Shown here: piece by piece, positions 1-64,000 of the stretch
How the letters are laid out: every line of letters starts with the position of its first letter
Numbering within the stretch: position 1 is the first letter of the stretch
NCBI GenBank assembly: GCA_927443345.1
Contig: CAKMKJ010000012.1
Location: 1-64,000, forward strand
Direction of reading: 5' to 3'
Origin: an uncultured Anaerolineaceae bacterium
GTDB lineage: Bacteria > Chloroflexota > Anaerolineae > Anaerolineales > Anaerolineaceae
DNA length: 64,000 nt
The notes under the pieces: model-generated
Told to the model about the DNA's origin: nothing
Seen by the model: only the letters and a program-made list of their open reading frames with translations
The model's database searches: none
Position numbers and translations under genes: made by a program

Positions 1-220
1 GCCAGGAGCAAGCCCAGTTCCTTGAGCAGCGTCTGATCAGTCTGGATATCAAGGCTCGAATCCAGTCGTTGGCCTCGGCGGGATCCCCTACCAATTCAAG
101 AAGAATGCCCGAAATCTTCTTCGACCCAACAAGAACGTCATTAGGCCATTTCAAACCTGCCCCCAATGCTTCGACAAGAGAAGGATTAGTGCCGCCGGTC
201 ACGATAATACGGTTTGTCAC
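1..220 (-). pseudogene. biotin--protein ligase (BirA)-like fragment, runs off the window start
   Basis: Read on the minus strand from a GTG at 218-220, the frame is open to the window edge. It contains LKWPNDVLVGSKKISGILLE, which matches the biotin-binding KWPND...GIL core of biotin-protein ligases. In that family about 100 residues, including the GRGR motif, precede this core; here only about 22 unrelated residues do. The residues after it (VGDPAEANDW) also do not continue as a normal ligase, while another frame becomes more protein-like near 1-50. An AAGGAG lies 8 nt upstream of the GTG, so a start there is possible. I read it as a broken or chimeric remnant. Confidence 0.4.
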
Positions 221-287
221 TTGCTACGCTCCTTGGGATACCACTGGATCAGCCGTTTTTTTCGAGCCACTTCGTTCCACAATCTCA

Positions 288-362
288 TTTTGAATTTCCA
301 ACAAGATTTGGTCCGATGCAATTCAGGTTTAATATTTTTGTTGATGAAAAATCTTTAAGGTT
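288..362 (+). repeat. 75-bp inverted repeat, left arm
   Basis: These 75 bases are the exact reverse complement of 678-752. The right arm is inside the coding sequence of the cysteine-rich gene. This arm is a reversed copy placed just before the point where that gene's formylglycine-generating-enzyme-like domain becomes readable (about 363). The identity is perfect and stops abruptly at both ends. This pattern suits a recent rearrangement or an amplification/assembly chimera better than an old repeat. Confidence 0.9.
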
Positions 363-1418
363 TACCGTGGCGGAGGTTATCTTTCTGATGAACAAGATGT
401 TGCAACTACCAGTCGGTTCTTTACTGAGCCCGTCCAACACTCTGCCGACCTGGGTTTTCGTTGTGTTTTGAAAGGCACCTATTCAGATAGCAACTCAAAC
501 AGTCAGGTTCCCAGACCTTGTGAAGTATTGCCAGTCTCACAGGAACAACCCGAAACACAACCCACCTGGACACCCTTTCCATGCGATTCACCCTACATAG
601 CAGGAAACTGTTATCTTACAAGTTCTGGAGGTCCAATCACTTCGATCTACATCCAACAATCCAACTGCCAGAGTAACAACCTTAAAGATTTTTCATCAAC
701 AAAAATATTAAACCTGAATTGCATCGGACCAAATCTTGTTGGAAATTCAAAAACTTATACCTGTAATGGCATGAATATGATTCAAGGCTCATCAGTTGAT
801 CTTTCTTTTTGTCACAAGTTCTATTATCAATTGATGTCGCCAAAATGCCCGTCTGGTTATATTTATGACAGCAGTTCTGAATTCTGCTTTCCTTCAACAG
901 GACCTTGGCTGCCAGAACCGCCTTGCCCAATTGGCTATGTTGAGGAAGACGGACAGTGTCTACCAGATGTAGGCGTTTATCAAGGATGTCCGGTTGGTTT
1001 TTATTATTTCTTGGAGATCACCGGTCCTACTACTGTTAAAGAGCTGTGTCTTCCATTGAATGATTGTTTGTTGCCGAACGCAACTGAACCTTGTGACCAG
1101 CCAGTATGTCCAAGTGGTCAAACTTATGTTTCAGCTAACAATTGCTGTTCTCTCCCCACAAAGTTACGAGCAGTTTGTCCGGTTGGCTTTGGGGTTCAAG
1201 AAGATCCTGTTACCAACCAACTCTTTTGTGATTTGCCAGATTTGTTCCCGCCTGAATGTGAAACAAGACAGGTCAAAATAGCCTATTGCCCTACCCGTAC
1301 ACCATCACCAACACCAACATTTATTCCACCATCTAAAAATTGCTCTGATTTTAAAGACTCTAGTTCTTGCATATTGAATGGCTGTGCCTGGGGTCCATCA
1401 GGAGCATTTTGTCATTAG
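363..1418 (+). CDS. 5'-truncated formylglycine-generating-enzyme-like domain fused to a cysteine-rich tail
   Basis: A TTG at 468 gives 316 residues, but the same frame is open upstream and reads YRGGGYLSDEQDVATT ... ADLGFRCV over 363-464. That is the usual C-terminal end of the FGE-sulfatase (SUMF1) fold: an RGG motif followed about 30 residues later by GFRCV. The N-terminal part of the domain is missing because the frame meets the inverted-repeat arm at 362. The rest is rich in cysteine with recurring CP(S/I/V)G(Y/F) units, then a Pro/Thr linker (PTRTPSPTPT) and a final six-kilodalton-scale Cys-rich knot-like stretch. I infer a secreted or surface protein; substrate and role are unknown. A hairpin terminator follows at 1478. 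Confidence 0.55.
   Translation, partial: YRGGGYLSDEQDVATTSRFFTEPVQHSADLGFRCVLKGTYSDSNSNSQVPRPCEVLPVSQEQPETQPTWTPFPCDSPYIAGNCYLTSSGGPITSIYIQQSNCQSNNLKDFSSTKILNLNCIGPNLVGNSKTYTCNGMNMIQGSSVDLSFCHKFYYQLMSPKCPSGYIYDSSSEFCFPSTGPWLPEPPCPIGYVEEDGQCLPDVGVYQGCPVGFYYFLEITGPTTVKELCLPLNDCLLPNATEPCDQPVCPSGQTYVSANNCCSLPTKLRAVCPVGFGVQEDPVTNQLFCDLPDLFPPECETRQVKIAYCPTRTPSPTPTFIPPSKNCSDFKDSSSCILNGCAWGPSGAFCH
678..752 (-). repeat. 75-bp inverted repeat, right arm
   Basis: Reverse complement of 288-362, separated from it by 315 bp. This copy lies in frame inside the cysteine-rich open reading frame and encodes part of it, so it is probably the original and the left arm the copy. Confidence 0.9.
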
Positions 1419-1477
1419 TAAATATTTTTTTCAAGATTGTGCATTTTTTACCTGAGAAAGGCAGGTTTCAGAAGAAC

Positions 1478-1509
1478 AAAAACAGACTTCAATAGTGAAG
1501 TCTGTTTTT
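1478..1509. terminator. bidirectional hairpin terminator
   Basis: A 9-bp perfect stem (CAGACTTCA / TGAAGTCTG) with an ATAG loop is flanked by A5 on the left and T5 on the right. It can therefore end transcription both of the cysteine-rich gene (+) and of the hisS/tRNA-His unit (-). Confidence 0.85.
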
Positions 1510-1516
1510 ATCAGGG

Positions 1517-1588
1517 GTGGCTAATGGGGGTCGAACCCACAACCCTCGCATCCACAGTGCGATGCTCTGCCATTGAGCTATAGCCACC
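1517..1588 (-). tRNA. trnH: tRNA-His (anticodon GTG)
   Basis: The minus strand folds as a cloverleaf: acceptor GTGGCTA/TAGCCAC, D stem GCTC/GAGC, anticodon stem TCGCA/TGCGA around loop CTGTGGA (anticodon GTG), and T arm with loop TTCGACC. It has the histidine hallmark of an extra 5' G (G-1, position 1588) opposite discriminator C73 (position 1517). CCA is not encoded. The gene lies 33 bp downstream of hisS on the same strand, so the tRNA and its synthetase are probably co-transcribed. Confidence 0.95.
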
Positions 1589-1621
1589 ATGAGCGACAGG
1601 ATTTTATCACAGGCTGAAGGG

Positions 1622-2890
1622 TTATACAAGCATTTGCTGAATCTTAGCTGCGGCGTCTTCTCGCTTAATGGTTTCTTGTGAACCACTTTTCAAGTCTTTT
1701 AATGTTACTTTTCCTTCTACGTCTTCATCCGGGCCGATTACGACCGCCAGTTCAATTCCCATTCGATCGGCATATTTAAACTGCTTCTGCAATTTTGAAA
1801 TTTCCGGGTAGCAAATGGTTTTAACCCCGTTTGATCTCAATTCGGAGGCAAACCCAACCGAACTCAGCATCAGCGATTGATCAAACACGGTTACCAGCAC
1901 CGTTTTTTCAAAAGCTCCGAACTGCGGCAGCAAACCGTATTTTTCGAGAATTACGGTCATCATCATGTCGCCCATAGCGAAACCGACGCCGCCCAGCGGT
2001 GAACCACCGACATCACCAATCAGGTTGGAATAGTGACCGCCACCCAACACAGAACGACCATCGCCGCCAACATCCCAGGCTTCAAACACCAGACCGGTGT
2101 AGTAATCCAATCCGCGGATGATTTTTGGGTCATACTCAACATAGTCCGCAACCCCCATTTTCTCAAGGATTGAGAAAACTTTGCTAAGGTATTCTGATTC
2201 GCGCCAAAGTTCCTTGTTTTCAAGCAAAGTGACAACACCTTCAAGTTGATTTTGAGTTAAACCGGCTTCCAGAGCGGTGGCTTCCCATTTGTCAAATGGT
2301 AATTTGTCTTTACGGTCAATCAGTTTGAATACCGCTTTCTTTAAATCACTAACCACGCCCAATTTGCCAAGTTCAACATCGATTAATTCGCGGTGATTCA
2401 CCAATACCTTCACCTGGTCAGGCGTAACATTTACCGATTTGAGAAATTTAACGCAAATGCCCACCAACTCGGCATCCGCTTCTGCTGATTCCACGCCGAT
2501 CATGTCGATATTCCATTGGAAGAATTCACGGGAGCGTCCTTTTTGCGGGCGTTCGTAGCGCCAGAAAGGACCGAAAGACCACCAACGCAGCGGATAAGTC
2601 AGCTCATTTTGTTTTTGAGCTACCATGCGAGCAAGTGAAGGCGTTAATTCAGGTCGAAGTGTGATTAAGTCCCCGCCCCGGTCTGGAAAAACGAATGATT
2701 GCTCTTTAACCAATTCTTCACCGGATTTGGCAGCATATAAATCGATTTTTTCAAGAAAAGGACCATCCCATTCTTCATAACCAAATTGAGTGGCAGTGGC
2801 TTCAATCTTGGCATACAACCAGCGCCTTAATTCCATCTGCCGGGGATAAAACTCTCTGGTACCTTTTACAGACTGAATCATCGTTTTCAT
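1622..2890 (-). CDS. hisS: histidine--tRNA ligase
   Basis: Class II aminoacyl-tRNA synthetase that charges tRNA-His with histidine using ATP in the cytosol. The 422 residues match the bacterial HisRS length. Visible motifs are the motif-2 region FWRYERPQKGRSREFFQ (residues 109-125), the histidine-specific RGLDYYTG (259-266), and a C-terminal alpha/beta anticodon-binding domain (about 330-422). The ATG at 2890 has AAGGA six bases upstream, which fixes the start. Its substrate tRNA gene follows directly on the same strand. Nothing unusual is seen in the sequence. Confidence 0.97.
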   Translation of the reverse strand: MKTMIQSVKGTREFYPRQMELRRWLYAKIEATATQFGYEEWDGPFLEKIDLYAAKSGEELVKEQSFVFPDRGGDLITLRPELTPSLARMVAQKQNELTYPLRWWSFGPFWRYERPQKGRSREFFQWNIDMIGVESAEADAELVGICVKFLKSVNVTPDQVKVLVNHRELIDVELGKLGVVSDLKKAVFKLIDRKDKLPFDKWEATALEAGLTQNQLEGVVTLLENKELWRESEYLSKVFSILEKMGVADYVEYDPKIIRGLDYYTGLVFEAWDVGGDGRSVLGGGHYSNLIGDVGGSPLGGVGFAMGDMMMTVILEKYGLLPQFGAFEKTVLVTVFDQSLMLSSVGFASELRSNGVKTICYPEISKLQKQFKYADRMGIELAVVIGPDEDVEGKVTLKDLKSGSQETIKREDAAAKIQQMLV

Positions 2891-2973
2891 GGGAATTCCT
2901 TCGCTTTCTTTGGTGGTTGACTGATTTTAACATAGTTGGCACTCTGCTTTGCATATTCGTTCAGTGTTTTCTC

Positions 2974-3003
2974 TTGTCAATAATGACCTGAATAAAGTAT
3001 CAT
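2974..3003 (+). promoter_or_regulatory. putative sigma70-type promoter for the DRTGG/CBS-ATPase operon
   Basis: TTGTCA (2974-2979) and TATCAT (2998-3003) are separated by 18 bp. They lie about 45 bp before the first gene of the rightward operon, in the spacer shared with divergent hisS. Confidence 0.4.
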
Positions 3004-3048
3004 ATCGACATAGATAAATAGTTTTGAATGCATAGGCAGGTTGCTTTT

Positions 3049-3429
3049 ATGAATGTTAAAGACTTAATTACACTAATTGACGGTCATCTTTACAATCCAT
3101 CAGCGAATCTTGATCGTGAAGTCAAAGGCGGATGCGGAGCTGATTTAATGAGCGATGTTCTGGCTTCTATCCAACCTGAAGCAGTACTTTTGACCGGTTT
3201 ATGCAATCCCCAGGTCATTAGAACTTCGATGATGGCGGATGTGGCGGCAGTGATTATCGTTCGCGGGAAAACCCCTCCCAAAGAAACCATTGATCTGGCA
3301 TCCCAGGAAGAGTTAGCCTTGATCTCTTCACCTTTTGGCATGTTTGAACTTTGCGGCAGGCTGCATCGCGCCGGGTTGCCCAGCCTCGAACGTGCAGTCG
3401 GAGACGAACCCTGCTCTTGTGATGAATAA
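3049..3429 (+). CDS. DRTGG-domain protein
   Basis: Small protein of 126 residues with a DRTGG-like domain (GGCGADLMSDVLAS near the N-terminus, then LLTGLCNPQVI and SPFGMFELCGRLHRAGL). DRTGG domains occur in phosphotransacetylase and CBS/PHP-type regulatory proteins; their ligand is not established. An upstream in-frame ATG exists at 3028, but the ATG at 3049 has CAGG at an 8-base spacing and gives the usual DRTGG N-terminus, so I prefer it. It is the first of four genes read rightward in a cassette that commonly precedes multimeric hydrogenase genes. The inferred role is sensing or signalling, not catalysis. Confidence 0.75.
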   Translation: MNVKDLITLIDGHLYNPSANLDREVKGGCGADLMSDVLASIQPEAVLLTGLCNPQVIRTSMMADVAAVIIVRGKTPPKETIDLASQEELALISSPFGMFELCGRLHRAGLPSLERAVGDEPCSCDE

Positions 3430-3446
3430 GGCGTAATCGGAGTAAA

Positions 3447-4445
3447 ATGGGCGACATCTCTCGAATTCAAAAACGACCTGTTACAGATCAAGATGCAGAG
3501 AACATAACCCGCGTTGAAGAGCTTGCATATGAATTAAAAGTGGAAGCAGTCATGACCAAAGAACCATCGACTGTGACACCTGAAACCTCAATGCTAGAAA
3601 CGCTCAACCTTTTTCGCCAAATAAGAATATCAGGCGCTCCAGTTGTTAATAATCATGAATTACTTGGCATTATCAGTATTGAAGATCTAATTCGCAGTCT
3701 TCAAGAAAACGATTTATCCTCACCAGTGTCGAAATACATGAGTTCGACCATTTTAACGATTCACGGTAGTGATCCGGTCATTGAAGCTTTAAAGTTGTTT
3801 GTCAATTCACACAAAGGTCGTTTACCCGTACTTGACCAGGATAATCAACTTATAGGCATTATTACCAAAGGTGATATCACCAGCGGTATTCTCAAAGCCT
3901 TGCAAAAAGATTATCACGCCGAAGAAATCAAGCGATATCGCGCCAGTCATTTGTTTGAAGATATAAATTCAGATCGCTCCAGTTTGATCCTGCGCTACAA
4001 CATTAAACAAGGCGACTTCATCCACGGCGGATCAGCTTCTTCGGCCATCAAGTCAGCTTTGCTGCGATTAGGCGCAACCCCTCAAATGGCACGCCGCACC
4101 GGCATAGCCGTTTATGAAGCAGAAATGAATTTGATCATCCATTCAACCAACGGCGGCGTCATCCGCGTCGAGATTGAACCCCATCAAATATCGATCAATA
4201 TTTCTGATGACGGCCCCGGTATTGAAGATATAGAATTGGCAATGAGGCCCGGGTATTCCACGGCAACTGAAACCGTCCGCGAACTGGGGTTTGGCGCTGG
4301 CATGGGGCTGGTAAACATCAAACGCTGTGTAGATTCGATGCGCCTGGAATCTGTATTTGGCAAAGGCACTAATTTGCGATTGAAAATATTTCTTCAGAGT
4401 GAAGAAACAGTCGGTGAAGCATCCGGCTCAAATAAGGAGACATAA
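3447..4445 (+). CDS. CBS-pair and histidine-kinase-like ATPase (anti-sigma type) protein
   Basis: 332 residues with two CBS domains (about 33-90 and 95-150; the first begins at VMTKEPSTV) followed by a GHKL ATPase domain (about 195-325). The ATPase N-box is EAEMNLIIHS (224-233), the G1 box DDGPGI (254-259) and the G2 box GFGAGMGL (281-288). There is no histidine-phosphotransfer domain, so it resembles RsbW-type anti-sigma kinases more than a sensor kinase. CBS pairs usually bind adenine nucleotides, so an energy- or redox-responsive regulator is a fair inference. A GGAG lies upstream, and it is 17 bp from the preceding gene and directly followed by the next. Confidence 0.8.
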   Translation: MGDISRIQKRPVTDQDAENITRVEELAYELKVEAVMTKEPSTVTPETSMLETLNLFRQIRISGAPVVNNHELLGIISIEDLIRSLQENDLSSPVSKYMSSTILTIHGSDPVIEALKLFVNSHKGRLPVLDQDNQLIGIITKGDITSGILKALQKDYHAEEIKRYRASHLFEDINSDRSSLILRYNIKQGDFIHGGSASSAIKSALLRLGATPQMARRTGIAVYEAEMNLIIHSTNGGVIRVEIEPHQISINISDDGPGIEDIELAMRPGYSTATETVRELGFGAGMGLVNIKRCVDSMRLESVFGKGTNLRLKIFLQSEETVGEASGSNKET

Positions 4446-4787
4446 ATGAATTTACAAGAAATAATCACCAACCTGGATCTAAAAGTTCTGACAGACCTCA
4501 AGGATTTTTCCGCGATTGAACCCTCTTGCGGTTATTCTTCTGATTTATTAAGCTGCGTCATGGCCGGAGCACCACATAAATCCGTGTGGGTCACACTTCA
4601 GGCCCACTCCAACATAATTGCGGTTGCCACCTTGCTAGAGCTTTCTGCAATCGTCATCACAGAAGGGGCCATGCCTGAACCAGCAATGCTTGCCAAAGCA
4701 AATGAAGAAGGCGTAATTATCTTGAGCACTGAAAAACCTACTTTCAATGTGATTGGAAAACTTTGGGAAATGGGTTTTCATTGCTAG
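4446..4787 (+). CDS. second DRTGG-type small protein
   Basis: 113 residues, paralogous in layout to the gene at 3049: CGYSSDLLSCVMAG near the N-terminus, an alternating hydrophobic core, and a terminal KLWEMGFHC corresponding to the LCGRLHRAGL end of the first. The classic DRTGG residues are largely replaced, so it is a divergent member. AAGGAG lies six bases before the ATG, which directly abuts the stop of the CBS-ATPase gene; translational coupling is likely. The two DRTGG proteins flanking one ATPase suggest they act together. Function unknown. Confidence 0.65.
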   Translation: MNLQEIITNLDLKVLTDLKDFSAIEPSCGYSSDLLSCVMAGAPHKSVWVTLQAHSNIIAVATLLELSAIVITEGAMPEPAMLAKANEEGVIILSTEKPTFNVIGKLWEMGFHC

Positions 4788-4822
4788 GCCGCAAGATCTT
4801 TTAATTCTTATTCCTGGTTATT

Positions 4823-5563
4823 TTGATAAAACCTTTTAAATCTGATCTTCATGTACATACAGTGCTCTCCCCTTGTGCTGAAGTGGAGATGATTCCCCCA
4901 TTAATAGTTGAATATGCCCTCGATCTTGGTATTAACCTGATTGCCATTACAGACCATAATGCCTCAGCAAATATTGTGGCAGTTCAAAAGGCCGCCAGTA
5001 ATACCCCGCTGCACATCCTCCCCGGTATGGAGATTCAAACGCGCGAAGAAGTTCATTCACTGTGCCTGTTTGACACCCTTGATCAAATCATGCAGCTTCA
5101 GAAACTCGTCACCGAAACACTACCCCCTATTAAGAATGAAGCTGAGCATTTCGGAGAACAATTTGTGGTGGATGAAACTGGTGACTTTATTCGCCGTGAA
5201 GAACAACTGCTGTTGGTCAGTTCAAGTTTATCGCTTAACGATGCCTGGAAAGTTGTTAACGAACTGGGTGGATTGTTCATCCCCGCGCATGTGAACCGTA
5301 AAGCTTTTGGGTTGCTCGAAACCCTTGGATTGGTACCAACAGATATTCAGATTGAAGCACTGGAAATTTCTAAACACCTTAATCCCGCAGACGCTGTCAA
5401 ACAATTTCCTCAAATTAAGGGGTATCCGTTAATTCAGGATGGTGATGTACATCGTCTGGATGAATTTAATGGCAGAATGACTCTATTTCTTGAAAAACCA
5501 TCCATTGATGAAATCCGCATGGCAATTCATAGCAAAAACAATAGATTGATAGGATTTTCCTAA
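4823..5563 (+). CDS. PHP-domain metal-dependent phosphoesterase-like protein
   Basis: 246 residues of the PHP (polymerase and histidinol phosphatase) superfamily. Metal-binding motifs visible in order are SDLHVHTVLSPC (7-18), TDHNAS (43-48), GMEIQTREEVH (68-78), PAHVNR (about 154) and DGDVHR (about 206). The family hydrolyses phosphoesters using two or three metal ions; the substrate cannot be read here. The start is a TTG at 4823 with a poor ribosome-binding site. It is the last gene of the DRTGG/CBS-ATPase cassette, which links it to a signalling function, perhaps turnover of a phosphorylated second messenger (speculative). Confidence 0.8.
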   Translation: MIKPFKSDLHVHTVLSPCAEVEMIPPLIVEYALDLGINLIAITDHNASANIVAVQKAASNTPLHILPGMEIQTREEVHSLCLFDTLDQIMQLQKLVTETLPPIKNEAEHFGEQFVVDETGDFIRREEQLLLVSSSLSLNDAWKVVNELGGLFIPAHVNRKAFGLLETLGLVPTDIQIEALEISKHLNPADAVKQFPQIKGYPLIQDGDVHRLDEFNGRMTLFLEKPSIDEIRMAIHSKNNRLIGFS

Positions 5564-5787
5564 TTTTTTTATGAGAAAATCGAGTAGAATATTATTTCGG
5601 TGATACAAAACAATTTATTTTGAAACATGGTTAGCAATAGGTAGTGAATGAGTGAAGTCTGGATATCCAACAGCAGATATAATGACATTCAGTCATTGTT
5701 GCACGCAACTTGAACAAGTAAACTATAAAAGGCAATTAGTGTAAAAGCACACAATTTGTCTGATTATATAAGATTGGAGTCTTCTTA

Positions 5788-6303
5788 ATGTCGGCGACCA
5801 CTGCAACAGTACAAAAGAACAATCCTTTAACAGATCCAGTAAGGAAACAGTTAATTGATCAAATTGTCGATCAAAACAAAGATCGACCCGGTGCCATTAT
5901 GGTTGTTTTGAACGAGGTTCAATCTGCCATTGGCTTTATAACCACAGAAATGCAGGATTATATTGCTCACAGGCTTCAGGTGCCAGCCTCGCGCGTCCAC
6001 GGTGTCGTTTCTTTCTATTCCTTCTTTACAACGAATGCCCGCGGCACTCACACAGTCAAATTTTGTATGGGAACAGCCTGTTATGTAGGTGGAACACCAG
6101 CATTGATTGAAAAAACCAAGCAGATTCTTGGCATTGAACCCGGAAATACCACTCCAGACGGCAATATAACAGTCGAAATTTGCCGCTGTGTTGGTGCATG
6201 CTCACAGGCTCCTGTGATTTTGGTTGATGAAGACGTGATTGGAAGAGTAAAACCCAACAAAATGCCGCAAGTTCTCAAACCCATTCAGGAAATTGCCGAG
6301 TAA
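5788..6303 (+). CDS. NuoE/HydC-like [2Fe-2S] subunit, copy 1
   Basis: 171 residues of the 24-kDa NADH-dehydrogenase subunit family. A helical bundle (about 15-75) precedes a thioredoxin-like [2Fe-2S] domain with ligands C93-x4-C98 and C134-x3-C138, the family pattern. It normally pairs with a NuoF-type flavoprotein and passes electrons to or from FMN. It begins a run of hydrogenase/diaphorase genes. The 224-bp spacer before it shows no clear -35/-10 pair. The closest relatives expected are HydC of multimeric hydrogenases and HoxE of group 3d enzymes. Confidence 0.9.
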   Translation: MSATTATVQKNNPLTDPVRKQLIDQIVDQNKDRPGAIMVVLNEVQSAIGFITTEMQDYIAHRLQVPASRVHGVVSFYSFFTTNARGTHTVKFCMGTACYVGGTPALIEKTKQILGIEPGNTTPDGNITVEICRCVGACSQAPVILVDEDVIGRVKPNKMPQVLKPIQEIAE

Positions 6304-6306
6304 CCC

Positions 6307-6861
6307 TTGAGAGAGCTTTCACTTCACCTTTTAGATATCGCTGAGAACAGCATTTCGGCCAAGGCAAATGACATCATCATTGAAGTGATTGAAGATTTGC
6401 GAATTGATCTTTTACAACTGAGTGTTCATGATAACGGCTGCGGTATGCCACCTGAAATGGCTGCCCGGGTCATTGATCCCTTTGTAACCACGCGCACAAC
6501 CCGAAAAGTCGGTTTGGGAATTCCTTTACTCAAAGAAGCAGCAGAAATGTGTAATGGAAGCTTCGAATTGACCTCTGAAGTAGGTGTTGGAACAAAAATC
6601 GTGGTGAAATTTCAACACAGTCATATTGATCGAATGCCGCTGGGTGATATCACCACCACACTCCTTCACCTGTTGGTGGCAAACCCATCTGTACATTGGG
6701 TCTTCAAATATCGTTTCAATGATAATGAATTTTTGTTTGATGATGAACCTGTAAAAGCTGAAATACAAGATTTACCGTTATCAGAACCTTCAATTTTGAA
6801 TTGTTTACGTGAAATGCTCAAATCAGGCATTGATGGTGCCAGGGCACTCAACGTATCATAA
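6307..6861 (+). CDS. GHKL ATPase-domain protein of hydrogenase operons
   Basis: 184 residues starting at TTG 6307, three bases after the NuoE-like gene. The N-terminal 110 residues form a histidine-kinase-like ATPase domain: N-box LLDIAENSISA (8-18), G1 box HDNGCGM (41-47), and GLGIPLLKEAA (69-79). The remaining 70 residues have no recognised domain. There is no dimerisation/phosphotransfer helix. Such genes recur between HydC and the ferredoxin-like gene in multimeric hydrogenase operons, but their role is not established. Assembly, redox-dependent regulation or signalling with the upstream CBS-ATPase protein are possibilities. Confidence 0.8.
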   Translation: MRELSLHLLDIAENSISAKANDIIIEVIEDLRIDLLQLSVHDNGCGMPPEMAARVIDPFVTTRTTRKVGLGIPLLKEAAEMCNGSFELTSEVGVGTKIVVKFQHSHIDRMPLGDITTTLLHLLVANPSVHWVFKYRFNDNEFLFDDEPVKAEIQDLPLSEPSILNCLREMLKSGIDGARALNVS

Positions 6862-6890
6862 CCTTAATAAAGTCTGCAGGAGAGGAAAAA

Positions 6891-7259
6891 ATGTCAACTA
6901 TTAAAAGCCTTGAAGACTTAAAGAATGCGCGTGAAGAAGCTTTAAAAAAACGCGAACTGAAAGCAACCTCGGGTGCGGTACAAGTCATCGTTGGTATGGG
7001 CACATGCGGCATTGCTGCTGGTGCACGTGATACGATGAAATCAATCCTCGACACCATTGAAAAAGACTCGATCAATGGCGTCATCGTGACTCAAACAGGC
7101 TGCATCGGTTTATGTGAAAAAGAACCAATCGTTCAGGTTGTAATCGGTGAAGCAGCTAAAGTTACTTATGGAAAAGTAACTCCGGAAGTTGCAAAAACGA
7201 TCTTATTAGAGCACGTCGGTAATGGCAAAGTTGTTTCAGACCACGTCTTAAACATTTAA
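6891..7259 (+). CDS. thioredoxin-like (2Fe-2S) ferredoxin-domain protein
   Basis: 122 residues with the signature GMGTCGIAAGA (36-46) and TQTGCIGLCEKEP (68-79), typical of the small thioredoxin-fold ferredoxins found beside HydB. Three cysteines at the expected places are visible (C39, C71, C75). The fourth canonical ligand after CGIA is not a cysteine, so whether it binds a full cluster is uncertain. An AGGAG precedes the ATG. It sits between the ATPase gene and the flavoprotein gene and is probably an electron-transfer or assembly subunit. Confidence 0.8.
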   Translation: MSTIKSLEDLKNAREEALKKRELKATSGAVQVIVGMGTCGIAAGARDTMKSILDTIEKDSINGVIVTQTGCIGLCEKEPIVQVVIGEAAKVTYGKVTPEVAKTILLEHVGNGKVVSDHVLNI

Positions 7260-7304
7260 CGTTGTAACCGGGTCGTGCACTCCATTTTTTTATAAGGTGT
7301 AACA

Positions 7305-9086
7305 ATGGCGATTTTTCGTTCTCATGTTTTAGTTTGTGTGGATCCTGAATGCCTTAAAAAAGGCGCCCATGATATTATGGATGCGCTTCAGGACGAATTA
7401 GTGACAAAAGGATTGATTGACGAAATCCAGGTATTGGAAACCTCCAGAATTGGCGGTTGTGACAATGGACCTGAGATTATGGTTTACCCGGAAGGCGTAC
7501 ATTATGTCGGTATTTCACCAGATGATGTTCCTTACCTGGTGGAAGAACATTTTCTCAAAGGGCGCACCGCTGAAAAATTCGTCCTGAAAGAAAAAACATT
7601 TATTGATGAAGAGTTGAGCGCGCCTACCTCCAAAGAAGTTCGCATTGTCTTAAAGAATTGCGGCATTATCGATCCTGGGAATATTGAAGAATACCTGGCC
7701 GAAGGCGGCTACGAAGGACTTGGCAAAGTATTAACCAGCTACACTCCTGAAGAAACGATTGATATTGTGCTTCGTTCGGGTTTAGGCGGCCGCGGAGGCG
7801 CAGGCTTCCCAACTGGTAAAAAATGGCAATTCTGCCGTGCCACGCAGGAATGGCCAAAATATATGATCTGCAACGCGGATGAAGGTGATCCTGGTGCGTT
7901 TATGAACCGCCGTGTGCTTGAAGGCGATCCTCATGCGGTTATCGAAGGTATGATCATCGGCGCTTATGCTGTCGGATCAAGCCAGGGATACATCTACTGT
8001 CGGGCTGAATACCCCCTTGCAATCAAGACCCTGAATATCGCCATTGACCAGGCCCACGCGCTTGGCTTATTGGGCAAAGACATTCTTGGATCCGGTTTCG
8101 ACTTTGACCTTGAAGTGCGCATGGGTGCCGGTGCATTCGTCTGTGGTGAAGAAACAGCTTTGATGGCGTCCATCGAAGGTAAACGCGGTGAACCCCGCCC
8201 AAGACCTCCCTTCCCGGCGGTCAAGGGCTTGTTTGGCAAACCCTCCAACGTCAACAATGTTGAAACCTATGCCAATGTTCCCCAGATTATCATCAATGGA
8301 CCTGAATGGTATGCCTCTTATGGCACCGAAAAATCCAAAGGAACCAAAACCTTTGCTTTGGCCGGCGATGTTCAACATACCGGTTTAATTGAAGTTCCTT
8401 TTGGCTTAACACTGCGTGAAATCATTTTTGACGTAGGCGGCGGTATCAAAGACGGCAAAGCATTTAAAGCCATCCAAACCGGCGGCCCAATGGGCGGTTG
8501 TTTGCCGGCTGAATTCCTTGACCTGCCCGTGGATTACCAGGAACTCGCTAAAGCCGGTTCCATCATGGGATCAGGCGGTCTTGTGGTAATGGACGAAGAC
8601 ACCTGCATGGTGGATATCGCCCGCTTTTTCATGGACTTTGTTCAGGATGAATCCTGTGGCAAATGCACCCCCTGTCGTGTTGGTACACGCAGAATTCTTG
8701 AAATTCTCGAAGGCATATGTGAAGGCCGTGGCAAAGAAAGTGATCTTGACACGCTTGAAATGCTCTGCGAACAAATTCAAGAAGACAGCTTGTGCGGTCT
8801 CGGACAAGGTGCTCCAAACCCGGTGGTCAGCACACTGAAGCATTTCCGTTCAGAATATGAAGCACACATCAAAGAAAAACGCTGCCCGGCTAAAGTTTGT
8901 AAACCATTAATCCGCTACGATATCGTTGATGGTCCATGCACCGGATGTACAGTTTGCGCGCGCAACTGCCCGGTCAATTGCATCACCGGTGAACGCAGAC
9001 AAACCCATGTAATCGATCCTGATGTTTGTGTGCGCTGCGGTATTTGTATGCAAGTTTGCAACTTTAATGCAATTGTCATCAATTAG
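7305..9086 (+). CDS. NuoF/HydB-like flavoprotein with C-terminal 2x[4Fe-4S] ferredoxin domain, copy 1
   Basis: 593 residues. Order: N-terminal thioredoxin-like domain (C11, C16 and C52 visible, one ligand short of four); NADH/FMN-binding domain with GGRGGAGFPTGKKW (161-174) and EGKRGEPRPRPPFP; SLBB-like segment; [4Fe-4S] site ESCGKCTPC (about 447-455) with the distal CGLGQ; then a two-cluster ferredoxin tail (CTGCTVCARNCP near 545 and CVRCGICMQVC near 575). The ferredoxin tail is characteristic of HydB of electron-bifurcating hydrogenases and not of respiratory NuoF. The gene should oxidise or reduce NAD(P)(H) and may exchange electrons with ferredoxin. Confidence 0.92.
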   Translation: MAIFRSHVLVCVDPECLKKGAHDIMDALQDELVTKGLIDEIQVLETSRIGGCDNGPEIMVYPEGVHYVGISPDDVPYLVEEHFLKGRTAEKFVLKEKTFIDEELSAPTSKEVRIVLKNCGIIDPGNIEEYLAEGGYEGLGKVLTSYTPEETIDIVLRSGLGGRGGAGFPTGKKWQFCRATQEWPKYMICNADEGDPGAFMNRRVLEGDPHAVIEGMIIGAYAVGSSQGYIYCRAEYPLAIKTLNIAIDQAHALGLLGKDILGSGFDFDLEVRMGAGAFVCGEETALMASIEGKRGEPRPRPPFPAVKGLFGKPSNVNNVETYANVPQIIINGPEWYASYGTEKSKGTKTFALAGDVQHTGLIEVPFGLTLREIIFDVGGGIKDGKAFKAIQTGGPMGGCLPAEFLDLPVDYQELAKAGSIMGSGGLVVMDEDTCMVDIARFFMDFVQDESCGKCTPCRVGTRRILEILEGICEGRGKESDLDTLEMLCEQIQEDSLCGLGQGAPNPVVSTLKHFRSEYEAHIKEKRCPAKVCKPLIRYDIVDGPCTGCTVCARNCPVNCITGERRQTHVIDPDVCVRCGICMQVCNFNAIVIN

Positions 9087-9155
9087 TTTTGTTGAAGCGG
9101 AGTACGACGTTCTTCCTTCAACTTGATTAAACCATCAGAGCCGAGGAGGAGAAAC

Positions 9156-9635
9156 ATGACAATTGAAACGAAAGACAGTAAGGTTGTGCTGGAAGCAGTG
9201 CAATCTGCTGTCACGCGTTATGGCGCGTCGCAAGATGAATTGATACCGATTTTGAACGACGTCAACCGTGAAATTGGTTATCTGCCCGGTGAAGCACTGG
9301 ATGAACTCAGCCGTTTGCTGAAAGTTCCGAAAAGCCAGCTTTTCTCTGTGGCAAGTTTTTATCGCATGCTTTCAACCAAGCCGCGTGGAAAACATGTGCT
9401 TCAGTTTTGCGAAAGTGCCCCTTGTCATGTAGCTGGCGGCCGTGAAGTATGGCTGGCAGTTAAAGAGGTTCTGAAAATCGAAGAGAACGAAACCACGCCT
9501 GATGGTAAATGGACTTTAATTACAACCAGTTGTCTTGGTGTTTGCGGCGTAGGCCCTGTAATGATGATTGATGACGACGTAATCGGAAACGTGGACCCCG
9601 CTCAGGTCCCGGACATCCTCGCCAAGTATCAATAG
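9156..9635 (+). CDS. NuoE/HydC-like [2Fe-2S] subunit, copy 2
   Basis: 159 residues from the ATG at 9156, which has GAGGAGG five bases upstream; a TTG 33 bases earlier lacks such a site. The fold and ligands repeat those of the gene at 5788: CESAPC (C-x4-C) and CLGVC (C-x3-C). Sequence differs clearly from copy 1, so this is an old duplication or separate acquisition, not a recent copy. It is followed after 12 bp by a second NuoF-like gene, so the two form a second diaphorase pair within the same operon. Confidence 0.9.
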   Translation: MTIETKDSKVVLEAVQSAVTRYGASQDELIPILNDVNREIGYLPGEALDELSRLLKVPKSQLFSVASFYRMLSTKPRGKHVLQFCESAPCHVAGGREVWLAVKEVLKIEENETTPDGKWTLITTSCLGVCGVGPVMMIDDDVIGNVDPAQVPDILAKYQ

Positions 9636-9647
9636 AAGGAGGCTGAC

Positions 9648-11282
9648 ATGAAAGCGATTCGTTCCATGGTTTTAGTCTCCAGTGATGCCCAGAGCATTGC
9701 AAATGGCGCTAAAGAGGTTTATCAAGCGCTTCAACGCGAAATCGCCGCTTTTGGTCTTGAAAATGAAATTTCCTTGACCATGGTTGGCGATGTTGGCCGA
9801 CACGATGCCTCACCACTTGTGATCATTTACCCTGAAGCTACTATTTACGGCCCGGTAAAACAAGAGGATGTTCATTACATCGTGGAAGAACATCTTTACA
9901 AAGGGCGTATCGCAGCATCCATGCAAGCTCCGGTGCGTGAACTTTCAGGCAAAATCGCCTGGTTGTCAGCGCGTAAGGGCACGTTACCCGCAGAACAGCG
10001 TATTGTCCTTGAAAGAGCGGGTGTCATCGACCCATATTCCATTGATGATTACATCATTCATGATGGATATCAGGCGCTGGCCAAAGCATTGACCGATATG
10101 ACGCCTGATCAGATATTTGACATTTTAGAAGCCTCCGGTTTACGCGGACGCGGAGGTGCGGGCTTTCCAACTGGCACCAAATGGCGGTTCGTTAACCGTG
10201 CGAAGAACGACAAGAAGTATGTGGTTTGCAATGCTGATGAAAGCGAACCTGGCACGTTCAAAGATCGTTTGATCCTTGAAGGCGATCCTCACTCTATCAT
10301 CGAAGCCATGGCCATCGCGGCATACGCGGTGGGTGCAGATGAAGGTTATTTCTACATCCGCGGCGAATATGTGCTGGCACAAGAACGCGTTCGCAAAGCC
10401 ATTGAACAAGCCAAAGAAATGGGCTTTTTGGGCAAGAACATCTTCGGCACTGATTTTAACCTGGAGCTGCATGTGCATGCAGGCGCAGGTGCTTATATCT
10501 GCGGTGAAGAAACTGCCCTGATTGAATCCATCGAAGGCAAACGCGGAGAACCTCGTCCACGTCCGCCTTATCCGACCACCAATGGCTTGTGGGGCAAACC
10601 TACCCTGGTAAATAATGTCGAAACCATGGCTAATGTTGCACCTATTTTGCGAAACGGTGCTGATTGGTATCGCAGCTTCGGACCAAAAAACAGCCCGGGC
10701 ACCAAGGTTTACACCATCCTGGGAAACCTGAATGTTACCGGATTGATCGAAGTGCCCATGGGCATTACGCTGCGAGAAGTTATTGCAATTTATGGCAAAG
10801 GAATGAAGAACGACAAGACCTTTAAACTGGCTCAAACCGGTGGTTCATCGGGATCAATCGTCCCTGCGATTTTGCAAGATACCCCCATGGACTTTGACTC
10901 TTTCAGCAATGCAGGTGTGGCATTAGGCTCAGGCGCATTATTAATTTGCGATGAAGACACCTGTGTGGTTGACCTCGCGAAAACGTTGTTGAATTTTTTC
11001 CGCAAAGAGTCATGTGGTAAATGCAACCCTTGCCGCATCGGCAATCAAAGAGCTTTTGAAATATTAACCAACATTTCTGAAGGAACAGGCACATTGAATG
11101 ACCTAACGGACCTGATGAATTTAAGCGATAACCTTTACCAGTTATCCAATTGCGGTCTTGGTCAGACCGCGGGTGCACCGATTCGTGATATTTTGAATCA
11201 CTATCGCGCAGAGGTAGAAGCCCATATTCGATTGAAAGTATGCCCAACGGGTATCTGCCCGATGAGCGGTAAGAAGATTTAG
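9648..11282 (+). CDS. NuoF/HoxF-like NADH-binding flavoprotein, copy 2, lacking the N-terminal cluster
   Basis: 544 residues with the NADH/FMN motifs GLRGRGGAGFPTGTKW and EGKRGEPRPRPPYP and the N3-type cluster site ESCGKCNPC plus distal CGLGQ. It differs from copy 1 in two ways. The N-terminal thioredoxin-like domain has kept its shape (about residues 1-90) but has no cysteine, so it cannot hold a [2Fe-2S] cluster. The C-terminus stops shortly after VCPTGICPMSG without a ferredoxin domain. GGAGG precedes the ATG. The start of the [NiFe]-linked gene block lies 32 bp downstream, which suggests this copy is the dedicated NADH module of the hydrogenase. Confidence 0.92.
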   Translation: MKAIRSMVLVSSDAQSIANGAKEVYQALQREIAAFGLENEISLTMVGDVGRHDASPLVIIYPEATIYGPVKQEDVHYIVEEHLYKGRIAASMQAPVRELSGKIAWLSARKGTLPAEQRIVLERAGVIDPYSIDDYIIHDGYQALAKALTDMTPDQIFDILEASGLRGRGGAGFPTGTKWRFVNRAKNDKKYVVCNADESEPGTFKDRLILEGDPHSIIEAMAIAAYAVGADEGYFYIRGEYVLAQERVRKAIEQAKEMGFLGKNIFGTDFNLELHVHAGAGAYICGEETALIESIEGKRGEPRPRPPYPTTNGLWGKPTLVNNVETMANVAPILRNGADWYRSFGPKNSPGTKVYTILGNLNVTGLIEVPMGITLREVIAIYGKGMKNDKTFKLAQTGGSSGSIVPAILQDTPMDFDSFSNAGVALGSGALLICDEDTCVVDLAKTLLNFFRKESCGKCNPCRIGNQRAFEILTNISEGTGTLNDLTDLMNLSDNLYQLSNCGLGQTAGAPIRDILNHYRAEVEAHIRLKVCPTGICPMSGKKI

Positions 11283-11314
11283 AATTTTTGCATTTTGACA
11301 GGAGCATAATAATA

Positions 11315-13264
11315 ATGGCGACGATTACAATTAACGGCAATAAACTGGAAGTCCCCGATGGGATGACTGTTTTACGAGCTGCTCAGGCCAACGGAATTGA
11401 AATTCCCACCCTGTGTGATCACCCCCATCTGACCCCTTACGGCGGCTGCCGTTTGTGCCTGGTCGAGGTGGAAGGTGCCCGCACCTTACAGCCGTCTTGC
11501 ACCTTGCCCGTGAGCAACAACATGGTGGTCAAGACCGATACAAAGAAGGTGCTTGATGCACGTAAATTTGTTCTTACCCTGATCTTTAGCGAACGCAACC
11601 ATTTCTGCCCGTATTGCCAGGTCAGCGGAGGAGATTGCGAACTGCAGAACGCAGCCTACAACGAGGGAATGACCCATTGGCCGCTCTCTCCAAACTACAC
11701 AACCTTCCCCATGGATGCATCACATCCCCACATCATCATGGAAGCCAACCGCTGCATCCTCTGCCGCCGCTGCGTCCGTGCTTGTGGAGATTTGGTCGGT
11801 AATTACACTTTGGGTTTCGAAGAACGCGGTGCCAACAGCATCCTCGTTGCGGATACCGGTGTTCCCCTGGGCGAAAGTACTTGTATCTCTTGTGGTGCTT
11901 GTGTGCAAGTTTGCCCCACTGGCGCTTTGATTGACCGCTGGAGCGCTTATCGCGGCCGCGAAACACAGGTTGATATTACCAATACGGTCTGTGTTGCCTG
12001 CTCTGTTGGCTGTAAAGTCAACGTACTGACTCGCAACAACAGCCTCGTCCGCATCGAAGGCGATTGGGAAGGTGCAGTCAATGAAGGGCTGCTATGCGAA
12101 CTCGGTCGTTTTGATCCTATGAAAGTGGATTGCGAACGCATCGCCACACCTATGATCCGCAAGAACGGCGCCCTTAAAGCCGCCACCTGGGATGAAGCGC
12201 TAAGCACTATTGCATCCCAATTGAAACCCCTTTCTGGAAAATCCGCTGATGGTGTGGCTGCTTTAATCTCTACCCGCCAGCCCATCGAAGCCATTTCTCT
12301 ATTCAAAGAACTCTTTGCTGACCAATTGGGCAGCGGTATGGTAACCACAACAGAAGAAGGCGAATTTACTGCTGATAGTGCGGTATATGCTGATACGGTT
12401 AATAAAGCTTTCGAAACCGATCTTAAAGCCTTACAGACTGCCGGAGCAGTCATGGTTGTGGATGCAGATCTCGTGAAAGATCACCAGGTTGCTGGTTTCT
12501 TCATCAAACGAAAACTTTCTGCCGGTACCAACCTGCTGGTTGTTGATAAAAAAGAAAATGGTTTGAATCCATTTGCCAACAAAGTTCTCAAAGCAGGCAA
12601 AGGATCAAATGCAGATATTTTCAAGGGCTTAATCGCCGCAGTCGTCAAATTGGGACTTGCCAAAGGCAAGACTGCCATCAAAGCCACCGATTTAGATGGT
12701 TTTGCTGCTGCCACCGGTTTGAAAACAGATGATTACCTTGATGCCGCTTTCGTTCTTACCTCCGCTGAAAAACCCGTTTTCGTTTATGAGAACGGATCAG
12801 ACCTGGCCGTGTTAAAAGAATTAGTTGATGTTGTAGAAGGCCAATTACTCAGCCTCAAAGGTGGATCGAACAGCCTGGCTGCCTCACAACTACACCTTGA
12901 CAAAACCTTCAAGATCAATGGTCATAAAGCAGCTTTCTTTGCGATTGGCGATGGCGAGGCTTCACAGAAATCCGTCAAGGAATTTGAAAAAGCACCCTTC
13001 AAAGTTGTTTTGGCCACTTATGCATCTGCTCTGACCGGTGTTGCTGACGTCGTTTTGCCCTCAACCAATTGGTTGGAACAAGAAGGCCACTATATTAACC
13101 TTGAAGGTAAAACACAATGGGCAAAAATAGCCATTACCCCGGCTGAAGAATCTTGGACCACGGTCCAGACGTTGAACGCTTTAGCAGAAAAACTGAGCGT
13201 CAAATTAACCGCTGATTGGACGAAAGAGATGCATGAACGTGTCTCCGTCGTTGAAATCTCATAA
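11315..13264 (+). CDS. NuoG/HoxU-like multi-cluster electron-transfer subunit
   Basis: 649 residues from ATG 11315 (AGGAG upstream; an earlier TTG at 11288 lacks a site). Cluster motifs in order: an N-terminal [2Fe-2S] ferredoxin domain (LCDHP, GGCRLC, SC), a His/Cys [4Fe-4S] site HFCPYCQVSGGDC, two bacterial ferredoxin clusters (CILCRRCVRAC and CISCGACVQVCP), and a Fe4S4-Mop-type site CVACSVGC with a distal LLCELGRFD. The C-terminal 400 residues have a molybdopterin-oxidoreductase-like fold, probably without cofactor as in NuoG. HoxU of simple NAD-hydrogenases is only about 240 residues, so this long form resembles NuoG/HydA-type subunits. Confidence 0.88.
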   Translation: MATITINGNKLEVPDGMTVLRAAQANGIEIPTLCDHPHLTPYGGCRLCLVEVEGARTLQPSCTLPVSNNMVVKTDTKKVLDARKFVLTLIFSERNHFCPYCQVSGGDCELQNAAYNEGMTHWPLSPNYTTFPMDASHPHIIMEANRCILCRRCVRACGDLVGNYTLGFEERGANSILVADTGVPLGESTCISCGACVQVCPTGALIDRWSAYRGRETQVDITNTVCVACSVGCKVNVLTRNNSLVRIEGDWEGAVNEGLLCELGRFDPMKVDCERIATPMIRKNGALKAATWDEALSTIASQLKPLSGKSADGVAALISTRQPIEAISLFKELFADQLGSGMVTTTEEGEFTADSAVYADTVNKAFETDLKALQTAGAVMVVDADLVKDHQVAGFFIKRKLSAGTNLLVVDKKENGLNPFANKVLKAGKGSNADIFKGLIAAVVKLGLAKGKTAIKATDLDGFAAATGLKTDDYLDAAFVLTSAEKPVFVYENGSDLAVLKELVDVVEGQLLSLKGGSNSLAASQLHLDKTFKINGHKAAFFAIGDGEASQKSVKEFEKAPFKVVLATYASALTGVADVVLPSTNWLEQEGHYINLEGKTQWAKIAITPAEESWTTVQTLNALAEKLSVKLTADWTKEMHERVSVVEIS

Positions 13265-13285
13265 TAAGTAAGAGAAGGAGAGATT

Positions 13286-13828
13286 ATGGCTAAACCAAAA
13301 GTCTCATCAGATTGGCTGGCAGGCTGCGCTGGCTGCCACATGTCTTTGTTGGATATGGACGAACGCATTGTGGATGTCATCAACCTGGTCGATCTGCGTT
13401 CCACCCCGATTACAGATCTCAAACACCCGGATGAAAGTGGTGTGGATGTAGGCATTCTTGAAGGCGGCATTAACAACTCATATAACGAAGAAGTCGCAGT
13501 CAATATGCGCTCTCACTGCAAAATTCTTGTCGCTTTTGGCGATTGTGCCGTGTTTGGTGGTGTTCCTGCTATGCGCAATTTCTTCACCCTTGAAGAAACA
13601 CTGCGCCGCGCATATATCGAAACTGAAAGCACCGATGAAAGTGGACATATTCCCAACGATCCTGAATTGGCAGTACCAATGAAGGTTCATGCAATTCAAG
13701 ATTTTGTTAAGGTGGATGTGTTCCTTCCAGGTTGCCCCCCGAGTGCAGATGCAATTTTCCATGTCTTGAGTGAACTCGGTCAGGGTAGAGTCCCTGAACT
13801 CAAGGGCGACACCCTGCACTGGAATTAG
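13286..13828 (+). CDS. hoxY: [NiFe] hydrogenase small subunit (HoxY-like, group 3 type)
   Basis: 180 residues. Ligands for the proximal [4Fe-4S] cluster are visible: WLAGCAGCHMSLLD (C14, C17), GDCAVFGG and LPGCPPSADAI. The short length, with no twin-arginine signal and no medial/distal clusters, is typical of cytosolic NAD-linked (group 3) enzymes. It transfers electrons between the [NiFe] site of the large subunit and the NuoG-like subunit encoded just upstream. GGAG lies seven bases before the ATG, and 15 bp separate it from the large-subunit gene. Confidence 0.93.
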   Translation: MAKPKVSSDWLAGCAGCHMSLLDMDERIVDVINLVDLRSTPITDLKHPDESGVDVGILEGGINNSYNEEVAVNMRSHCKILVAFGDCAVFGGVPAMRNFFTLEETLRRAYIETESTDESGHIPNDPELAVPMKVHAIQDFVKVDVFLPGCPPSADAIFHVLSELGQGRVPELKGDTLHWN

Positions 13829-13843
13829 ATGAGGAGTCATTAA

Positions 13844-15274
13844 ATGGTAGCTCAAAAAATAACGATTGAACCCGTAACCCGGATCGAAGGCCATGCCAAA
13901 GTCACTATTCGTATGAATGCAGGCGGCAAAGTTGATCATGCCTATTTGCATGTTAACGAATTCCGCGGTTTTGAAAAATTCTGTGAAGGTCGCATGGTCT
14001 TTGAAATGCCCCTCATCACACCTCGTATTTGCGGCATCTGTCCTGTCAGCCACCATTTGGCTGCGGCCAAAGCTGGCGATGATGTCTTGGGTGCTCCACC
14101 TCCGCGCCCTGCCAACCTTTTGCGCGAATTAATGCACATGGGTCAGATCGTTCAAAGTCACGGCATGCATTTCTTCGAACTGGCCGGACCCGATTTATTG
14201 CTTGGATTTGATTCTGATCCTGCCCTTCGCAACGTTGTAGGGCTGCTTCAGGCCAACCCTGATCTCACAGTTAAAGCCGTTCAACTTCGCAAATGGGGAC
14301 AGGAAATCATCCGAATTCTTGGTGGACGCCGTATTCACCCCAACTTCGCCGTCCCAGGTGGTGTCAACAAAGCCCTCACCCAAGACGAACGTGATACCAT
14401 CCTTGCGGGATATGATGATGCTTTAGCTACAACCATGGCAGCCATCGGCATCATGCAAGGCTGGGCTGAAGCTAATATGGAAGATATTAATAAATTTGGT
14501 GTCTTCTCTACTGGTTATCTCGGTCTAGTAAAAGACGCTAATACACTTGAGTTGTATGATGGCGATATTCGGTTGACCAGCTCAACCGGCAAGGAACTCG
14601 AAAAGTTTGATCCGCGCAATTACCTGGATTACATTTCTGAGCATGTCGAAAACTGGTCTTACTTGAAATTCCCGTATTACAAGAAACTCGGTTATCCCGG
14701 TGGTGTCTACCGTGTTGGTCCTCTTGGACGATTGAATAATTCAGATCGAATGGCCACTCCGCTTGCGGATGCAGAACTCAAGAAATTCAAACAATTAAAC
14801 GGCGGAAAACCCGTTGAGAACACCTTGCATTATCACACAGCGCGGTTGATTGAGACAGTTTACGCGATTGAGAATGTAAAAGTCTTGCTGGAAGATGCTG
14901 ATATCCTGAGCAACGACATTCTCAATACCTGCCGCGACCCGAAACCCTCCGGTGTGGGTGTGATTGAAGCCCCTCGAGGCACCCTCATCCATCACTATTG
15001 GATGAACCAGAACCAACAGATTGAAAGAGTCAACTTGATCGTCTCAACCGGTCACAACAACTGGGCCATGAGTGAAGCTGTTGACAGCGTTGCCAAAACC
15101 TATATACCTGATGCCGAACATGTTACTGAAGGCATGTTGAACCGGGTTGAAGCCGCCATCCGTGCCCATGATCCCTGCCTCTCTTGCTCAACACATGCAG
15201 TGGGTCAAATGCCCATTATCCTGGAAGTTCGAGATTCATCAGACCAATTGGTCAAGACCATCACCAGGAATTAG
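13844..15274 (+). CDS. hoxH: [NiFe] hydrogenase large subunit (HoxH-like, group 3d type)
   Basis: 476 residues. The four [NiFe] cysteines are present: RICGIC (C63, C66) and DPCLSC (C445, C448). After DPCLSCSTH a 25-residue tail (AVGQMP to the end) matches the C-terminal extension removed by a maturation endopeptidase after nickel insertion; the endopeptidase gene lies 75 bp downstream. The pattern matches the cytosolic NAD-reducing type and not uptake or energy-converting enzymes. A strong hairpin terminator directly follows the stop. Confidence 0.95.
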
Positions 15275-15298
15275 CAGAAACCGGAAGATAAAAACTAA

Positions 15299-15335
15299 AC
15301 GCGATGCTGCAGAAAACCTGCACATCGCGTTTTTT
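15299..15335 (+). terminator. rho-independent terminator after the hydrogenase large subunit
   Basis: ACGCGATG and CATCGCGT pair over 8 bp, with an inner TGCAG/CTGCA helix and AAAAC loop, followed by a run of T. It separates the structural genes from the endopeptidase gene, which begins 15 bp later on the same strand. It probably acts as an attenuator that gives more structural than maturation transcript. Confidence 0.85.
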
Positions 15336-15349
15336 CTAAAAGGTAAACT

Positions 15350-15835
15350 TTGAAAACACTACTCTATGGCTATGGAAATCCAGACCGACAAGACGACGGC
15401 GTTGCCTGGCATGTGCTGCATGAAATCATGAAGCATTACGGTTTGCCTGTGTCTGACGATTTGGATGTTGACTTCCACGATGAACAACGTCAAATGGATT
15501 ACGATTTCCAGCTTCAACTCACACCTGAAATCGCAGATGATCTGGATGTTTATGACAGGGTCTGTTTTATTGATGCACACACGGGGGCGGTTCCCGAAGA
15601 AATCCATTTGGAGAAAGTAACTGCTAATTTTCAAAAATCGCCCCTCACACATCATCTTACGGCTGCCTCTTTGCTTTCGATTGCAGACACTCTGCATCAC
15701 AAAGTACCAGAAACAATCCTCGTTTCTGTCAGAGGCTACGAATTTGGTTTTGCACAATCTTTGTCTGCTGCCACATCTTCCTTGACTAGACAAGCTGCTG
15801 ATATTATTATCAAATGGCTTGAAGAAGAACATTGA
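15350..15835 (+). CDS. hydrogenase maturation endopeptidase (HoxW-like)
   Basis: 161 residues with the HycI/HoxW-family nickel-sensing signature GYGNPDRQDDG (7-17) and the conserved FIDAHTG segment. It cleaves the C-terminal peptide from the large subunit after nickel insertion. The start is a TTG at 15350; no ATG fits, since the GYGNP motif follows within seven residues. It sits just after the large-subunit gene and its terminator and 19 bp before the transporter gene. Confidence 0.88.
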   Translation: MKTLLYGYGNPDRQDDGVAWHVLHEIMKHYGLPVSDDLDVDFHDEQRQMDYDFQLQLTPEIADDLDVYDRVCFIDAHTGAVPEEIHLEKVTANFQKSPLTHHLTAASLLSIADTLHHKVPETILVSVRGYEFGFAQSLSAATSSLTRQAADIIIKWLEEEH

Positions 15836-15854
15836 AGAAAATCTGGGGATACTA

Positions 15855-16691
15855 ATGGATTCACAAATAAAACATGATGCGTTAACCCCCGAGGAAATGG
15901 TTGATAAAGCTGGAAGTATAGCCGTTAATAAAGCAGCTTTACCCTTTCTAAACTTGCTACCACTATCATTTTTGGGTGGTACGTATATCGCTTTTGGGGC
16001 TGTTTTTGCATCAGTGGTCGCCACTGGCATGCCTGATGTGTGGCCTTATGGGATTATCAAATTGCTGCAAGGGTTAGCCTTCTCTATGGGTTTGATACTG
16101 GTCGTCATTGGTGGTGGTGAACTTTTTACCGGTAATATGTTAATGGTGATTGCCTTGGCACAAAAAAAGATTGGCCGTTTGAGATTGATTCATAACTGGT
16201 TGATCGTCTATATTGGCAATTTTATCGGTTCAGTCGCTGTCGTATTGATGATTATTTTAAGCAAATCATACCTGGCGTCAAAAGGTGCCCTGGGGAATTT
16301 ATTAGTATCTACTGCGATTGCGAAAGTACAATATGGCTTCAGTGAAGCGCTTCTGCTGGGTATAATGTGCAATATCATGGTCTGTCTGGCGATCTGGCTC
16401 ACTTATAATGGCCGGACAACCACTGATAAGATTCTTGCGATTATTTTCCCGATTACCTTTTTCATTGCCGCCGGGTTTGAGCACAGTGTAGCGAATATGT
16501 TCATCATACCGATGGGGCTTTTGTTAAAAACATTTGACCCTCAATTTGTTTCATCTTTGACACTTGATCTTACGCAATTAACCTGGCCCTTATTTATCTT
16601 GCGTAATCTATTGCCAGTAACTCTGGGAAATATTATTGGGGGTAGCTTTTTTGTAGGTATTCTTTACTTGTGGTCCTACCGAAAATATTAA
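15855..16691 (+). CDS. formate/nitrite transporter (FNT) family channel
   Basis: 278 residues from ATG 15855 (GGGGA upstream; an earlier TTG at 15819 would overlap the previous gene). The six-helix FNT fold is recognisable, with GGGELFTGNML and AGFEHSVANM, the segments that build the pore and hold the conserved histidine. Family members pass formate, nitrite or hydrosulfide as pentameric channels. Lying between a hydrogenase endopeptidase and hyp genes, formate is the most plausible substrate, but the sequence alone does not distinguish these anions. Confidence 0.88.
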   Translation: MDSQIKHDALTPEEMVDKAGSIAVNKAALPFLNLLPLSFLGGTYIAFGAVFASVVATGMPDVWPYGIIKLLQGLAFSMGLILVVIGGGELFTGNMLMVIALAQKKIGRLRLIHNWLIVYIGNFIGSVAVVLMIILSKSYLASKGALGNLLVSTAIAKVQYGFSEALLLGIMCNIMVCLAIWLTYNGRTTTDKILAIIFPITFFIAAGFEHSVANMFIIPMGLLLKTFDPQFVSSLTLDLTQLTWPLFILRNLLPVTLGNIIGGSFFVGILYLWSYRKY

Positions 16692-16823
16692 AGGTGTTAG
16701 TTACCTAAAAGCGTCATATTATTGATGACAGGCTACTCATTGCTGTATGACGGAAAACACTTTCGGGGTTATGAAGTTGATGTTATCTTTTATTAAGAAG
16801 GAATTTGTTCAGACAGGTTAATA

Positions 16824-17312
16824 ATGTTTAATAATCCAGCAATCATCGAAGCACTAAAAATCATTCCGCTATTTCTGGATTTCAACTCTGAACAGTTGAA
16901 AAAAATAAGCGAAATATCGGATGTGATAGAGCTTGACCCGGGGGACACACCCATCCTTGAAGGCGCTCAACTCGATTATCTATATGTCTTGATGGATGGC
17001 GAAATCAAGGTTGAAGTTTATATTCCCACCCGAGGACAACTAGAAACTGCTCGCCTGGGTCCACTGGATATTCTAGGCTGGTCCTCAATGACGCCGGTGG
17101 TAAGACAGCGTACCGGCACCACCACCGCCTTGACCCACTGCAAACTAGTTCGCATTCATGGCAAACAGCTCTACAAAATGTGCGAAGAAGACCATGATAT
17201 TGGCTATTTTATTTTCAGACGCATCGCCAATGTCGCTGCGCGCAGTTGGTTGACCACCCGTTTGCAATTCATGAACATCGTTATTGAAGAAAGTAAAGCG
17301 ATTACTAAATAA
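16824..17312 (+). CDS. stand-alone cyclic-nucleotide-binding (CRP-like beta-barrel) protein
   Basis: 162 residues that form one CAP-type effector domain (about 12-125), with FLDFNSEQLKKI, a PGDTPILEG turn and YLYVLMDGEIKVEV. The phosphate-binding cassette is divergent (ARLGPLDILGWSSM in place of the usual GE...E). There is no C-terminal helix-turn-helix, so it is not a normal CRP/FNR regulator. A 132-bp spacer with a small GTCAT/ATGAC dyad precedes it. It may be a partner sensor for another protein, perhaps of the channel or the upstream ATPases (speculative). Confidence 0.8.
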   Translation: MFNNPAIIEALKIIPLFLDFNSEQLKKISEISDVIELDPGDTPILEGAQLDYLYVLMDGEIKVEVYIPTRGQLETARLGPLDILGWSSMTPVVRQRTGTTTALTHCKLVRIHGKQLYKMCEEDHDIGYFIFRRIANVAARSWLTTRLQFMNIVIEESKAITK

Positions 17313-17374
17313 GCTTTTCCCATCTACCTCAAATCACCCCAATTCAGTCGGATTAAGAGTATAATTTCAATATT

Positions 17375-17737
17375 ATGCACGAATTATCTGTCACCGAGAG
17401 CCTGTTGAACCTGGCTCTCTCTCATGCCAACCAGGCAAATGCCACAAAAGTAACTGCCATCAACATTGTGGTGGGCAGATTATCAAGTATAGTGGATGAT
17501 TCAGTCCAGTTTTATTGGGATTTTGTAGCAGAAGACAGCATTTGCGCCGGTGCGAAACTCAATTTTGACCGCCGACCAGCTGTGCTGCACTGTGCAGATT
17601 GTTCCACAGATTACACCATTGAACATGATCTAACCCCCTGCCCGAAATGCGGGGGCATGCGAACCACCATCATCAGTGGCGAGGAGTTTTTCCTCGACAG
17701 CATTGAAATTGAAAAAGAAGCGGAGAAAATCTCATGA
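17375..17737 (+). CDS. hypA: hydrogenase nickel-insertion protein HypA
   Basis: 120 residues starting with the nickel-binding MHE N-terminus and containing a zinc site of two CxxC pairs (CADCS and CPKCGG). HypA works with HypB to insert nickel into the large subunit. The stop overlaps the ATG of hypB by four bases. It begins a tightly packed maturation operon. Confidence 0.95.
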   Translation: MHELSVTESLLNLALSHANQANATKVTAINIVVGRLSSIVDDSVQFYWDFVAEDSICAGAKLNFDRRPAVLHCADCSTDYTIEHDLTPCPKCGGMRTTIISGEEFFLDSIEIEKEAEKIS

Positions 17738-18408
17738 GTGCCATCAGGGTGCCTGTGGTGGAAAAGATCTTCAGTACCAATGACAAAATTGCCAACCAAA
17801 ACCGTCAAAATTTAACGAATAAAAAGGTTTTAGCCATCAATTTAATGGCTTCACCCGGCGCTGGTAAAACCAGCTTTATTCTGGCGACTATCAAGCGCCT
17901 TCAAAACCAGTTCCGCATTGGCGTCATCGAAGGGGATACGGCGCCGGTCACTATTGACGCAGACAAGATCATTTCTGCTGGCATGCCGGCTGTTCAGATT
18001 AACACTGGCGGCGACTGCCATCTGGATGCTTCAATGATGGGCGACGGTCTGGCTTCGCTGCCGCTGGATGAACTTGATCTTGTCATTGTTGAAAATGTTG
18101 GCAACCTGATCTGCCCCGCAGCCTGGGATCTGGGTACACATTTCAATCTGCTGGTGGCCAGCGTGCCCGAAGGGGATGACAAGCCTTATAAATATCCCAA
18201 CATCTACCGTGGACTTGAGATTCTGATCATTAACAAGGTTGATCTCCAGCCTTATGTGGAATTCAAAATGGATTACTTCCGCCAGGGTGTTGAGATGCTC
18301 AACCCGGGGCTGATCACGTTTCCAGTTTCTTGCCGCACCGATGAAGGCATGGATGCCTGGATTGACTGGCTTTCAAAGAAAATCATCGAATTCAAGAAGA
18401 ACGCATGA
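17734..18408 (+). CDS. hypB: hydrogenase nickel-incorporation GTPase HypB
   Basis: 224 residues of the SIMIBI G3E GTPase family. The Walker A motif is ASPGAGKTS, followed by IEGDTAPVTIDADKI, INTGGDCHLDA and NKVDL. It lacks the N-terminal CxxCGC nickel motif and the histidine-rich stretch of some HypB proteins, so it holds only the GTPase-domain metal site. It supplies energy for nickel transfer with HypA. It overlaps hypA and hypF by four bases each, so translation is probably coupled. Confidence 0.95.
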   Translation: MSAIRVPVVEKIFSTNDKIANQNRQNLTNKKVLAINLMASPGAGKTSFILATIKRLQNQFRIGVIEGDTAPVTIDADKIISAGMPAVQINTGGDCHLDASMMGDGLASLPLDELDLVIVENVGNLICPAAWDLGTHFNLLVASVPEGDDKPYKYPNIYRGLEILIINKVDLQPYVEFKMDYFRQGVEMLNPGLITFPVSCRTDEGMDAWIDWLSKKIIEFKKNA

Positions 18409-20696
18409 ACTCTGTTCCAACCGGGTTAAAGATCAGCGTCAGCGGCATTGTACAGGGCGTTGGCTTCAGACCCTTTGTATATGCCACTGCCACCCGCTTG
18501 CAGCTCACTGGCAGCGTTTGGAACAGTTCAAAAGGGGTTGAAATCGAGTTGTTCGGACACCAGCATCAACTTGATCAATTTTTGACTGATCTCAAGACGC
18601 AGCTTCCGATTTTGGCACGGATAGACCATATCGAAACCAACACGATCCCACACCAAGAGCTTTCCGGTTTTTCAATAAAAGACAGCCAGGCTGAAGAGGG
18701 TCAATTTTTGCCCGTTTCACCTGATATGAGCATTTGTTCGGATTGCCTGCAGGAATTGTTTGACACCAAAAACCGCCGATATCGCTATCCGTTTATTAAC
18801 TGCACCAACTGCGGTCCCCGCTTCTCAATCATCAAAAATATCCCTTATGACCGTCCGCTGACCACTATGGCAAAATTCAAGTTATGCCCATCTTGCCAGG
18901 CGGAATACGACAATCCGCTTGACAGACGCTTTCACGCCCAACCCGTGGCCTGCGCGGAGTGCGGTCCGAGAGTGCAATTTATCGTTCAAGGTGAGATCAT
19001 TGGCAAATTTGAAGGCGCAATCACTACTGCGCGCCAATTCATCGAGGACGGCAAAATCATTGCCATAAAAGGTCTGGGCGGATATCACCTGGCGTGCGAT
19101 GCCTCGAATGATGAGGCTGTTCAAAAATTACGAGAACGCAAAAAACGTTCAGACCGCCCATTTGCCTTAATGGGTTTCGACCTGGAAACAATTCGCAAAT
19201 TCTGTGAAGTGAATGAAGCAGAAACTGCGATTTTGCGCTCACCGCAGCACCCCATTGTTTTACTACCCAAAAAAGACGACTGCAGTTTGCCCGAAGCCCT
19301 GGCTCCAACTCAAAATCATTTGGGGTTTATGCTCCCCTACACACCTTTGCATTATCTACTGTTGGAATCGGATGAGGGTTTCCCTGAGGTTTTAGTTATG
19401 ACAAGCGGCAATCTAAGTGATGAGCCTATCGCCTACGAGGATGAAGATGCCCGCGGACGCCTGGCAGAAATCGCTGACGGCTTTCTGGTGCATAACCGCC
19501 CCATCCACATGCGCGTGGATGATTCTGTGGTGCGATTGGTTGAGCAAAAACCCTATTTCTTGCGCCGTTCACGGGGGTATGCACCCGATCCAATCGTGTT
19601 GAATGACGAGATACATCAAATGCTGGCCTGCGGTGCGGAATTAAAGAACACTTTCTGCCTTTCGCGCGGCCACTATGCCTTTCTCAGTCACCATATCGGC
19701 GATCTCGAAAATTACGAAACCTTGAGTTCATTTGAAAATGGCATCATTCATTTTCAAAACCTCTTCCGTATTAAGCCGAAAAAGATCATTGCTGATCTGC
19801 ACCCTGAATATCTCTCTACGAAATATGCTGTGGATCGTGCTTGCAAAGAAGAACTGCCACTCCTTCAGGTGCAGCATCATCATGCTCATCTGGCTGCATG
19901 CCTGGCTGACAACCTCTGGCCATTCGGTCAGAATGTGATTGGCTTGATCTTTGATGGCACAGGTTACGGCACGGATGGCAAAATCTGGGGCGGCGAAGTT
20001 CTGGTTGGAGGCTATGATTCCATTCAGCGCCGCTTCCATCTCGCAGAAACGCAGCTTCCAGGCGGAGACACTGCTATACGCAATCCGGCAAAAATAGCTT
20101 TATCGCAACTTTTTTCGGCTGACCTGCCCTGGACGGATGACCTGCCGCCTGTGAAAGCCTTCACCCCTCAGGAGCTGGAAATTATTAAATCGCAGTTGGC
20201 TAAGCATATCAACTCGCCGATGACCACCAGCATGGGCCGCTTGTTTGACGCTGTGGCATCCTTGATTGGCATCCGACAGGTTGCCACCTATGAAGGTCAG
20301 GCAGCTATTGAACTCGAAAATGCCTGCGATCCCGAAGAAGAAAATGCCTACACTTTCAAGTTGAATTCAGACATCATCGAAACAGCAGAATTGTTCGATC
20401 ATATCTTGTTAAACCTGCGCATGGGCGTTTCAAGCAACACTATCGCGGCTCGTTTTCATAATGGCTTGGCCAAAATGTGTGTGGATGTCTGCCAGACTAT
20501 TCAACGTGAATCTGGATTGCAAACGGTTGCCCTCTCTGGCGGAGTGTGGCAAAATATTACCTTGTTGAATAAAACAACTTCGCTGCTGCGCGACAGTGGA
20601 TTTTCAGTGTTACAGCATCATCAAGTCCCCGCCAATGACGGTGGTATTGCACTCGGTCAATTAATGGTCGCCGCAGCGGCCAATGAATCAAATTAG
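18405..20696 (+). CDS. hypF: carbamoyltransferase HypF
   Basis: 763 residues, the normal length. Domain order: acylphosphatase-like (GIVQGVGFRPFVY, residues 14-26), two zinc-finger pairs (CSDC/CTNCGPRF and CPSC/CAECGPR, about 105-185), a YrdC-like domain (about 200-385) and a Kae1-like carbamoyltransferase domain with HHHAHLAAC and FDGTGYGTDG. It transfers carbamoyl phosphate to the C-terminal cysteine of HypE to start cyanide-ligand synthesis. It overlaps hypB by four bases. Confidence 0.96.
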   Translation: MNSVPTGLKISVSGIVQGVGFRPFVYATATRLQLTGSVWNSSKGVEIELFGHQHQLDQFLTDLKTQLPILARIDHIETNTIPHQELSGFSIKDSQAEEGQFLPVSPDMSICSDCLQELFDTKNRRYRYPFINCTNCGPRFSIIKNIPYDRPLTTMAKFKLCPSCQAEYDNPLDRRFHAQPVACAECGPRVQFIVQGEIIGKFEGAITTARQFIEDGKIIAIKGLGGYHLACDASNDEAVQKLRERKKRSDRPFALMGFDLETIRKFCEVNEAETAILRSPQHPIVLLPKKDDCSLPEALAPTQNHLGFMLPYTPLHYLLLESDEGFPEVLVMTSGNLSDEPIAYEDEDARGRLAEIADGFLVHNRPIHMRVDDSVVRLVEQKPYFLRRSRGYAPDPIVLNDEIHQMLACGAELKNTFCLSRGHYAFLSHHIGDLENYETLSSFENGIIHFQNLFRIKPKKIIADLHPEYLSTKYAVDRACKEELPLLQVQHHHAHLAACLADNLWPFGQNVIGLIFDGTGYGTDGKIWGGEVLVGGYDSIQRRFHLAETQLPGGDTAIRNPAKIALSQLFSADLPWTDDLPPVKAFTPQELEIIKSQLAKHINSPMTTSMGRLFDAVASLIGIRQVATYEGQAAIELENACDPEEENAYTFKLNSDIIETAELFDHILLNLRMGVSSNTIAARFHNGLAKMCVDVCQTIQRESGLQTVALSGGVWQNITLLNKTTSLLRDSGFSVLQHHQVPANDGGIALGQLMVAAAANESN

Positions 20697-20705
20697 AGGT
20701 GAAAC

Positions 20706-20969
20706 ATGTGTCTCGCTGTCCCCGGAAAAATAATCGAAATTACCCAAACCCCTGCTGCCAAAATGGGTAAAGTGGATTTCGGCGGCGTCATCCGCGAAGT
20801 GTGTCTTGAAGCCGTTCCTGAAGCGGAACTGGGTAATTATGTCATCGTGCATGCCGGTTTTGCGCTTAATACATTGAGTGAACGCGAGGCCCAGGAAACA
20901 CTGGATGCGCTGCGTGAACTGGGCGACATTGAAGCGGAACTGATGGCTAACGACCTTGAGCAAGGATAA
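20706..20969 (+). CDS. hypC: hydrogenase assembly chaperone HypC/HupF
   Basis: 87 residues beginning MCLAVPGKI; the N-terminal cysteine after Met carries iron in the HypCD complex and contacts the large subunit. AGAGGTG precedes the ATG. It lies between hypF and hypD with 9 and 5 bp spacing. A single hypC copy is visible, so it presumably serves both HypD and large-subunit delivery. Confidence 0.95.
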
Positions 20970-20974
20970 GTCTC

Positions 20975-22075
20975 ATGAAATACCTTGATGAATTCCGCGA
21001 CGCAGACCTGGTTAAGATCGTGCTGGATAAGATTCACCGTGTAACCAAACATCCCTGGGTGATCATGGAAATCTGCGGCGGACAAACCCACTCGATCATG
21101 CAAAACGGCATTGATCAATTATTACCCCCCGAGATTGAACTGGTGCACGGTCCCGGCTGCCCTGTTTGCGTAACGTCGCTTGAACTGGTGGATAAAGCAT
21201 TGGCAATTGCCAGTTTGCCTAACGTGATCATGTGCTCTTATGGCGACATGCTGCGTGTGCCTGGTTCTGGCAAGGATTTGTTTTCCATTCGCGCGTCAGG
21301 CGGACAGGTTAAGATTGTGTATTCCCCTCTGGATGCGGTGAAGATCGCCCAGGCTAACCCGGATAAAGAAATCGTCTTTTTCGCAGTCGGGTTTGAAACC
21401 ACCGCCCCTGCAAATCTAATGAGCGTAATCCAGGCACAATCGCTGGGGTTGAAAAACTTTTCAGTGCTGGTCTCGCAGGTCACTGTACCACCCGCCATGC
21501 ACGCCATTTTAGCCTCATCCGAGAACCGCGTGCAAGGATTTTTAGCCGCGGGTCATGTATGCTCGGTCATGGGGTACCACGAATATCTGCCGATTGCTGC
21601 AAAGTACCGCATCCCCATTGTGGTGACCGGTTTTGAACCTTTGGATATCCTCAACGGCATTCTAATGACCGTGGAGCAGCTTGAGGCTGGCACTTTTGAA
21701 GTCCAAAATGGTTATAACCGCGTGGTTTCAAAAGAAGGCAATTTGCCTGCCCAGGCACTGATCAAGAAAGTCTACATGCAGTGCGACCGAAACTGGCGCG
21801 GTATTGGAATGATCCCCATGAGCGGATGGTGCCTGCGGCCTGAATATGTAGAATTTGATGCCGAAACACGCTTTTCAGTTGAGAACATCAAAACCAAAGA
21901 GTCAGAAATCTGCATTGCCGGCCAAATTTTGCAGGGCATCAAAAAACCACCCCAATGCCCGGCTTTTGGTACACTATGCACGCCTGAAGCACCGCTGGGT
22001 GCCACCATGGTCTCATCAGAAGGCGCTTGCGCGGCTTACTATCGCTTTGCACGCTATGAAAAGGAAAAGTCATGA
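20975..22075 (+). CDS. hypD: hydrogenase Fe(CN)2CO assembly protein HypD
   Basis: 366 residues. Family features are [26 protein letters not shown] and the C-terminal [4Fe-4S] region with [10 protein letters not shown]. HypD with HypC holds the iron and receives cyanide from HypE. The stop overlaps the hypE start by four bases. Confidence 0.96.
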
Positions 22076-23142
22076 CCGCAGAAGAAAGACCGGCGTCCAT
22101 CCAAGGAGCAGTCTGCCCGATGCCCTTGAGACATTACGACAAGATCGTCATGGGCCACGGTTCAGGCGGACGCATGACCCAGGACTTAATCACGCAATGT
22201 TTCGCCCCATATCTTTCAAACCCTGCTTTAGATGCCGGAAACGACTATGCCACCCTCTCCACAAACATCAATGGTCCCCTTGCGGTCAGCACAGATGCTC
22301 ATATAGTGTCGCCGTTAATCTTCCCCGGCGGTGATATAGGCAAGCTGGCGGTATGCGGCACGGTAAACGATGTTGCCATGTCAGGTGCAGTCCCCCTGGG
22401 GCTCACAGCGAGCTTTATTCTCGAAGAAGGCTTATCGACTCAAACACTTGTTGAAATCGTCAAATCAATGGCAGAATCTGCCCTTGAAGCGGGTGTGCCG
22501 ATCGTGGCCGGCGATACCAAGGTCGTTGAACGCGGCAAAGCAGATGGATTATTTATCTCAACGGCTGGAATCGGTCACTTTCCTAAAATTTTCGCTATTG
22601 GCGGTGCAGAAGCCAAACCCGGGGATGTTGTGTTGATTTCAGGTACGTTGGGTGACCACGGCATTGCTGTTCTGACTGCCCGCGGCGACCTGGCTTTTGA
22701 AACCCAGGTTAAATCGGATGTTGCACCCTTAAACCACATGATTCAACAAATTTTAGCGGTAGCGCCGCATGTGCATGTGCTGCGTGACCCTACCCGCGGC
22801 GGATTGGCGACCACACTCAACGAAATTGCAGAACAAAGCCAGGTCAACATCACCATTGATGAAAAAACAATCCCGGTAAAACCTGCCGTGCAAACAGCCT
22901 GCGAAATGCTCGGGTTTGATCCGCTGTATGTAGCCAATGAAGGCAAACTAATCGTAATCGTGCCTGAAAACGAGGCGGATGCCGCCCTTGCCATCATGAA
23001 AAAAAACACTTATGGCATAGACGCTTGTCGGATTGGTCGAGTAATTGAATCCCCTGCCGGACGTGTGCTTTTGAAAACACAGATTGGCGCAACCCGCGTT
23101 TTAGACGTGATGGCGGGTGAAATTTTGCCACGAATCTGTTAG
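22072..23142 (+). CDS. hypE: carbamoyl dehydratase HypE
   Basis: 356 residues of the PurM-like ATP-binding family. The protein ends in PRIC; the terminal cysteine is carbamoylated by HypF and dehydrated to thiocyanate, so the C-terminus is intact. N-terminal [13 protein letters not shown] and [15 protein letters not shown] are family signatures. It is the last gene of the hyp operon. Confidence 0.96.
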
Positions 23143-23187
23143 AATACTACTTACCGGGAATTACTAAATCTATTTAACAGAGGAAAA

Positions 23188-23988
23188 ATGAAAATTGACT
23201 TTCAAGAAACCACCAAAGATCTGGCTGTGCGCATCGACATCCATTCAAAATTTGGAGCAAAAAATATAGATACATGGATGCTGGATCTGGTCAACCTTCA
23301 ACCCAATGATACTATTTTGGATGTGGGCTGCGGATCTGGAAAACAATGCTTTTCGTTCTATGACCGATTGAATGGAAAAGCCGCGATTACTGGTGGCGAC
23401 GTTTCGAATGACTTGCTTAATGAAGCGCGCGCCGAAGACAAACGCCGTAATTCGGGCATGACCTTTATGATTCTCGATTTCAACAAAGAATTTCCGTTAG
23501 AGCGCGATACTTTCGATTTTATCTCCTGCTGCTTTGCCATCTATTATGCTGAGAACGTACCATTTACCATCAACGAGATGCATCGAGTCACAAAAAAAGG
23601 TGGCAGGCTTTTCACCACCGGCCCCATGCCCCAAAACAAGCAGCTTTTCTACGATATCCTTCATGAAGCGACCGGTAAACAAATCCCCTTGATGCCCGGC
23701 AGTTCACGCTTTTCAACAGAGTTCTTCTCCACCATCAAATCACTGTATTCAAAGGTAGATTTGCACATTTTCGAAAATCCGCTCACCTTTGAATCGATTG
23801 ATCCCTACATGGATTACACACGCGCCTCCATGTCTGAAGATCGCAAACTATGGGGCAGCTTCTTTCAGGGTAAGGATGATTTTGAGAAAGTTATGCAGGC
23901 GATTGCCAAAGTTGCTCAACGCCGATTGGATAAAGAAGGCAAACTGGTAATGACAAAAGTGGTTGGTGGAATTCTGGCGACAAAATAG
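23188..23988 (+). CDS. class I SAM-dependent methyltransferase
   Basis: 266 residues. The SAM-binding motif I is ILDVGCGSGKQCF (about 47-59), with a GGDVSNDLLNEA acidic-loop motif and a methyltransferase-11/25-like core to about 160. The C-terminal 100 residues are not diagnostic. GAGGAAAA lies before the ATG. The stop abuts the next gene, a PIG-L deacetylase, so the two probably act on one substrate, perhaps a sugar or lipid head group. No substrate can be named. Confidence 0.8.
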   Translation: MKIDFQETTKDLAVRIDIHSKFGAKNIDTWMLDLVNLQPNDTILDVGCGSGKQCFSFYDRLNGKAAITGGDVSNDLLNEARAEDKRRNSGMTFMILDFNKEFPLERDTFDFISCCFAIYYAENVPFTINEMHRVTKKGGRLFTTGPMPQNKQLFYDILHEATGKQIPLMPGSSRFSTEFFSTIKSLYSKVDLHIFENPLTFESIDPYMDYTRASMSEDRKLWGSFFQGKDDFEKVMQAIAKVAQRRLDKEGKLVMTKVVGGILATK

Positions 23989-23994
23989 GTGTTT

Positions 23995-24645
23995 ATGAAT
24001 CACGATATGACTTTTTTCGGCAAGAAAGTTTGCTTCATTGGCGCACACCCAGACGATATTGAAATCGGCTGCGGCGCATTGATTGCTCACATTGCCAATC
24101 AAACAGAAGTAAGGTGCATAACCCTTTCTGATAACCAAAAAAATCCGACACTAACCAACGTTGTTAAAGAACACTTCAACAGTATGGCGATTCTGGGTGT
24201 TCCCAAAGAGAACGTGATCGTGGGCCAGTTTGAAACCCGGCGCTTTCCAGAACAGCGCCAGGAAATTCTTGAATACATGATTAATTTGAACAAGGATTTC
24301 CATCCAGAGATCGTGTTTGTGCATACGAAGGCTGACATCCATCAAGATCACGCTACGGTCACTGGTGAGGCGCTGAGAGCCTTCAGAGGCACTACCGTGA
24401 TGGGGTTTGACGTCATCCGCAGCAGCTACGGCTTCTTCCCGAGTTTTCTGGTAGAGGTTACCAAAGCGGATGTGGAAAAGAAGATCGCCGCGTTGGCCGA
24501 ATATCACACTTATGACAATAAATACTATTTTGACCCGGCAGTCACCCGTGCAACTTTAATCCGCCACGGTGCGCTGGCCGAACGCCACTTCGCCGAAGGC
24601 TTTGACATTTTGAGAATCATTGGCGCGTTTGGGTGTGTGTTGTAA
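23995..24645 (+). CDS. PIG-L/LmbE family deacetylase
   Basis: 216 residues from ATG 23995; a GTG at 23989 directly after the previous stop and an ATG at 24007 are alternatives. The zinc-binding motif GAHPDDIEIGCG and the second motif HTKADIHQDH are present. Members remove N-acetyl groups from sugars such as GlcNAc in mycothiol, bacillithiol or GPI precursors. Paired with a methyltransferase it may modify a small glycoside. A strong hairpin terminator follows at 24682. Confidence 0.85.
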   Translation: MNHDMTFFGKKVCFIGAHPDDIEIGCGALIAHIANQTEVRCITLSDNQKNPTLTNVVKEHFNSMAILGVPKENVIVGQFETRRFPEQRQEILEYMINLNKDFHPEIVFVHTKADIHQDHATVTGEALRAFRGTTVMGFDVIRSSYGFFPSFLVEVTKADVEKKIAALAEYHTYDNKYYFDPAVTRATLIRHGALAERHFAEGFDILRIIGAFGCVL

Positions 24646-24681
24646 TTTATTTCTTGTTCTGAGTTTAGATGTGTTTCAAAA

Positions 24682-24726
24682 AAGACACCTTGACAAGGGT
24701 TTTTAACAACCTTGTCAAGGTGTCTT
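24682..24726. terminator. hairpin terminator between convergent genes
   Basis: A 17-bp perfect stem (AAGACACCTTGACAAGG with its complement) and an 11-base loop lie between the PIG-L gene and the Rieske gene, which converge here. The flanks are AT-rich on both sides, so it can serve both transcripts. Confidence 0.85.
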
Positions 24727-24740
24727 AATTAAATGGTGAC

Positions 24741-25070
24741 TTATAGTCCCACTTCGAGATACTCTTCGTTGATTCGCACCTTGTAAACCTTGATATCAGT
24801 CACCGCGGGGAAAGACAATACTTTTCCGGTGCGGATGTCGAAGCGGGCGCCGTGGCGCGGGCATATGATCTGTTCGCCATCCAACTCGCCTTCGCCGACC
24901 GGACCACTATCATGGGTGCACTGGTCTTCAATCGCCAGGTACTCTCCGTTCAACGAAAAAAGGACAATGGGTTTACCCTCAAGCTCAAAAAAAAGACGTT
25001 CGCCGTTTGGCAAATCCGCGGCTTTAGCGATCTTGAAATATTTTGTATCAGAGATTATTTCTTCACTCAT
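24741..25070 (-). CDS. Rieske [2Fe-2S] ferredoxin-type protein
   Basis: 109 residues, a single Rieske domain with ligands C51-T-H53 and C70-x2-H73 (QCTHDSGP, CPRHGARFD). There is no membrane anchor, so it is a soluble ferredoxin of the dioxygenase/nitrite-reductase small-subunit type. Its start overlaps the sufU stop by four bases, so it is the last gene of the leftward suf operon. It may donate electrons for Fe-S assembly or repair; this is inferred only from position. Confidence 0.9.
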   Translation of the reverse strand: MSEEIISDTKYFKIAKAADLPNGERLFFELEGKPIVLFSLNGEYLAIEDQCTHDSGPVGEGELDGEQIICPRHGARFDIRTGKVLSFPAVTDIKVYKVRINEEYLEVGL

Positions 25071-25474
25071 GCTTGCCCATCCTCCAGAAGATCATCGGTG
25101 GCTTCGCCCAGACCATAAACACCTGCTTTTAGTATTTTAAGCGGAAGTAAAGCACATTTCAAGCGTACTGGGCCAAGTTCGATTCCTAAAAGATCCATCA
25201 CATCGGTTTTGGTCAAGTGTTTAATCTCATTGACATCTTTACCAATGATAGATTCAAGCAAAAGATCTGCAGAGGCTTGAGAAATAGCGCAACCGTGTCC
25301 GTCAAAGGCGGCTTCGGTGACTTTGCCATCTTCGCCTACGCGCAAATCAATCTTTATGTGATCTCCGCATAAAGGATTTTCATCCTCAAAGGTAATGTCA
25401 TTAGGGTCAAGGCTGCCCCGGTAACCCGGGTTTTTGTAATGTTCAATAATTACTTCACGATAAAGATCATCCAC
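25067..25474 (-). CDS. sufU: SufU-type Fe-S assembly scaffold/sulfur-transfer protein
   Basis: 135 residues. Zinc/sulfur ligands are C36 with D38 (LCGDH), C62 (GHGCAIS) and C107 (RLKCALLPL), and the SufU-specific insertion between GHGC and the third cysteine is present. In Gram-positive-type Suf systems SufU accepts sulfur from SufS. It sits 13 bp after sufS. Confidence 0.92.
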   Translation of the reverse strand: MDDLYREVIIEHYKNPGYRGSLDPNDITFEDENPLCGDHIKIDLRVGEDGKVTEAAFDGHGCAISQASADLLLESIIGKDVNEIKHLTKTDVMDLLGIELGPVRLKCALLPLKILKAGVYGLGEATDDLLEDGQA

Positions 25475-25487
25475 GGTAAATCACCTG

Positions 25488-26717
25488 TTATGAAAACATC
25501 TTGACGACTTTTTGCAAAGAAACCACCAAATGGTTGATTTCTTCTTCAGTATTGTAAAGATAAAAACTGGCGCGCGATGAAGCCGGAATTCGGAAGCGGT
25601 CATGCAAAGGCATGGCACAGTGATGTCCGGCACGGACGGCGATGCCGTTCTGGTCGAGAATTTGGGCCACATCATGCGGATGAATGCCCGGAAGTGTGAA
25701 TGAAATCACGCCGCCGCGATGGGCAGCTTTTTCACCCATGATCTCCAAACCAGGAATAGTTTTCATCTTGACCATGGCAGATTGCACCAGTTTGTGTTCG
25801 TATTCGGCAATGTCATCCATGCCGATGGCACTCAAATAATCCACAGCCGCACCGAACCCAATGGCTTCAGCAATACAGAAAGTGCCAGCTTCAAACTTCC
25901 AGGGAAGTTCGTTGGGCGTAAAGGAGCGCAGAGAAACCTTGCGAATCATATCCCCGCCGCCCATGTATGGAGGCATTTTGTCTAGCAATTCTTCCCGTCC
26001 ATAGAGTGCGCCAACACCAGTTGGACCAAGCATCTTGTGAGCCGAGAAAGCCATAAAATCTACATCCAGGTCTTTTACTGATACCGCAAAATGCGGAACC
26101 GATTGGGCACCATCCACAACGGTGATCGCGCCAGCGCGTTTGGCCTTGGCAATCATGGCTTTGGCTGGATTAATCGTTCCCAACACATTGGACATATGAA
26201 CAAAGGCTACCAACTTTGGGTTTTGTTCCAACAATTGGTCAAAAACCGCTTGATCCAGGTCGCCGTCATCGGTGACAGGAATGAACTCTAGTCTGAGTCC
26301 TTTTTCTTCTGCCAGCATCTGCCAAGGCACCAGGTTGGAGTGATGCTCCATCTCGGTCAGGATAACGAGGTCACCCTTTTCGAGAAATGCCCTACCCCAG
26401 GTATTGGCCACCAGGTTTATGGATTCAGTGGCATTTCGGGTGAAAATGACTTCTTTAGGTTTATCAGCACCAATAAAGGCAGCAACTTTGGCTCGGGCGC
26501 CTTCATACATTGCGGTGGCGCGTTCAGCCAGGTAATGTACACCGCGGTGAATATTGCCGTTTGAATTGCGGTAATAGTCATCCATGGCCTCAATCACAGA
26601 GGCCGGCTTTTGTGCAGTGGCGGTTGAATCTAAATAAACCAAAGGTATCCCCAGGTTTATTTCAATCCCAAGGATCGGAAAATCTTCTCGAATTTTTTCA
26701 ACATTGTAGATTGTCAT
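25488..26717 (-). CDS. sufS: cysteine desulfurase SufS
   Basis: 409 residues from ATG 26717; a TTG at 26738 would overlap the upstream gene and has no better site. PLP-dependent group II desulfurase. The PLP lysine is in SAHKMLGPTGVGALYG and the persulfide cysteine is in RAGHHCAMPLHDRF. It releases sulfur from cysteine and passes it to SufU. It lies between the small 97-residue gene and sufU in the leftward operon. Confidence 0.93.
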   Translation of the reverse strand: MTIYNVEKIREDFPILGIEINLGIPLVYLDSTATAQKPASVIEAMDDYYRNSNGNIHRGVHYLAERATAMYEGARAKVAAFIGADKPKEVIFTRNATESINLVANTWGRAFLEKGDLVILTEMEHHSNLVPWQMLAEEKGLRLEFIPVTDDGDLDQAVFDQLLEQNPKLVAFVHMSNVLGTINPAKAMIAKAKRAGAITVVDGAQSVPHFAVSVKDLDVDFMAFSAHKMLGPTGVGALYGREELLDKMPPYMGGGDMIRKVSLRSFTPNELPWKFEAGTFCIAEAIGFGAAVDYLSAIGMDDIAEYEHKLVQSAMVKMKTIPGLEIMGEKAAHRGGVISFTLPGIHPHDVAQILDQNGIAVRAGHHCAMPLHDRFRIPASSRASFYLYNTEEEINHLVVSLQKVVKMFS

Positions 26718-26730
26718 TTTTATCCGGTTC

Positions 26731-27024
26731 TTAGTCAACCTTGGCTAAATCAGGTTTTCCGGCTTTCTTGACCGGTACACGGATATGAGGAGACATCTGA
26801 GGAAACCACAAAATATGATCAGGAACCATCCAGCCATCAGTTAAATAAACATTGGTGCGAAATTGAACCGCAACCATCTTGGGGTCTACCTGCACAACGA
26901 TTCCCTTCTGCCAACCACGAATTCGTTCTGAGTTTTTCTCATGGTCGCAAAAGACCTCAACCGAATCGCCAACTTCATAAACAAACTCATGGTCCGGGGG
27001 GTTCATGAAAGGTATAGGTGTCAT
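26731..27024 (-). CDS. uncharacterised 97-residue protein in the suf operon
   Basis: I do not recognise a named family. The protein is probably cytosolic. Its core (about 16-80) is a run of short beta strands, VGDSVEVFCDHE, IRGWQKGIVVQVDP and MVAVQFRTNVYLTDGW, that reads like a small SH3/KOW/Tudor barrel. It ends in a basic PVKKAGKPDLAKVD tail. GGAG precedes the ATG. Its position between sufD and sufS, in the same direction with short spacing, implies a link to Fe-S assembly. It contains one cysteine, so it is unlikely to bind a cluster alone. Confidence 0.65.
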   Translation of the reverse strand: MTPIPFMNPPDHEFVYEVGDSVEVFCDHEKNSERIRGWQKGIVVQVDPKMVAVQFRTNVYLTDGWMVPDHILWFPQMSPHIRVPVKKAGKPDLAKVD

Positions 27025-27093
27025 ATAGTAGTCTCCACATTCGTCGTAAGGAATTTAACCGGTTTTTCTATAATACAATACTTCACCGATTAA

Positions 27094-28425
27094 TTAGTAT
27101 TCATTCATTTTTTGCTCAATGGCGTTTTGAAACCGCTTGCGTACACCTTCAAACGGAATACGCTGCATGATCGGATCAAAGAATCCTTCAACAATCAATT
27201 TTTCAGCTTCTTTTCGAGGAATACCGCGGCTTTCGAGATAAAAAACCTGCTCGGCATCCAGTTTGCCAACCGTGGCGCCGTGTGTGCAGCGCACATCATC
27301 GGTCAAGATTTCCAGTCCGGGGATCGAGTCCGCTCTGGCTTTTTCACTCAACACCAGGTTTCGATTCGCCTGATAACCGTCTGTTTTGGATGCGTTTTCG
27401 GCAACATAGATCATTCCTTGCCAAACAGAACGGCTTTCTCCTAATAATGCACCTTTAAATAACAAGTCACTGGTGGTGTTAGGCGCCATGTGATTTTGCT
27501 GGGTATCGTGATCTAAATGCTGATGGCCATTGGCAAAAAAGAAACCGGACATTTTGCCGGTGCTTCCCTGACCCACCAAATTTAGGTCAGAGAAATTCTT
27601 GGTCAAATGGCTGCCCAAGGCACCAAATATCCAATCCACTTCGGCGTCACGATCCACGCTGACCTTTTCGTGGGTGAAGTTCCAGTCTTGTGAACCCAAA
27701 GATTGAAGTTCAACAAAATTTAGGTTGGAATTCGGCCCCACCTTTACATCCATCAAGGCAGCATGCAAGTTTTGTCCGTTTTTGTTTTCTGCAGAGGCAG
27801 TTTCATGGACGTAAGTTGCAGAAGCGTTTTCTTCAAGATAGACAAACACTTGAAAGGCATGCAGGGTGCCTTCACCAGCAGTCCACAGCAGGCTGTGCAA
27901 AGGTTTTTCAACGGTCACATTTTTGGGGATGTACAGTAAAACACCGTTGCTGCCAAACGCAGCAGCCAGTGCGGCAAACTTATCTTCGGCATAAGTGGTG
28001 GAGGCTTGAAGCACCTTTGAAAAGATTTCAGCGTGTTCACTTTGTGCATGGCGTAAATCAGTAAAGATGACGCCCTGCTTTGCAAGCTTCTCATCAAGTT
28101 GGAGGGTGACCTGTGACCCGTTAAATAGGATTTCTCCGCCGTGTAAATCGTCGGTTAGTGGTTTGGTCAATTCAACAGGAATTTTTGATTCGACAATACT
28201 TGAATCTGCAAGTTGAAGCTGCCCCAGGCGCATTCCGCGGATACTGGTACGCTTCCAGGCTTCCTGGCTGTCATCCGGGAAAGGAAGTTTTTTGAATACT
28301 TCCCATGCCTGCTGCTGGTACTTGGTAAACTGACCTGATGTTTCTGAAAACACAGGGGCGAGGCTAAACTGCTCATCGACCAGTATTTTTTTGCTGCGTG
28401 TAATTAAGACTGCGTTATCTGTCAT
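27094..28425 (-). CDS. sufD: Fe-S assembly scaffold subunit SufD
   Basis: 443 residues of the SufB/SufD beta-helix family, with the conserved C-terminal region RCTHGATVGKLDAEQVFYL and GIPRKEAEKLIVEGFFDP. SufD pairs with SufB and two SufC in the SufBC2D complex and is needed for iron acquisition. It lies 25 bp after sufB. Confidence 0.94.
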   Translation of the reverse strand: MTDNAVLITRSKKILVDEQFSLAPVFSETSGQFTKYQQQAWEVFKKLPFPDDSQEAWKRTSIRGMRLGQLQLADSSIVESKIPVELTKPLTDDLHGGEILFNGSQVTLQLDEKLAKQGVIFTDLRHAQSEHAEIFSKVLQASTTYAEDKFAALAAAFGSNGVLLYIPKNVTVEKPLHSLLWTAGEGTLHAFQVFVYLEENASATYVHETASAENKNGQNLHAALMDVKVGPNSNLNFVELQSLGSQDWNFTHEKVSVDRDAEVDWIFGALGSHLTKNFSDLNLVGQGSTGKMSGFFFANGHQHLDHDTQQNHMAPNTTSDLLFKGALLGESRSVWQGMIYVAENASKTDGYQANRNLVLSEKARADSIPGLEILTDDVRCTHGATVGKLDAEQVFYLESRGIPRKEAEKLIVEGFFDPIMQRIPFEGVRKRFQNAIEQKMNEY

Positions 28426-28450
28426 GTTATATGTATCCCTGGGCTGCGGG

Positions 28451-29863
28451 TTAACCCACAGAACCTTCCATTTGCAGTTGGATCAGGCGGTTCATTTCAA
28501 CTGCGTATTCCATCGGCAGTTCCTTGACCAACGGTTCAATAAATCCTGAAACGACCATTGTGGTGGCTTCGTCCTGGCTCAAACCGCGACTCATCAGGTA
28601 AAACAACTGCTCTTCGCCAACTTTTGAAACAGTGGCTTCGTGACCAATGGTTACGTTTTCTTCGTCAATTTCGATGGTCGGATATGTATCTGAACGCGAT
28701 TGTGGATCAAGGATCAACGCATCGCAAGCCACATTTGACTTGGCATTGGTCGCACCTTTGTATACCTTCAACAGACCGCGATAAGAAGAACGACCGCCGT
28801 TCTTGCTGATGGATTTTGAAATGATACGTGAGCTGGTGTCGGGGGCCATATGCACGACCTTACCGCCGGCATCTTGATGCTGGCCAGTGCTGGCAAATGC
28901 AACTGAAAGAATTTCTCCGTGAGCCCGTTTCCCCACCAGGTAGCAGGAAGGGTATTTCATGGTCAGCTTGGACCCCAGGTTACAGTCCACCCATTCCATG
29001 GTGCCGTCTTCTTCCACCCTGGAGCGCTGTGTCACAAGATTGAATACGTTGGTTGACCAGTTCTGGATGGTTGTATACCGCACGCGTGCGCCTTTTTTGA
29101 CGATGATCTCAATCACTCCGCTATGGAAGGAATCAGTAGTGTAAGAAGGGGCGGTACAACCCTCAACGTAATGCACCTGGGCACCTTCATCGGCAATGAT
29201 CAAGGAACGTTCAAATTGCCCAATGTTGGCGATATTAAGGCGGAAATAAGCCTGCAAAGGCAGTTCCACTTTAACGCCCTTCGGCACATAAACGAAAGAA
29301 CCGCCAGACCAAACTGCGGAATTTAGTGCGGCAAATTTGTTATCTTCAATGGGAATGACCGTTGCAAAGTATTCTCTGAAAAGCTCAGGGTACTCTTTGA
29401 GACCATCTTCGATGCTCAAGAAGATCACACCCACCTTGGAAAGTTGTTCCTGGATGCTGTGATAGACCATCTCGGATTCATACTGCGCTCCGACACCTGC
29501 GAGGAACTTGCGTTCTGCATCAGGAATACCCAGACGATCAAATGTTTTCTTGATCGTATCGGGCACATCATCCCAATTGCCCTTTGAGGCTTCTGAAGGC
29601 CGTACGTAATAGAAAATGTTATCAAGGTCGAGGGCAGATATATCTGGACCCCATGCCGGCATGGGTCGTTGTTGATAGTGTGACAAAGCTTTAAGCCTGA
29701 ATTGGAGCATCCAATCAGGTTCTTGTTTCATGGAAGAGATGTTGCGCACAACTTGTACGCTTAATCCGCGCTCTGATTTGTATACAGAAGTATCGGGATC
29801 ACTGAATCCGTATTGATAATCATCCATTTTTGCGAGGAAATCGGGATTCTGTTCGTTACCCAT
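28451..29863 (-). CDS. sufB: Fe-S assembly scaffold subunit SufB
   Basis: 470 residues from ATG 29863, which has GGAG at a good distance; the TTG 12 bases earlier overlaps that site and is rejected. The SufB signature includes [19 protein letters not shown], the [15 protein letters not shown] region and [20 protein letters not shown] at the C-terminus. It is the scaffold on which the cluster is built. It lies between sufC and sufD. Confidence 0.95.
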
Positions 29864-29888
29864 AATAATCTCCAATCCCTTCTACTAA

Positions 29889-30671
29889 CTAAGATGCAGA
29901 AGGAACACCATTCTCATATTTTTCACGAACCCAATCGTAACCATGTTCTTCAAGATGCAGGGCAAGATCTGCCCCACCGGATTCAACGATAGCACCGCCC
30001 ATCATGATATGTACGGCATCCGGTTTGACATAATTCAACATGCGTTGATAATGTGTGATCAGTAACACACCAATATTTTGACTTCTCAAGAGATTGACAC
30101 CTTCAGAAACAATTCTCAGGGCATCAATATCGAGCCCCGAATCTGTCTCATCAAGGATGGCAATTTCAGGCTGCAGAACAGCCATTTGAAGCACTTCAGC
30201 GCGCTTTTTTTCTCCACCTGAAAATCCTTCATTCAAATATCTGCCTGCAAAAGAGGAATCGATTTTTAAGACGCCCATCTTTTCTATCAGCAGCTTGCGA
30301 AACTCAGGTATCGGAATACCCTTGTCTTCAGGGTTTGAAGCTTTGCGCCTGGCATTCACAGCGGTGCGCAAGAAATTGGCGACGGTCACACCGGGGATGG
30401 AAACAGGATATTGGAAAGCAAGAAACAATCCCAACCTTGATCGTTCATCTACAGCCAAATCAAGAAGATTTTGACCTTTGAAGGTCACTTCGCCAGAATT
30501 TACAATGTAAGACGGATGTCCCATTAAGGTATAAGCCAGGGTTGACTTGCCTGTGCCGTTGGGTCCCATAATGGCGTGAACTTCCCCTTGCTTTACATTC
30601 AAATTGACGCCGTTTAATATTTGCTTGCCTTCAATGCTTACCTTTAAGTCTTTAATATCAAGTTCTGACAT
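29889..30671 (-). CDS. sufC: Fe-S assembly ATPase SufC
   Basis: 260 residues of the ABC ATPase fold: Walker [10 protein letters not shown] (36-44), Q-loop, signature [10 protein letters not shown], Walker [13 protein letters not shown]. SufC dimerises on SufB-SufD and its ATPase activity drives cluster assembly. It is the first gene of the leftward suf operon; the 241-bp spacer upstream holds the sufR-like gene's start and an inverted repeat. Confidence 0.96.
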
Positions 30672-30718
30672 GCTTCTCTCCGTGGCGCTCGCGCCGGATA
30701 ATATATTAGTTTTTTATC

Positions 30719-30757
30719 ATATAATTCTATTTATTTTCTACAACAAAACAATTATAT
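30719..30757. promoter_or_regulatory. inverted repeat in the suf promoter region
   Basis: ATATAATT (30719-30726) and AATTATAT (30750-30757) are an 8-bp inverted repeat with a 23-bp spacer, in the AT-rich spacer about 50-85 bp upstream of the sufC start. Because the sequence is mostly A and T, chance is a real possibility. Confidence 0.3.
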
Positions 30758-30828
30758 CACGGTTGGTTTTCTGGGTCAATATTTACCATATTTATCTAGT
30801 TTATTAAGTATTTCTTCTTGTGTTTTTT

Positions 30829-30860
30829 ATAATAAGTATCTTATAATTGACACTTATTAT
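30829..30860. promoter_or_regulatory. candidate SufR-type operator
   Basis: ATAATAAGT (30829-30837) and ACTTATTAT (30852-30860) form a perfect 9-bp inverted repeat with 14-bp spacing, in the divergent spacer between sufC and the sufR-like gene and about 50 bp before the latter's start. A dimeric winged-helix regulator would bind such a site. It is unlike the cyanobacterial SufR site (CAAC-N6-GTTG), so this is position-based inference. Confidence 0.45.
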
Positions 30861-30912
30861 ACGCATATGGTATATTATTTTTATTAGAGGTAAGTTAGAG
30901 AAGGATGAATCT

Positions 30913-31539
30913 ATGAAAAGTACTCGCGACCGAATTTTACACACCTTGCTCACGAACCCCACGGCTACAATAACCGAACTTGCGCAAGCCGTGGATATCA
31001 ACACAATTTCTGTCAGACACCACCTGACTAATTTGCAAGCTGAAGGATTGATTCAGGCGAGTGAAGAAAGGCATGGCGTTGGCCGTCCACGTTTAATCTA
31101 TTCACTCACTGACACAGGGCTTGAGAAATTTCCCACCCGTTACATGACCCTCACCAACCGTCTTTTGGAACAACTAAAATCCACGCTCACCCAAAAAGAG
31201 ATCAATGAGCTATTTATTCGTATGGCCAAATCTTTGGCGTCAGACCACCTTGACCGCATCAGGAAATTACCTTTGGAACAAAAATTGGACGCCATTCGTA
31301 AAACTCTGGGCGACGAAGGATTCATGATTGAGTGGCAGAAAGTCGGAGAAGATTATCACATCATTGAAAAAGCCTGCCCATTTTACCACGTCGGGCAAGC
31401 ACATCCTGAAGTTTGTATCATGGATCAAACCCTGATTTCAACCATGCTTTCAATTCCCGCTTCAAAAGTCAAGTGCGTCTTAAGCGGTGATGTTCACTGC
31501 ACCTATGTCGTAACAGCCAAATCAATCGCGGAGGCTTAA
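30913..31539 (+). CDS. SufR-like Fe-S-sensing transcriptional regulator
   Basis: 208 residues from ATG 30913 (GAGAAGGA upstream; an in-frame ATG 66 bases earlier gives a poor N-terminus). An N-terminal winged helix-turn-helix (about 1-65; ITELAQAVDINTISVRHHL) is followed by a dimerisation region and a cysteine cluster: C155, C168, C188 and C196 (CPFYHVGQAHPEVC, KCVLSGDVHC). Cyanobacterial and mycobacterial SufR use such cysteines to hold an Fe-S cluster that controls suf repression. Divergent from sufC, it is very likely the local regulator. Confidence 0.85.
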   Translation: MKSTRDRILHTLLTNPTATITELAQAVDINTISVRHHLTNLQAEGLIQASEERHGVGRPRLIYSLTDTGLEKFPTRYMTLTNRLLEQLKSTLTQKEINELFIRMAKSLASDHLDRIRKLPLEQKLDAIRKTLGDEGFMIEWQKVGEDYHIIEKACPFYHVGQAHPEVCIMDQTLISTMLSIPASKVKCVLSGDVHCTYVVTAKSIAEA

Positions 31540-31541
31540 TC

Positions 31542-31895
31542 ATGGCAGATACCAGCACCCCCGGAACCAACCGCCCAGTTTGGGAAGCTGAAACCACCCA
31601 CCCCGAATTATGCGATCAACTACGTAAGGGGCTCAGTGAAGTAACCGACCCCGAACTTTCTCTTAACATAATCCAATTGGGTTTGGTTCGCAACATTAAA
31701 ATCACCGATGATAGCGCTATTGTAAAAATGATCCTCACCACGCCATTCTGTCCATATGGCCCCGCAATGTTGGAATCCACCCGCCAGAAAGCCGAACAAG
31801 TACTTGAACGACCTGTAGGTATTGATTTTGGCATGGAAAATTGGGATTTTGGAATGATGGAAGAAGGCTTAGGCGGTGAATGGGGTCTTTTCTAA
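31542..31895 (+). CDS. MIP18/DUF59 metal-sulfur cluster assembly protein (SufT-like)
   Basis: 117 residues. The family motif DPEL (36-39), the IIQLGLVRNI strand and TTPFCPYGP with the reactive cysteine are present. SufT/MIP18 proteins help maturation or transfer of Fe-S clusters. Two bases separate it from the sufR-like gene, so they share a transcript. The C-terminus has a Trp/Gly-rich tail (WDFGMMEEGLGGEWGLF). Confidence 0.88.
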   Translation: MADTSTPGTNRPVWEAETTHPELCDQLRKGLSEVTDPELSLNIIQLGLVRNIKITDDSAIVKMILTTPFCPYGPAMLESTRQKAEQVLERPVGIDFGMENWDFGMMEEGLGGEWGLF

Positions 31896-31934
31896 AAAAT
31901 CCCTTAATCTTTTCTAATTTATTTGCCTGCATGT

Positions 31935-31984
31935 GACTTTAATCCAGGACATTTCTACTTTGGTTTAACAGACTTTAATCCAGG
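31935..31984 (+). repeat. pair of 14-bp direct repeats before corA
   Basis: GACTTTAATCCAGG occurs at 31935-31948 and again at 31971-31984, 36 bp start to start, in the 124-bp spacer between the sufT-like gene and corA. They may be an operator for corA or a slippage remnant. Confidence 0.5.
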
Positions 31985-32019
31985 CTGTATTTTTTGGATA
32001 ATTGGATTAAAATCAATCC

Positions 32020-32997
32020 ATGATTCGCTCTGCTTTTTTTGAACCCAACCAAGCCGTTCAATTCTTAAATTCTATAGATGCTATTAAACCCAAGATGGGA
32101 TCTACAACCGGGTTTCTTTGGGTTAGTCTTGAATCTGCCACCGAAGCCGAAGTCAACTTAATATTAAGAGACACTTTCAATTTTCATCCATTATCCATCG
32201 AAGATTGTCTGAGCCCAGGCTACCAGGTTGCCAAAGTGGATGATTTTATCAGCTACCTGTTAATTATTGCACATGCGATAAAACCTGCTGAAGATATTCA
32301 TCAACTTGTTACACTTGAATTAGACTTGTTTATTGGTCAAAATTTTTTGGTCACTTGCTCAACTGAAGACAACATGTCACCTGTCGAAAAAGTATGGGAA
32401 AGAGTCCATAAGGATTTTCGTCTTTCAAATTTTGGCGCTGATTTCTTATGTCACACCATACTTGACGCACTTGTGGATGAATACATGCCGCTGATTGATC
32501 AAATGGATTCCGAGGTTGAACTCCTTGAAGATAGTGTGCTTGAAAAACCTGTACCTGCGACACTTCACAAATTGTTGATGCTCAAACACAGTATCATGGA
32601 ATTACGTCGTGTAATCTCTCCGCAGCGCGAAATGATAAACCGTTTGACGCGCGATGAATTTGAATTGATTGATCCACAAAGCCGATTGTACTTCAGAGAT
32701 ATTTATGACCATCTGGTCAGGATCCAGGACCTTTCAGATACTATTCGTGATATCGTGTCTGGCGCAATGGATATCTACCTGAATTCTACAAGCCTGCGAC
32801 TAAATGAAGTCATGAAAGCTTTGACTATCGTCTCAACAATATTCCTACCCCTTTCATTCATTGCCGGTGTGTTTGGCATGAATTTCACCCACATCCCCAC
32901 CGCCGCACATCCGCTTGGTTTCTATATTTGTGTCGCAGGGATGATATTGATCGGGGTGGCTATGCTGATCTATTTCAGATGGCGAAAGTGGTTTTAA
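32020..32997 (+). CDS. corA: CorA-family magnesium/divalent-cation transporter
   Basis: 325 residues: a cytosolic alpha/beta domain, a long helical stalk (about 140-255), and two C-terminal membrane helices. The ion-selectivity motif GMN follows the first helix (FIAGVFGMNF). CorA forms a pentamer that imports Mg2+, sometimes Co2+ or Ni2+. Nickel use by the hydrogenase makes that worth noting, but the sequence cannot tell the ion. Confidence 0.9.
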   Translation: MIRSAFFEPNQAVQFLNSIDAIKPKMGSTTGFLWVSLESATEAEVNLILRDTFNFHPLSIEDCLSPGYQVAKVDDFISYLLIIAHAIKPAEDIHQLVTLELDLFIGQNFLVTCSTEDNMSPVEKVWERVHKDFRLSNFGADFLCHTILDALVDEYMPLIDQMDSEVELLEDSVLEKPVPATLHKLLMLKHSIMELRRVISPQREMINRLTRDEFELIDPQSRLYFRDIYDHLVRIQDLSDTIRDIVSGAMDIYLNSTSLRLNEVMKALTIVSTIFLPLSFIAGVFGMNFTHIPTAAHPLGFYICVAGMILIGVAMLIYFRWRKWF

Positions 32998-33160
32998 TAA
33001 AAGAAAATCAATTGAGGAATTGAAATAGTCAGGATCGTTGCAGATAGTTGTTGCGATATAAGCCCAGAAGAAAACAATTGAAAAGATATCGCTAATAAAT
33101 GGTCTGACAACTCCAATAATTTTGGCGGAATACTGTTTCCAACCAAATTATTTAAGTAAG

Positions 33161-33191
33161 AACCCCGCTGAAAATTCAGCGGGGTTCATTT
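33161..33191. terminator. hairpin terminator between corA and the oxoamine synthase
   Basis: AACCCCGCTGAA and TTCAGCGGGGTT form a 12-bp GC-rich stem with a tiny AA loop, followed by CATTTTT on the right. It lies at the end of two converging genes. On the minus strand the tail is weaker. Confidence 0.8.
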
Positions 33192-33203
33192 TTGTGCCTA
33201 ATT

Positions 33204-34382
33204 TTAGATCAATCCGATTTCTTTGCCGACTTTTTCAAAGATTTCCAACACTTTGTCCATCTGAGCGTCGGTATGGGTTGCCATGTAGCTGGTGCGGAGC
33301 AATTGGTGACCGGCGTTGACGGCTGGCGAGATCACCGGATTTACAAACACACCGTTGTCGAACAACATCTTCCAGAACAAGAATGTCTTGGCATCATCGC
33401 CAATGATAATCGGCACAACGGGAGTGGTGGAATCTCCGATATCGAAACCAAGACTGGTGAAACCCTTGCGCATCTTATCTGCCACTTCGATGACCCGGGC
33501 AGCACGCTCTGGTTCTTCGCGCATTACCTGCAGTGAAGCCAATGCCGCAGCCGCATTTGAAGGCGGGATGCTGGCGCTAAAGATCAAGGCACGCGCGGCA
33601 TGTTGAATGTAGTGGATGGTGTCTTCATCCCCTGCAATGAAACCACCCAAAGAAGCAAAGGCTTTACTGAATGTGGACATGATCAAATCCACTTTATCGG
33701 TCACACCCAATTGCGCACAAGTGCCGTGCCCGCCTCCCAAAACACCCATTCCATGAGCATCATCAACCATCAAACGGGCACCGTATTTCTTGGCCAACTT
33801 GGAAATCGCCTCAACCGGAGCTAAATCGCCTTCCATGCTAAACATACCGTCTACGACAATCAATTTGCCGGCAGTGTCGGGGATGGAGGCTAAAACTTTT
33901 TCAAGATGTGCCATGTCGTTATGGCGATAACGTTCGATCTTTCCATAACCCAGGCGAGCGCCATCTACAATCGAAGCATGGTCATCTTTATCAAGAACCA
34001 CGACATCATCACGTCCAATTAAAGCACTGACAGTTCCTAAATTGGTCTGCATGCCGGTTGAAAAAACCAGTGAGGCTTCTTTGCCAACCCATTCAGCCAG
34101 TTCGCGTTCAAGTTGCTCATGCAATGACAGTGTGCCATTCAAGAATCTTGAACCCGTACAGCTTGTGCCATACCGCTTAATTGCTTCAATGGCTGCTTCA
34201 CGCACTTTGGGGTGAGTGGTTAAGCCTAGATAGTTGTTAGAACCGCACATGATCAGGCGCTTGCCCTGAAAAATGACTTCGGTTCCTTCGTTTTCATTCA
34301 AAGCAATAAAATAAGGATAAATGCCTGAAGCTTTTGCCTCTTTTGCAGTGGTGAAATTCTTGCACTTTTCAAACAGATCCAT
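33204..34382 (-). CDS. alpha-oxoamine synthase family enzyme (Kbl/BioF/SPT type)
   Basis: 392 residues from ATG 34382, which has GGAGG at the right distance; a TTG 12 bases earlier contains that site and is rejected. PLP-dependent acyl-CoA:amino-acid C-acyltransferase. Visible features: GSNNYLGLTTHPKV, CTGSRFLNGTLSLHEQLE, VDDAHGMGVLGGGHG, and the PLP lysine in STFSKAFASLGG. Candidates are 2-amino-3-ketobutyrate CoA ligase, 8-amino-7-oxononanoate synthase or serine palmitoyltransferase. No biotin or threonine-dehydrogenase gene lies nearby, so I leave the acyl substrate open. Confidence 0.85.
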   Translation of the reverse strand: MDLFEKCKNFTTAKEAKASGIYPYFIALNENEGTEVIFQGKRLIMCGSNNYLGLTTHPKVREAAIEAIKRYGTSCTGSRFLNGTLSLHEQLERELAEWVGKEASLVFSTGMQTNLGTVSALIGRDDVVVLDKDDHASIVDGARLGYGKIERYRHNDMAHLEKVLASIPDTAGKLIVVDGMFSMEGDLAPVEAISKLAKKYGARLMVDDAHGMGVLGGGHGTCAQLGVTDKVDLIMSTFSKAFASLGGFIAGDEDTIHYIQHAARALIFSASIPPSNAAAALASLQVMREEPERAARVIEVADKMRKGFTSLGFDIGDSTTPVVPIIIGDDAKTFLFWKMLFDNGVFVNPVISPAVNAGHQLLRTSYMATHTDAQMDKVLEIFEKVGKEIGLI

Positions 34383-34558
34383 GTGTTCCTCCAAATAATA
34401 GGGGTTGAAAATTAGCCCAAAATAACATAATCATTAACACTCATATATCAAGTTGGTTATGACTCAATCAAAATTTTAATATTCAATAAGCCTCCCACCT
34501 CTTCCCTTGTAAAGAAGAGTCATGCTATGATTAACCTATTCTAATTAAGGAAAAATAA

Positions 34559-35461
34559 ATGAAATGGTTTGGTGGAATTGAAGCCGGGGGTACCAAGTTT
34601 AATTGCATTATCGCTCAGGATCCTGAACATATTCTCGCTGAATGTACCATCCCAACTGAAACACCCCAAATCACAATTCCAGAAGTGATTCGGTTTTTCA
34701 AAGAAGGTGAAGCCAAACACGGCATTCACCTTGAAGCCATGGGAGTCGCCTGTTTTGGTCCGGTGAACCTGGATCAGAATGATCCACAATATGGCAGCAT
34801 TACATCCACTCCAAAAGTGCAATGGCAAAACACACCTCTGCTTGCCCAACTGAAGGATGCATTTGACATTCCCTATGGCTTTGATACGGATGTTAACGGT
34901 GCAGCCATGGGCGAAGGTCAATGGGGCGCCGGTCGCGGATTGAGAGATTTCCTCTATGTCACCATTGGCACAGGCATTGGCGGCGGCGTAATCTGCAATG
35001 GCTTGCCCGTGCATGGATTAATCCACCCTGAACTCGGCCATGTTTTGATGAAACATGATCTTGTCAAAGACCCATACCCCGGACGCTGCCCCTTCCATGG
35101 CGACTGCCTTGAAGGTCTGGCCAGCGGACCAGCCATGTCTGAACGCTGGGGTATTTCCACGCATGAGATGGCGGCTGACCATCCAGCCTGGGACCTTGAA
35201 GCCCTTTATATTGGGCAAGCAGTTCATAATTGGGTGGTAACGTTCTCGCCAAAACGAATTATCCTTGGCGGTGGCGTGATGAAGAAACCAGGTCTGCTCG
35301 AAAAAATACGCCTGGTGGCCAGAGATTCATTGAATGGTTATGTGGATTCAGAGTTGATAAAAAGTGTCAATGACTCCTATATCCTGTCACCACAATTAGC
35401 TGACCGTGCAGGTTCCATAGGCGCCATCACGCTTGCATCCCTTGCAGCATCATCCAAATAA
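34559..35461 (+). CDS. ROK-family sugar kinase (fructokinase type)
   Basis: 300 residues. The ATP-binding motif GIEAGGTKFN, the sugar-binding DVNGAAMGE and GTGIGGGVI, and the zinc-site stretch HPELGH ... CPFHGDCLEGLASGPA fit fructokinases of the Mak/ScrK type. It phosphorylates a hexose, most likely fructose, at C6. It heads a rightward operon with an MFS transporter and a GH51 enzyme. Confidence 0.88.
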   Translation: MKWFGGIEAGGTKFNCIIAQDPEHILAECTIPTETPQITIPEVIRFFKEGEAKHGIHLEAMGVACFGPVNLDQNDPQYGSITSTPKVQWQNTPLLAQLKDAFDIPYGFDTDVNGAAMGEGQWGAGRGLRDFLYVTIGTGIGGGVICNGLPVHGLIHPELGHVLMKHDLVKDPYPGRCPFHGDCLEGLASGPAMSERWGISTHEMAADHPAWDLEALYIGQAVHNWVVTFSPKRIILGGGVMKKPGLLEKIRLVARDSLNGYVDSELIKSVNDSYILSPQLADRAGSIGAITLASLAASSK

Positions 35462-35478
35462 ACATAACGGAGGTCACT

Positions 35479-36759
35479 ATGCTCACAAAACGCACCTGGA
35501 TCGCAATTATTATTCTTGGATTTTTGGGTTCACTCGCCTGGGGTGTTGAAAACCAGTTTTTCAATACCTTTATATACAATACAATTACACCTGATCCCAG
35601 ACCTGTTTCGTGGATGGTCGCTGCAAGCGCCATCACTGCAACGCTTGCATCCATATTTATGGGTGCATTGAGTGACCGCATTCGCTCGCGGTTTGGTCGC
35701 AAACCCTTTTTACTCATTGGCTATATTGGATGGGGTGTAACCACTGCCCTCTTCCCAACCGCTGCCCTGATCCAATCCATCGGTCTTGCAATTTTTATGG
35801 CAATAACCTTTGACTGCATCATGACCTTTTTTGGTTCCAGTGCCAATGACTCAGTTTTTCATGCTTACATAGCAGACATCACCACCACAGAAAATCGCGG
35901 TAAAGTCATGGGAGTACTCCAAATCCTCACATGGGTCGCGCTGCTGATCGTCTACGGAGGTGCGGGCATCGTCATTGATGCAATGGGATATTTTGCCTTT
36001 TTCTACATGGTTGGCGGTCTGGTATTTGTTTTAGGCTTGGTCGCTTCTCTGTTATTGCAAGAACCCAAACCTACCTACGAAAAACCCAAAGGCACCTATT
36101 GGTCACAAATCGCTGATACATTCCAATGGGCAACCTTGAAAAAACAGCGTGACCTGCTTATGCTTTTAATCTCCATCACCCTCTGGGGTGTGGCGCAGAA
36201 TATCTTCTTTCCCTACCTGATGATCTACATAAACACCTACTTGGAAATCCCGACAATGCAAGCTTCGCTGGTTATTTTCGGTGCCATTCTTTTCGGTGGC
36301 ATTGCCACCGCTTATCCGCTGGGTCTGTTGGCTGACCGCTGGGGACGCAGGAATGTGGCTCTGACAGCCGTGATTGCTGAAATGGTTGGCTTGATCGCTT
36401 TTTCGCTCGCACGCGGGGTACCTGCTCTCATCCTCACCGGCATTCTCTGGCTTGCGCCAATCAGTGCATGGACCATTGCCACTGGTGCCTGGAGCAAAGA
36501 CCTCTTCCCAGAAGACAAACGCGGACAATTCGGCGGTTATGTCATTTTGTTTTCAGTCGCTCTAACCATGGTGCCAGGACCGCTATTAGGAAGCTGGTTG
36601 ATCACCACTTTTGGTATCCCGACTGTGATCGACGGAAAGGCGGGTTTTATGCCTACATCGTTAATCTTTCAGGTAGGCGGTATCGCCACCCTGTTGGCTG
36701 CCATTCCGTTATTACGCATCGGTAAACAAAAGAAACTTGAGATCAAAGAACAGGAGTAA
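35479..36759 (+). CDS. MFS transporter, probably for sugars
   Basis: 426 residues with about 12 membrane helices and the MFS loop motif GALSDRIRSRFGRKPF between helices 2 and 3, repeated in degenerate form as GLLADRWGRRN in the second half. Similar proteins of the GPH/SLC45-like group carry sugars. GGAGG precedes the ATG. Its place between a sugar kinase and an arabinofuranosidase points to import of an oligosaccharide or pentose, but the substrate is not readable. Confidence 0.82.
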   Translation: MLTKRTWIAIIILGFLGSLAWGVENQFFNTFIYNTITPDPRPVSWMVAASAITATLASIFMGALSDRIRSRFGRKPFLLIGYIGWGVTTALFPTAALIQSIGLAIFMAITFDCIMTFFGSSANDSVFHAYIADITTTENRGKVMGVLQILTWVALLIVYGGAGIVIDAMGYFAFFYMVGGLVFVLGLVASLLLQEPKPTYEKPKGTYWSQIADTFQWATLKKQRDLLMLLISITLWGVAQNIFFPYLMIYINTYLEIPTMQASLVIFGAILFGGIATAYPLGLLADRWGRRNVALTAVIAEMVGLIAFSLARGVPALILTGILWLAPISAWTIATGAWSKDLFPEDKRGQFGGYVILFSVALTMVPGPLLGSWLITTFGIPTVIDGKAGFMPTSLIFQVGGIATLLAAIPLLRIGKQKKLEIKEQE

Positions 36760-36764
36760 TATCC

Positions 36765-38657
36765 ATGGCAATTCCAGAATTCGTTTTACGTAAATTGGTC
36801 GTCCCCGGCAGCTTGAAGAAGCAAGGCAGCGGCTTTTCATTTATTATCAATAATACTTTTGCGCCTGCCACCATAACGCGGTTCGAGTTGTTCAATTTCA
36901 ATACACTAATTCCCGGCGAATCAGTTGCTTTTTCTTCTAGCATCACCCCGGTACAAAAAGCATCAGAAATTACCCCAGAAAACCCCATCCTCACACCGGT
37001 TGGCATCGAGATTCTCGTTTCTGTTGAAAATCAACATCTCACCGAAAACATAGTCGTCAAAGCCAATACCAAAGAAGTTGGAGAGATAATGTTCTCGCTG
37101 GCTCAAAAGAAAGAAACCAAGAAATTCAAAAAAATTAAACCCTATCTTTTGACGCGCTTCTCAACCCCGCTCGAAGCACGAATCAAGATTGACCTGACAA
37201 AATCCTCTACGGCTGCCTCACCTTTCTTGTTGGGACAGTTCGTGGAACACCTCGAACGCTGTGTTTATGACGGTATTTGGACGGATGATGGGGCGAGCCT
37301 CAGACAAGATACGCTTGAATTGATAAAACAGCTCAACCCACCCATGATCCGCTACCCTGGCGGCAACTTCGCCAGCGGCTATCACTGGGAAGACGGCATC
37401 GGACCCAAATCAGCACGTCCATCACGCCACGACGCTGCCTGGCAGGCAGAAGAGATCAATCAAGTTGGCACGGATGAATTTCTGGCATTCTGCGAACTGA
37501 TTGGCACCGAACCCGTATTTTGTGTTAATGATGGCTCAGGAACCCCTGAAGAAGCCGCTCGCTGGGTGGCTTATTGCAATGACCCTGCTACTACTGAACA
37601 AGGCAAAAGACGCGCTGCAAATGGACATGCCGAGCCCTATAATGTCAAGTATTGGGGAATTGGCAATGAAGTATGGGGCGCCTGGCAGATCGGTACAACT
37701 TCGGCTGATGAATACACGAAAAGGCTGCTTCGTTTTATCAAGGCCATGCGGGCGGTTGATCCGGGCATCAAGCTGGTCGCTGTCGGCAACCATCCCCATA
37801 GCACAGAGAAAAACGACCCTGCTGCCTTGTGGAACAAAGAAGTGCTGACCAAAGCCGGTGACCAAATTGACTATCTTTCATGGCATATTTATCAACCTGA
37901 TACCGAGGGCTGGCAAGACTTGCCAGATCCACATGAGTTGTTCAAATCTGTTTGTGCCGCACCACTGGATATCGAACAATTTTGCAGCACCATCGAAAAG
38001 GAAATTGAGCAATACTCCCCTAACAAGGGAGTACTGCAAGCCCTGGATGAGTGGAACCTCTGGCTGCCGCCACTGCCAGGTGAAAGCAGCATGCACCAGG
38101 TTACCTACACCATGCGAGACGCATTGTATGCCGCCTCCACACTGGCTGTTTTTTATCGGAAAAGCAAGACATTAGGCATGGCCAACCTGGCACAACTGGT
38201 TAATGTACTCCCTTTAATCAAAACAGATTCCGAAACTGCCATTGCTACATCGATTTTCTTTCCTTTTCTTCTCTTTAATCAGATGGAATCTAAAGTGGTG
38301 ATTACGAGTTGCCAGTCACCTACTTTTGATAGCCAGGCCATGGGCATCAACATTACAGCGCACGAAAATGTACCCTGGCTAGACCAGTTGGTCACGATCA
38401 GTGAAGATCAAAAACGCATCACTTTGCTTTTGGTCAACCGTATGCCTGAAAACCGCATGAAAGTGGTGTTTATTCTGCCAGCCTCACCTAAATCTTCACT
38501 CGAAATCTCATCCTCACATCCGCTGGATGCAAACACGCTTGACACGCCATACAAAGTGAAGATACAGGATGGTCCAAAACCTAAAAAACAAAATGATGGT
38601 TGGCAGGTGATGCTCAAACCGGCTTCTGTAACCCTCTTGGAATTTACACGAGATTAA
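36765..38657 (+). CDS. alpha-L-arabinofuranosidase (GH51)
   Basis: 630 residues. A 125-residue N-terminal extension of beta character and unknown role precedes the catalytic TIM barrel (about 140-470), followed by a C-terminal beta-sandwich. Acid/base glutamate: GNEVWG (about 300-305); nucleophile glutamate: LDEWNLW (about 427-433); also RYPGGNFASGYHWEDGIGP. GH51 enzymes release arabinose from arabinan or arabinoxylan. There is no signal peptide, so it acts inside the cell on imported oligosaccharides. GAGG overlaps the stop of the MFS gene. Confidence 0.92.
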   Translation: MAIPEFVLRKLVVPGSLKKQGSGFSFIINNTFAPATITRFELFNFNTLIPGESVAFSSSITPVQKASEITPENPILTPVGIEILVSVENQHLTENIVVKANTKEVGEIMFSLAQKKETKKFKKIKPYLLTRFSTPLEARIKIDLTKSSTAASPFLLGQFVEHLERCVYDGIWTDDGASLRQDTLELIKQLNPPMIRYPGGNFASGYHWEDGIGPKSARPSRHDAAWQAEEINQVGTDEFLAFCELIGTEPVFCVNDGSGTPEEAARWVAYCNDPATTEQGKRRAANGHAEPYNVKYWGIGNEVWGAWQIGTTSADEYTKRLLRFIKAMRAVDPGIKLVAVGNHPHSTEKNDPAALWNKEVLTKAGDQIDYLSWHIYQPDTEGWQDLPDPHELFKSVCAAPLDIEQFCSTIEKEIEQYSPNKGVLQALDEWNLWLPPLPGESSMHQVTYTMRDALYAASTLAVFYRKSKTLGMANLAQLVNVLPLIKTDSETAIATSIFFPFLLFNQMESKVVITSCQSPTFDSQAMGINITAHENVPWLDQLVTISEDQKRITLLLVNRMPENRMKVVFILPASPKSSLEISSSHPLDANTLDTPYKVKIQDGPKPKKQNDGWQVMLKPASVTLLEFTRD

Positions 38658-38658
38658 T

Positions 38659-39675
38659 ATGTCAAAACCAGCACTTACTTTTTTTTGTGAACTACTATCG
38701 GCACCTTTATCTGAATTGTTTTCTGGCAATAAGCTAATCAATATGTTATCAAAACTTAATGCCAACATAAGTTTGGGTTTGCTTGACCTTTCTTCTGAAC
38801 GCGCTGAGGTGGTAAAAAAGCTTAACCGGGCAAAAATCCCTGTCACGGCCTGGATTCTTTTGGAAAAAGACCAGGGCTATTGGACCAGTCTGGATACCAT
38901 TGAAGAAACTGCCATTCAATATAATCTGTTTAAAGTCTGGAAGGCCAAGCACAAACTTGAATTCGCCGCGATTGGCCTGGATATTGAGCCCGAGCTTAAC
39001 ACCGTTTCGGCACTGTCCAAAACCCCCTGGAACCATGCACCCATCCTGGCAAAGCGATTTATCTCAAATCAGAATTATTTTGAAAAATTAGCCACAGCCA
39101 GAGCGCTAATCCAAAGCATTCGTGCAGATGGTTTTGCGGTTGAAACCTACCAGTTCCCCACCGTCGTGGATGAGCGCAAGGCAAAATCTAATGTGTTAGC
39201 CAAGTCATTGGGGATTCCTCCCCTTACAGCAGACCGTGAAGTGCTGATGCTCTACACCAGCTTTTTTCCTTCTTTTAGCGATTCCATATTGTGGAGTTAC
39301 GCAAGGCAATGCCAGGCGGTTGGCGTTGGCAGCACCGGCGGCGGCGTGGAGATTGAAGGCGTTCCTCCGCTCAAAACCATGCGCTGGATCGACTTGAAAC
39401 GCGACCTCTTGCTTGCCAGCAAAGCCGTGGATAATATCTACATCTTCAGTCTTGAAGGCTGCGTGATGAATAATTACATGGACCGTCTGCTTGATTTAGA
39501 TTGGAGCACCCGGGTCATTCCCCCTGAGCGCTCAGCCATGGGTATATCACTGATTAGAAAGGTGGGCCAGGGTGTGTTGTGGACGCTGTCTCACCCCATG
39601 GAAGTAGTCCTCGGATTGGTCGTGGCAACCAGTTTTATGAAGTTGCTGAAGAAGGTGTTTTCGAGCAGACAGTAA
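38659..39675 (+). CDS. uncharacterised 338-residue protein of the arabinofuranosidase operon
   Basis: No family recognised. The sequence looks like an alpha/beta barrel: a strand-acid pattern WILLEKDQGYW near 75, then AIGLDIEPELN (about 113-123), and a GSTGGGVEIEG loop (about 230). The DxE motif is the kind seen in glycosidase or polysaccharide-binding folds, but it proves nothing. The last 30 residues hold one hydrophobic segment (VVLGLVVATSFMKLL) that could anchor it to the membrane. There is no N-terminal signal. It starts one base after the GH51 gene, so it is co-transcribed. Confidence 0.7.
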   Translation: MSKPALTFFCELLSAPLSELFSGNKLINMLSKLNANISLGLLDLSSERAEVVKKLNRAKIPVTAWILLEKDQGYWTSLDTIEETAIQYNLFKVWKAKHKLEFAAIGLDIEPELNTVSALSKTPWNHAPILAKRFISNQNYFEKLATARALIQSIRADGFAVETYQFPTVVDERKAKSNVLAKSLGIPPLTADREVLMLYTSFFPSFSDSILWSYARQCQAVGVGSTGGGVEIEGVPPLKTMRWIDLKRDLLLASKAVDNIYIFSLEGCVMNNYMDRLLDLDWSTRVIPPERSAMGISLIRKVGQGVLWTLSHPMEVVLGLVVATSFMKLLKKVFSSRQ

Positions 39676-39703
39676 CGATTAGATTTTTGTTAATATTTAA
39701 GAT

Positions 39704-39747
39704 CAACCTTGCCAAGGTTTAAAATAACCTTGGCAAGGTTGCCTTTT
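39704..39747. terminator. hairpin terminator at the end of the sugar operon
   Basis: CAACCTTGCCAAGGTT (39704-39719) pairs with 39726-39741 over 16 bp with a 6-base loop, then a T-run. The ACCTTG/CAAGGT core also occurs in the terminator at 24682. It separates the operon from the converging AhpD-like gene. Confidence 0.85.
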
Positions 39748-39775
39748 TTGGTGAATTGCCCATACGATAGAAGTT

Positions 39776-40120
39776 CTACTTTTTCTGTCTGTAAATATCC
39801 AAAGTTTCGACGGCGTGCCGTAAATGAGGAATGACAATGCTGCCGCCCACCAATAAAGCCACGTTGAAGGAATCATACAGTTCCGCATCCGTCCAACCGG
39901 CATCCACGCAGGCGAGGATGTGATAGTCGATGCAGTCATTGCAGCGCAGCACCATGGAGGCTACCAACCCTAGTAATTCTTTGGTCTTCGGATCGAGTGC
40001 CCCTTCTTCATAGGCTTTTGTATCCAGGTTGAAGAAACGTTTAATGCCAAGATGCTCAATATCGAGTATCCTGGCATTCATCTTCTCGCGATAGGCTTGA
40101 AAATCGTCGATCCGATCCAT
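39776..40120 (-). CDS. carboxymuconolactone decarboxylase/AhpD-like protein
   Basis: 114 residues, all helical, with the family's redox motif CNDC followed by IDYHILACVDAG, i.e. CxxC plus a downstream His. AhpD-like proteins reduce peroxiredoxins or act as small disulfide reductases. It ends a leftward unit with tal-pgi, rpiB and tkt, four bases after tal-pgi. Confidence 0.85.
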   Translation of the reverse strand: MDRIDDFQAYREKMNARILDIEHLGIKRFFNLDTKAYEEGALDPKTKELLGLVASMVLRCNDCIDYHILACVDAGWTDAELYDSFNVALLVGGSIVIPHLRHAVETLDIYRQKK

Positions 40121-40124
40121 TGGT

Positions 40125-42887
40125 TTATAAGTCCTTCAAAGACGGCTTGCGCAGATGAATACGCAGAAGACGGCGTCCGCGGGCTTCAAGCGCCTGGTAA
40201 TCACCCAGCGCCTGGGCCATAGCCATAGTTCCAAAAGTCAGCCCTTGATTGGGGATATCCATATCCGCTTCAGATTCTGATGTAAATTCGATGAATACTC
40301 CGATATCCGGTCCCCCTTTGTGAAGCTGGCCAGTGGAGTGCAAGAAACGCGGACCAAAACCGAGGGTCACAGCGTTGCCATAATTATCGAGGATGCGTCT
40401 GCGCAAGACCTGTAAATCGGCTTCCATTTCAGCAGTTCGCGGCAGGAAGGCATTAATGGCTACGTAGTCACCCTTGTGAACAAATTTTTTCAGGTAAGTA
40501 TCAATCACATCAGTAAGCGATTGTGCATTCTTCCAATCAACTATCTGGTTGGAATACACTTCGCCTGACTCAAATTTAATCACAGGTGTGCCAAATTCCA
40601 ATTTACCGTTTTCTTTGAATGCAGCAATGCCGTTCATGGTACGCGTCTTGGCGTCTTGCACGTCTGGCTGATCAAATGAATTCACACCAAGGATGGAGCA
40701 AGCCACCGCTGTGGCAACTTCCCACAAGTAAAATTGGCTGCCCAAATCCATGGATGAATTTACTTTCATCACCAACAAAGGTTTATTGGCTTCACGTAAT
40801 TCCTTGCAGAAGGCGTTATTGGCGGCATTGCTGCCAACGTAGAGGAATAATCGGTCTTTACCATATTTTGCTACTGGCAGGTTTGGCTCGGTGGCAACAG
40901 GCACGATACCGCGGCCTTCTTTGCCGCTGCTTTCGGCTAACAGTTGTTCAAACCAATTACCAAAGGCAGACCAGACTGAATCGGTCACCACGGTTAGTTT
41001 ATCAAGACCGTCAAAAGCCGCTTCAGCCATTAATGCACCCAAAACCACACCGGGATTGGCAACAATACTGTTTTCAGACTGGCATTGTTTAGCCAAGTCT
41101 TGCGTTTTCTTCAAGAAATCTTTCACATCAATGCCCAATAAAGCGGCAGGCACCAGCCCAAAAGCCGTCAATGCAGAGTTTCTTCCGCCCACCTGTGGAT
41201 TGGCATTGATCACTTTAAAGAATTTCCGTTCTCTGGCCAGCACATCCAATTTGGTGCCCGGGTCGGTGATCGCAAGGAAATGATCCCCGGCTTTATCCCC
41301 AATTTTCTTTGAAACTTCATCCCAGAAGTATTGAAAGAAGGCGTTGATCTCACCAGTGGTGCCAGATTTGCTGGCAACGATATAAAGTGTTTTTTCGAGT
41401 GGCGAACGGTGGCGGGCCAGCAGCACTTCATCCGGATTGGTGGAATCCAATACACTGAGATCCAGACCGAGATTGCCTTGAAATTCAGTCTGTCCGTTAA
41501 TCAGTTTCAAAACTTCAGGGGCAAGCGATGAGCCGCCCATACCCAGGAGCAATGCGTGGGTAAAGCCAGCTTTGCGGCATTCAGCCAATAAGGTTTCCAA
41601 CTGCGGCAACAGGGATTCAGAATCCCAGGGGGCGCTTAACCAATCCATGCGGATGCGAATTTCGTCTTGGCCTTTAACATCTTTTGTCCACAACTCAGGA
41701 TCGTGAGCATACATGCGCTTCACGAAATCTAGTTTTTCAAGTTTTGCAAGTCTTTTTTGAACCGATGCAGTAATTTTTTCAATACCAGCTATTTGTTCGA
41801 GCCTGCGTGTTTCAACACTTTCCAACAGAGAGGTGAACGCATCTGCAAAGGATTTCACACCTTCATCTTCCAACTCTTGCGTTACTACGGCCATTGAGAC
41901 ACCCAATTTATCCAAATGGGATAAAGCTTCTTTGTTTGAAGCCAAATCAGATGCGATGGTCACGTTGGCTTTGCCGTGATCGCCAAAAGCGGTCAACGTG
42001 GCCGGTGGCACTGTATTGACGGTGTCATCACCGATTAACTCTTCGATATAGATCACATCGCGGTAGTTGGGGTTCTTGGTGCTGGTAGAAGCCCACAACG
42101 GACGTTGTTTCTGGGCGCCCTTTTGTGCCAATTTTGCGAACCGTTCAGTCGCAAACTCTTTTAGAAACAACTCATAAGCCAGTTTGGCATTGGCGATGGC
42201 GGCTTTGCCGAGTAGCGCAGCACCTTCAACGGGAAATTTCTTGACAAGCAGATCATCCACCTTGGAATCCACACGGGAGATGAAGAACGAGGCCACCGAT
42301 GCGATGGATTCAATCCTCAGTCCCTTTAAAGCTCGGTCTTCCAAGCCTGAAAGAAAGGCTTCAATCACAGCCTGGTATCGTTCTAGCGAGAAGATCAAGG
42401 TCACATTGACATTGATGCCCTCAGCGATCGTTTCGCGGATGGCGGGCAGCCCTTCGAGGGTTGCTGGAATCTTGATCATCAGGTTGGGACGGTTGACTTT
42501 CTGCCACAACCGTTTAGCCTCACGTACCGTTGAGCGCGTATCACGTGCCAGATAGGGGCTAACTTCAAGACTGACATAACCGTCTTTATGAGCAGTGCTT
42601 TCATAAAGTGGGGCGAACAAATCCGCTGCATCTTGAATATCTTTAACAGCTAATTCCCAGAAGATTTCTTCTGCATTCAACCCTGACCATGCCAGCGGTT
42701 GGAGCGCAGAATCGTAATCTGTTGATTTTGCAATTGCATTATTAAATATACTGGGGTTTGAAGTTACCCCTTTGATTTCTCCCCTTTCGATCATGCCTTT
42801 TAACGCACCGTTATCAAGCAAAGAACGTTGAATATTGTCATACCAAAGGGATTGTCCCAATTTATGAAGCGCATCGATATTGTTCAC
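40125..42887 (-). CDS. bifunctional transaldolase/glucose-6-phosphate isomerase
   Basis: 920 residues, one uninterrupted frame. Residues 1-370 are transaldolase: GVTSNPSIF (40-48) and the Schiff-base lysine K139 in LMIKIPAT. From about 385 the rest is phosphoglucose isomerase: GMGGSSLAPEV, VASKSGTTGE and a C-terminal region with GFGPRFLHSTGQLHKGG. Fusions of this kind are known in some bacteria, including Chloroflexota and actinobacteria. It joins two steps of pentose-phosphate recycling. Neighbours rpiB and tkt support the reading. Confidence 0.95.
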   Translation of the reverse strand: MNNIDALHKLGQSLWYDNIQRSLLDNGALKGMIERGEIKGVTSNPSIFNNAIAKSTDYDSALQPLAWSGLNAEEIFWELAVKDIQDAADLFAPLYESTAHKDGYVSLEVSPYLARDTRSTVREAKRLWQKVNRPNLMIKIPATLEGLPAIRETIAEGINVNVTLIFSLERYQAVIEAFLSGLEDRALKGLRIESIASVASFFISRVDSKVDDLLVKKFPVEGAALLGKAAIANAKLAYELFLKEFATERFAKLAQKGAQKQRPLWASTSTKNPNYRDVIYIEELIGDDTVNTVPPATLTAFGDHGKANVTIASDLASNKEALSHLDKLGVSMAVVTQELEDEGVKSFADAFTSLLESVETRRLEQIAGIEKITASVQKRLAKLEKLDFVKRMYAHDPELWTKDVKGQDEIRIRMDWLSAPWDSESLLPQLETLLAECRKAGFTHALLLGMGGSSLAPEVLKLINGQTEFQGNLGLDLSVLDSTNPDEVLLARHRSPLEKTLYIVASKSGTTGEINAFFQYFWDEVSKKIGDKAGDHFLAITDPGTKLDVLARERKFFKVINANPQVGGRNSALTAFGLVPAALLGIDVKDFLKKTQDLAKQCQSENSIVANPGVVLGALMAEAAFDGLDKLTVVTDSVWSAFGNWFEQLLAESSGKEGRGIVPVATEPNLPVAKYGKDRLFLYVGSNAANNAFCKELREANKPLLVMKVNSSMDLGSQFYLWEVATAVACSILGVNSFDQPDVQDAKTRTMNGIAAFKENGKLEFGTPVIKFESGEVYSNQIVDWKNAQSLTDVIDTYLKKFVHKGDYVAINAFLPRTAEMEADLQVLRRRILDNYGNAVTLGFGPRFLHSTGQLHKGGPDIGVFIEFTSESEADMDIPNQGLTFGTMAMAQALGDYQALEARGRRLLRIHLRKPSLKDL

Positions 42888-42922
42888 TTTGTCACCTGAT
42901 TCCTTAACAACTTAATTAATAA

Positions 42923-43378
42923 CTATTCTTTTTTACCGTTCTCTTCAAGTTTTAGTATCTTGCCAACACGCCGTCGGTGACGTTCTTCGGTGGAAAAAGT
43001 TGCCGAAGCAAAAGCTTTGACAAGTTCTCTGGCGGTTTCTGGTCCGATCACACGAGCACCTAAACAAAGCACGTTCATATTATCGTGTTCTACACCCTGA
43101 CGGGCTGAATAAACATCGCTGATACTGCAGGCATAAACACCCTTAATCTTGTTGGCAGCAATACATGCGCCAACACCTGAACCGCAAATCAAAACTGCCC
43201 GTTCAGCTTGTCCGTTGATGATGGCGCGGCCAGCTTTTTCAGCGTAGTCAGGATAATCCACCGGTTCTTGATTGTAGGTACCCAGATCAATAGTTGAACA
43301 TCCAGCCTCTTCAAGGGCAGCAATGACTTCATCTTTTAATGGAAATCCCGCATGGTCACATGCAACAGCGATTTGCAT
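42923..43378 (-). CDS. rpiB: ribose-5-phosphate isomerase B
   Basis: 151 residues of the RpiB/LacAB family: ACDHAGF near the N-terminus (active-site Asp/His), CGSGVGACIAANK with the catalytic cysteine region, and HDNMNVLCLGARV. It interconverts ribose and ribulose 5-phosphate. Its start lies one base from the tkt stop, so they are translated from one transcript. Confidence 0.95.
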   Translation of the reverse strand: MQIAVACDHAGFPLKDEVIAALEEAGCSTIDLGTYNQEPVDYPDYAEKAGRAIINGQAERAVLICGSGVGACIAANKIKGVYACSISDVYSARQGVEHDNMNVLCLGARVIGPETARELVKAFASATFSTEERHRRRVGKILKLEENGKKE

Positions 43379-43379
43379 C

Positions 43380-45389
43380 CTATTTCTCCGCTTTCAAAAG
43401 TGATTTGGCAACTTCCAGCACGTTTTTCACGGTGAAACCAAATTTTTCCATCAAAATCGGCGCGGGTGCAGAAGCGCCATAACCAGTCATGGCAATGATC
43501 TTGCCATCTGAACCAGCGTATTTCTCCCAGCCCTGGGCAATACCGCATTCCACAACCAGGCGTGCTTTTACATCAGGCAACAAAACGCTGTCTTTGTAGG
43601 ATTGTTCAGTTTTCTCGAACAATTCCCAACTCGGGAAGGAAACGAGCCTGACTGAATGGCCGGCATCCGCGAGTTCCTGACCGGCTTTAACGATCAAATC
43701 AACTTCTGAGCCTGAAGCCATCAAGATGATTTCTGATTTGCCCTTGCCAAGATCAGCTAGCACATAAGCACCCTTCAAGGTGCCGCTGGCTGAACCCATT
43801 ACACTGCGATCCACGGTGGACAGGTTTTGACGGGATAATGCCAGCAATGTGGGTCCGTGAGAATTCTCAACAGCGGCCCGCCAGGCCTGAGCGGTTTCAT
43901 TTGCATCTGCAGGACGCAGGACGGTCAGGTTCGGGATGGCGCGTAAAGCGGCCAGATGTTCTACCGGTTGATGGGTGGGGCCGTCTTCGCCCAATCCGAT
44001 GCTGTCGTGAGTCATGACCCAAATGGCCTGAAGATGAGTAAATGCACCCACTCGCATTGCGCCGCGCATGTAATCGGTGAAGACTAAAAAGGTTGCTCCG
44101 AATGGAATCAAGCCTTTATGGTAGGCAATTCCATTCACCACTGCGCCCATGCCATGTTCGCGCACACCAAAGTGCAGGTAGCGCCCAATCGGATTTTCAG
44201 ATTGGAAGGCGGTGGATTCTTTCAGCCAGGTATTGTTGGATGGTGTCAAATCAGCAGAACCGCCCATCAGTTCTGGTAAAACAGTCGCGAGTGCATTCAG
44301 TGTTTGACCTGAAGCCACACGTGAGGCCATGCCCTTGGCGTCTGCCGGGAATTCAGGTAAGGCTGATTCCCATCCGGCAGGTAATTTGCCGCTCATACGG
44401 CGTGTGAATTCCTTGCCTTCAACGGGATAAGCCTTGGTGTATTTATCCAGTGCAGTTTCCCAGGATAATTTGCTGGCAGCACCCTTTTCACCTGCTGTGA
44501 TGAAAAACGCCTTGACATCATCTGGCACGAAGAAACGTGGTTCTTCTGGCCAGCCTAGATTTCGCTTGGCAGCATTCAATTCATCATCGCCAGGCGGTTC
44601 GCCGTGAGCTTTAGCCGTATCTTGACGATTGGGCATGCCGAATCCGATATGGGTGCGGCAGACAATCAACGACGGCCGTGGGTCCAATTTGGCGGCATTA
44701 ATGGCGTTATCAATCTCTTCAACATCATTACCGTCAGCGACGTACGAGACGTGCCAGTTATAAGCTTCAAAGCGTTTGCCCCGGTCTTCTGTAAAAGAAA
44801 GTGAAGTCGACCCATCGATTGAAATTTTGTTGTCATCATAGCAATAAATAATCTTACCTAATTTTAAATGACCGGCCAAAGAAGCAGCCTCACTGGCCAC
44901 ACCCTCTTGCAGGTCTCCGTCAGTCACAATGCCGTAAACAAAATGGTCAACGATTTTTCCATCGGGTTTGTTGAATTCAGCAGCCAGGTGGGCTTCAGCG
45001 ATGGCCATGCCTACGCCGTTTGAGAGACCCTGCCCCAACGGACCGGTGGTGGTATCAACACCTGGAGTGAAACCGTATTCAGGATGCCCAGGTGTTATGG
45101 AATCCCATTGGCGGAAGTGTTTGAGATCATCCAATGAAACCTTATAGCCAGTCAAATGAAGCATGCTGTAAAGCAGCATTGAGCCGTGTCCGCCTGAAAG
45201 GATGAAACGATCACGGTCAGCCCAATCAGGGTTTTGCGGATCGAACTTTAAATGTTTCGTCCAAATGGTAAATGCTATCGCAGCAGCCCCCATGGGCAAC
45301 CCGGGATGGCCTGAATTGGCTTGCTGTACACCGTCCGCGGATAAAAATCGAAGCGTATTAATGGCTTTATTTTGAAAATCGTCGTTCAT
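43380..45389 (-). CDS. tkt: transketolase
   Basis: 669 residues from ATG 45389, which has CGGAGG upstream; an in-frame start at 45431 lacks one. The thiamine-diphosphate motifs are visible: [11 protein letters not shown] (27-37), DGDLQEG and [19 protein letters not shown]. It transfers two-carbon units in the non-oxidative pentose phosphate pathway. First gene of the tkt-rpiB-tal/pgi-AhpD unit. Confidence 0.95.
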
Positions 45390-45851
45390 GCTGTCCTCCG
45401 TAAAATGATTTTTTAATTTTACCACCTGCATCTTGTTAAAATAGAAAAAGTATTGCCAATTTTTGTCTAGACAATCAATTTTTATTAATTCTTGATATTT
45501 AGGTAGCGGTGGAGTTCAGTTAATCACGATTCGACTGAAAGCGACATGTTTAAGGATTAGCAAAGAGGAAACCGCGGAACTTGCATGTTTATTTGAAACG
45601 ATCATCTCTCACAAAACACTTCAAATGATAAAATAATAAATGCACAAAGTGAGTATCCATGTTAAAATTTTAAAGCCATACCAAGACCGGATTTGTGTTA
45701 TGTGTGGCAAAAAAAGTCGTAGAAACCTGTTTCTTCTAATCCCTTGCGCCAGGACAAAGAAGAGATCCAGCCAGTCACCTTTTGCATCTCGTACTTACTC
45801 AAACAAGTTCTAACACCAGATATTCACCTTTCTCATATCAGGAGTCCATTT
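45390..45851. other. intergenic region between tkt and tryptophanase, no supported gene
   Basis: 462 bp between divergent genes, AT-rich. A 57-codon open frame runs from ATG 45640 to a stop at 45811 with a CVMCGKK motif but no ribosome-binding site; I do not call it a gene. I see no tryptophan-containing leader peptide of the TnaC kind. Nothing else is clear. Confidence 0.6.
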
Positions 45852-47231
45852 ATGACCGCTATATACCCACCTGAACCCTTTCGCATTAAAGTCATCGAAC
45901 CTATCCGGCTCATTCCTATCGAAGAACGCAAGAAAGCCCTTCAGAACAGTGGATATAACATTTTCGCATTAAAAGCTAAACATGTTTTCATCGATCTGCT
46001 GACAGACTCCGGCACGGGAGCGATGAGCTCTCATCAATGGGCTGCAATCATGGAAGGTGATGAATCCTATGCCGGTGCGAATTCCTATATAAGATTAGCA
46101 GATACGGTTGAAAAAATATTTGGTTTTCATCTATTTGTCCCTACACATCAGGGCCGGGCAGCTGAAAACATTCTAAGCGCTATTTTGGTCAAACCTGGCA
46201 ATTTTGTTCCCTCAAATATGCATTTTGACACCACAGATGCAAATATCCGTGCTCGTGGCGGACGGCCAACCAATCTGGTGATCAACGATGCTTTTGACCC
46301 GAAGAATCTTCATCCCTTCAAAGGGAATATGGATATAGCCAAGCTTAAGGCATTTATTCTTGAAACGGGTATTGAGAATATCCCCCTCGGAATGATTACA
46401 GTCACAAACAATGCCGGTGGCGGTCAACCAGTTTCAATGGAAAACATAAAAGCAGTTGCAGAGACATACCACTCCTTTGGAATTCCGTTTTACATCGATG
46501 CGGCAAGGTATGCCGAGAACTGCTATTTTATAAAATTACGTGAACCAGGCTACGAAAATAAATCCACATTGGAAATTGCCAGAGAAATGTTCTCTTATGC
46601 CGACGGTTTTTGTATGAGCGCAAAAAAAGATGCCATTGTTAACATAGGCGGATTGCTTGCGACAAAAGATGAATTAATTTTTCAAAAAATTAAAAATGAG
46701 CTCATTTTACGCGAAGGCTTTCCCACATATGGCGGATTGGCTGGTCGTGATTTGGATGCCATGGCTGTCGGGCTCTTTGAAGGCCTTGATGAAGAATATC
46801 TTCATTACCGGCTTGGACAAACAGCCTATTTAGCCAACACGCTAAAGGATGCAGGCATTCCCATCATCGAACCCCCCGGAGGACATGCCATCTTCATTGA
46901 TGCCGGATCATTGTTACCGCATATCCCACACCATGAATTTCCAGGCCAATCCTTGACCAACGAGCTCTATCTTCAAGGTGGAATCCGTGGTTGTGAAATT
47001 GGTTCAGTGATGTTTGCAGTTCCCAACCCTGTTACCGGCGAGATCAATTATCCCAAGTTGGAAATGGTGCGACTTGCGATTCCGCGGCGCGTTTATACGC
47101 AATCACACCTTGATTATGTTGCCGCTATTATTATCAATATTGCTGAGAAGGCAAATACATTAAAGGGATATAAGATTACTTATGCCCCGGAATTGCTCAG
47201 ACATTTTACTGCCCGATTTGAACCTTTATAG
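45852..47231 (+). CDS. tnaA: tryptophanase (beta-eliminating PLP lyase)
   Basis: 459 residues from ATG 45852 with CAGGAG nine bases upstream; a TTG at 45744 gives an extra 36 residues without family match and is rejected. Family motifs: IDLLTDSGTGAMS, VPTHQGRAAEN, NAGGGQPVSM, PLP lysine in CMSAKKDAIVNIGG, and LRHFTARFEPL at the end. At the position that separates the two lyases it has FDTT, as in tryptophanase, where tyrosine phenol-lyase has FTTT. It splits tryptophan to indole, pyruvate and ammonia. Confidence 0.85.
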   Translation: MTAIYPPEPFRIKVIEPIRLIPIEERKKALQNSGYNIFALKAKHVFIDLLTDSGTGAMSSHQWAAIMEGDESYAGANSYIRLADTVEKIFGFHLFVPTHQGRAAENILSAILVKPGNFVPSNMHFDTTDANIRARGGRPTNLVINDAFDPKNLHPFKGNMDIAKLKAFILETGIENIPLGMITVTNNAGGGQPVSMENIKAVAETYHSFGIPFYIDAARYAENCYFIKLREPGYENKSTLEIAREMFSYADGFCMSAKKDAIVNIGGLLATKDELIFQKIKNELILREGFPTYGGLAGRDLDAMAVGLFEGLDEEYLHYRLGQTAYLANTLKDAGIPIIEPPGGHAIFIDAGSLLPHIPHHEFPGQSLTNELYLQGGIRGCEIGSVMFAVPNPVTGEINYPKLEMVRLAIPRRVYTQSHLDYVAAIIINIAEKANTLKGYKITYAPELLRHFTARFEPL

Positions 47232-47258
47232 CATAAACACTAACTTTGTGATCTATAC

Positions 47259-47294
47259 AAAAAAGGGCTGCTGTTTTATGGCAGCCCTTTTTTG
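47259..47294. terminator. bidirectional hairpin terminator
   Basis: AAAAAAGGGCTGC pairs with GCAGCCCTTTTTT around a 9-base loop. It lies between converging tnaA and the lipoprotein gene and has a T-run in either direction. Confidence 0.88.
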
Positions 47295-47295
47295 T

Positions 47296-47823
47296 TTATC
47301 TCTTCCCACCATCCCAAACGATGAATGGCATATTTACGACCACACCTGACTTGGTCGTGGTTAGTTTTCCATCCGTTTCAGCTTGAAGAATTTCTGACTC
47401 GGACATGAATTCAACTGCCTTTTCACCATCTACCCATTTAGTCAAAATGATCTGGCGTAGGGGTGTGTAGCCTTCAGTACCAGGGGGATTATTGAATACA
47501 TCCGGTTGAAAACCCAATGGTCCCTTGCCAGAAACGCCATTTTCAAATACGTATACATTTGCTAAAGCAGATTCAGGTACATCGGCCAATGAAGGCACAT
47601 AAATAACCGGCGATTGCATCATATTGGTCAACGCTTCAGCGATCCCAGGGTCAGAAGCTTCTGTATGGGTGAAGTAAATCTCTTTACCCTCGGCATAGGC
47701 TAATCCTGCTGGAACTTGTGCAAAGGTGCCTGTGCCCTGCGGTTGTGAACTACAAGCCGCCAATAAAATGGATAAACCAAATATGGAAAAGATTATTACC
47801 TTGGTACGTTTTGATTTGAACAT
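47296..47823 (-). CDS. uncharacterised lipoprotein beside copper genes
   Basis: 175 residues. A basic start, a hydrophobic segment and LLAAC form a lipoprotein signal with the acylated cysteine at about residue 23. The mature part reads as one compact domain (FTHTEASDPGIAEALT, VYVFENGVSGKGPLGFQPDV, PLRQIILTKWVDG), which I recall as a family of unknown function in Chloroflexota lipoproteins. It has no CxxC or methionine-rich copper motif. It lies 27 bp after copA on the same strand, so a copper or envelope link is positional only. Confidence 0.75.
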   Translation of the reverse strand: MFKSKRTKVIIFSIFGLSILLAACSSQPQGTGTFAQVPAGLAYAEGKEIYFTHTEASDPGIAEALTNMMQSPVIYVPSLADVPESALANVYVFENGVSGKGPLGFQPDVFNNPPGTEGYTPLRQIILTKWVDGEKAVEFMSESEILQAETDGKLTTTKSGVVVNMPFIVWDGGKR

Positions 47824-47850
47824 TAGTAAACTCCATTATCTAATGAATGA

Positions 47851-50277
47851 CTAAATTTTCTTTTTTCGCAACCGAAGGCTGTTGGTAACCACGAATACGC
47901 TGCTGAATGCCATTGCACCTGCTGCTAAGACCGGCACCAGATATCCTAATGCCGCTGCAGGGATTAGGATGATATTGTAGATAAACGCCCAGAATAGATT
48001 TTGTTTGATGGTGGTCATGGTAGCCCGAGAGAGTTGAATAGCTCTTACTGCACCTCTAAGATCACCGCTAATCAACACCACTGGAGCTGAGGCCATAGCG
48101 ACATCTGCACCGGTGCCAATGGCAATACCCACATCCGCTTGAGCGAGAGCAGGCGCATCGTTTACACCATCACCAACCATGGCGGTCACATATCCTTGCG
48201 CCTGAAGTTTCTTGACTTCAGCAGCCTTGTCGCCTGGCAGCACTTCTGCAAATACCTGGTCGATACCAACCTGCTTGGCAATGGCTTGGGCAGTCTGCTG
48301 GTTGTCTCCGGTCAACATGGCCACTTTAATGCCCATCTTATGAAACTGTTGAATCGCCTCGATAGAGCCTTCTTTAACCGTATCTGCAATGGCGATTGCT
48401 CCAGAGACTTCACTATTGACGGCGACTAAAACAGTGGTTTTTCCTTCACTTTGCAACCGTGAAACATCTGAATCATACGCACTAGTATCAAACTTACGTT
48501 CTGACATCATACGAGGACTGCCAACCAACAGCTGCAAACCATCTACCTGAGCTTCGACCCCATGACCAGCAGTGGCAATAAACCCCTGCGGCTCAGAGAG
48601 CTTCTGGTCTCGGTTTCCAGCTTCTGCGACGACGGCTTCACCCAATGGATGTTCTGACCCTTTTTCTACAGAAGCTGCCATACGTAAAATATCATTTTCA
48701 TTAAATCGATTGTTTTTGACTATGATATCTGTAACCGATGGCTGACCTTTGGTTATGGTTCCGGTTTTATCCAGAACGACCATTTTCACATTTCCGGCGC
48801 GTTCAAGCGCTTCTGAAGTTTTGAGCAGCACACCCATTTCTGCGCCTCGGCCAGTCCCCACCATTACCGCTGTGGGGGTTGCCAAACCCATGGCACAAGG
48901 GCAAGCAATCACAAGCACAGCCACCATTACGATCAATGCGCGTGTAAACACACTTACATCAGAATTGATTGCCAGGGGTGGTCCGAATAACATCCAGGCA
49001 AAAAATGTCAATAAAGCTATACCGATTACTGCCGGCACAAAATAGTTTGAGATACGATCCACCAATTTTTGAATAGGTGCCTTGGACCCTTGGGCTTCTT
49101 CGACCAGACGGATAATCTGCGCCAGGGCAGTTTCTTTACCAATTTTTGTGGCTTCAAATTTGATCATGCCCAGTTTATTTAGGGTTGCACCTATGACAGC
49201 CACGCCAGGACCTTTTTCAACTGGCATGGATTCACCGGTTAACATAGATTCATCTACTGAAGAACGCCCTTCAACAACCACACCATCCACCGGGATCTTC
49301 TCTCCAGGTCTCACGATGATTAGATCACCCACCTGCACATCCTCAACAGGAACTTCCATTTCTTGCCCTGCTCGGATAATGCGGGCACTTTTTGCACGCA
49401 ACCCCATAAGCTTTTTGATGGCTTCGCTGGTGCGTCCCTTGGCTTTCACTTCCAACAACTTGCCTAACTTGATTAAAACAATTATCACAGCGGCTGTTTC
49501 GAAGTATACATGCCCAGACAGAAGCCCAAAGGTTACAGGTAGTGAATAGAGAAACGCAGCGGAAGTACCAAGTGCCACGAGCACATCCATGTTGGCTGAT
49601 CCGTTGCGCAGCGATTTGTAAGCACCAACATAATACTGCCAGCTAACGTAGAACTGAACCGGAAGCGCGAGAACAAGCATGACCCATTTGATCCAGGTTG
49701 AGTGTGATACTTGCATCGGAAGCAAGCCAAAATCCCCCGACATCGCTAAAATGAAGAGAGGGACGGTGAAAACCAATCCTATCGTCAATAGTCGTTTCTG
49801 TTGGTCGATTTCTTTCTGCCGTGCCAAGGCTTCTGCATCCTCTGTATCGCCACCTGATGAAAGAGCTTCAAAACCTGCTGCAGAAATTGCTCGGCGCAGG
49901 TCGGTCTGACTGACCAAGGTGGGGATATAACGCAATTGGACTTTCTCAGTCGTGAAACTAACATGCACATCACTCACACCTTCAATTGATGAAAGTGCTT
50001 TTTCCAAGCGGCGTGCATCATTATCATCACTCATACGTTTGATTAATAAATCTGCTTCACCTACAGCAATACCATAGCCTGCATGTTGCACACGCGCCAC
50101 CAGGTCCGTCAATGTTGTAACGAGTGGATCATATTCCACCGTTGCTCTTTCGCTTGAAAGGTTCACTAGTGCGGATTGAACGGCTTTATCTTTTTTTAAG
50201 CTTCGCTCCACCGTGGCAACACAGTTAGCACAGGTCATGCCGGTGATCGGCAAGATCACTTGCTTGATTTCAGTCAT
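47851..50277 (-). CDS. copA: copper-exporting P1B-type ATPase
   Basis: 808 residues. An N-terminal heavy-metal domain has GMTCANC (13-19). A second one follows (about 80-145) with its CxxC missing. Then eight membrane helices, the CPC metal site in [13 protein letters not shown], phosphorylation motif [15 protein letters not shown] motif and [11 protein letters not shown]. These identify a Cu(I) exporter. It follows copZ by 21 bp in a csoR-copZ-copA unit. Confidence 0.95.
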
Positions 50278-50298
50278 TTTGGCTTTCTTGAACGAAGG

Positions 50299-50505
50299 TT
50301 ATTTCTTTACCGGATAATTAATTTCAGCCAATAAATCTTCAATGGATTCGGGTGTAGCGGGAGCGCCATAATCCACGATTACTTCTTTGGTGGCAGCATC
50401 CGCTGAAACAGTATTGACACCTTCCATTTCGCTTAGTTCGCTCTGGATGGTGTGTACACAGTGACTGCAATTAATTCCTGGTACGGAATATTTTACTGTT
50501 GTCAT
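50299..50505 (-). CDS. copZ: copper chaperone CopZ
   Basis: 68 residues from ATG 50505, which has CAGGAG upstream; longer in-frame starts overlap csoR. One heavy-metal-associated domain with GINCSHC (C13, C16). It hands Cu(I) to CopA. The unusual Ile-Asn in place of Met-Thr before the first cysteine is within family variation. Confidence 0.9.
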   Translation of the reverse strand: MTTVKYSVPGINCSHCVHTIQSELSEMEGVNTVSADAATKEVIVDYGAPATPESIEDLLAEINYPVKK

Positions 50506-50518
50506 TTTCATCTCCTGA

Positions 50519-50788
50519 TCATAATTTGCCGGCGTGTTCATAGATTTCTGCAATTTCTTTCATTACACGTTCCCGTTCCTTTGGGTCGTCACCGCGGATG
50601 GCGGTGATCACGCAGGAATTCAAGTGCTCATCCAGGATTTGGGTGGTCACCTTGTTTAATGCAGCCTGAACAGCCTGAATTTGACGGATCACATCTATGC
50701 AATATTCCCCGTTTTCAACCATGCGAGTCACACCTTTGATGTGCCCTTCAATTGTCTTCAATCTCAATACACTGGATTCATGCTTCAT
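50519..50788 (-). CDS. csoR: copper-sensing repressor CsoR
   Basis: 89 residues from ATG 50788 with AAGGAG upstream; a longer in-frame start at 50914 is rejected. All-helical CsoR/RcnR family with the copper triad C30, H55 and C59, the same 25- and 4-residue spacing as the characterised CsoR. It represses its own operon and lets go on binding Cu(I). The GC-rich operator lies just upstream. Confidence 0.93.
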   Translation of the reverse strand: MKHESSVLRLKTIEGHIKGVTRMVENGEYCIDVIRQIQAVQAALNKVTTQILDEHLNSCVITAIRGDDPKERERVMKEIAEIYEHAGKL

Positions 50789-50797
50789 GGTTCTCCT

Positions 50798-50823
50798 TAA
50801 CCCACCCCCTATGGGGAGGGGTA
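50798..50823. promoter_or_regulatory. CsoR-type operator
   Basis: A GC-rich pseudo-palindrome, TAACCC...CCCCTATGGGG...GGGGTA, stands out in AT-rich surroundings 10 bp upstream of the csoR start. It resembles the known CsoR box (TACCC...GGGTA with a central CTATGGGG-like core). It is the likely autorepression site for csoR-copZ-copA. Confidence 0.75.
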
Positions 50824-50888
50824 CTAATAATATAGCAATATGAGTCCGATTTGTCAAGTTACTATTATGAACCTTTACATGATTTATA

Positions 50889-50917
50889 TTGACAGGTACC
50901 CAAAAAAACCACATACT
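50889..50917 (+). promoter_or_regulatory. promoter of the pterin/folate operon
   Basis: TTGACA (50889-50894) and CATACT (50912-50917) are 17 bp apart. Transcription would start near 50924, only a few bases before the ATG at 50927, and there is no Shine-Dalgarno sequence, so the message is probably leaderless. Confidence 0.55.
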
Positions 50918-50926
50918 ATATCTGTT

Positions 50927-51667
50927 ATGAGTAAAAATAATTTACCTTTATCCAATCAAACTATCCTCATTACTGGCAGCGCGAGACGCCTCGGCAAAGT
51001 CATGGCGCTGGCGGCTGCCCGCAGCGGTGCAGATGTAATCTTGCATCATGCCCACTCTCCTGCTGACGTGGAGGGTGTGGCTGCTCAAATTCGCAGCCTT
51101 GGAAGAAAAGCCTGGGTTCTTGAAGCTGATCTCAATGACATTGAACCAACCCAAAAATTGATGCAATCCGCTTTTTCTCTCGCACCGTTGAACGCCTTAA
51201 TCAATAATGCTGCCATATTTAAATCTTTAGACTTTGCACACACCTCAATTACTGATTTTTCGGAGCATCTTCAAATCAATCTCACTGCACCGTTTCTCCT
51301 CAGCCAGGCTTTTGCCGCACAATATCAGGGTAAGCAAGCGGGCAGAATCATCAATATGCTGGATTGGCGTGCACTGCGACCCGGCAAGGATCATTTTCCG
51401 TACACCATCAGCAAGTCAGCACTGGCCGCCATGACCAGTTCCATGGCGCTTTCATTGGCACCAGGCATCATCGTTAACGGCATCGCGCTCGGGGCCATTT
51501 TACCCCCCGGTGATGAAGGTTTTTCGCCGTCTTTGATCAAGCATGTGCCCATGCAGCGCTGGTCTAAACTCGAAGAACTGGAAGATTTAATAATCTGGCT
51601 GTTGTCAGCACCTGAGTATATAACCGGCGAGATCATCCATTTGGATGGTGGTCGACATCTTGTTTAA
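50927..51667 (+). CDS. pteridine reductase-like short-chain dehydrogenase
   Basis: 246 residues from ATG 50927; a longer start at 50840 crosses the promoter and is rejected. The cofactor motif is TGSARRLG (16-23), the TGxxxRxG form typical of pteridine reductases in place of the common TGxxxGxG. The catalytic Ser is replaced by Asp (INMLDW), and YTISK gives the Tyr and Lys, as in PTR1. It probably reduces dihydrobiopterin or dihydrofolate with NADPH. folB and folK downstream support a pterin role. Confidence 0.8.
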   Translation: MSKNNLPLSNQTILITGSARRLGKVMALAAARSGADVILHHAHSPADVEGVAAQIRSLGRKAWVLEADLNDIEPTQKLMQSAFSLAPLNALINNAAIFKSLDFAHTSITDFSEHLQINLTAPFLLSQAFAAQYQGKQAGRIINMLDWRALRPGKDHFPYTISKSALAAMTSSMALSLAPGIIVNGIALGAILPPGDEGFSPSLIKHVPMQRWSKLEELEDLIIWLLSAPEYITGEIIHLDGGRHLV

Positions 51668-51684
51668 TTGGATAGGGAGTTTGG

Positions 51685-52035
51685 ATGGATAAAATATTGA
51701 TCAAAGATTTACTGATTCGCGGCGTGATCGGGATTTCTGAACGAGAACGTGAACAACCCCAGGATATTCTCGTCAACATTGAAATCTCTGCTGATATATC
51801 CGCTGCTGGCAAATCGGATAACGTAGAAGATTCAGTGAATTACCGCACCATCGCCAAGAAAGTTCTGGCGCATACCGAAACGATCAAGCGCTACACCGTA
51901 GAAGCCCTCGCTGAGGACATTGCCAAACTTTGCCTCGATGATAAAAAAGTACAGTCCGTTCTGGTGCGTGTCGAAAAACCCGGTGCCGTTCGTTTCTCCC
52001 AGTCGGTTGGCGTGGAAATTATCCGAAAGCAATAG
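51685..52035 (+). CDS. folB: dihydroneopterin aldolase
   Basis: 116 residues of the FolB tunnel-fold family (GVIGISERERE, VNYRTIAKKV, FTVEALAEDIA-like YTVEALAED, RVEKPGAV). It converts dihydroneopterin to 6-hydroxymethyl-dihydropterin and glycolaldehyde. It lies 17 bp after the pteridine reductase and 4 bp before folK. Confidence 0.93.
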   Translation: MDKILIKDLLIRGVIGISEREREQPQDILVNIEISADISAAGKSDNVEDSVNYRTIAKKVLAHTETIKRYTVEALAEDIAKLCLDDKKVQSVLVRVEKPGAVRFSQSVGVEIIRKQ

Positions 52036-52039
52036 ACAA

Positions 52040-52513
52040 ATGAACGAAGCTTATGTGCTGCTTGGTTCCAATATAGAACCAGAGAAAAATATTCTTCTGG
52101 CGCTTTCTTATTTGGAGCAGAATTTTTTGGTTTACGATGTTTCACATACCTGGCAGACCAAACCGGTCGGCAGCGATGCCGCAGATTTCTTGAACACCGC
52201 CGTCATGATTGAAACGGAGCTGGATGCTTATACCCTAAAAGAACGATGCCTCTGCCATATTGAAGAACAGTTAGGACGCGTAAGGCAAAAAGACAAAAAT
52301 GCCCCCCGCACGATTGATCTGGATATCATAGTTTTTAATGGTGAAGTATTGGATTACAACCTCTACCGTTATGCACATTTAATTCTGCCATTTGCAGAAT
52401 TGCTGCCGGATTATATAGATCCTGAAACTGATAAAACACTGCTTGAATTGGCAGAAGAACACATCAAGCTTAATACGGCCAAAAAATTAAAACATTTAGC
52501 TCCACCTGTTTAG
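52040..52513 (+). CDS. folK: HPPK, 6-hydroxymethyl-7,8-dihydropterin pyrophosphokinase
   Basis: 157 residues from ATG 52040, four bases after the folB stop; a longer start inside folB is rejected. Family motifs LLGSNIEPEKN, TKPVG and RQKDKNAPRTIDLDI (the Mg-ATP site) are present. It pyrophosphorylates the pterin before dihydropteroate synthase. No folP is in view. Confidence 0.94.
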   Translation: MNEAYVLLGSNIEPEKNILLALSYLEQNFLVYDVSHTWQTKPVGSDAADFLNTAVMIETELDAYTLKERCLCHIEEQLGRVRQKDKNAPRTIDLDIIVFNGEVLDYNLYRYAHLILPFAELLPDYIDPETDKTLLELAEEHIKLNTAKKLKHLAPPV

Positions 52514-52518
52514 AAACT

Positions 52519-53535
52519 TTATTTCTTGCGACCAAATAATCCCCTGATAACTTGTTTCAACGGTTCAACTCTTACTGGATTCAAATTTAAAGAGTCAAGC
52601 TGTTCAAAAGCTTCTGCATAAAGCTGTTCGAACTTCTGGCTGGTTTTCTGTGCGCAGCCTTCTTGCTCCAGCAGTTTTGCTAATCTCAGAGCATCAATTT
52701 CTGAAACTGATGATAATGATTTCCATTGTAGAAAAAATTCTTTCTGATTTTGAATTCCTAAAAGTACCGGATAGGTTTTCTTTTTTGTAGTCAGATCGGT
52801 GAGCGTGGATTTTCCAGTCTGTTGGTCATTACCCCAAATGCCAAGCCAGTCATCCTGTACCTGAAAAGCGGCTCCTATCATATTGCCGAAATCCATGAGT
52901 GCAAGCCATTGTGACGCTTCTGCCAAACTAATCAAAGAGCCCAACCCCAGACAAGCAGCCAACAAAGCCCCTGTTTTTCCTTCAACCATCTGCCAGTAAA
53001 GTTCGATGGGCAGATCATTTTGATCTTCGAAAGCGATATCCAGATATTGACCGCGAGTCAGTTTCAGACAGGCAGATTGTAGCAAATTTATTGCCTGAAT
53101 AATCACCGCCGGTTTTAAATCAGACTGCAATCGAAATAGCGCGAGTTGAGCAGTGGTCAGCATGGCATCACCGGCATTGATAGCATGCGCTTTTCCCCAC
53201 TTGACCCACACGGTATGTCTTCCACGCCGGGTCTCGCTCTGGTCTTGAATATCATCGTGGATGAGTGAGAAATTGTGCACCAATTCTACTGCTGCGGCAG
53301 CCGGCAAAGCTTTATGCCAATCACCACCGCAAGCATGACAGGCCAATAAAACCAGCAACGGACGAATGCGTTTGCCCTGTGCGTCTGGACCGCATTTATC
53401 CCCTTGCCAGCCAAGTTGATAATGCAACATTGAAGTATATTCTGCTGGATAGTCTTTTAGCAATTGGTCTAAGCGGTTATGCAGTTCACTGTCAATTGCA
53501 GATTGCAACTCTGTAATATCGATCTTATCTGTCAT
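52519..53535 (-). CDS. trans-polyprenyl diphosphate synthase (farnesyl/geranylgeranyl type)
   Basis: 338 residues, all-alpha. The first aspartate-rich motif is DDIQD (94-98) followed by RRGR; the second is QDDWLGIWG, where the usual DDxxD has lost its last aspartate. It condenses IPP with allylic diphosphates. Chain length cannot be set from this alone. Its first bases overlap the end of the IPP isomerase gene by 11, so the pair is one unit. Confidence 0.9.
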   Translation of the reverse strand: MTDKIDITELQSAIDSELHNRLDQLLKDYPAEYTSMLHYQLGWQGDKCGPDAQGKRIRPLLVLLACHACGGDWHKALPAAAAVELVHNFSLIHDDIQDQSETRRGRHTVWVKWGKAHAINAGDAMLTTAQLALFRLQSDLKPAVIIQAINLLQSACLKLTRGQYLDIAFEDQNDLPIELYWQMVEGKTGALLAACLGLGSLISLAEASQWLALMDFGNMIGAAFQVQDDWLGIWGNDQQTGKSTLTDLTTKKKTYPVLLGIQNQKEFFLQWKSLSSVSEIDALRLAKLLEQEGCAQKTSQKFEQLYAEAFEQLDSLNLNPVRVEPLKQVIRGLFGRKK

Positions 53536-54571
53536 TCAAATGAGCCTTAATAATCGGTGTTTGCTTCAATTGCTCAATGGTTCCTGCCCCCACTGCGAAC
53601 ATTGCTATACGTAGTTCGAGATTTAATTCATCGATTAGATTAACCACTTCTTCGCTGGATTTCGTTGCTGCTTTTAAAAAGCCGCCTGCAATCCCGCCCA
53701 TAGAAGCACCCAATGCCAGGCTTTTGGCGATATCCAGACCCTTGCGCAGCCCACCTGAAGCGATCACTGGAACGTTTGGTAGCGCTTGACAAACTTCTTT
53801 AACAGCTTCAGCTGTTGGCATGCCCCAATCATTAAAATGAGAACTGATGCGGATGCGTGCCTCAGAAGAATTTCGGTGTTTTTCGACCTCAGACCATGAG
53901 GTGCCGCCAGCGCCAGCGATATCGATGCAGCTTACGCCTGCATCCACCAGCCGCCTCGCTGCTAGTGCATTGATGCCCCATCCAACTTCTTTGGCAATCA
54001 CAGGCACACTACTAGTCTTGCATATTTCAGTAATTTTCTTTAACAGACCGGCAAAATTTGTTTGTCCTTCAGGCTGCAACGCTTCTTGTAGTGAATTGAG
54101 GTGCAGGATCAAAGCATCCGCTTCAGCCATCTCAACCACTCGTTTACATTCATCCACCCCGAAGCCATAGTTGAGTTGAATCGCGCCGAGGTTGGCATAA
54201 ACAGGAATGGATGGCGCCCATTTTCTTAATTGATAAGTTTTAGCAGCTTCAATTGAATCCAACCCCGCCCTGCCTGAACCCAGTGCTAATGCGATCCCGC
54301 GCAATTGAGCTGCTTTGGCCAGATTGCGGTTAATTATTAAACCATCAGCTGTTCCACCGGTCATGGAAGATATGAGGATCGGTGATTGCACCGTTTTGCC
54401 TAGAAAATCACTTTCTGTTGAAATGCATTGAAAATCAATTTCGGGCAGCGGATTATGGTTAAAGTGAAAATGATCAAACCCCGTTACAATTCCAGATTGT
54501 ACGTTTTTATTCAGGCTTATTTCTATATGATCTTGTTTTCGACTTTTTGTCAGCCGCGGATAATCTTCCAT
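53525..54571 (-). CDS. fni: type 2 isopentenyl-diphosphate delta-isomerase
   Basis: 348 residues, FMN-dependent TIM barrel. Conserved: [10 protein letters not shown] near the N-terminus, [24 protein letters not shown] and [17 protein letters not shown]. It interconverts IPP and DMAPP using reduced FMN. Co-oriented and overlapping with the prenyl synthase gene; both feed isoprenoid (quinone or lipid) synthesis. Confidence 0.95.
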
Positions 54572-54713
54572 TATTCCTCACTTCTTGCTTTGAGTATACC
54601 AAAACAATGCTTATTCTTTTTCCAAAATACCAAAAAATAGGGATTATAATCACACCTAAACTACAAAATAAGTGTTTTGTAGATATGAATGAAATTTTGT
54701 AAAAAAACAGTCC

Positions 54714-54741
54714 TTGACAGAAACATAAGGATTGTTACAAT
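54714..54741 (+). promoter_or_regulatory. sigma70-type promoter of the acyl carrier protein gene
   Basis: TTGACA (54714-54719) and TACAAT (54736-54741) with 16-bp spacing, about 43 bp before the ATG and 28 bp before a strong AGGAGG ribosome-binding site. Confidence 0.65.
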
Positions 54742-54783
54742 TTTCCAATCTAATAACACAACTACCGCCAGGAGGCTTTTAAG

Positions 54784-55020
54784 ATGAGTGAAACACTAAA
54801 AAAAGTTACAGAAGTCATCGTTGATGTTTTGAAAGTGGACTCTAAGGAAGTTAAGGAAGAGACACGATTCGTCGAAGATTTAAAAGCTGACTCCATGGAT
54901 CAATTCTTTTTGATCGACGGTTTCTGCGAAAAATTTGACATTAACATCAATGACGAAGATGCAAGAAATATTAAAACAGTTGCAGACGCAGTAAGCTACA
55001 TCGACAGCCACCAAAAATAA
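54784..55020 (+). CDS. acpP: acyl carrier protein
   Basis: 78 residues, acidic four-helix bundle. The phosphopantetheine serine is S37 in ADSMDQ. It carries acyl chains for fatty-acid synthesis. CAGGAGG lies ahead of the ATG. It is transcribed alone between converging/diverging genes; no fab genes are adjacent. Confidence 0.93.
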   Translation: MSETLKKVTEVIVDVLKVDSKEVKEETRFVEDLKADSMDQFFLIDGFCEKFDININDEDARNIKTVADAVSYIDSHQK

Positions 55021-55061
55021 TTTTTTGTCTCCTGGTGCGCTCTCTACACCTCAATATGGTA

Positions 55062-55928
55062 TTAAAAAGTAATTAAGCCCGGAATCTCTTCAGGATATCG
55101 GGCTATTTTTACGCCAATAGTCTGAAGTGCTTGAATCTTGCTTTGTGCCGTCCCGGATGTGCCTTCGATCAGCGCACCAGCATGCCCCATACGTTTGCCT
55201 GGAGGCGCCGAGATACCCGCGATGAACGCCACCACTGGTTTAGTCATATCTGACGATATATATGACGCTGCTTTTTCTTCATCATTGCCGCCGATTTCGC
55301 CAATCATCACTACGGCATCCGTTCTGGCATCCGCTTCAAAAAGCTCCAGACAATCTACAAAATTCATACCCTTGACCGGATCACCGCCAATGCCCACACA
55401 AGTAGAGACCCCCATGCCACTTTGTTTTAGTGCATAAAGCACTTCATAGGTCAATGTTCCAGAACGTGAAATCACACCAATGTTTCCTGAAGTGACAATA
55501 CTGCCTGGAATAATGCCGACTTTGGCTTCATCAGGCGTAAGCAATCCCGGACAATTCGGTCCGATCAAACGCGTACGTCGAGAAGATAGATACTGCTTCA
55601 CCCGCATCATATCTTGAATGGGCGCACCTTCTGTAATGCACACCACCAAAGGAATTTCTGCGTCGACGGCTTCAAAAATCGCATCTCCGACGAACCGGGC
55701 AGGCACAAAAATGACGCTGGCGTTAGCGCCAGTAACTTCAACAGCGGTCTGTACAGAATCAAATACGGGTACTTTTCCGTTTAAAACCCATTCGCCGCCT
55801 TTACCAGGGGTGACCCCTGCCACAATATTGGTTGTGTAGTTCAACATCTGCTCGGTATGGAATAAACCTTCGTTTCCGGTAATGCCTTGCACCAAAAGGC
55901 GAGTCTCTTTGTTAACTAAAATGCTCAT
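55062..55928 (-). CDS. sucD: succinate--CoA ligase alpha subunit
   Basis: 288 residues with a CoA-binding Rossmann domain ([14 protein letters not shown]) and a ligase domain with the phosphohistidine in GHAGA (248-252). It interconverts succinyl-CoA and succinate with NTP formation. Its ATG overlaps the sucC stop by four bases. Confidence 0.96.
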
Positions 55929-57067
55929 GCATTTCCCTCCGCGGCTTTGCGCACTGCGATAGTGGCGGCTTCATGCAAACTCTTGGCAGGGATCAGATCC
56001 GTGCCTTGCAGCAGCCGCAAACCCTCTTCGTCGTTCGTTCCGACCAGCCTAACCACAATTGGAATTTTGGTGTGTATTTCTTTAAAGGCACTCAAGATGC
56101 CTTTGGCTACCTCATCACAACGGGTAATTCCGCCAAACACATTAATTAGAATGGCTTTTACTTTTTCATCCTCCAGGATTAAACGCAGCGAATCTTCCAC
56201 TTTTTTGGCATTCGCGCCGCCGCCAATGTCAAGGAAATTTGCAGCTTCACCACCTAGTTCCTTGATGATATCCATGGTTGCCATAGCCAGGCCAGCTCCA
56301 TTTACCAGACAACCGATGTTGCCGTCCATTTTTATAAAAGAAACGCCAATCTTGCGGCCTTGAATTTCTGTGGGGGGCTCGGCATTTATATCTCGAAAAT
56401 CAGAGAGATTGGGGTGTCTGAAGAGCGCGTTGTCATCCAATACTATCTTGGCATCCAGGGCAGATAAACGTTTTTCTGATGTAATAACCAAAGGGTTTAT
56501 CTCAACAAGTGTAGCGTCACAATCCACGTATACTTTCCAAAGCTGGTTGATGATGGTGCTAAATTCCTGCCAATAGGCCCGATCCAGATCAATATTGATT
56601 GCCACATCACGAAGTTGATAATCGCGCAGCCCCAACAAAGGATCAATCACTCGTTTGACTATTTTTTCGGGATTACCTCGTGATACTTCCTCGATATCCA
56701 TACCCCCAAAACTGGAAGCCATTAGTAATGGTTTTTGAGAATTACGGTCATTGGCGATGCTTAAGTATATTTCTTTGTCAATTGAGACCATTTCGTCCAC
56801 TAATACCTTGCGGACGGGTAAACCGTTGATCTCTTTTCCTAAAATTTGACCAGCGTACGCCTCAGCTTCTTCGATGGTTTTGGCAACTCGCACTCCCCCA
56901 GCCTTGCCTCTACCTCCAGAAAGCACCTGGGCCTTGATAACCACGCGGCCACCTAGCTCTTCACAGATTTGTTTAATTTCGGCTACCGATTCAGCGATTC
57001 TCCCATTGGGAACGGGAATACCATACATTGTGAACAATATCTTCGATTGGTATTCTTGAAGTTTCAT
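55925..57067 (-). CDS. sucC: succinate--CoA ligase beta subunit
   Basis: 380 residues from ATG 57067 with AAGGTGG upstream; a longer in-frame start at 57118 is rejected. N-terminal ATP-grasp ([26 protein letters not shown]) and C-terminal CoA-ligase domain ([26 protein letters not shown]). First gene of the sucCD pair. Confidence 0.96.
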
Positions 57068-57129
57068 CAAGCCACCTTTGTAGCAATATTCACTATCATA
57101 AGAATTATACACTCGCACAAAAAATCAAA

Positions 57130-57155
57130 ACAGCCCGGATATAAAACCGGGCTGT
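57130..57155 (-). terminator. terminator after the SPFH gene
   Basis: ACAGCCCGG and CCGGGCTGT form a 9-bp stem with an 8-base loop, followed by a T-rich tail on the minus strand. It lies between the leftward SPFH gene and the leftward sucC start. Confidence 0.8.
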
Positions 57156-57176
57156 CAATTTTACGTCCACTCTTCG

Positions 57177-58226
57177 TTATTCTTTCAGGAAGTTTTCAAG
57201 TGCTTCTTTGCTGATGCGGTAAGACTCACCAATTTTCTTGGCTTTCAATCCACCTGAGGTGATGGCCGCAATGACATCTGCTTCTGCAACCTTAAGAACA
57301 TTAGCCGCTTCAGCAGTGGTCATCACTGATGGGATGGCAGCGGCTGCAGCCACGTTAGCTGACCCAACTTGAGGCTGGTTCTGCCCAATTCCTGCAAGGG
57401 ATTGCGAGAGCACATTGCCAATTCCAAGCCCTGCGCCAATACCAGCAGTTAAGCCAGCGCCACCACCAGGATTATTGGCTGCTTCGCGCATAGCATCGGA
57501 GGCTTGCAATTGTGCGTAAGTAGCCATATCCAACATACCCATGGCACGCAGCTCTTCTGCAGATTTCTCTGAGGGTTTCAAACTGCCAATATAGAAAGAT
57601 TTGAGCAAACATCCCAGAGCAGCGAAGTCATCTTGCGCTTTGGCCCGGATGCCAGCACCCAGCTCTTCAGTTAAAGAAATTAATTCAAAGACATTCTTTT
57701 TCTCACCGGTGGTTGAAAGAATATCCTGAAGTTTAGAGAGGAGCATGATTCTGAAGCGTCCTTCAATTTCTGAAAGCTGGTAAGAACTCTTTGCACCCAT
57801 GATTTGGGTCACAAATTGCTGCGGATCAGAGATATTGAAGCTGTAAGTACCATATCCAGTCAATAGAGCAACGCCCAAACCAACACCGGCATTCTTGACC
57901 ATAATGGGTTGAGCGGTGCCCCACTTGCGATCGGGGAACTCTTTGGTCGAAACAAAATAAACTTCCGCGGTAAAGGGTGTTCGGTCATTAAAAGCTTTGC
58001 CAATAAAATCGGTCAACAGCGGAATATTTGCGGTAACAATGGTGTGACGGCCAGGGCCAAAAGAATCGAGAGCCTGACCATCACGCATAAAGACAACACG
58101 TTGTGATTCGCGGACAATTACCTGAGAACCAATACGCAGATCACATATACCGGTTTCAGGAAAACGATGAACCAATTCATCATTCATCTCGTTAGGATAT
58201 TCAACTACATCAAAAATTCTTGCCAT
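57177..58226 (-). CDS. SPFH-domain protein fused to a C-terminal helix-turn-helix
   Basis: 349 residues. About 35-230 is a YdjI-type SPFH/band-7-like domain (VIVRESQRVVFMRDG, SFGPGRHTIVTANIPLL, and PSEKSAEELRAMGM). A low-complexity Gly/Ala linker follows (about 245-300). The last 45 residues, TTAEAANVLKVAEADVIAAI then GGLKAKKIGESYRI, form an excisionase/MerR-like DNA-binding motif. There is no N-terminal membrane segment. SPFH proteins scaffold complexes; the added HTH is odd and may bind DNA or another protein. It shares a leftward unit with the helical gene at 58260. Confidence 0.82.
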   Translation of the reverse strand: MARIFDVVEYPNEMNDELVHRFPETGICDLRIGSQVIVRESQRVVFMRDGQALDSFGPGRHTIVTANIPLLTDFIGKAFNDRTPFTAEVYFVSTKEFPDRKWGTAQPIMVKNAGVGLGVALLTGYGTYSFNISDPQQFVTQIMGAKSSYQLSEIEGRFRIMLLSKLQDILSTTGEKKNVFELISLTEELGAGIRAKAQDDFAALGCLLKSFYIGSLKPSEKSAEELRAMGMLDMATYAQLQASDAMREAANNPGGGAGLTAGIGAGLGIGNVLSQSLAGIGQNQPQVGSANVAAAAAIPSVMTTAEAANVLKVAEADVIAAITSGGLKAKKIGESYRISKEALENFLKE

Positions 58227-58259
58227 CAGATCTCTCCCATAGAAAATAGATTATTTAGA

Positions 58260-58778
58260 TTATTGCCCGAGTTTCAGCAGTTCAGAACGCTGATTGAAAG
58301 CATCCACACAATCCTGAGCTTTTTGGTTGAGATTACGAATTGCAGCTGGCAACCCATCAGTTCCTATTGAGGCTTCAAGATTATCAATCGCATTGGCAAT
58401 ATCATCACCCATAGTTACCAGTGCCAGGTCGTATTGGTACATCTTTTCTAACTCTGCTTCATTAATTTTTGTAGATTCGAAAAAGCTGGAATAACCATAA
58501 GCTGCATTACGTACCCTATCGATGAATTGACGCAGTCTGGTTGATGCAATCTCGATTTCATCCAGAACATCAAGCTGACCGGCGTTGACCAAATCTCTTT
58601 GGATGCTTGATATTCTTGTCCACTGGGTCTGGAATTTATCAGAAATAGTTTCACGCAATAACTTGTCAGCATTTCTGCGATCCACGCGCTCAATATATCC
58701 CTTGAACCCTGGAATCTTGGCAAATAATTTCTTGATGACATCTTGTTGAGATGTTACCCGATCAAACAAATCGCTCAC
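58260..58778 (-). CDS. uncharacterised helical protein paired with the SPFH gene
   Basis: 172 residues from GTG 58778, which has GGAGG five bases upstream; a GTG 18 bases earlier contains that site and is rejected. The sequence is charged and almost wholly helical (FDRVTSQQDVIKKL; DEIEIASTRLRQFIDRVR; AELEKMYQYDLALV), with likely coiled coils and no membrane segment. No family recognised. It lies 33 bp ahead of the SPFH-HTH gene on one strand, so they probably interact. Confidence 0.7.
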   Translation of the reverse strand: MSDLFDRVTSQQDVIKKLFAKIPGFKGYIERVDRRNADKLLRETISDKFQTQWTRISSIQRDLVNAGQLDVLDEIEIASTRLRQFIDRVRNAAYGYSSFFESTKINEAELEKMYQYDLALVTMGDDIANAIDNLEASIGTDGLPAAIRNLNQKAQDCVDAFNQRSELLKLGQ

Positions 58779-58971
58779 AGTATCCTCCGTTTGCACATAA
58801 TTAGCAATTCTTTATGATTATAGTGTTTTTTCTTATCTCTTACAATTTATTTTACGGTTTAATAAATATATTGATTCGAAATTCTTATTAATCTTTTATT
58901 AGAAAGAAAAATATTTCAGTCTGCAAGTTTTTTGTTAAGTGATTGATAGGATATTTTCTATTTTCGATGTA

Positions 58972-58977
58972 TATAAT
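58972..58977 (+). promoter_or_regulatory. -10 element of the first flp gene
   Basis: Perfect TATAAT about 38 bp before the ATG at 59015, in the AT-rich spacer. The nearest -35-like TTGATA (58943) is too far at 23 bp, so the -35 is unclear. Confidence 0.4.
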
Positions 58978-59014
58978 CTTAATAATTAGTAAACTTAACG
59001 AAAGGAGAGACCCT

Positions 59015-59176
59015 ATGTTATTTGCACCGAAAGAAAAAGGACAAGGTTTAATTGAATACGCATTGATTCTCGTTTTGATTGCAGTGGTTGTTATTGTTGT
59101 CCTTCGCTTACTTGGACCTCAAATTGGTGATGTATTCAGCAAGATAAACAATTCATTATCAGCCGCTCCAAACTAA
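59015..59176 (+). CDS. flp: Flp/Fap-type pilin, copy 1
   Basis: 53 residues from ATG 59015 (AAGGAGAG upstream; a longer in-frame ATG at 58943 overlaps the promoter and is rejected). Typical Flp prepilin: a short basic leader ending in KEKGQG, cleavage before LIEYALI, then a hydrophobic helix and a short tail. The prepilin peptidase recognises the G/L-x-E-Y site. It is the major subunit of Tad pili used for adhesion. First gene of the Tad locus. Confidence 0.93.
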   Translation: MLFAPKEKGQGLIEYALILVLIAVVVIVVLRLLGPQIGDVFSKINNSLSAAPN

Positions 59177-59225
59177 AAATGTCACGATCACAATCATCTG
59201 TTAAGTAGCTGTAATGTAAAAAGGA

Positions 59226-59253
59226 TTGTAAACGAGTCTCATAATACTATAAT
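59226..59253 (+). promoter_or_regulatory. promoter of the second flp gene
   Basis: TTGTAA (59226-59231) and TATAAT (59248-59253) with 16-bp spacing, about 40 bp before the second flp ATG. It suggests the second pilin has its own transcript. Confidence 0.55.
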
Positions 59254-59292
59254 TAAAATATAGTTTTTTATTATTATGAAAGGAGATATAAC

Positions 59293-59448
59293 ATGTTATT
59301 CGCCCCGAAAGAAAAAGGCCAAGGTTTAATTGAATACGCATTGATTCTTGTTTTGATTGCTGTAGTTGTAATTGTTGTCCTTCGTTTGCTCGGACCTCAA
59401 ATCGGAAATGTCTTCAGCAAAATCAACAACTCTTTGTCAGCAGTCTAG
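59293..59448 (+). CDS. flp: Flp/Fap-type pilin, copy 2
   Basis: 51 residues, nearly identical to copy 1 (differs at one residue near GNVFSKI and in the last residues), with the same GQG/LIEYALI cleavage site. AAGGAG lies before the ATG. A hairpin terminator follows at once, so expression is separate from the assembly genes. Silent-site differences from copy 1 show it is not a very recent copy. Confidence 0.93.
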   Translation: MLFAPKEKGQGLIEYALILVLIAVVVIVVLRLLGPQIGNVFSKINNSLSAV

Positions 59449-59472
59449 TTTTTTCACCATTACAAGCATTCA

Positions 59473-59502
59473 GAAAGGCTCTGTTAACAGAGCCTTTCTT
59501 AT
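59473..59502 (+). terminator. terminator after the flp genes
   Basis: GAAAGGCTCTG and CAGAGCCTTTC form an 11-bp stem with a TTAA loop and a T-rich tail. It isolates the highly expressed pilin genes from cpaB. Confidence 0.85.
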
Positions 59503-59564
59503 TTGTAAGCCATAAATCACCCAAAAATTGAGTAAAAATTTAGTAAATGCAGATGTAATAGCCG

Positions 59565-59570
59565 TATAAT
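59565..59570 (+). promoter_or_regulatory. -10 element before cpaB
   Basis: TATAAT 44 bp before the cpaB ATG, after the flp terminator. No good -35 is visible 16-18 bp upstream. Confidence 0.35.
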
Positions 59571-59614
59571 TAACATGATATTAATTAGGAATAAAGGATA
59601 AGTAGGAGGATTCA

Positions 59615-60763
59615 ATGGCTGCAGGCAAAAAACGTAGAAGTAACATTTTGATAATCATTATTTTGATCATAGCGGTCGGTGCAGTCCTTGCGTACTTAGC
59701 ACTGACTAACAACCCCGGGTTATTAGGCGGAACACCTGCTGCCAACCAAACCGAACCTACTGCAACACCTTACGTTGATTTAGTCGACATCGTAATCGCG
59801 TCACAAACCATCCAACGCGGAACGTTAATTAACAGTGACATGATCACCACCATAAAATATCCTCGTTCTCAAATGGCTGAAGGTGTTTTCTTCGGAAGCA
59901 TTGATGAAGTTGTCGGCCAAAAAGCCAAGATCGATATCGAACCCACAGTTCCTTTAACTTTGAACATGATTATGGCCGAAGAAGGTGGTTCGCTTGCTTC
60001 CTTCGATATTCCAGATGGTATGACAGCTTTTTCAATACCCGTTAGCCCAGAAACCAGTGTCTCTTTCGCCCCTCAAAAAGGCGACCATGTGATGGTGGTA
60101 GGCTGCATGTTATTGACCGACCTGGATCCAGATTACCAGACTCGTTTGCCAAACAATACAAATTCCACCTTTGCTCCTCCAGGTTCCGCATCTTATACTG
60201 CTGATAAAGCCGTAATTACTGAATACGGTATGACAAATGCACTAACAGTTGAAGCAATTGCCGCTGGTTCTTTGAATTATTATGGTCGCTATGAACTGGA
60301 TGCAAGCACTAATACATTCATCTATGTTTCAGCCTCTGAAGCGCAGCGCCCGCGTCTGGTTTGCCAAACCATCATTCAAGACGCACCTATTCTCAAAGTT
60401 GGCATGTTTACTGGCGACGTGACCACTCAACCAGTCGCTGCTCCGACCGCCATCCCAGAATCTGTTGAGCCTACCCCTGTGGTTGGAACCTCCTATGCTG
60501 ATTATGAAGGTTCAGTAACTTTGATCTTAACCCCTCAAGATACCTTGATCCTTAATTACTTACTGTTGTCAGGCACAAAGCTTTCACTGGCATTGCGTAG
60601 CGCAGGCGATGCAGGAGTGATTGTGACAGATCCGGTGACCTTGCAATATGTGATGGATCAGAAAAATATCATTTCACCAGCGAAACTTCCATATAACGTC
60701 GAACCCAGAGTTGACACGCTTGTCTACCCCGGTTTTAATGACTATATCTTAATTCAACCTTAG
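59615..60763 (+). CDS. cpaB: Flp pilus assembly protein CpaB/RcpC
   Basis: 382 residues. One N-terminal membrane helix (ILIIIILIIAVGAVLAYLAL, about 11-30), a Pro/Thr linker, then a SAF domain (about 55-120; QTIQRGTLINSDMI) and a beta-rich C-terminal part. CpaB/RcpC is an extracytoplasmic part of the Tad secretion system. AGGAGG precedes the ATG. Confidence 0.9.
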   Translation: MAAGKKRRSNILIIIILIIAVGAVLAYLALTNNPGLLGGTPAANQTEPTATPYVDLVDIVIASQTIQRGTLINSDMITTIKYPRSQMAEGVFFGSIDEVVGQKAKIDIEPTVPLTLNMIMAEEGGSLASFDIPDGMTAFSIPVSPETSVSFAPQKGDHVMVVGCMLLTDLDPDYQTRLPNNTNSTFAPPGSASYTADKAVITEYGMTNALTVEAIAAGSLNYYGRYELDASTNTFIYVSASEAQRPRLVCQTIIQDAPILKVGMFTGDVTTQPVAAPTAIPESVEPTPVVGTSYADYEGSVTLILTPQDTLILNYLLLSGTKLSLALRSAGDAGVIVTDPVTLQYVMDQKNIISPAKLPYNVEPRVDTLVYPGFNDYILIQP

Positions 60764-60798
60764 CACAGGAAGCTGATCATTGAATAACCGGAGTCGTA

Positions 60799-62034
60799 AT
60801 GGCATCGCAAGAAAAAATTAACGTTGTGGTGGTTGATGATATTGATGAATCGCGAGAAATGATCTTGCGAATGCTTCAATTTGATTCATCCATTGAAGTC
60901 GTTGGCACTGGAAGAACCGGGATTGAAGCCATTGAATCCGCACAGAAATTGAAGCCTGATGTGATTGTGATGGATATCAACATGCCAGATATGGATGGTA
61001 TCACAGCCACCGAAGCAATTCGCAAAAAAGTGCCTTATATTCAAATTGTGGTGTTATCAGTTCAAAATGATGCTAATTACATGCGCAAAGCCATGCTGGC
61101 TGGCGCACGCGACTTTTTAACCAAACCACCGATGATTGATGAGTTAACCGCAGCAATTCGGCGCGCTGGTGACCTGGCTCATGAAGAAAAACTAAAACAA
61201 ACACCTATTTTTCAACCGAACGCAATGACCGGACCTTTATCACCGCAGATGATGATGCGTATGCCCCAGATGACCATGGGGAAAATAATCTGCGTCTACA
61301 GTCCCAAGGGTGGTGCTGGATGTACGACTGTTGCCACCAACCTGAGTGTTGGACTAAAAACACTAGACAATAAAGTAGCCATTGTGGATGCAAACCTGCT
61401 TTATGGCAATGTGGCTGTCTTTTTGAATGAGCATGGAAAAAATTCCATTCTGGATTTGGTTGATCGGGCTAACGACCTTGACCCTGAAATTATTGAGGAT
61501 GTCATGGTTGAAAATAAATTAACCGGCCTTCACATGATGCCTGCCCCAAAAGACCCAGACTTAAACGACGTTCATAAAGGCGAACCAGTTTCAAAGGTTT
61601 TATCCTACCTACGACAAATTTTCAACTATATCATTATCGATACCACATCATATCTGACTGAAGTTGTTCAAGCCTGCCTCGATAGTGCAGATTATATTGT
61701 TTTACTGACAACACAAGATATTCCTTCCATTAAAACCACCAACCAATTCCTGACTTTGGCTGATGCATCAGGTATCTCAAGGGAAAAAATCCTCTTTGTA
61801 ATGAATCGTTACGATAAACGCATCGCCATTTCGCCTGAACGCGTTGGTGAAAGTTTAAAACAACCTGTTCTGGTCGCTATACCATTTGAAGAACGAATAA
61901 TTACCAGCGCCATGAACAGAGGGGTGCCATTTATGGTCGACAATAAAACTGCTCCAGCAGGTAAGGCGATTATTTCTCTCATAGAAGTAATTCGCTCAAG
62001 AATTCAGAAAGACCAAGAAAACCCCTCGCTCTAA
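60799..62034 (+). CDS. cpaE: CpaE/TadZ-like protein: response-regulator receiver plus ParA-type ATPase
   Basis: 411 residues. N-terminal receiver domain (about 6-125) has the full set: D13/D14, phospho-acceptor D59 in VMDINMPDMDG and K109 in LTKP. From 161 a MinD/ParA ATPase follows with deviant Walker A PKGGAGCTT (about 169-177). TadZ positions the pilus machine. In many TadZ proteins the receiver is degenerate; here all catalytic residues are present, so phosphorylation control is plausible. No histidine kinase is adjacent. Confidence 0.92.
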   Translation: MASQEKINVVVVDDIDESREMILRMLQFDSSIEVVGTGRTGIEAIESAQKLKPDVIVMDINMPDMDGITATEAIRKKVPYIQIVVLSVQNDANYMRKAMLAGARDFLTKPPMIDELTAAIRRAGDLAHEEKLKQTPIFQPNAMTGPLSPQMMMRMPQMTMGKIICVYSPKGGAGCTTVATNLSVGLKTLDNKVAIVDANLLYGNVAVFLNEHGKNSILDLVDRANDLDPEIIEDVMVENKLTGLHMMPAPKDPDLNDVHKGEPVSKVLSYLRQIFNYIIIDTTSYLTEVVQACLDSADYIVLLTTQDIPSIKTTNQFLTLADASGISREKILFVMNRYDKRIAISPERVGESLKQPVLVAIPFEERIITSAMNRGVPFMVDNKTAPAGKAIISLIEVIRSRIQKDQENPSL

Positions 62035-62057
62035 TTAGGTCTGAGGAGACCAGGTAA

Positions 62058-63455
62058 ATGTCAATCTTAAAAAGAATTCAATCCGGTGAAAATCAAAACG
62101 CTTCCAATCAAGTTGGAAGTTCGTCTACCTCTTCACCTTCTTCACCAATGCAAGTGAGAAAACCACTTGTCCCACCCGGCCAATCCGCCATGGATACGTA
62201 CCAGGATCTTAAAGGCAGGGTACAGAGCAAATTATTGTCTGAACTTGATCCAAGTGTGGATGTTACCGAAATAAATGAAGTTCGGAAAACCATCCAGAAC
62301 CTTTTTGATCAAATTTTGGTTGAAGAAAATTTTGTATTATCACGAACTGAAAAAACCAGATTGTTTGATCAAATCGTCGCCGAGATTCTGGGTCTTGGTC
62401 CACTTCAGCCGTTACTAGAAGATGACACGATTACTGAGATCATGGTCAACGGTGCCAAAGACATTTATGTTGAACGTCGAGGCAAGCTGCAACGTGTACC
62501 GTTAACTTTTGAAAGCAATGAACACGTCATGCGAATTATAGAAAGAATTGTTGCTCCGCTTGGCCGTCGTATTGATGAATCCAGTCCATATGTAGATGCC
62601 CGCCTTCCAGATGGCTCTCGTGTGAATGCAGTCATCCCTCCGATTTCGTTGATCGGACCAATTCTCACAATTCGTAAATTCTCCAAAAACCCCTTTACTG
62701 TGGATCAGTTGATCCAATTTGGATCGTTGACCACAGAAGCCCTGCAATTCCTGGATGCTGCAGTAAAATCCAGAATCAATATTGTTATTTCTGGCGGCAC
62801 GGGTTCTGGCAAGACCACCTTGCTGAATGTGCTCTCCAGCTTCATTCCAACTGATGAACGTATTCTAACCATTGAAAATGCTGCTGAACTGCAATTAAGG
62901 CAGGAACATGTCATTACCCTTGAATCACGCCCGCCAAACATTGAAGGTAAGGGTGAGATTACCATCCGCGATTTGGTCGTCAATGCTTTGCGTATGCGCC
63001 CTGACCGGATTATCGTAGGCGAAATTCGCGATGAAGCCGCCATTGACATGCTGCAGGCTATGAACACCGGTCATGATGGTTCCATGACTACACTGCACTC
63101 AAATAGTCCACGCGATACGCTGTCACGTCTTGAAACCATGGTCATGATGGCTGGCATGGATATCCCCATGCGCGCCATCCGCGAGCAGGTAAGTTCGGCT
63201 ATTGATCTTGTGGTTCATCAAGAGCGTATGCGTGATGGAACACGTAAAGTGGTCAATATCACTGAAGTCACCGGCATGGAAGGCGACGTTATTACCATGA
63301 CCGACGTCTTTGTCTACGAACAATTAGGCTATGAGAATAATAAAGTGATTGGCCGTATGCGACCTACAGGACTGCGTCCTAAATTTATGGAAAAAATCGA
63401 AGCTTCCGGTATCCATCTTCCGCCAAGTGTTTTTGGCATCGGAACTCACAGGTAA
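62058..63455 (+). CDS. cpaF: Flp pilus assembly ATPase CpaF/TadA
   Basis: 465 residues of the secretion ATPase (VirB11/PilT) superfamily: Walker A ISGGTGSGKTTLLN (about 244-257), an Asp box, MRPDRIIVGEIRDEAA (Walker B region) and a His box THDGSMTTLHSN-like HDGSMTTLHSN. It powers Flp pilus extension at the inner membrane. It lies 23 bp after cpaE. Confidence 0.95.
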   Translation: MSILKRIQSGENQNASNQVGSSSTSSPSSPMQVRKPLVPPGQSAMDTYQDLKGRVQSKLLSELDPSVDVTEINEVRKTIQNLFDQILVEENFVLSRTEKTRLFDQIVAEILGLGPLQPLLEDDTITEIMVNGAKDIYVERRGKLQRVPLTFESNEHVMRIIERIVAPLGRRIDESSPYVDARLPDGSRVNAVIPPISLIGPILTIRKFSKNPFTVDQLIQFGSLTTEALQFLDAAVKSRINIVISGGTGSGKTTLLNVLSSFIPTDERILTIENAAELQLRQEHVITLESRPPNIEGKGEITIRDLVVNALRMRPDRIIVGEIRDEAAIDMLQAMNTGHDGSMTTLHSNSPRDTLSRLETMVMMAGMDIPMRAIREQVSSAIDLVVHQERMRDGTRKVVNITEVTGMEGDVITMTDVFVYEQLGYENNKVIGRMRPTGLRPKFMEKIEASGIHLPPSVFGIGTHR

Positions 63456-63467
63456 TAGGAATCGATT

Positions 63468-64000
63468 ATGAACCCTGTCATAATTCTTTGGGCTGGTGGT
63501 GCACTTGTACTTATCCTTACTGTGGTAGGTATTGTTGTATCTATAAGCAGCAGACGATCCACTGAAGAAGAACGTCTGGGAGAATACGTTGAGCCGGAGA
63601 AAGAAGCGTTTGCGCCAAAGAGAGAAGCCTCCACTCCGGTAACAGAATGGTTAACCAAAAGAGTCGAAAAATCGAGTTATGGCGATAAACTAGGAAAAGA
63701 ATTAGCTCAAGCTGATCTCAAGCTTAAACCAGGTGAATTTGTTGCCTTAATGGTGATTTTTGCTTTCATCGTTGCCTTAGTAGGGTGGTTTATTGGTTCT
63801 CAGAGCATTATTCTAGCTGGCGTGGGTGCCATTGTTGGTGCTTTCTTACCGAAAATTTATGTTGGTGCAGCTAAAAAGAAACGGTTAATTAAATTTAACG
63901 ATCAACTGGGTGACATGCTTGGATTGATGGTAAACGGGCTGCGTGCAGGCTATTCGGTCATGCAGGCTATGGAATCTGTCAGCCGCGAACTACCCTCCCC
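63468..64000 (+). CDS. tadB: Tad pilus membrane platform protein TadB, incomplete at the window end
   Basis: From ATG 63468 the frame stays open to the window end (177 full codons). One N-terminal membrane helix, a charged region and two more helices precede FNDQLGDMLGLMVNGLRAG, the hallmark of the T2SF/TadB domain. The protein forms the inner-membrane platform together with TadC. The stop is beyond the window. It follows cpaF by 12 bp. Confidence 0.88.
   Translation, partial: MNPVIILWAGGALVLILTVVGIVVSISSRRSTEEERLGEYVEPEKEAFAPKREASTPVTEWLTKRVEKSSYGDKLGKELAQADLKLKPGEFVALMVIFAFIVALVGWFIGSQSIILAGVGAIVGAFLPKIYVGAAKKKRLIKFNDQLGDMLGLMVNGLRAGYSVMQAMESVSRELPS

What the first reader, a model, noticed from the sequence alone, without database searches (positions are those of the whole stretch)
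3049..6861. Sensor cassette (two DRTGG proteins, CBS-GHKL ATPase, PHP phosphoesterase, second GHKL ATPase) joined to the hydrogenase
Two ATPases of the anti-sigma/histidine-kinase fold with no phosphotransfer domain, nucleotide-binding CBS domains, two paralogous DRTGG proteins and a phosphoesterase lie directly ahead of the hydrogenase genes, and one ATPase is inside them. Such sets recur near multimeric hydrogenases, but no function is established that I know of. They could form a nucleotide/redox-responsive signalling system that controls hydrogenase expression or assembly.
Basis: partly seen in the sequence, partly recalled or inferred. Interest (0 to 1): 0.7.

Follow-up and report, generated by a model that had tools for sequence, protein, structure and literature searches.

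The report
Signalling cassette for electron-bifurcating enzymes
Next to a hydrogen-handling enzyme of an anaerobic bacterium sits a set of signalling genes that recurs across many bacterial phyla beside one kind of energy-saving redox enzyme, and that probably tells this enzyme, through swappable sensors, when to work.

Summary
In detail: DRTGG1, CBS-GHKL, DRTGG2, PHP and a second GHKL ATPase are real, intact and conserved. The partner is not hydrogenase as such but the electron-bifurcating BfuBC (HydB/HydC) core: the cassette adjoins NiFe-, FeFe-, formate-dehydrogenase-, HdrA-, Stn-like and complex-I-type enzymes. The set splits into a signalling core (DRTGG1, kinase, DRTGG2, PHP) and an enzyme side (second GHKL plus a HydD-like protein, window 6891-7259). 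Where the core lies away from Bfu, the Bfu operon elsewhere still carries HydD in 17 of 19 genomes checked; the second GHKL sits there in 10 of 13 Spirochaetota and with the core in 6 of 6 Nitrospirota. Kinase input is modular: CBS in 119 of 170 distinct kinases; a HydS-like sensory [FeFe]-hydrogenase beside 16 of the 51 without CBS and none with CBS. Natural fusions join HydS to kinase, HydS to DRTGG2, kinase to DRTGG2, receiver to kinase and receiver to BfuC. The kinase domain is closest to SpoIIAB; the second GHKL folds like MutL. I propose a serine-kinase/DRTGG switch acting on the enzyme; phosphorylation is inferred, not shown. Counter-evidence: six Spirochaetota genomes keep a fused pair without full BfuB.

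The parts
3049..3429 (+). DRTGG1: stand-alone DRTGG/HPrK-N fold protein; candidate phospho-acceptor Ser at the N-terminus of a helix (S42 in the numbering from ATG 3028)
   Evidence: Pfam DRTGG 1.9e-06; AF2 pLDDT 91.1, helix 41-47; AF1212 DRTGG Z 16.8; Ser aligned in 149 of 149 intact copies, window included
3447..4445 (+). CBS-CBS-GHKL protein, SpoIIAB-like putative serine kinase with CBS sensor domains
   Evidence: Pfam CBS 3.7e-28, HATPase_c and HATPase_c_2; SpoIIAB best solved relative E 1.6e-11; E224, N228, D254, G256, G258, G283, G285, G287 invariant in 32 of 32
4446..4787 (+). DRTGG2: second, diverged DRTGG protein; fused to the kinase or to a HydS-like sensor in other genomes
   Evidence: Pfam 2.3e-06; Ser and the Asp three before it aligned in 141 of 141 copies; fusions
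4823..5563 (+). PHP phosphoesterase with intact putative metal-ligand residues
   Evidence: Pfam PHP 1.3e-07; H10, H12, D44, H45, E70, H156, D208, H210 invariant in 36 of 36, H78 in at least 90%; nearest solved relative EndoQ
5788..6303 (+). BfuC/HydC1, NuoE-like [2Fe-2S] subunit
   Evidence: Pfam 2Fe-2S_thioredx 1.5e-44
6307..6861 (+). Second GHKL protein (probable counterpart of 'HisK' of the Acetomicrobium mobile operon): GHL/MutL-like ATPase domain, no HisKA or receiver domain found
   Evidence: AF2 pLDDT 90.7; MutL Z 13.2, 148 residues, rmsd 3.3; D10, N14, D42, G44, G46 invariant in 58 of 58
6891..7259 (+). HydD-like thioredoxin-fold protein with three Cys in all
   Evidence: Pfam 2Fe-2S_thioredx 3.1e-04, below cut-off; sequence; tracks the cassette: 86 of 89 against 0 of 22; trans test
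7305..9086 (+). BfuB/HydB1, FMN/NADH subunit with C-terminal 4Fe-4S domains
   Evidence: Pfam Complex1_51K 5.1e-45, NADH_4Fe-4S, Fer4
9123..9635 (+). Second HydC-like subunit
   Evidence: Pfam 1.7e-45
9648..11282 (+). Second NuoF/HydB-like subunit; no C-terminal ferredoxin extension by its length and its match to HydB1 (residues 3-533)
   Evidence: NCBIfam nuoF_fam 2.5e-154
11288..13264 (+). BfuA/HydA-like, NuoG-like subunit; no [FeFe] H-cluster domain among its 21 Pfam matches
   Evidence: Pfam Fer2_4, Molybdopterin; NCBIfam NuoG 8.3e-97, below cut-off
13286..13828 (+). [NiFe] hydrogenase small subunit
   Evidence: NCBIfam VhuG 4.4e-39, below cut-off
13844..15274 (+). [NiFe] hydrogenase large subunit with RICGIC and DPCLSC motifs
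   Evidence: NCBIfam VhuA 1.4e-133, below cut-off; motifs read, their meaning recalled
15350..15835 (+). Putative hydrogenase maturation protease
   Evidence: by position and resemblance in sequence; family not tested here

Best explanation
The five genes plus the HydD-like gene are a signalling module for electron-bifurcating Bfu enzymes. Shown here: a mobile core (DRTGG1, SpoIIAB-like GHKL kinase, DRTGG2, PHP) and an enzyme-side part (MutL-like GHKL ATPase, HydD) that go together with HydD-bearing BfuBC enzymes, mostly even when unlinked, and a kinase with swappable inputs (CBS in this window; HydS-like sensory [FeFe]-hydrogenase or receiver domain elsewhere). Inferred: adenylates on the CBS domains (or H2 on HydS) set the kinase; the kinase phosphorylates the invariant Ser at the head of a helix in the DRTGG proteins; PHP removes the phosphate; the phosphorylation state of the DRTGG proteins controls the MutL-like ATPase and HydD, which dock on BfuBC and gate electron bifurcation, that is the activity or assembly state of the enzyme and not mainly its transcription.
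For: Partner is Bfu: 35 of 42 genome-contig loci and 27 of 30 further loci (L122-L161) with at least 6.5 kb on both sides of the kinase contain BfuB; same-strand block with BfuB in 85 of 129 loci. Several Bfu types, not only hydrogenases. HydD: 86 of 89 cassette+BfuB loci against 0 of 22 BfuB loci without cassette. Trans test: in 19 genomes with core genes unlinked from Bfu, the Bfu locus fetched carries HydD in 17; GHKL2 lies in it in 10 of 13 Spirochaetota whose core stretch lacks it and in 0 of 6 Nitrospirota whose core has it. Inputs: CBS 119 kinases with HydS 0; no CBS 51 with HydS 16. Fusions: KIN-HydS (L199), HydS-DRTGG2 (L158, L161), KIN-DRTGG2 (7 loci), REC-KIN and REC-BfuC (L213). 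Kinase: SpoIIAB E 1.6e-11, NCBIfam spIIAB for both CBS and CBS-less forms, below its cut-off. DRTGG1 directly upstream of the kinase in 112 of 123. Ser aligned in 149 of 149 intact DRTGG1 and 141 of 141 DRTGG2.
Against: No phosphorylation is shown; an invariant Ser at a helix start may bind a ligand. Six Spirochaetota genomes keep DRTGG1 plus a kinase-DRTGG2 fusion without a full BfuB; orphan DRTGG1-kinase pairs also lie beside purL/purQ-like or other genes. G550 and G527 have core genes but a Bfu locus without HydD and GHKL2; G466 has HydD without GHKL2 there, and its core stretch is cut short. In Nitrospirota a histidine kinase or a sigma-54-type response regulator lies beside the core (L203, L205, L213), and TamHydS is reported beside an AraC-type regulator (PMC8163306); both would allow a transcriptional output. 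HydD is not part of the purified A. mobile holoenzyme (PMC9304861). HydS against CBS is confounded with phylum. Most full-span BfuB matches in the own phylum have no cassette.
Confidence: 0.53

Rival explanations
1. Maturation/assembly set: the MutL-like ATPase and HydD are an ATP-driven clamp chaperone for the BfuBC core, and the DRTGG/kinase/PHP genes serve its cycle.
For: GHL fold of the second GHKL; its position inside the Bfu operon next to HydD in the window and in 10 Spirochaetota; Feng et al. 2022 assume 'maturation and/or regulation' for HydD, HydP and HisK (passage read).
Against: 20 BfuB loci fetched from the same phylum, including one in the own genome, have no DRTGG, PHP, GHKL2 or HydD hit above threshold, so BfuBC does not need it in general; sensor inputs (CBS, HydS, receiver) point to signalling.
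Confidence: 0.2
2. Transcriptional partner switch: the CBS-GHKL is an anti-sigma factor or works through a response regulator to control bfu transcription.
For: SpoIIAB similarity; two-component genes beside the core in Nitrospirota; published suggestion of transcriptional control by upstream kinases and phosphatases in Clostridium thermocellum (PMC3492117, passages); AraC-type regulator beside TamHydS (PMC8163306, passage).
Against: Of 58 clusters of extra same-strand neighbours within 1.5 kb in L042-L161, only 2 representatives carry a receiver domain, and no sigma factor or DNA-binding family is among the 25 families shown of 99 (Nitrospirota loci came later and are not in this count); receiver fused to BfuC itself.
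Confidence: 0.16
3. Metabolite-binding regulators without phosphorylation: the DRTGG and CBS proteins bind nucleotides and the GHKL proteins only bind ATP.
For: CBS and DRTGG domains form the regulatory region of a pyrophosphatase (3l2b/3l31; its nucleotide response is recalled).
Against: N-box Glu and Asn and both glycine boxes of the kinase invariant in 32 of 32; PHP ligands intact, which suggests a phosphorylated substrate.
Confidence: 0.15

Closest known systems
NiFe-HydABCSL (NiFe-Bfu) operon of Acetomicrobium mobile (Feng et al. 2022, PMC8880783; Schut et al. 2022, PMC9304861; passages read, of the second also outline and abstract)
   Same: HydABC plus [NiFe] S and L subunits with extra genes HisK, HydD and HydP; two non-subunit genes lie between Anamo_1678 and Anamo_1681, as GHKL2 and HydD lie between hydC1 and hydB1 here. 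That these are HisK and HydD in this order is my inference; the figure was not available.
   Different: Those papers give no function, and kinase, DRTGG, CBS and PHP do not occur in the text of PMC9304861; the window has an extra HydC/HydB pair and the upstream core.
SpoIIAA-SpoIIAB / RsbS-RsbT partner-switching kinases (recalled except for the SpoIIAB match)
   Same: SpoIIAB-like kinase encoded directly after a small partner with an invariant Ser at a helix start.
   Different: Partner is a DRTGG fold, not STAS; phosphatase candidate is PHP, not PP2C; no sigma factor seen in the cassette.
Group D sensory [FeFe]-hydrogenase TamHydS (PMC8163306 and PMC13104023, passages)
   Same: [quoted passage not shown] HydS-like proteins here share the 4Fe-4S/H-domain/C-terminal FeS layout.
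   Different: None seen in the window's operon; here HydS-like proteins are tied by fusion to a SpoIIAB-like kinase and to DRTGG2.
CBS-DRTGG regulatory region of Clostridium perfringens pyrophosphatase (3l2b, 3l31) and AF1212 (2ioj)
   Same: DRTGG fold (Z 14.4, 14.3 and 16.8).
   Different: The cassette proteins carry D-x-x-S at a place where the HMM alignment shows other residues in AF1212 (weak register).
MutL N-terminal ATPase
   Same: Fold of residues 1-170 of the second GHKL (Z 13.2).
   Different: Chain too short for a transducer domain; Asp10 where MutL has its catalytic Glu (recalled position).

Membership tests
SpoIIAB-type serine kinase/anti-sigma (CBS-GHKL) | SpoIIAB-like domain nearest among solved structures | tested here: met
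   1til E 1.6e-11 ahead of CheA 1.3e-05; HATPase_c_2 4.3e-08, though HATPase_c scores 5e-10
SpoIIAB-type serine kinase/anti-sigma (CBS-GHKL) | Passes the curated NCBIfam spIIAB equivalog cut-off (135 bits) | tested here: not met
   59.8 bits: works like, is not SpoIIAB itself
SpoIIAB-type serine kinase/anti-sigma (CBS-GHKL) | Phosphorylates a Ser of an encoded partner | not testable with these tools
   only an invariant Ser in the neighbouring DRTGG proteins
Histidine kinase (second GHKL) | HisKA/DHp domain with phospho-His | tested here: not met
   only HATPase families match; 184 aa
GHL ATPase of MutL type (second GHKL) | GHL ATPase fold over the whole domain | tested here: met
   MutL Z 13.2, 148 of 184 residues, model 1-170
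GHL ATPase of MutL type (second GHKL) | Transducer (S5-fold) domain | tested here: inconclusive
   chain ends after the ATPase domain; matches stop at MutL residue about 217
PHP phosphoesterase | Metal-ligand His/Asp/Glu residues | tested here: met
   the assignment of these residues as ligands is recalled
DRTGG domain | Pfam PF07085 gathering score and DRTGG fold | tested here: met
   28.1 and 27.8 against 25.2 bits; fold for DRTGG1 only
Bfu (electron-bifurcating BfuABC) | BfuB with NuoF core plus C-terminal 4Fe-4S pair, BfuC, NuoG-like BfuA | tested here: met
Bfu (electron-bifurcating BfuABC) | Electron bifurcation activity | not testable with these tools
   needs purified enzyme
Sensory group D [FeFe]-hydrogenase (HydS-like genes in relatives) | 4Fe-4S ferredoxin domain, Fe_hyd_lg_C and C-terminal FeS domain, no PAS | tested here: met
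   L161, L198, L158; L134 has Fe_hyd_lg_C and FeS at 1e-6, its N-terminal Fer4 not listed there; the other HydS-like proteins were assigned by an HMM built here
Sensory group D [FeFe]-hydrogenase (HydS-like genes in relatives) | HydDB group assignment | not tested
   HydDB not available; NCBIfam nearest is group B1, below cut-off

The most novel reading that the evidence does not exclude
A new class of partner switch dedicated to electron bifurcation: SpoIIAB-like kinases with swappable metabolic sensors (CBS for adenylates, HydS for H2, receiver for phosphorelay) phosphorylate DRTGG proteins, PHP resets them, and a MutL-like ATPase clamp with HydD gates the BfuBC core, so that the cell's energy charge or H2 level directly switches the bifurcating enzyme. 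It would be the missing signal path of PAS-less sensory [FeFe]-hydrogenases.
Probability: 0.3. Interest if true: 0.88.

Novelty: new variant of a known kind. Interest (0 to 1): 0.74.

Why it matters
Bifurcating enzymes set much of the energy budget of acetogens, syntrophs and fermenters, and I found no account of how their activity is controlled. PMC8163306 (passage) asks how PAS-less sensory [FeFe]-hydrogenases pass on their signal; the KIN-HydS and HydS-DRTGG2 fusions found here make that question directly testable. The trans co-occurrence of core, GHKL2 and HydD gives a specific prediction of who talks to whom.

Tried and rejected
Considered and rejected: [FeFe] hydrogenase as the constant partner (the motif search marked 3 of the 89 loci, two of them, L041 and L108, apparently the same contig); CBS as a core part (CBS-less kinases); the Asp three before the DRTGG1 Ser as invariant (10 of 149 intact DRTGG1 copies have Gly or Ser there; the looser pattern count gave 15); an RNA element in the first 20 kb (only tRNA-His); promoter and terminator scan (12 and 6 matches, shuffles 9.7 and 4.2 on average).

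Led nowhere: paper searches for the combination of domains with hydrogenase (DRTGG with hydrogenase gave one unrelated paper, HATPase with bifurcating and hydrogenase gave one paper that, in the passages read, places such a domain in group C1 [FeFe]-hydrogenases). The mixed DRTGG profile first hit designed Pizza proteins with repeats, taken as artefact. I had no handle for Bacillota genomes, so that phylum was not sampled. Papers: 13 were opened; of PMC9304861 I saw the outline with abstract and passages, of the other 12 passages only; others are seen as search listings or recalled.

Limits: the 80 genome-contig loci are the best-scoring of at least 544, so biased to near relatives; regions fetched by place were chosen by me, not at random; related genomes are not independent; gene labels in scripts rest on HMMs built from these loci with fixed score thresholds. 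The BfuB label: of 111 loci that have it at over 150 bits, 103 have a frame of 600 bits or more; the other eight are seven short frames (L049, L053, L057, L070, L101, L119, L136) and one NuoF-type (L219). Phylum names of the samples are inferred from the record titles of the loci used as centres. In one search, loci before L033, L162-L181 and L227 were left out, and 176 loci were reduced to 170 by identical kinase ends.
Full report
What is there. Around them lie hisS (- strand, 1622-2890) and tRNA-His upstream, and hydC1, the second GHKL, a HydD-like gene, hydB1, hydC2, hydB2, a NuoG-like hydA and [NiFe] small and large subunits downstream. The large subunit shows RICGIC and DPCLSC. This looks like a NiFe-Bfu operon. 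Feng et al. 2022 (PMC8880783, passages) name HydD, HydP and HisK as extra genes in the Acetomicrobium mobile operon, only 'assumed' to serve maturation and/or regulation; two non-subunit genes lie between Anamo_1678 and 1681 there, and I take GHKL2 and the HydD-like gene as their counterparts (inference).

Conservation. Among 201 genomes of the phylum 10 have a full-length CBS-GHKL homologue, separated from the next match by more than 60 orders of magnitude in E-value. Nine were fetched: eight lie next to BfuB/NuoF-type genes and L039 next to [NiFe]-hydrogenase genes only; the tenth is the window. Key residues: kinase E224, N228, D254, G256, G258, G283, G285, G287 invariant in 32 of 32; PHP H10, H12, D44, H45, E70, H156, D208, H210 in 36 of 36; second GHKL D10, N14, D42, G44, G46 in 58 of 58.

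Partner. With at least 6.5 kb on both sides of the kinase, 35 of 42 genome-contig loci and 27 of 30 loci of the L122-L161 set contain BfuB; counting BfuC or [NiFe] large subunit too, 39 of 42 and 28 of 30 (of all loci, 57 of 80 and 30 of 40, many cut by contig ends). In 85 of 129 loci BfuB lies in the same same-strand block. The BfuA position varies: NuoG-like with [NiFe] subunits; [FeFe] HydA (L041/L108, L070); and, by Pfam domains, formate-dehydrogenase-like (L076), proteins with Fer2_4 and pyridine-nucleotide-disulphide oxidoreductase domains that I read as HdrA-like (L079, L100, L111), and a Stn-like protein with dihydropyrimidine-dehydrogenase, Pyr_redox and molybdopterin domains (L115). 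In L134 a NuoN-like antiporter gene lies beside the core, with five similar neighbours in other loci. Schut et al. 2022 (PMC9304861; outline, abstract and passages) define this enzyme superfamily as Bfu. The reverse does not hold: by hand count 48 matches span residues 20 or less to 585 or more of BfuB, and 6 of them lie in cassette loci; 20 BfuB places fetched from the same phylum, among them one in the own genome, have no DRTGG, PHP, GHKL2 or HydD above threshold (the own-genome place, L162, has a CBS protein that scores with the kinase model).

Two sub-modules. HydD is present in 86 of 89 loci with cassette and BfuB and in 0 of 22 with BfuB but no cassette (two of the 22, L088 and L089, are short contigs with DRTGG1 and kinase; the other 20 are those). 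The second GHKL marks the enzyme side: BfuB lies in the stretch for 93 of 115 kinases with it and 9 of 55 without it. In the Spirochaetota and Nitrospirota loci that I fetched, the core often lies away from Bfu (BfuB in 15 of the 39 stretches scored; L199 was scored separately and also has BfuB). Of 31 genomes searched, 29 hold a BfuB-like match at E <= 1e-170.

Trans test. I fetched 20 Bfu loci of 19 such genomes: the best-scoring one of each genome, save G693, where I took the second by a hair, plus a second one of G522. HydD is in 17 of the 20, that is in the locus taken for 17 of 19 genomes; G527 and G550 lack it, as does the second Bfu of G522. GHKL2: among the 13 Spirochaetota genomes the core stretch lacks it in all, and it stands between HydC and HydD in the Bfu locus, the window's order, in 10; it is missing there in G466 (core stretch cut by the contig end), G527 (fused pair) and G550. 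Among the 6 Nitrospirota genomes the core stretch carries it in 6 and the Bfu locus taken in 0. In three of these 13 genomes the core itself is partial (L190 kinase alone, L193 without DRTGG hits above threshold, L198 without DRTGG2 and PHP). Other Bfu copies of these genomes were not looked at. This trans pattern is the strongest evidence that core, GHKL2 and HydD work together.

Inputs. Of 170 distinct kinases 119 carry CBS and 51 do not; a HydS-like protein lies within 2.5 kb, or is fused, in 16 of the 51 and 0 of the 119 (Fisher 6e-10; not corrected for kinship, and CBS-less kinases come from few phyla). HydS-like proteins scanned with Pfam have Fe_hyd_lg_C and the C-terminal FeS domain, with ferredoxin domains listed in four of five. 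In 11 of 13 scored HydS-like proteins at least two of three short patterns for the H-domain cysteines are found, in L147 and L161 one. One kinase has a receiver domain instead (L213).

Fusions. Kinase-DRTGG2 in one frame: L196, L200, L222-L226 by HMM (Pfam DRTGG in L222 is 2.1e-04, below cut-off, and is not listed for L196 at 1e-5). Kinase-HydS: L199, in the order DRTGG1, fusion, DRTGG2, PHP, GHKL2, HydC, HydD, HydB, HydA. HydS-DRTGG2: L158, L161 (Pfam DRTGG 2.8e-06 in L158). Receiver-kinase and receiver-BfuC in one operon: L213 (Pfam lists the receiver but no HATPase at 1e-5 for this kinase, whose domain rests on the HMM). I take these as evidence that sensor, kinase and DRTGG2 act together and that the enzyme itself can be a signal target.

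Nature of the two GHKL proteins. The kinase domain's best solved relative is SpoIIAB (1.6e-11), then CheA and histidine kinases (1.3e-05 and worse); both CBS and CBS-less forms hit the NCBIfam spIIAB model at 59.8 and 52.9 bits, below its cut-off of 135. The second GHKL hits histidine-kinase models by sequence but its AF2 model (pLDDT 90.7) matches MutL over residues 1-170 (Z 13.2, rmsd 3.3, 148 aligned); the 50 rows listed are GHL proteins (MutL, PMS2, MLH1, topoisomerase VI-B, gyrase B, ParE and kin; rows within 1 Z are tied), while in the Foldseek list histidine kinases align over about 83-108 columns. The name HisK may therefore mislead.

DRTGG proteins. DRTGG1 is modelled at pLDDT 91.1 with S42 at the start of helix 41-47; its fold is that of AF1212 (Z 16.8) and the pyrophosphatase DRTGG region. 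In an alignment of all copies at hand with the window's, the Ser is kept in 149 of 149 intact DRTGG1 (one further copy is cut at its start) and 141 of 141 DRTGG2; the Asp three before it in 139 of 149 and 141 of 141. The HMM alignment with AF1212 does not show this Ser there (the register is weak). DRTGG1 lies directly before the kinase in 112 of 123 loci.

Mechanism. Shown: composition, co-occurrence in cis and trans, modular inputs, fusions, folds. Inferred: Ser phosphorylation of DRTGG by the kinase, reversal by PHP, read-out by GHKL2/HydD on BfuBC. Against a general maturation role: BfuBC without these genes in the same phylum and genome. Against a mainly transcriptional role: no recurrent regulator among extra neighbours of L042-L161 (2 of 58 cluster representatives with receiver domain; 25 of 99 families shown). 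For it: in Nitrospirota a HAMP-HisKA kinase (L203, L213) or a sigma-54-type regulator (L203, L205) lies beside the core, and PMC8163306 reports an AraC-type regulator beside TamHydS. From print: PMC3492117 (passages) notes upstream kinases and phosphatases at bifurcating hydrogenases, suggests transcriptional control, and cites (second-hand) a fourfold fall of NADH-hydrogenase activity under high H2 in Thermoanaerobacter tengcongensis; PMC8163306 also reports a histidine kinase-like ATPase beside TamHydS and asks how the signal is passed on. PMC12003927 and PMC7325909 (passages) mention spoIIAB or spoIIE annotations near HydABC regions. PMC6288185 (passages) reports HydD as a subunit of the Acetobacterium woodii enzyme; in A. 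mobile it is not part of the holoenzyme (PMC9304861).

Exceptions. Six Spirochaetota genomes (G506, G538, G591, G488, G513, G578) keep DRTGG1 plus a kinase-DRTGG2 fusion and have no full-length BfuB, only shorter NuoF-type matches (four) or none at 1e-60 (G538, G578); mgtE precedes the pair in the two checked by Pfam (L196, L222). G558 (cassette beside a [NiFe] hydrogenase with a NuoF-type gene, L219) also lacks it. Orphan DRTGG1-kinase pairs lie beside purL/purQ-like genes (L091, L093, L132), a peptide ABC transporter (L106) or elsewhere (L123, L124, L130) (gene names by eye except where Pfam was run).

Verdict. A real, conserved signalling-type module for bifurcating enzymes, unexplained in the papers searched; parts known, combination and wiring new. 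Novelty: new variant of a known kind. After the recount the confidence was lowered a little (0.55 to 0.53), because the trans test stands at 17 of 19 and 10 of 13, not 17 of 17 and 10 of 10.

Noticed in passing
L213:9841-10716: A receiver domain fused to the BfuC/HydC subunit, by eye nearly identical to the receiver fused to the kinase in the same operon.
   Followed up: partly
L196:10904-12283 and L222:3049-4467: mgtE (CBS-bearing Mg transporter) beside the fused kinase-DRTGG2 pair in two Spirochaetota genomes without full BfuB.
   Followed up: partly
window 9123-11282: A second HydC/HydB-like pair in the hydrogenase operon; the second HydB is shorter and matches HydB1 only up to residue 533. 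Its role in the complex is unclear.
   Followed up: no
window 1514-2890: tRNA-His and hisS lie divergently upstream of the cassette; the hisS neighbour is kept in many Chloroflexota loci.
   Followed up: no
window 15819-16691: Putative formate/nitrite-type transporter gene after the hydrogenase (by eye); homologues lie near or inside some relatives' operons (L033, L151).
   Followed up: no
L162 (contig C15 of the own genome): A second BfuB locus of the own genome without the cassette but with a CBS-domain protein a few genes upstream.
   Followed up: no
L194:7760-9844, L195: A methyl-accepting chemotaxis-type protein gene between kinase and DRTGG2 (Pfam in L194; a similar-sized frame in L195), perhaps another input.
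   Followed up: partly
L151:4562-7804, L149: Methylmalonyl-CoA mutase fusion after the cassette in several loci of the Desulfobacterota sample.
   Followed up: no
L186:2678-3136, L191: RseC/MucC-like gene directly before DRTGG1 (Pfam in L186, by eye in L191); rnf-like genes near the cassette in L112, L116, L131 (by eye).
   Followed up: partly
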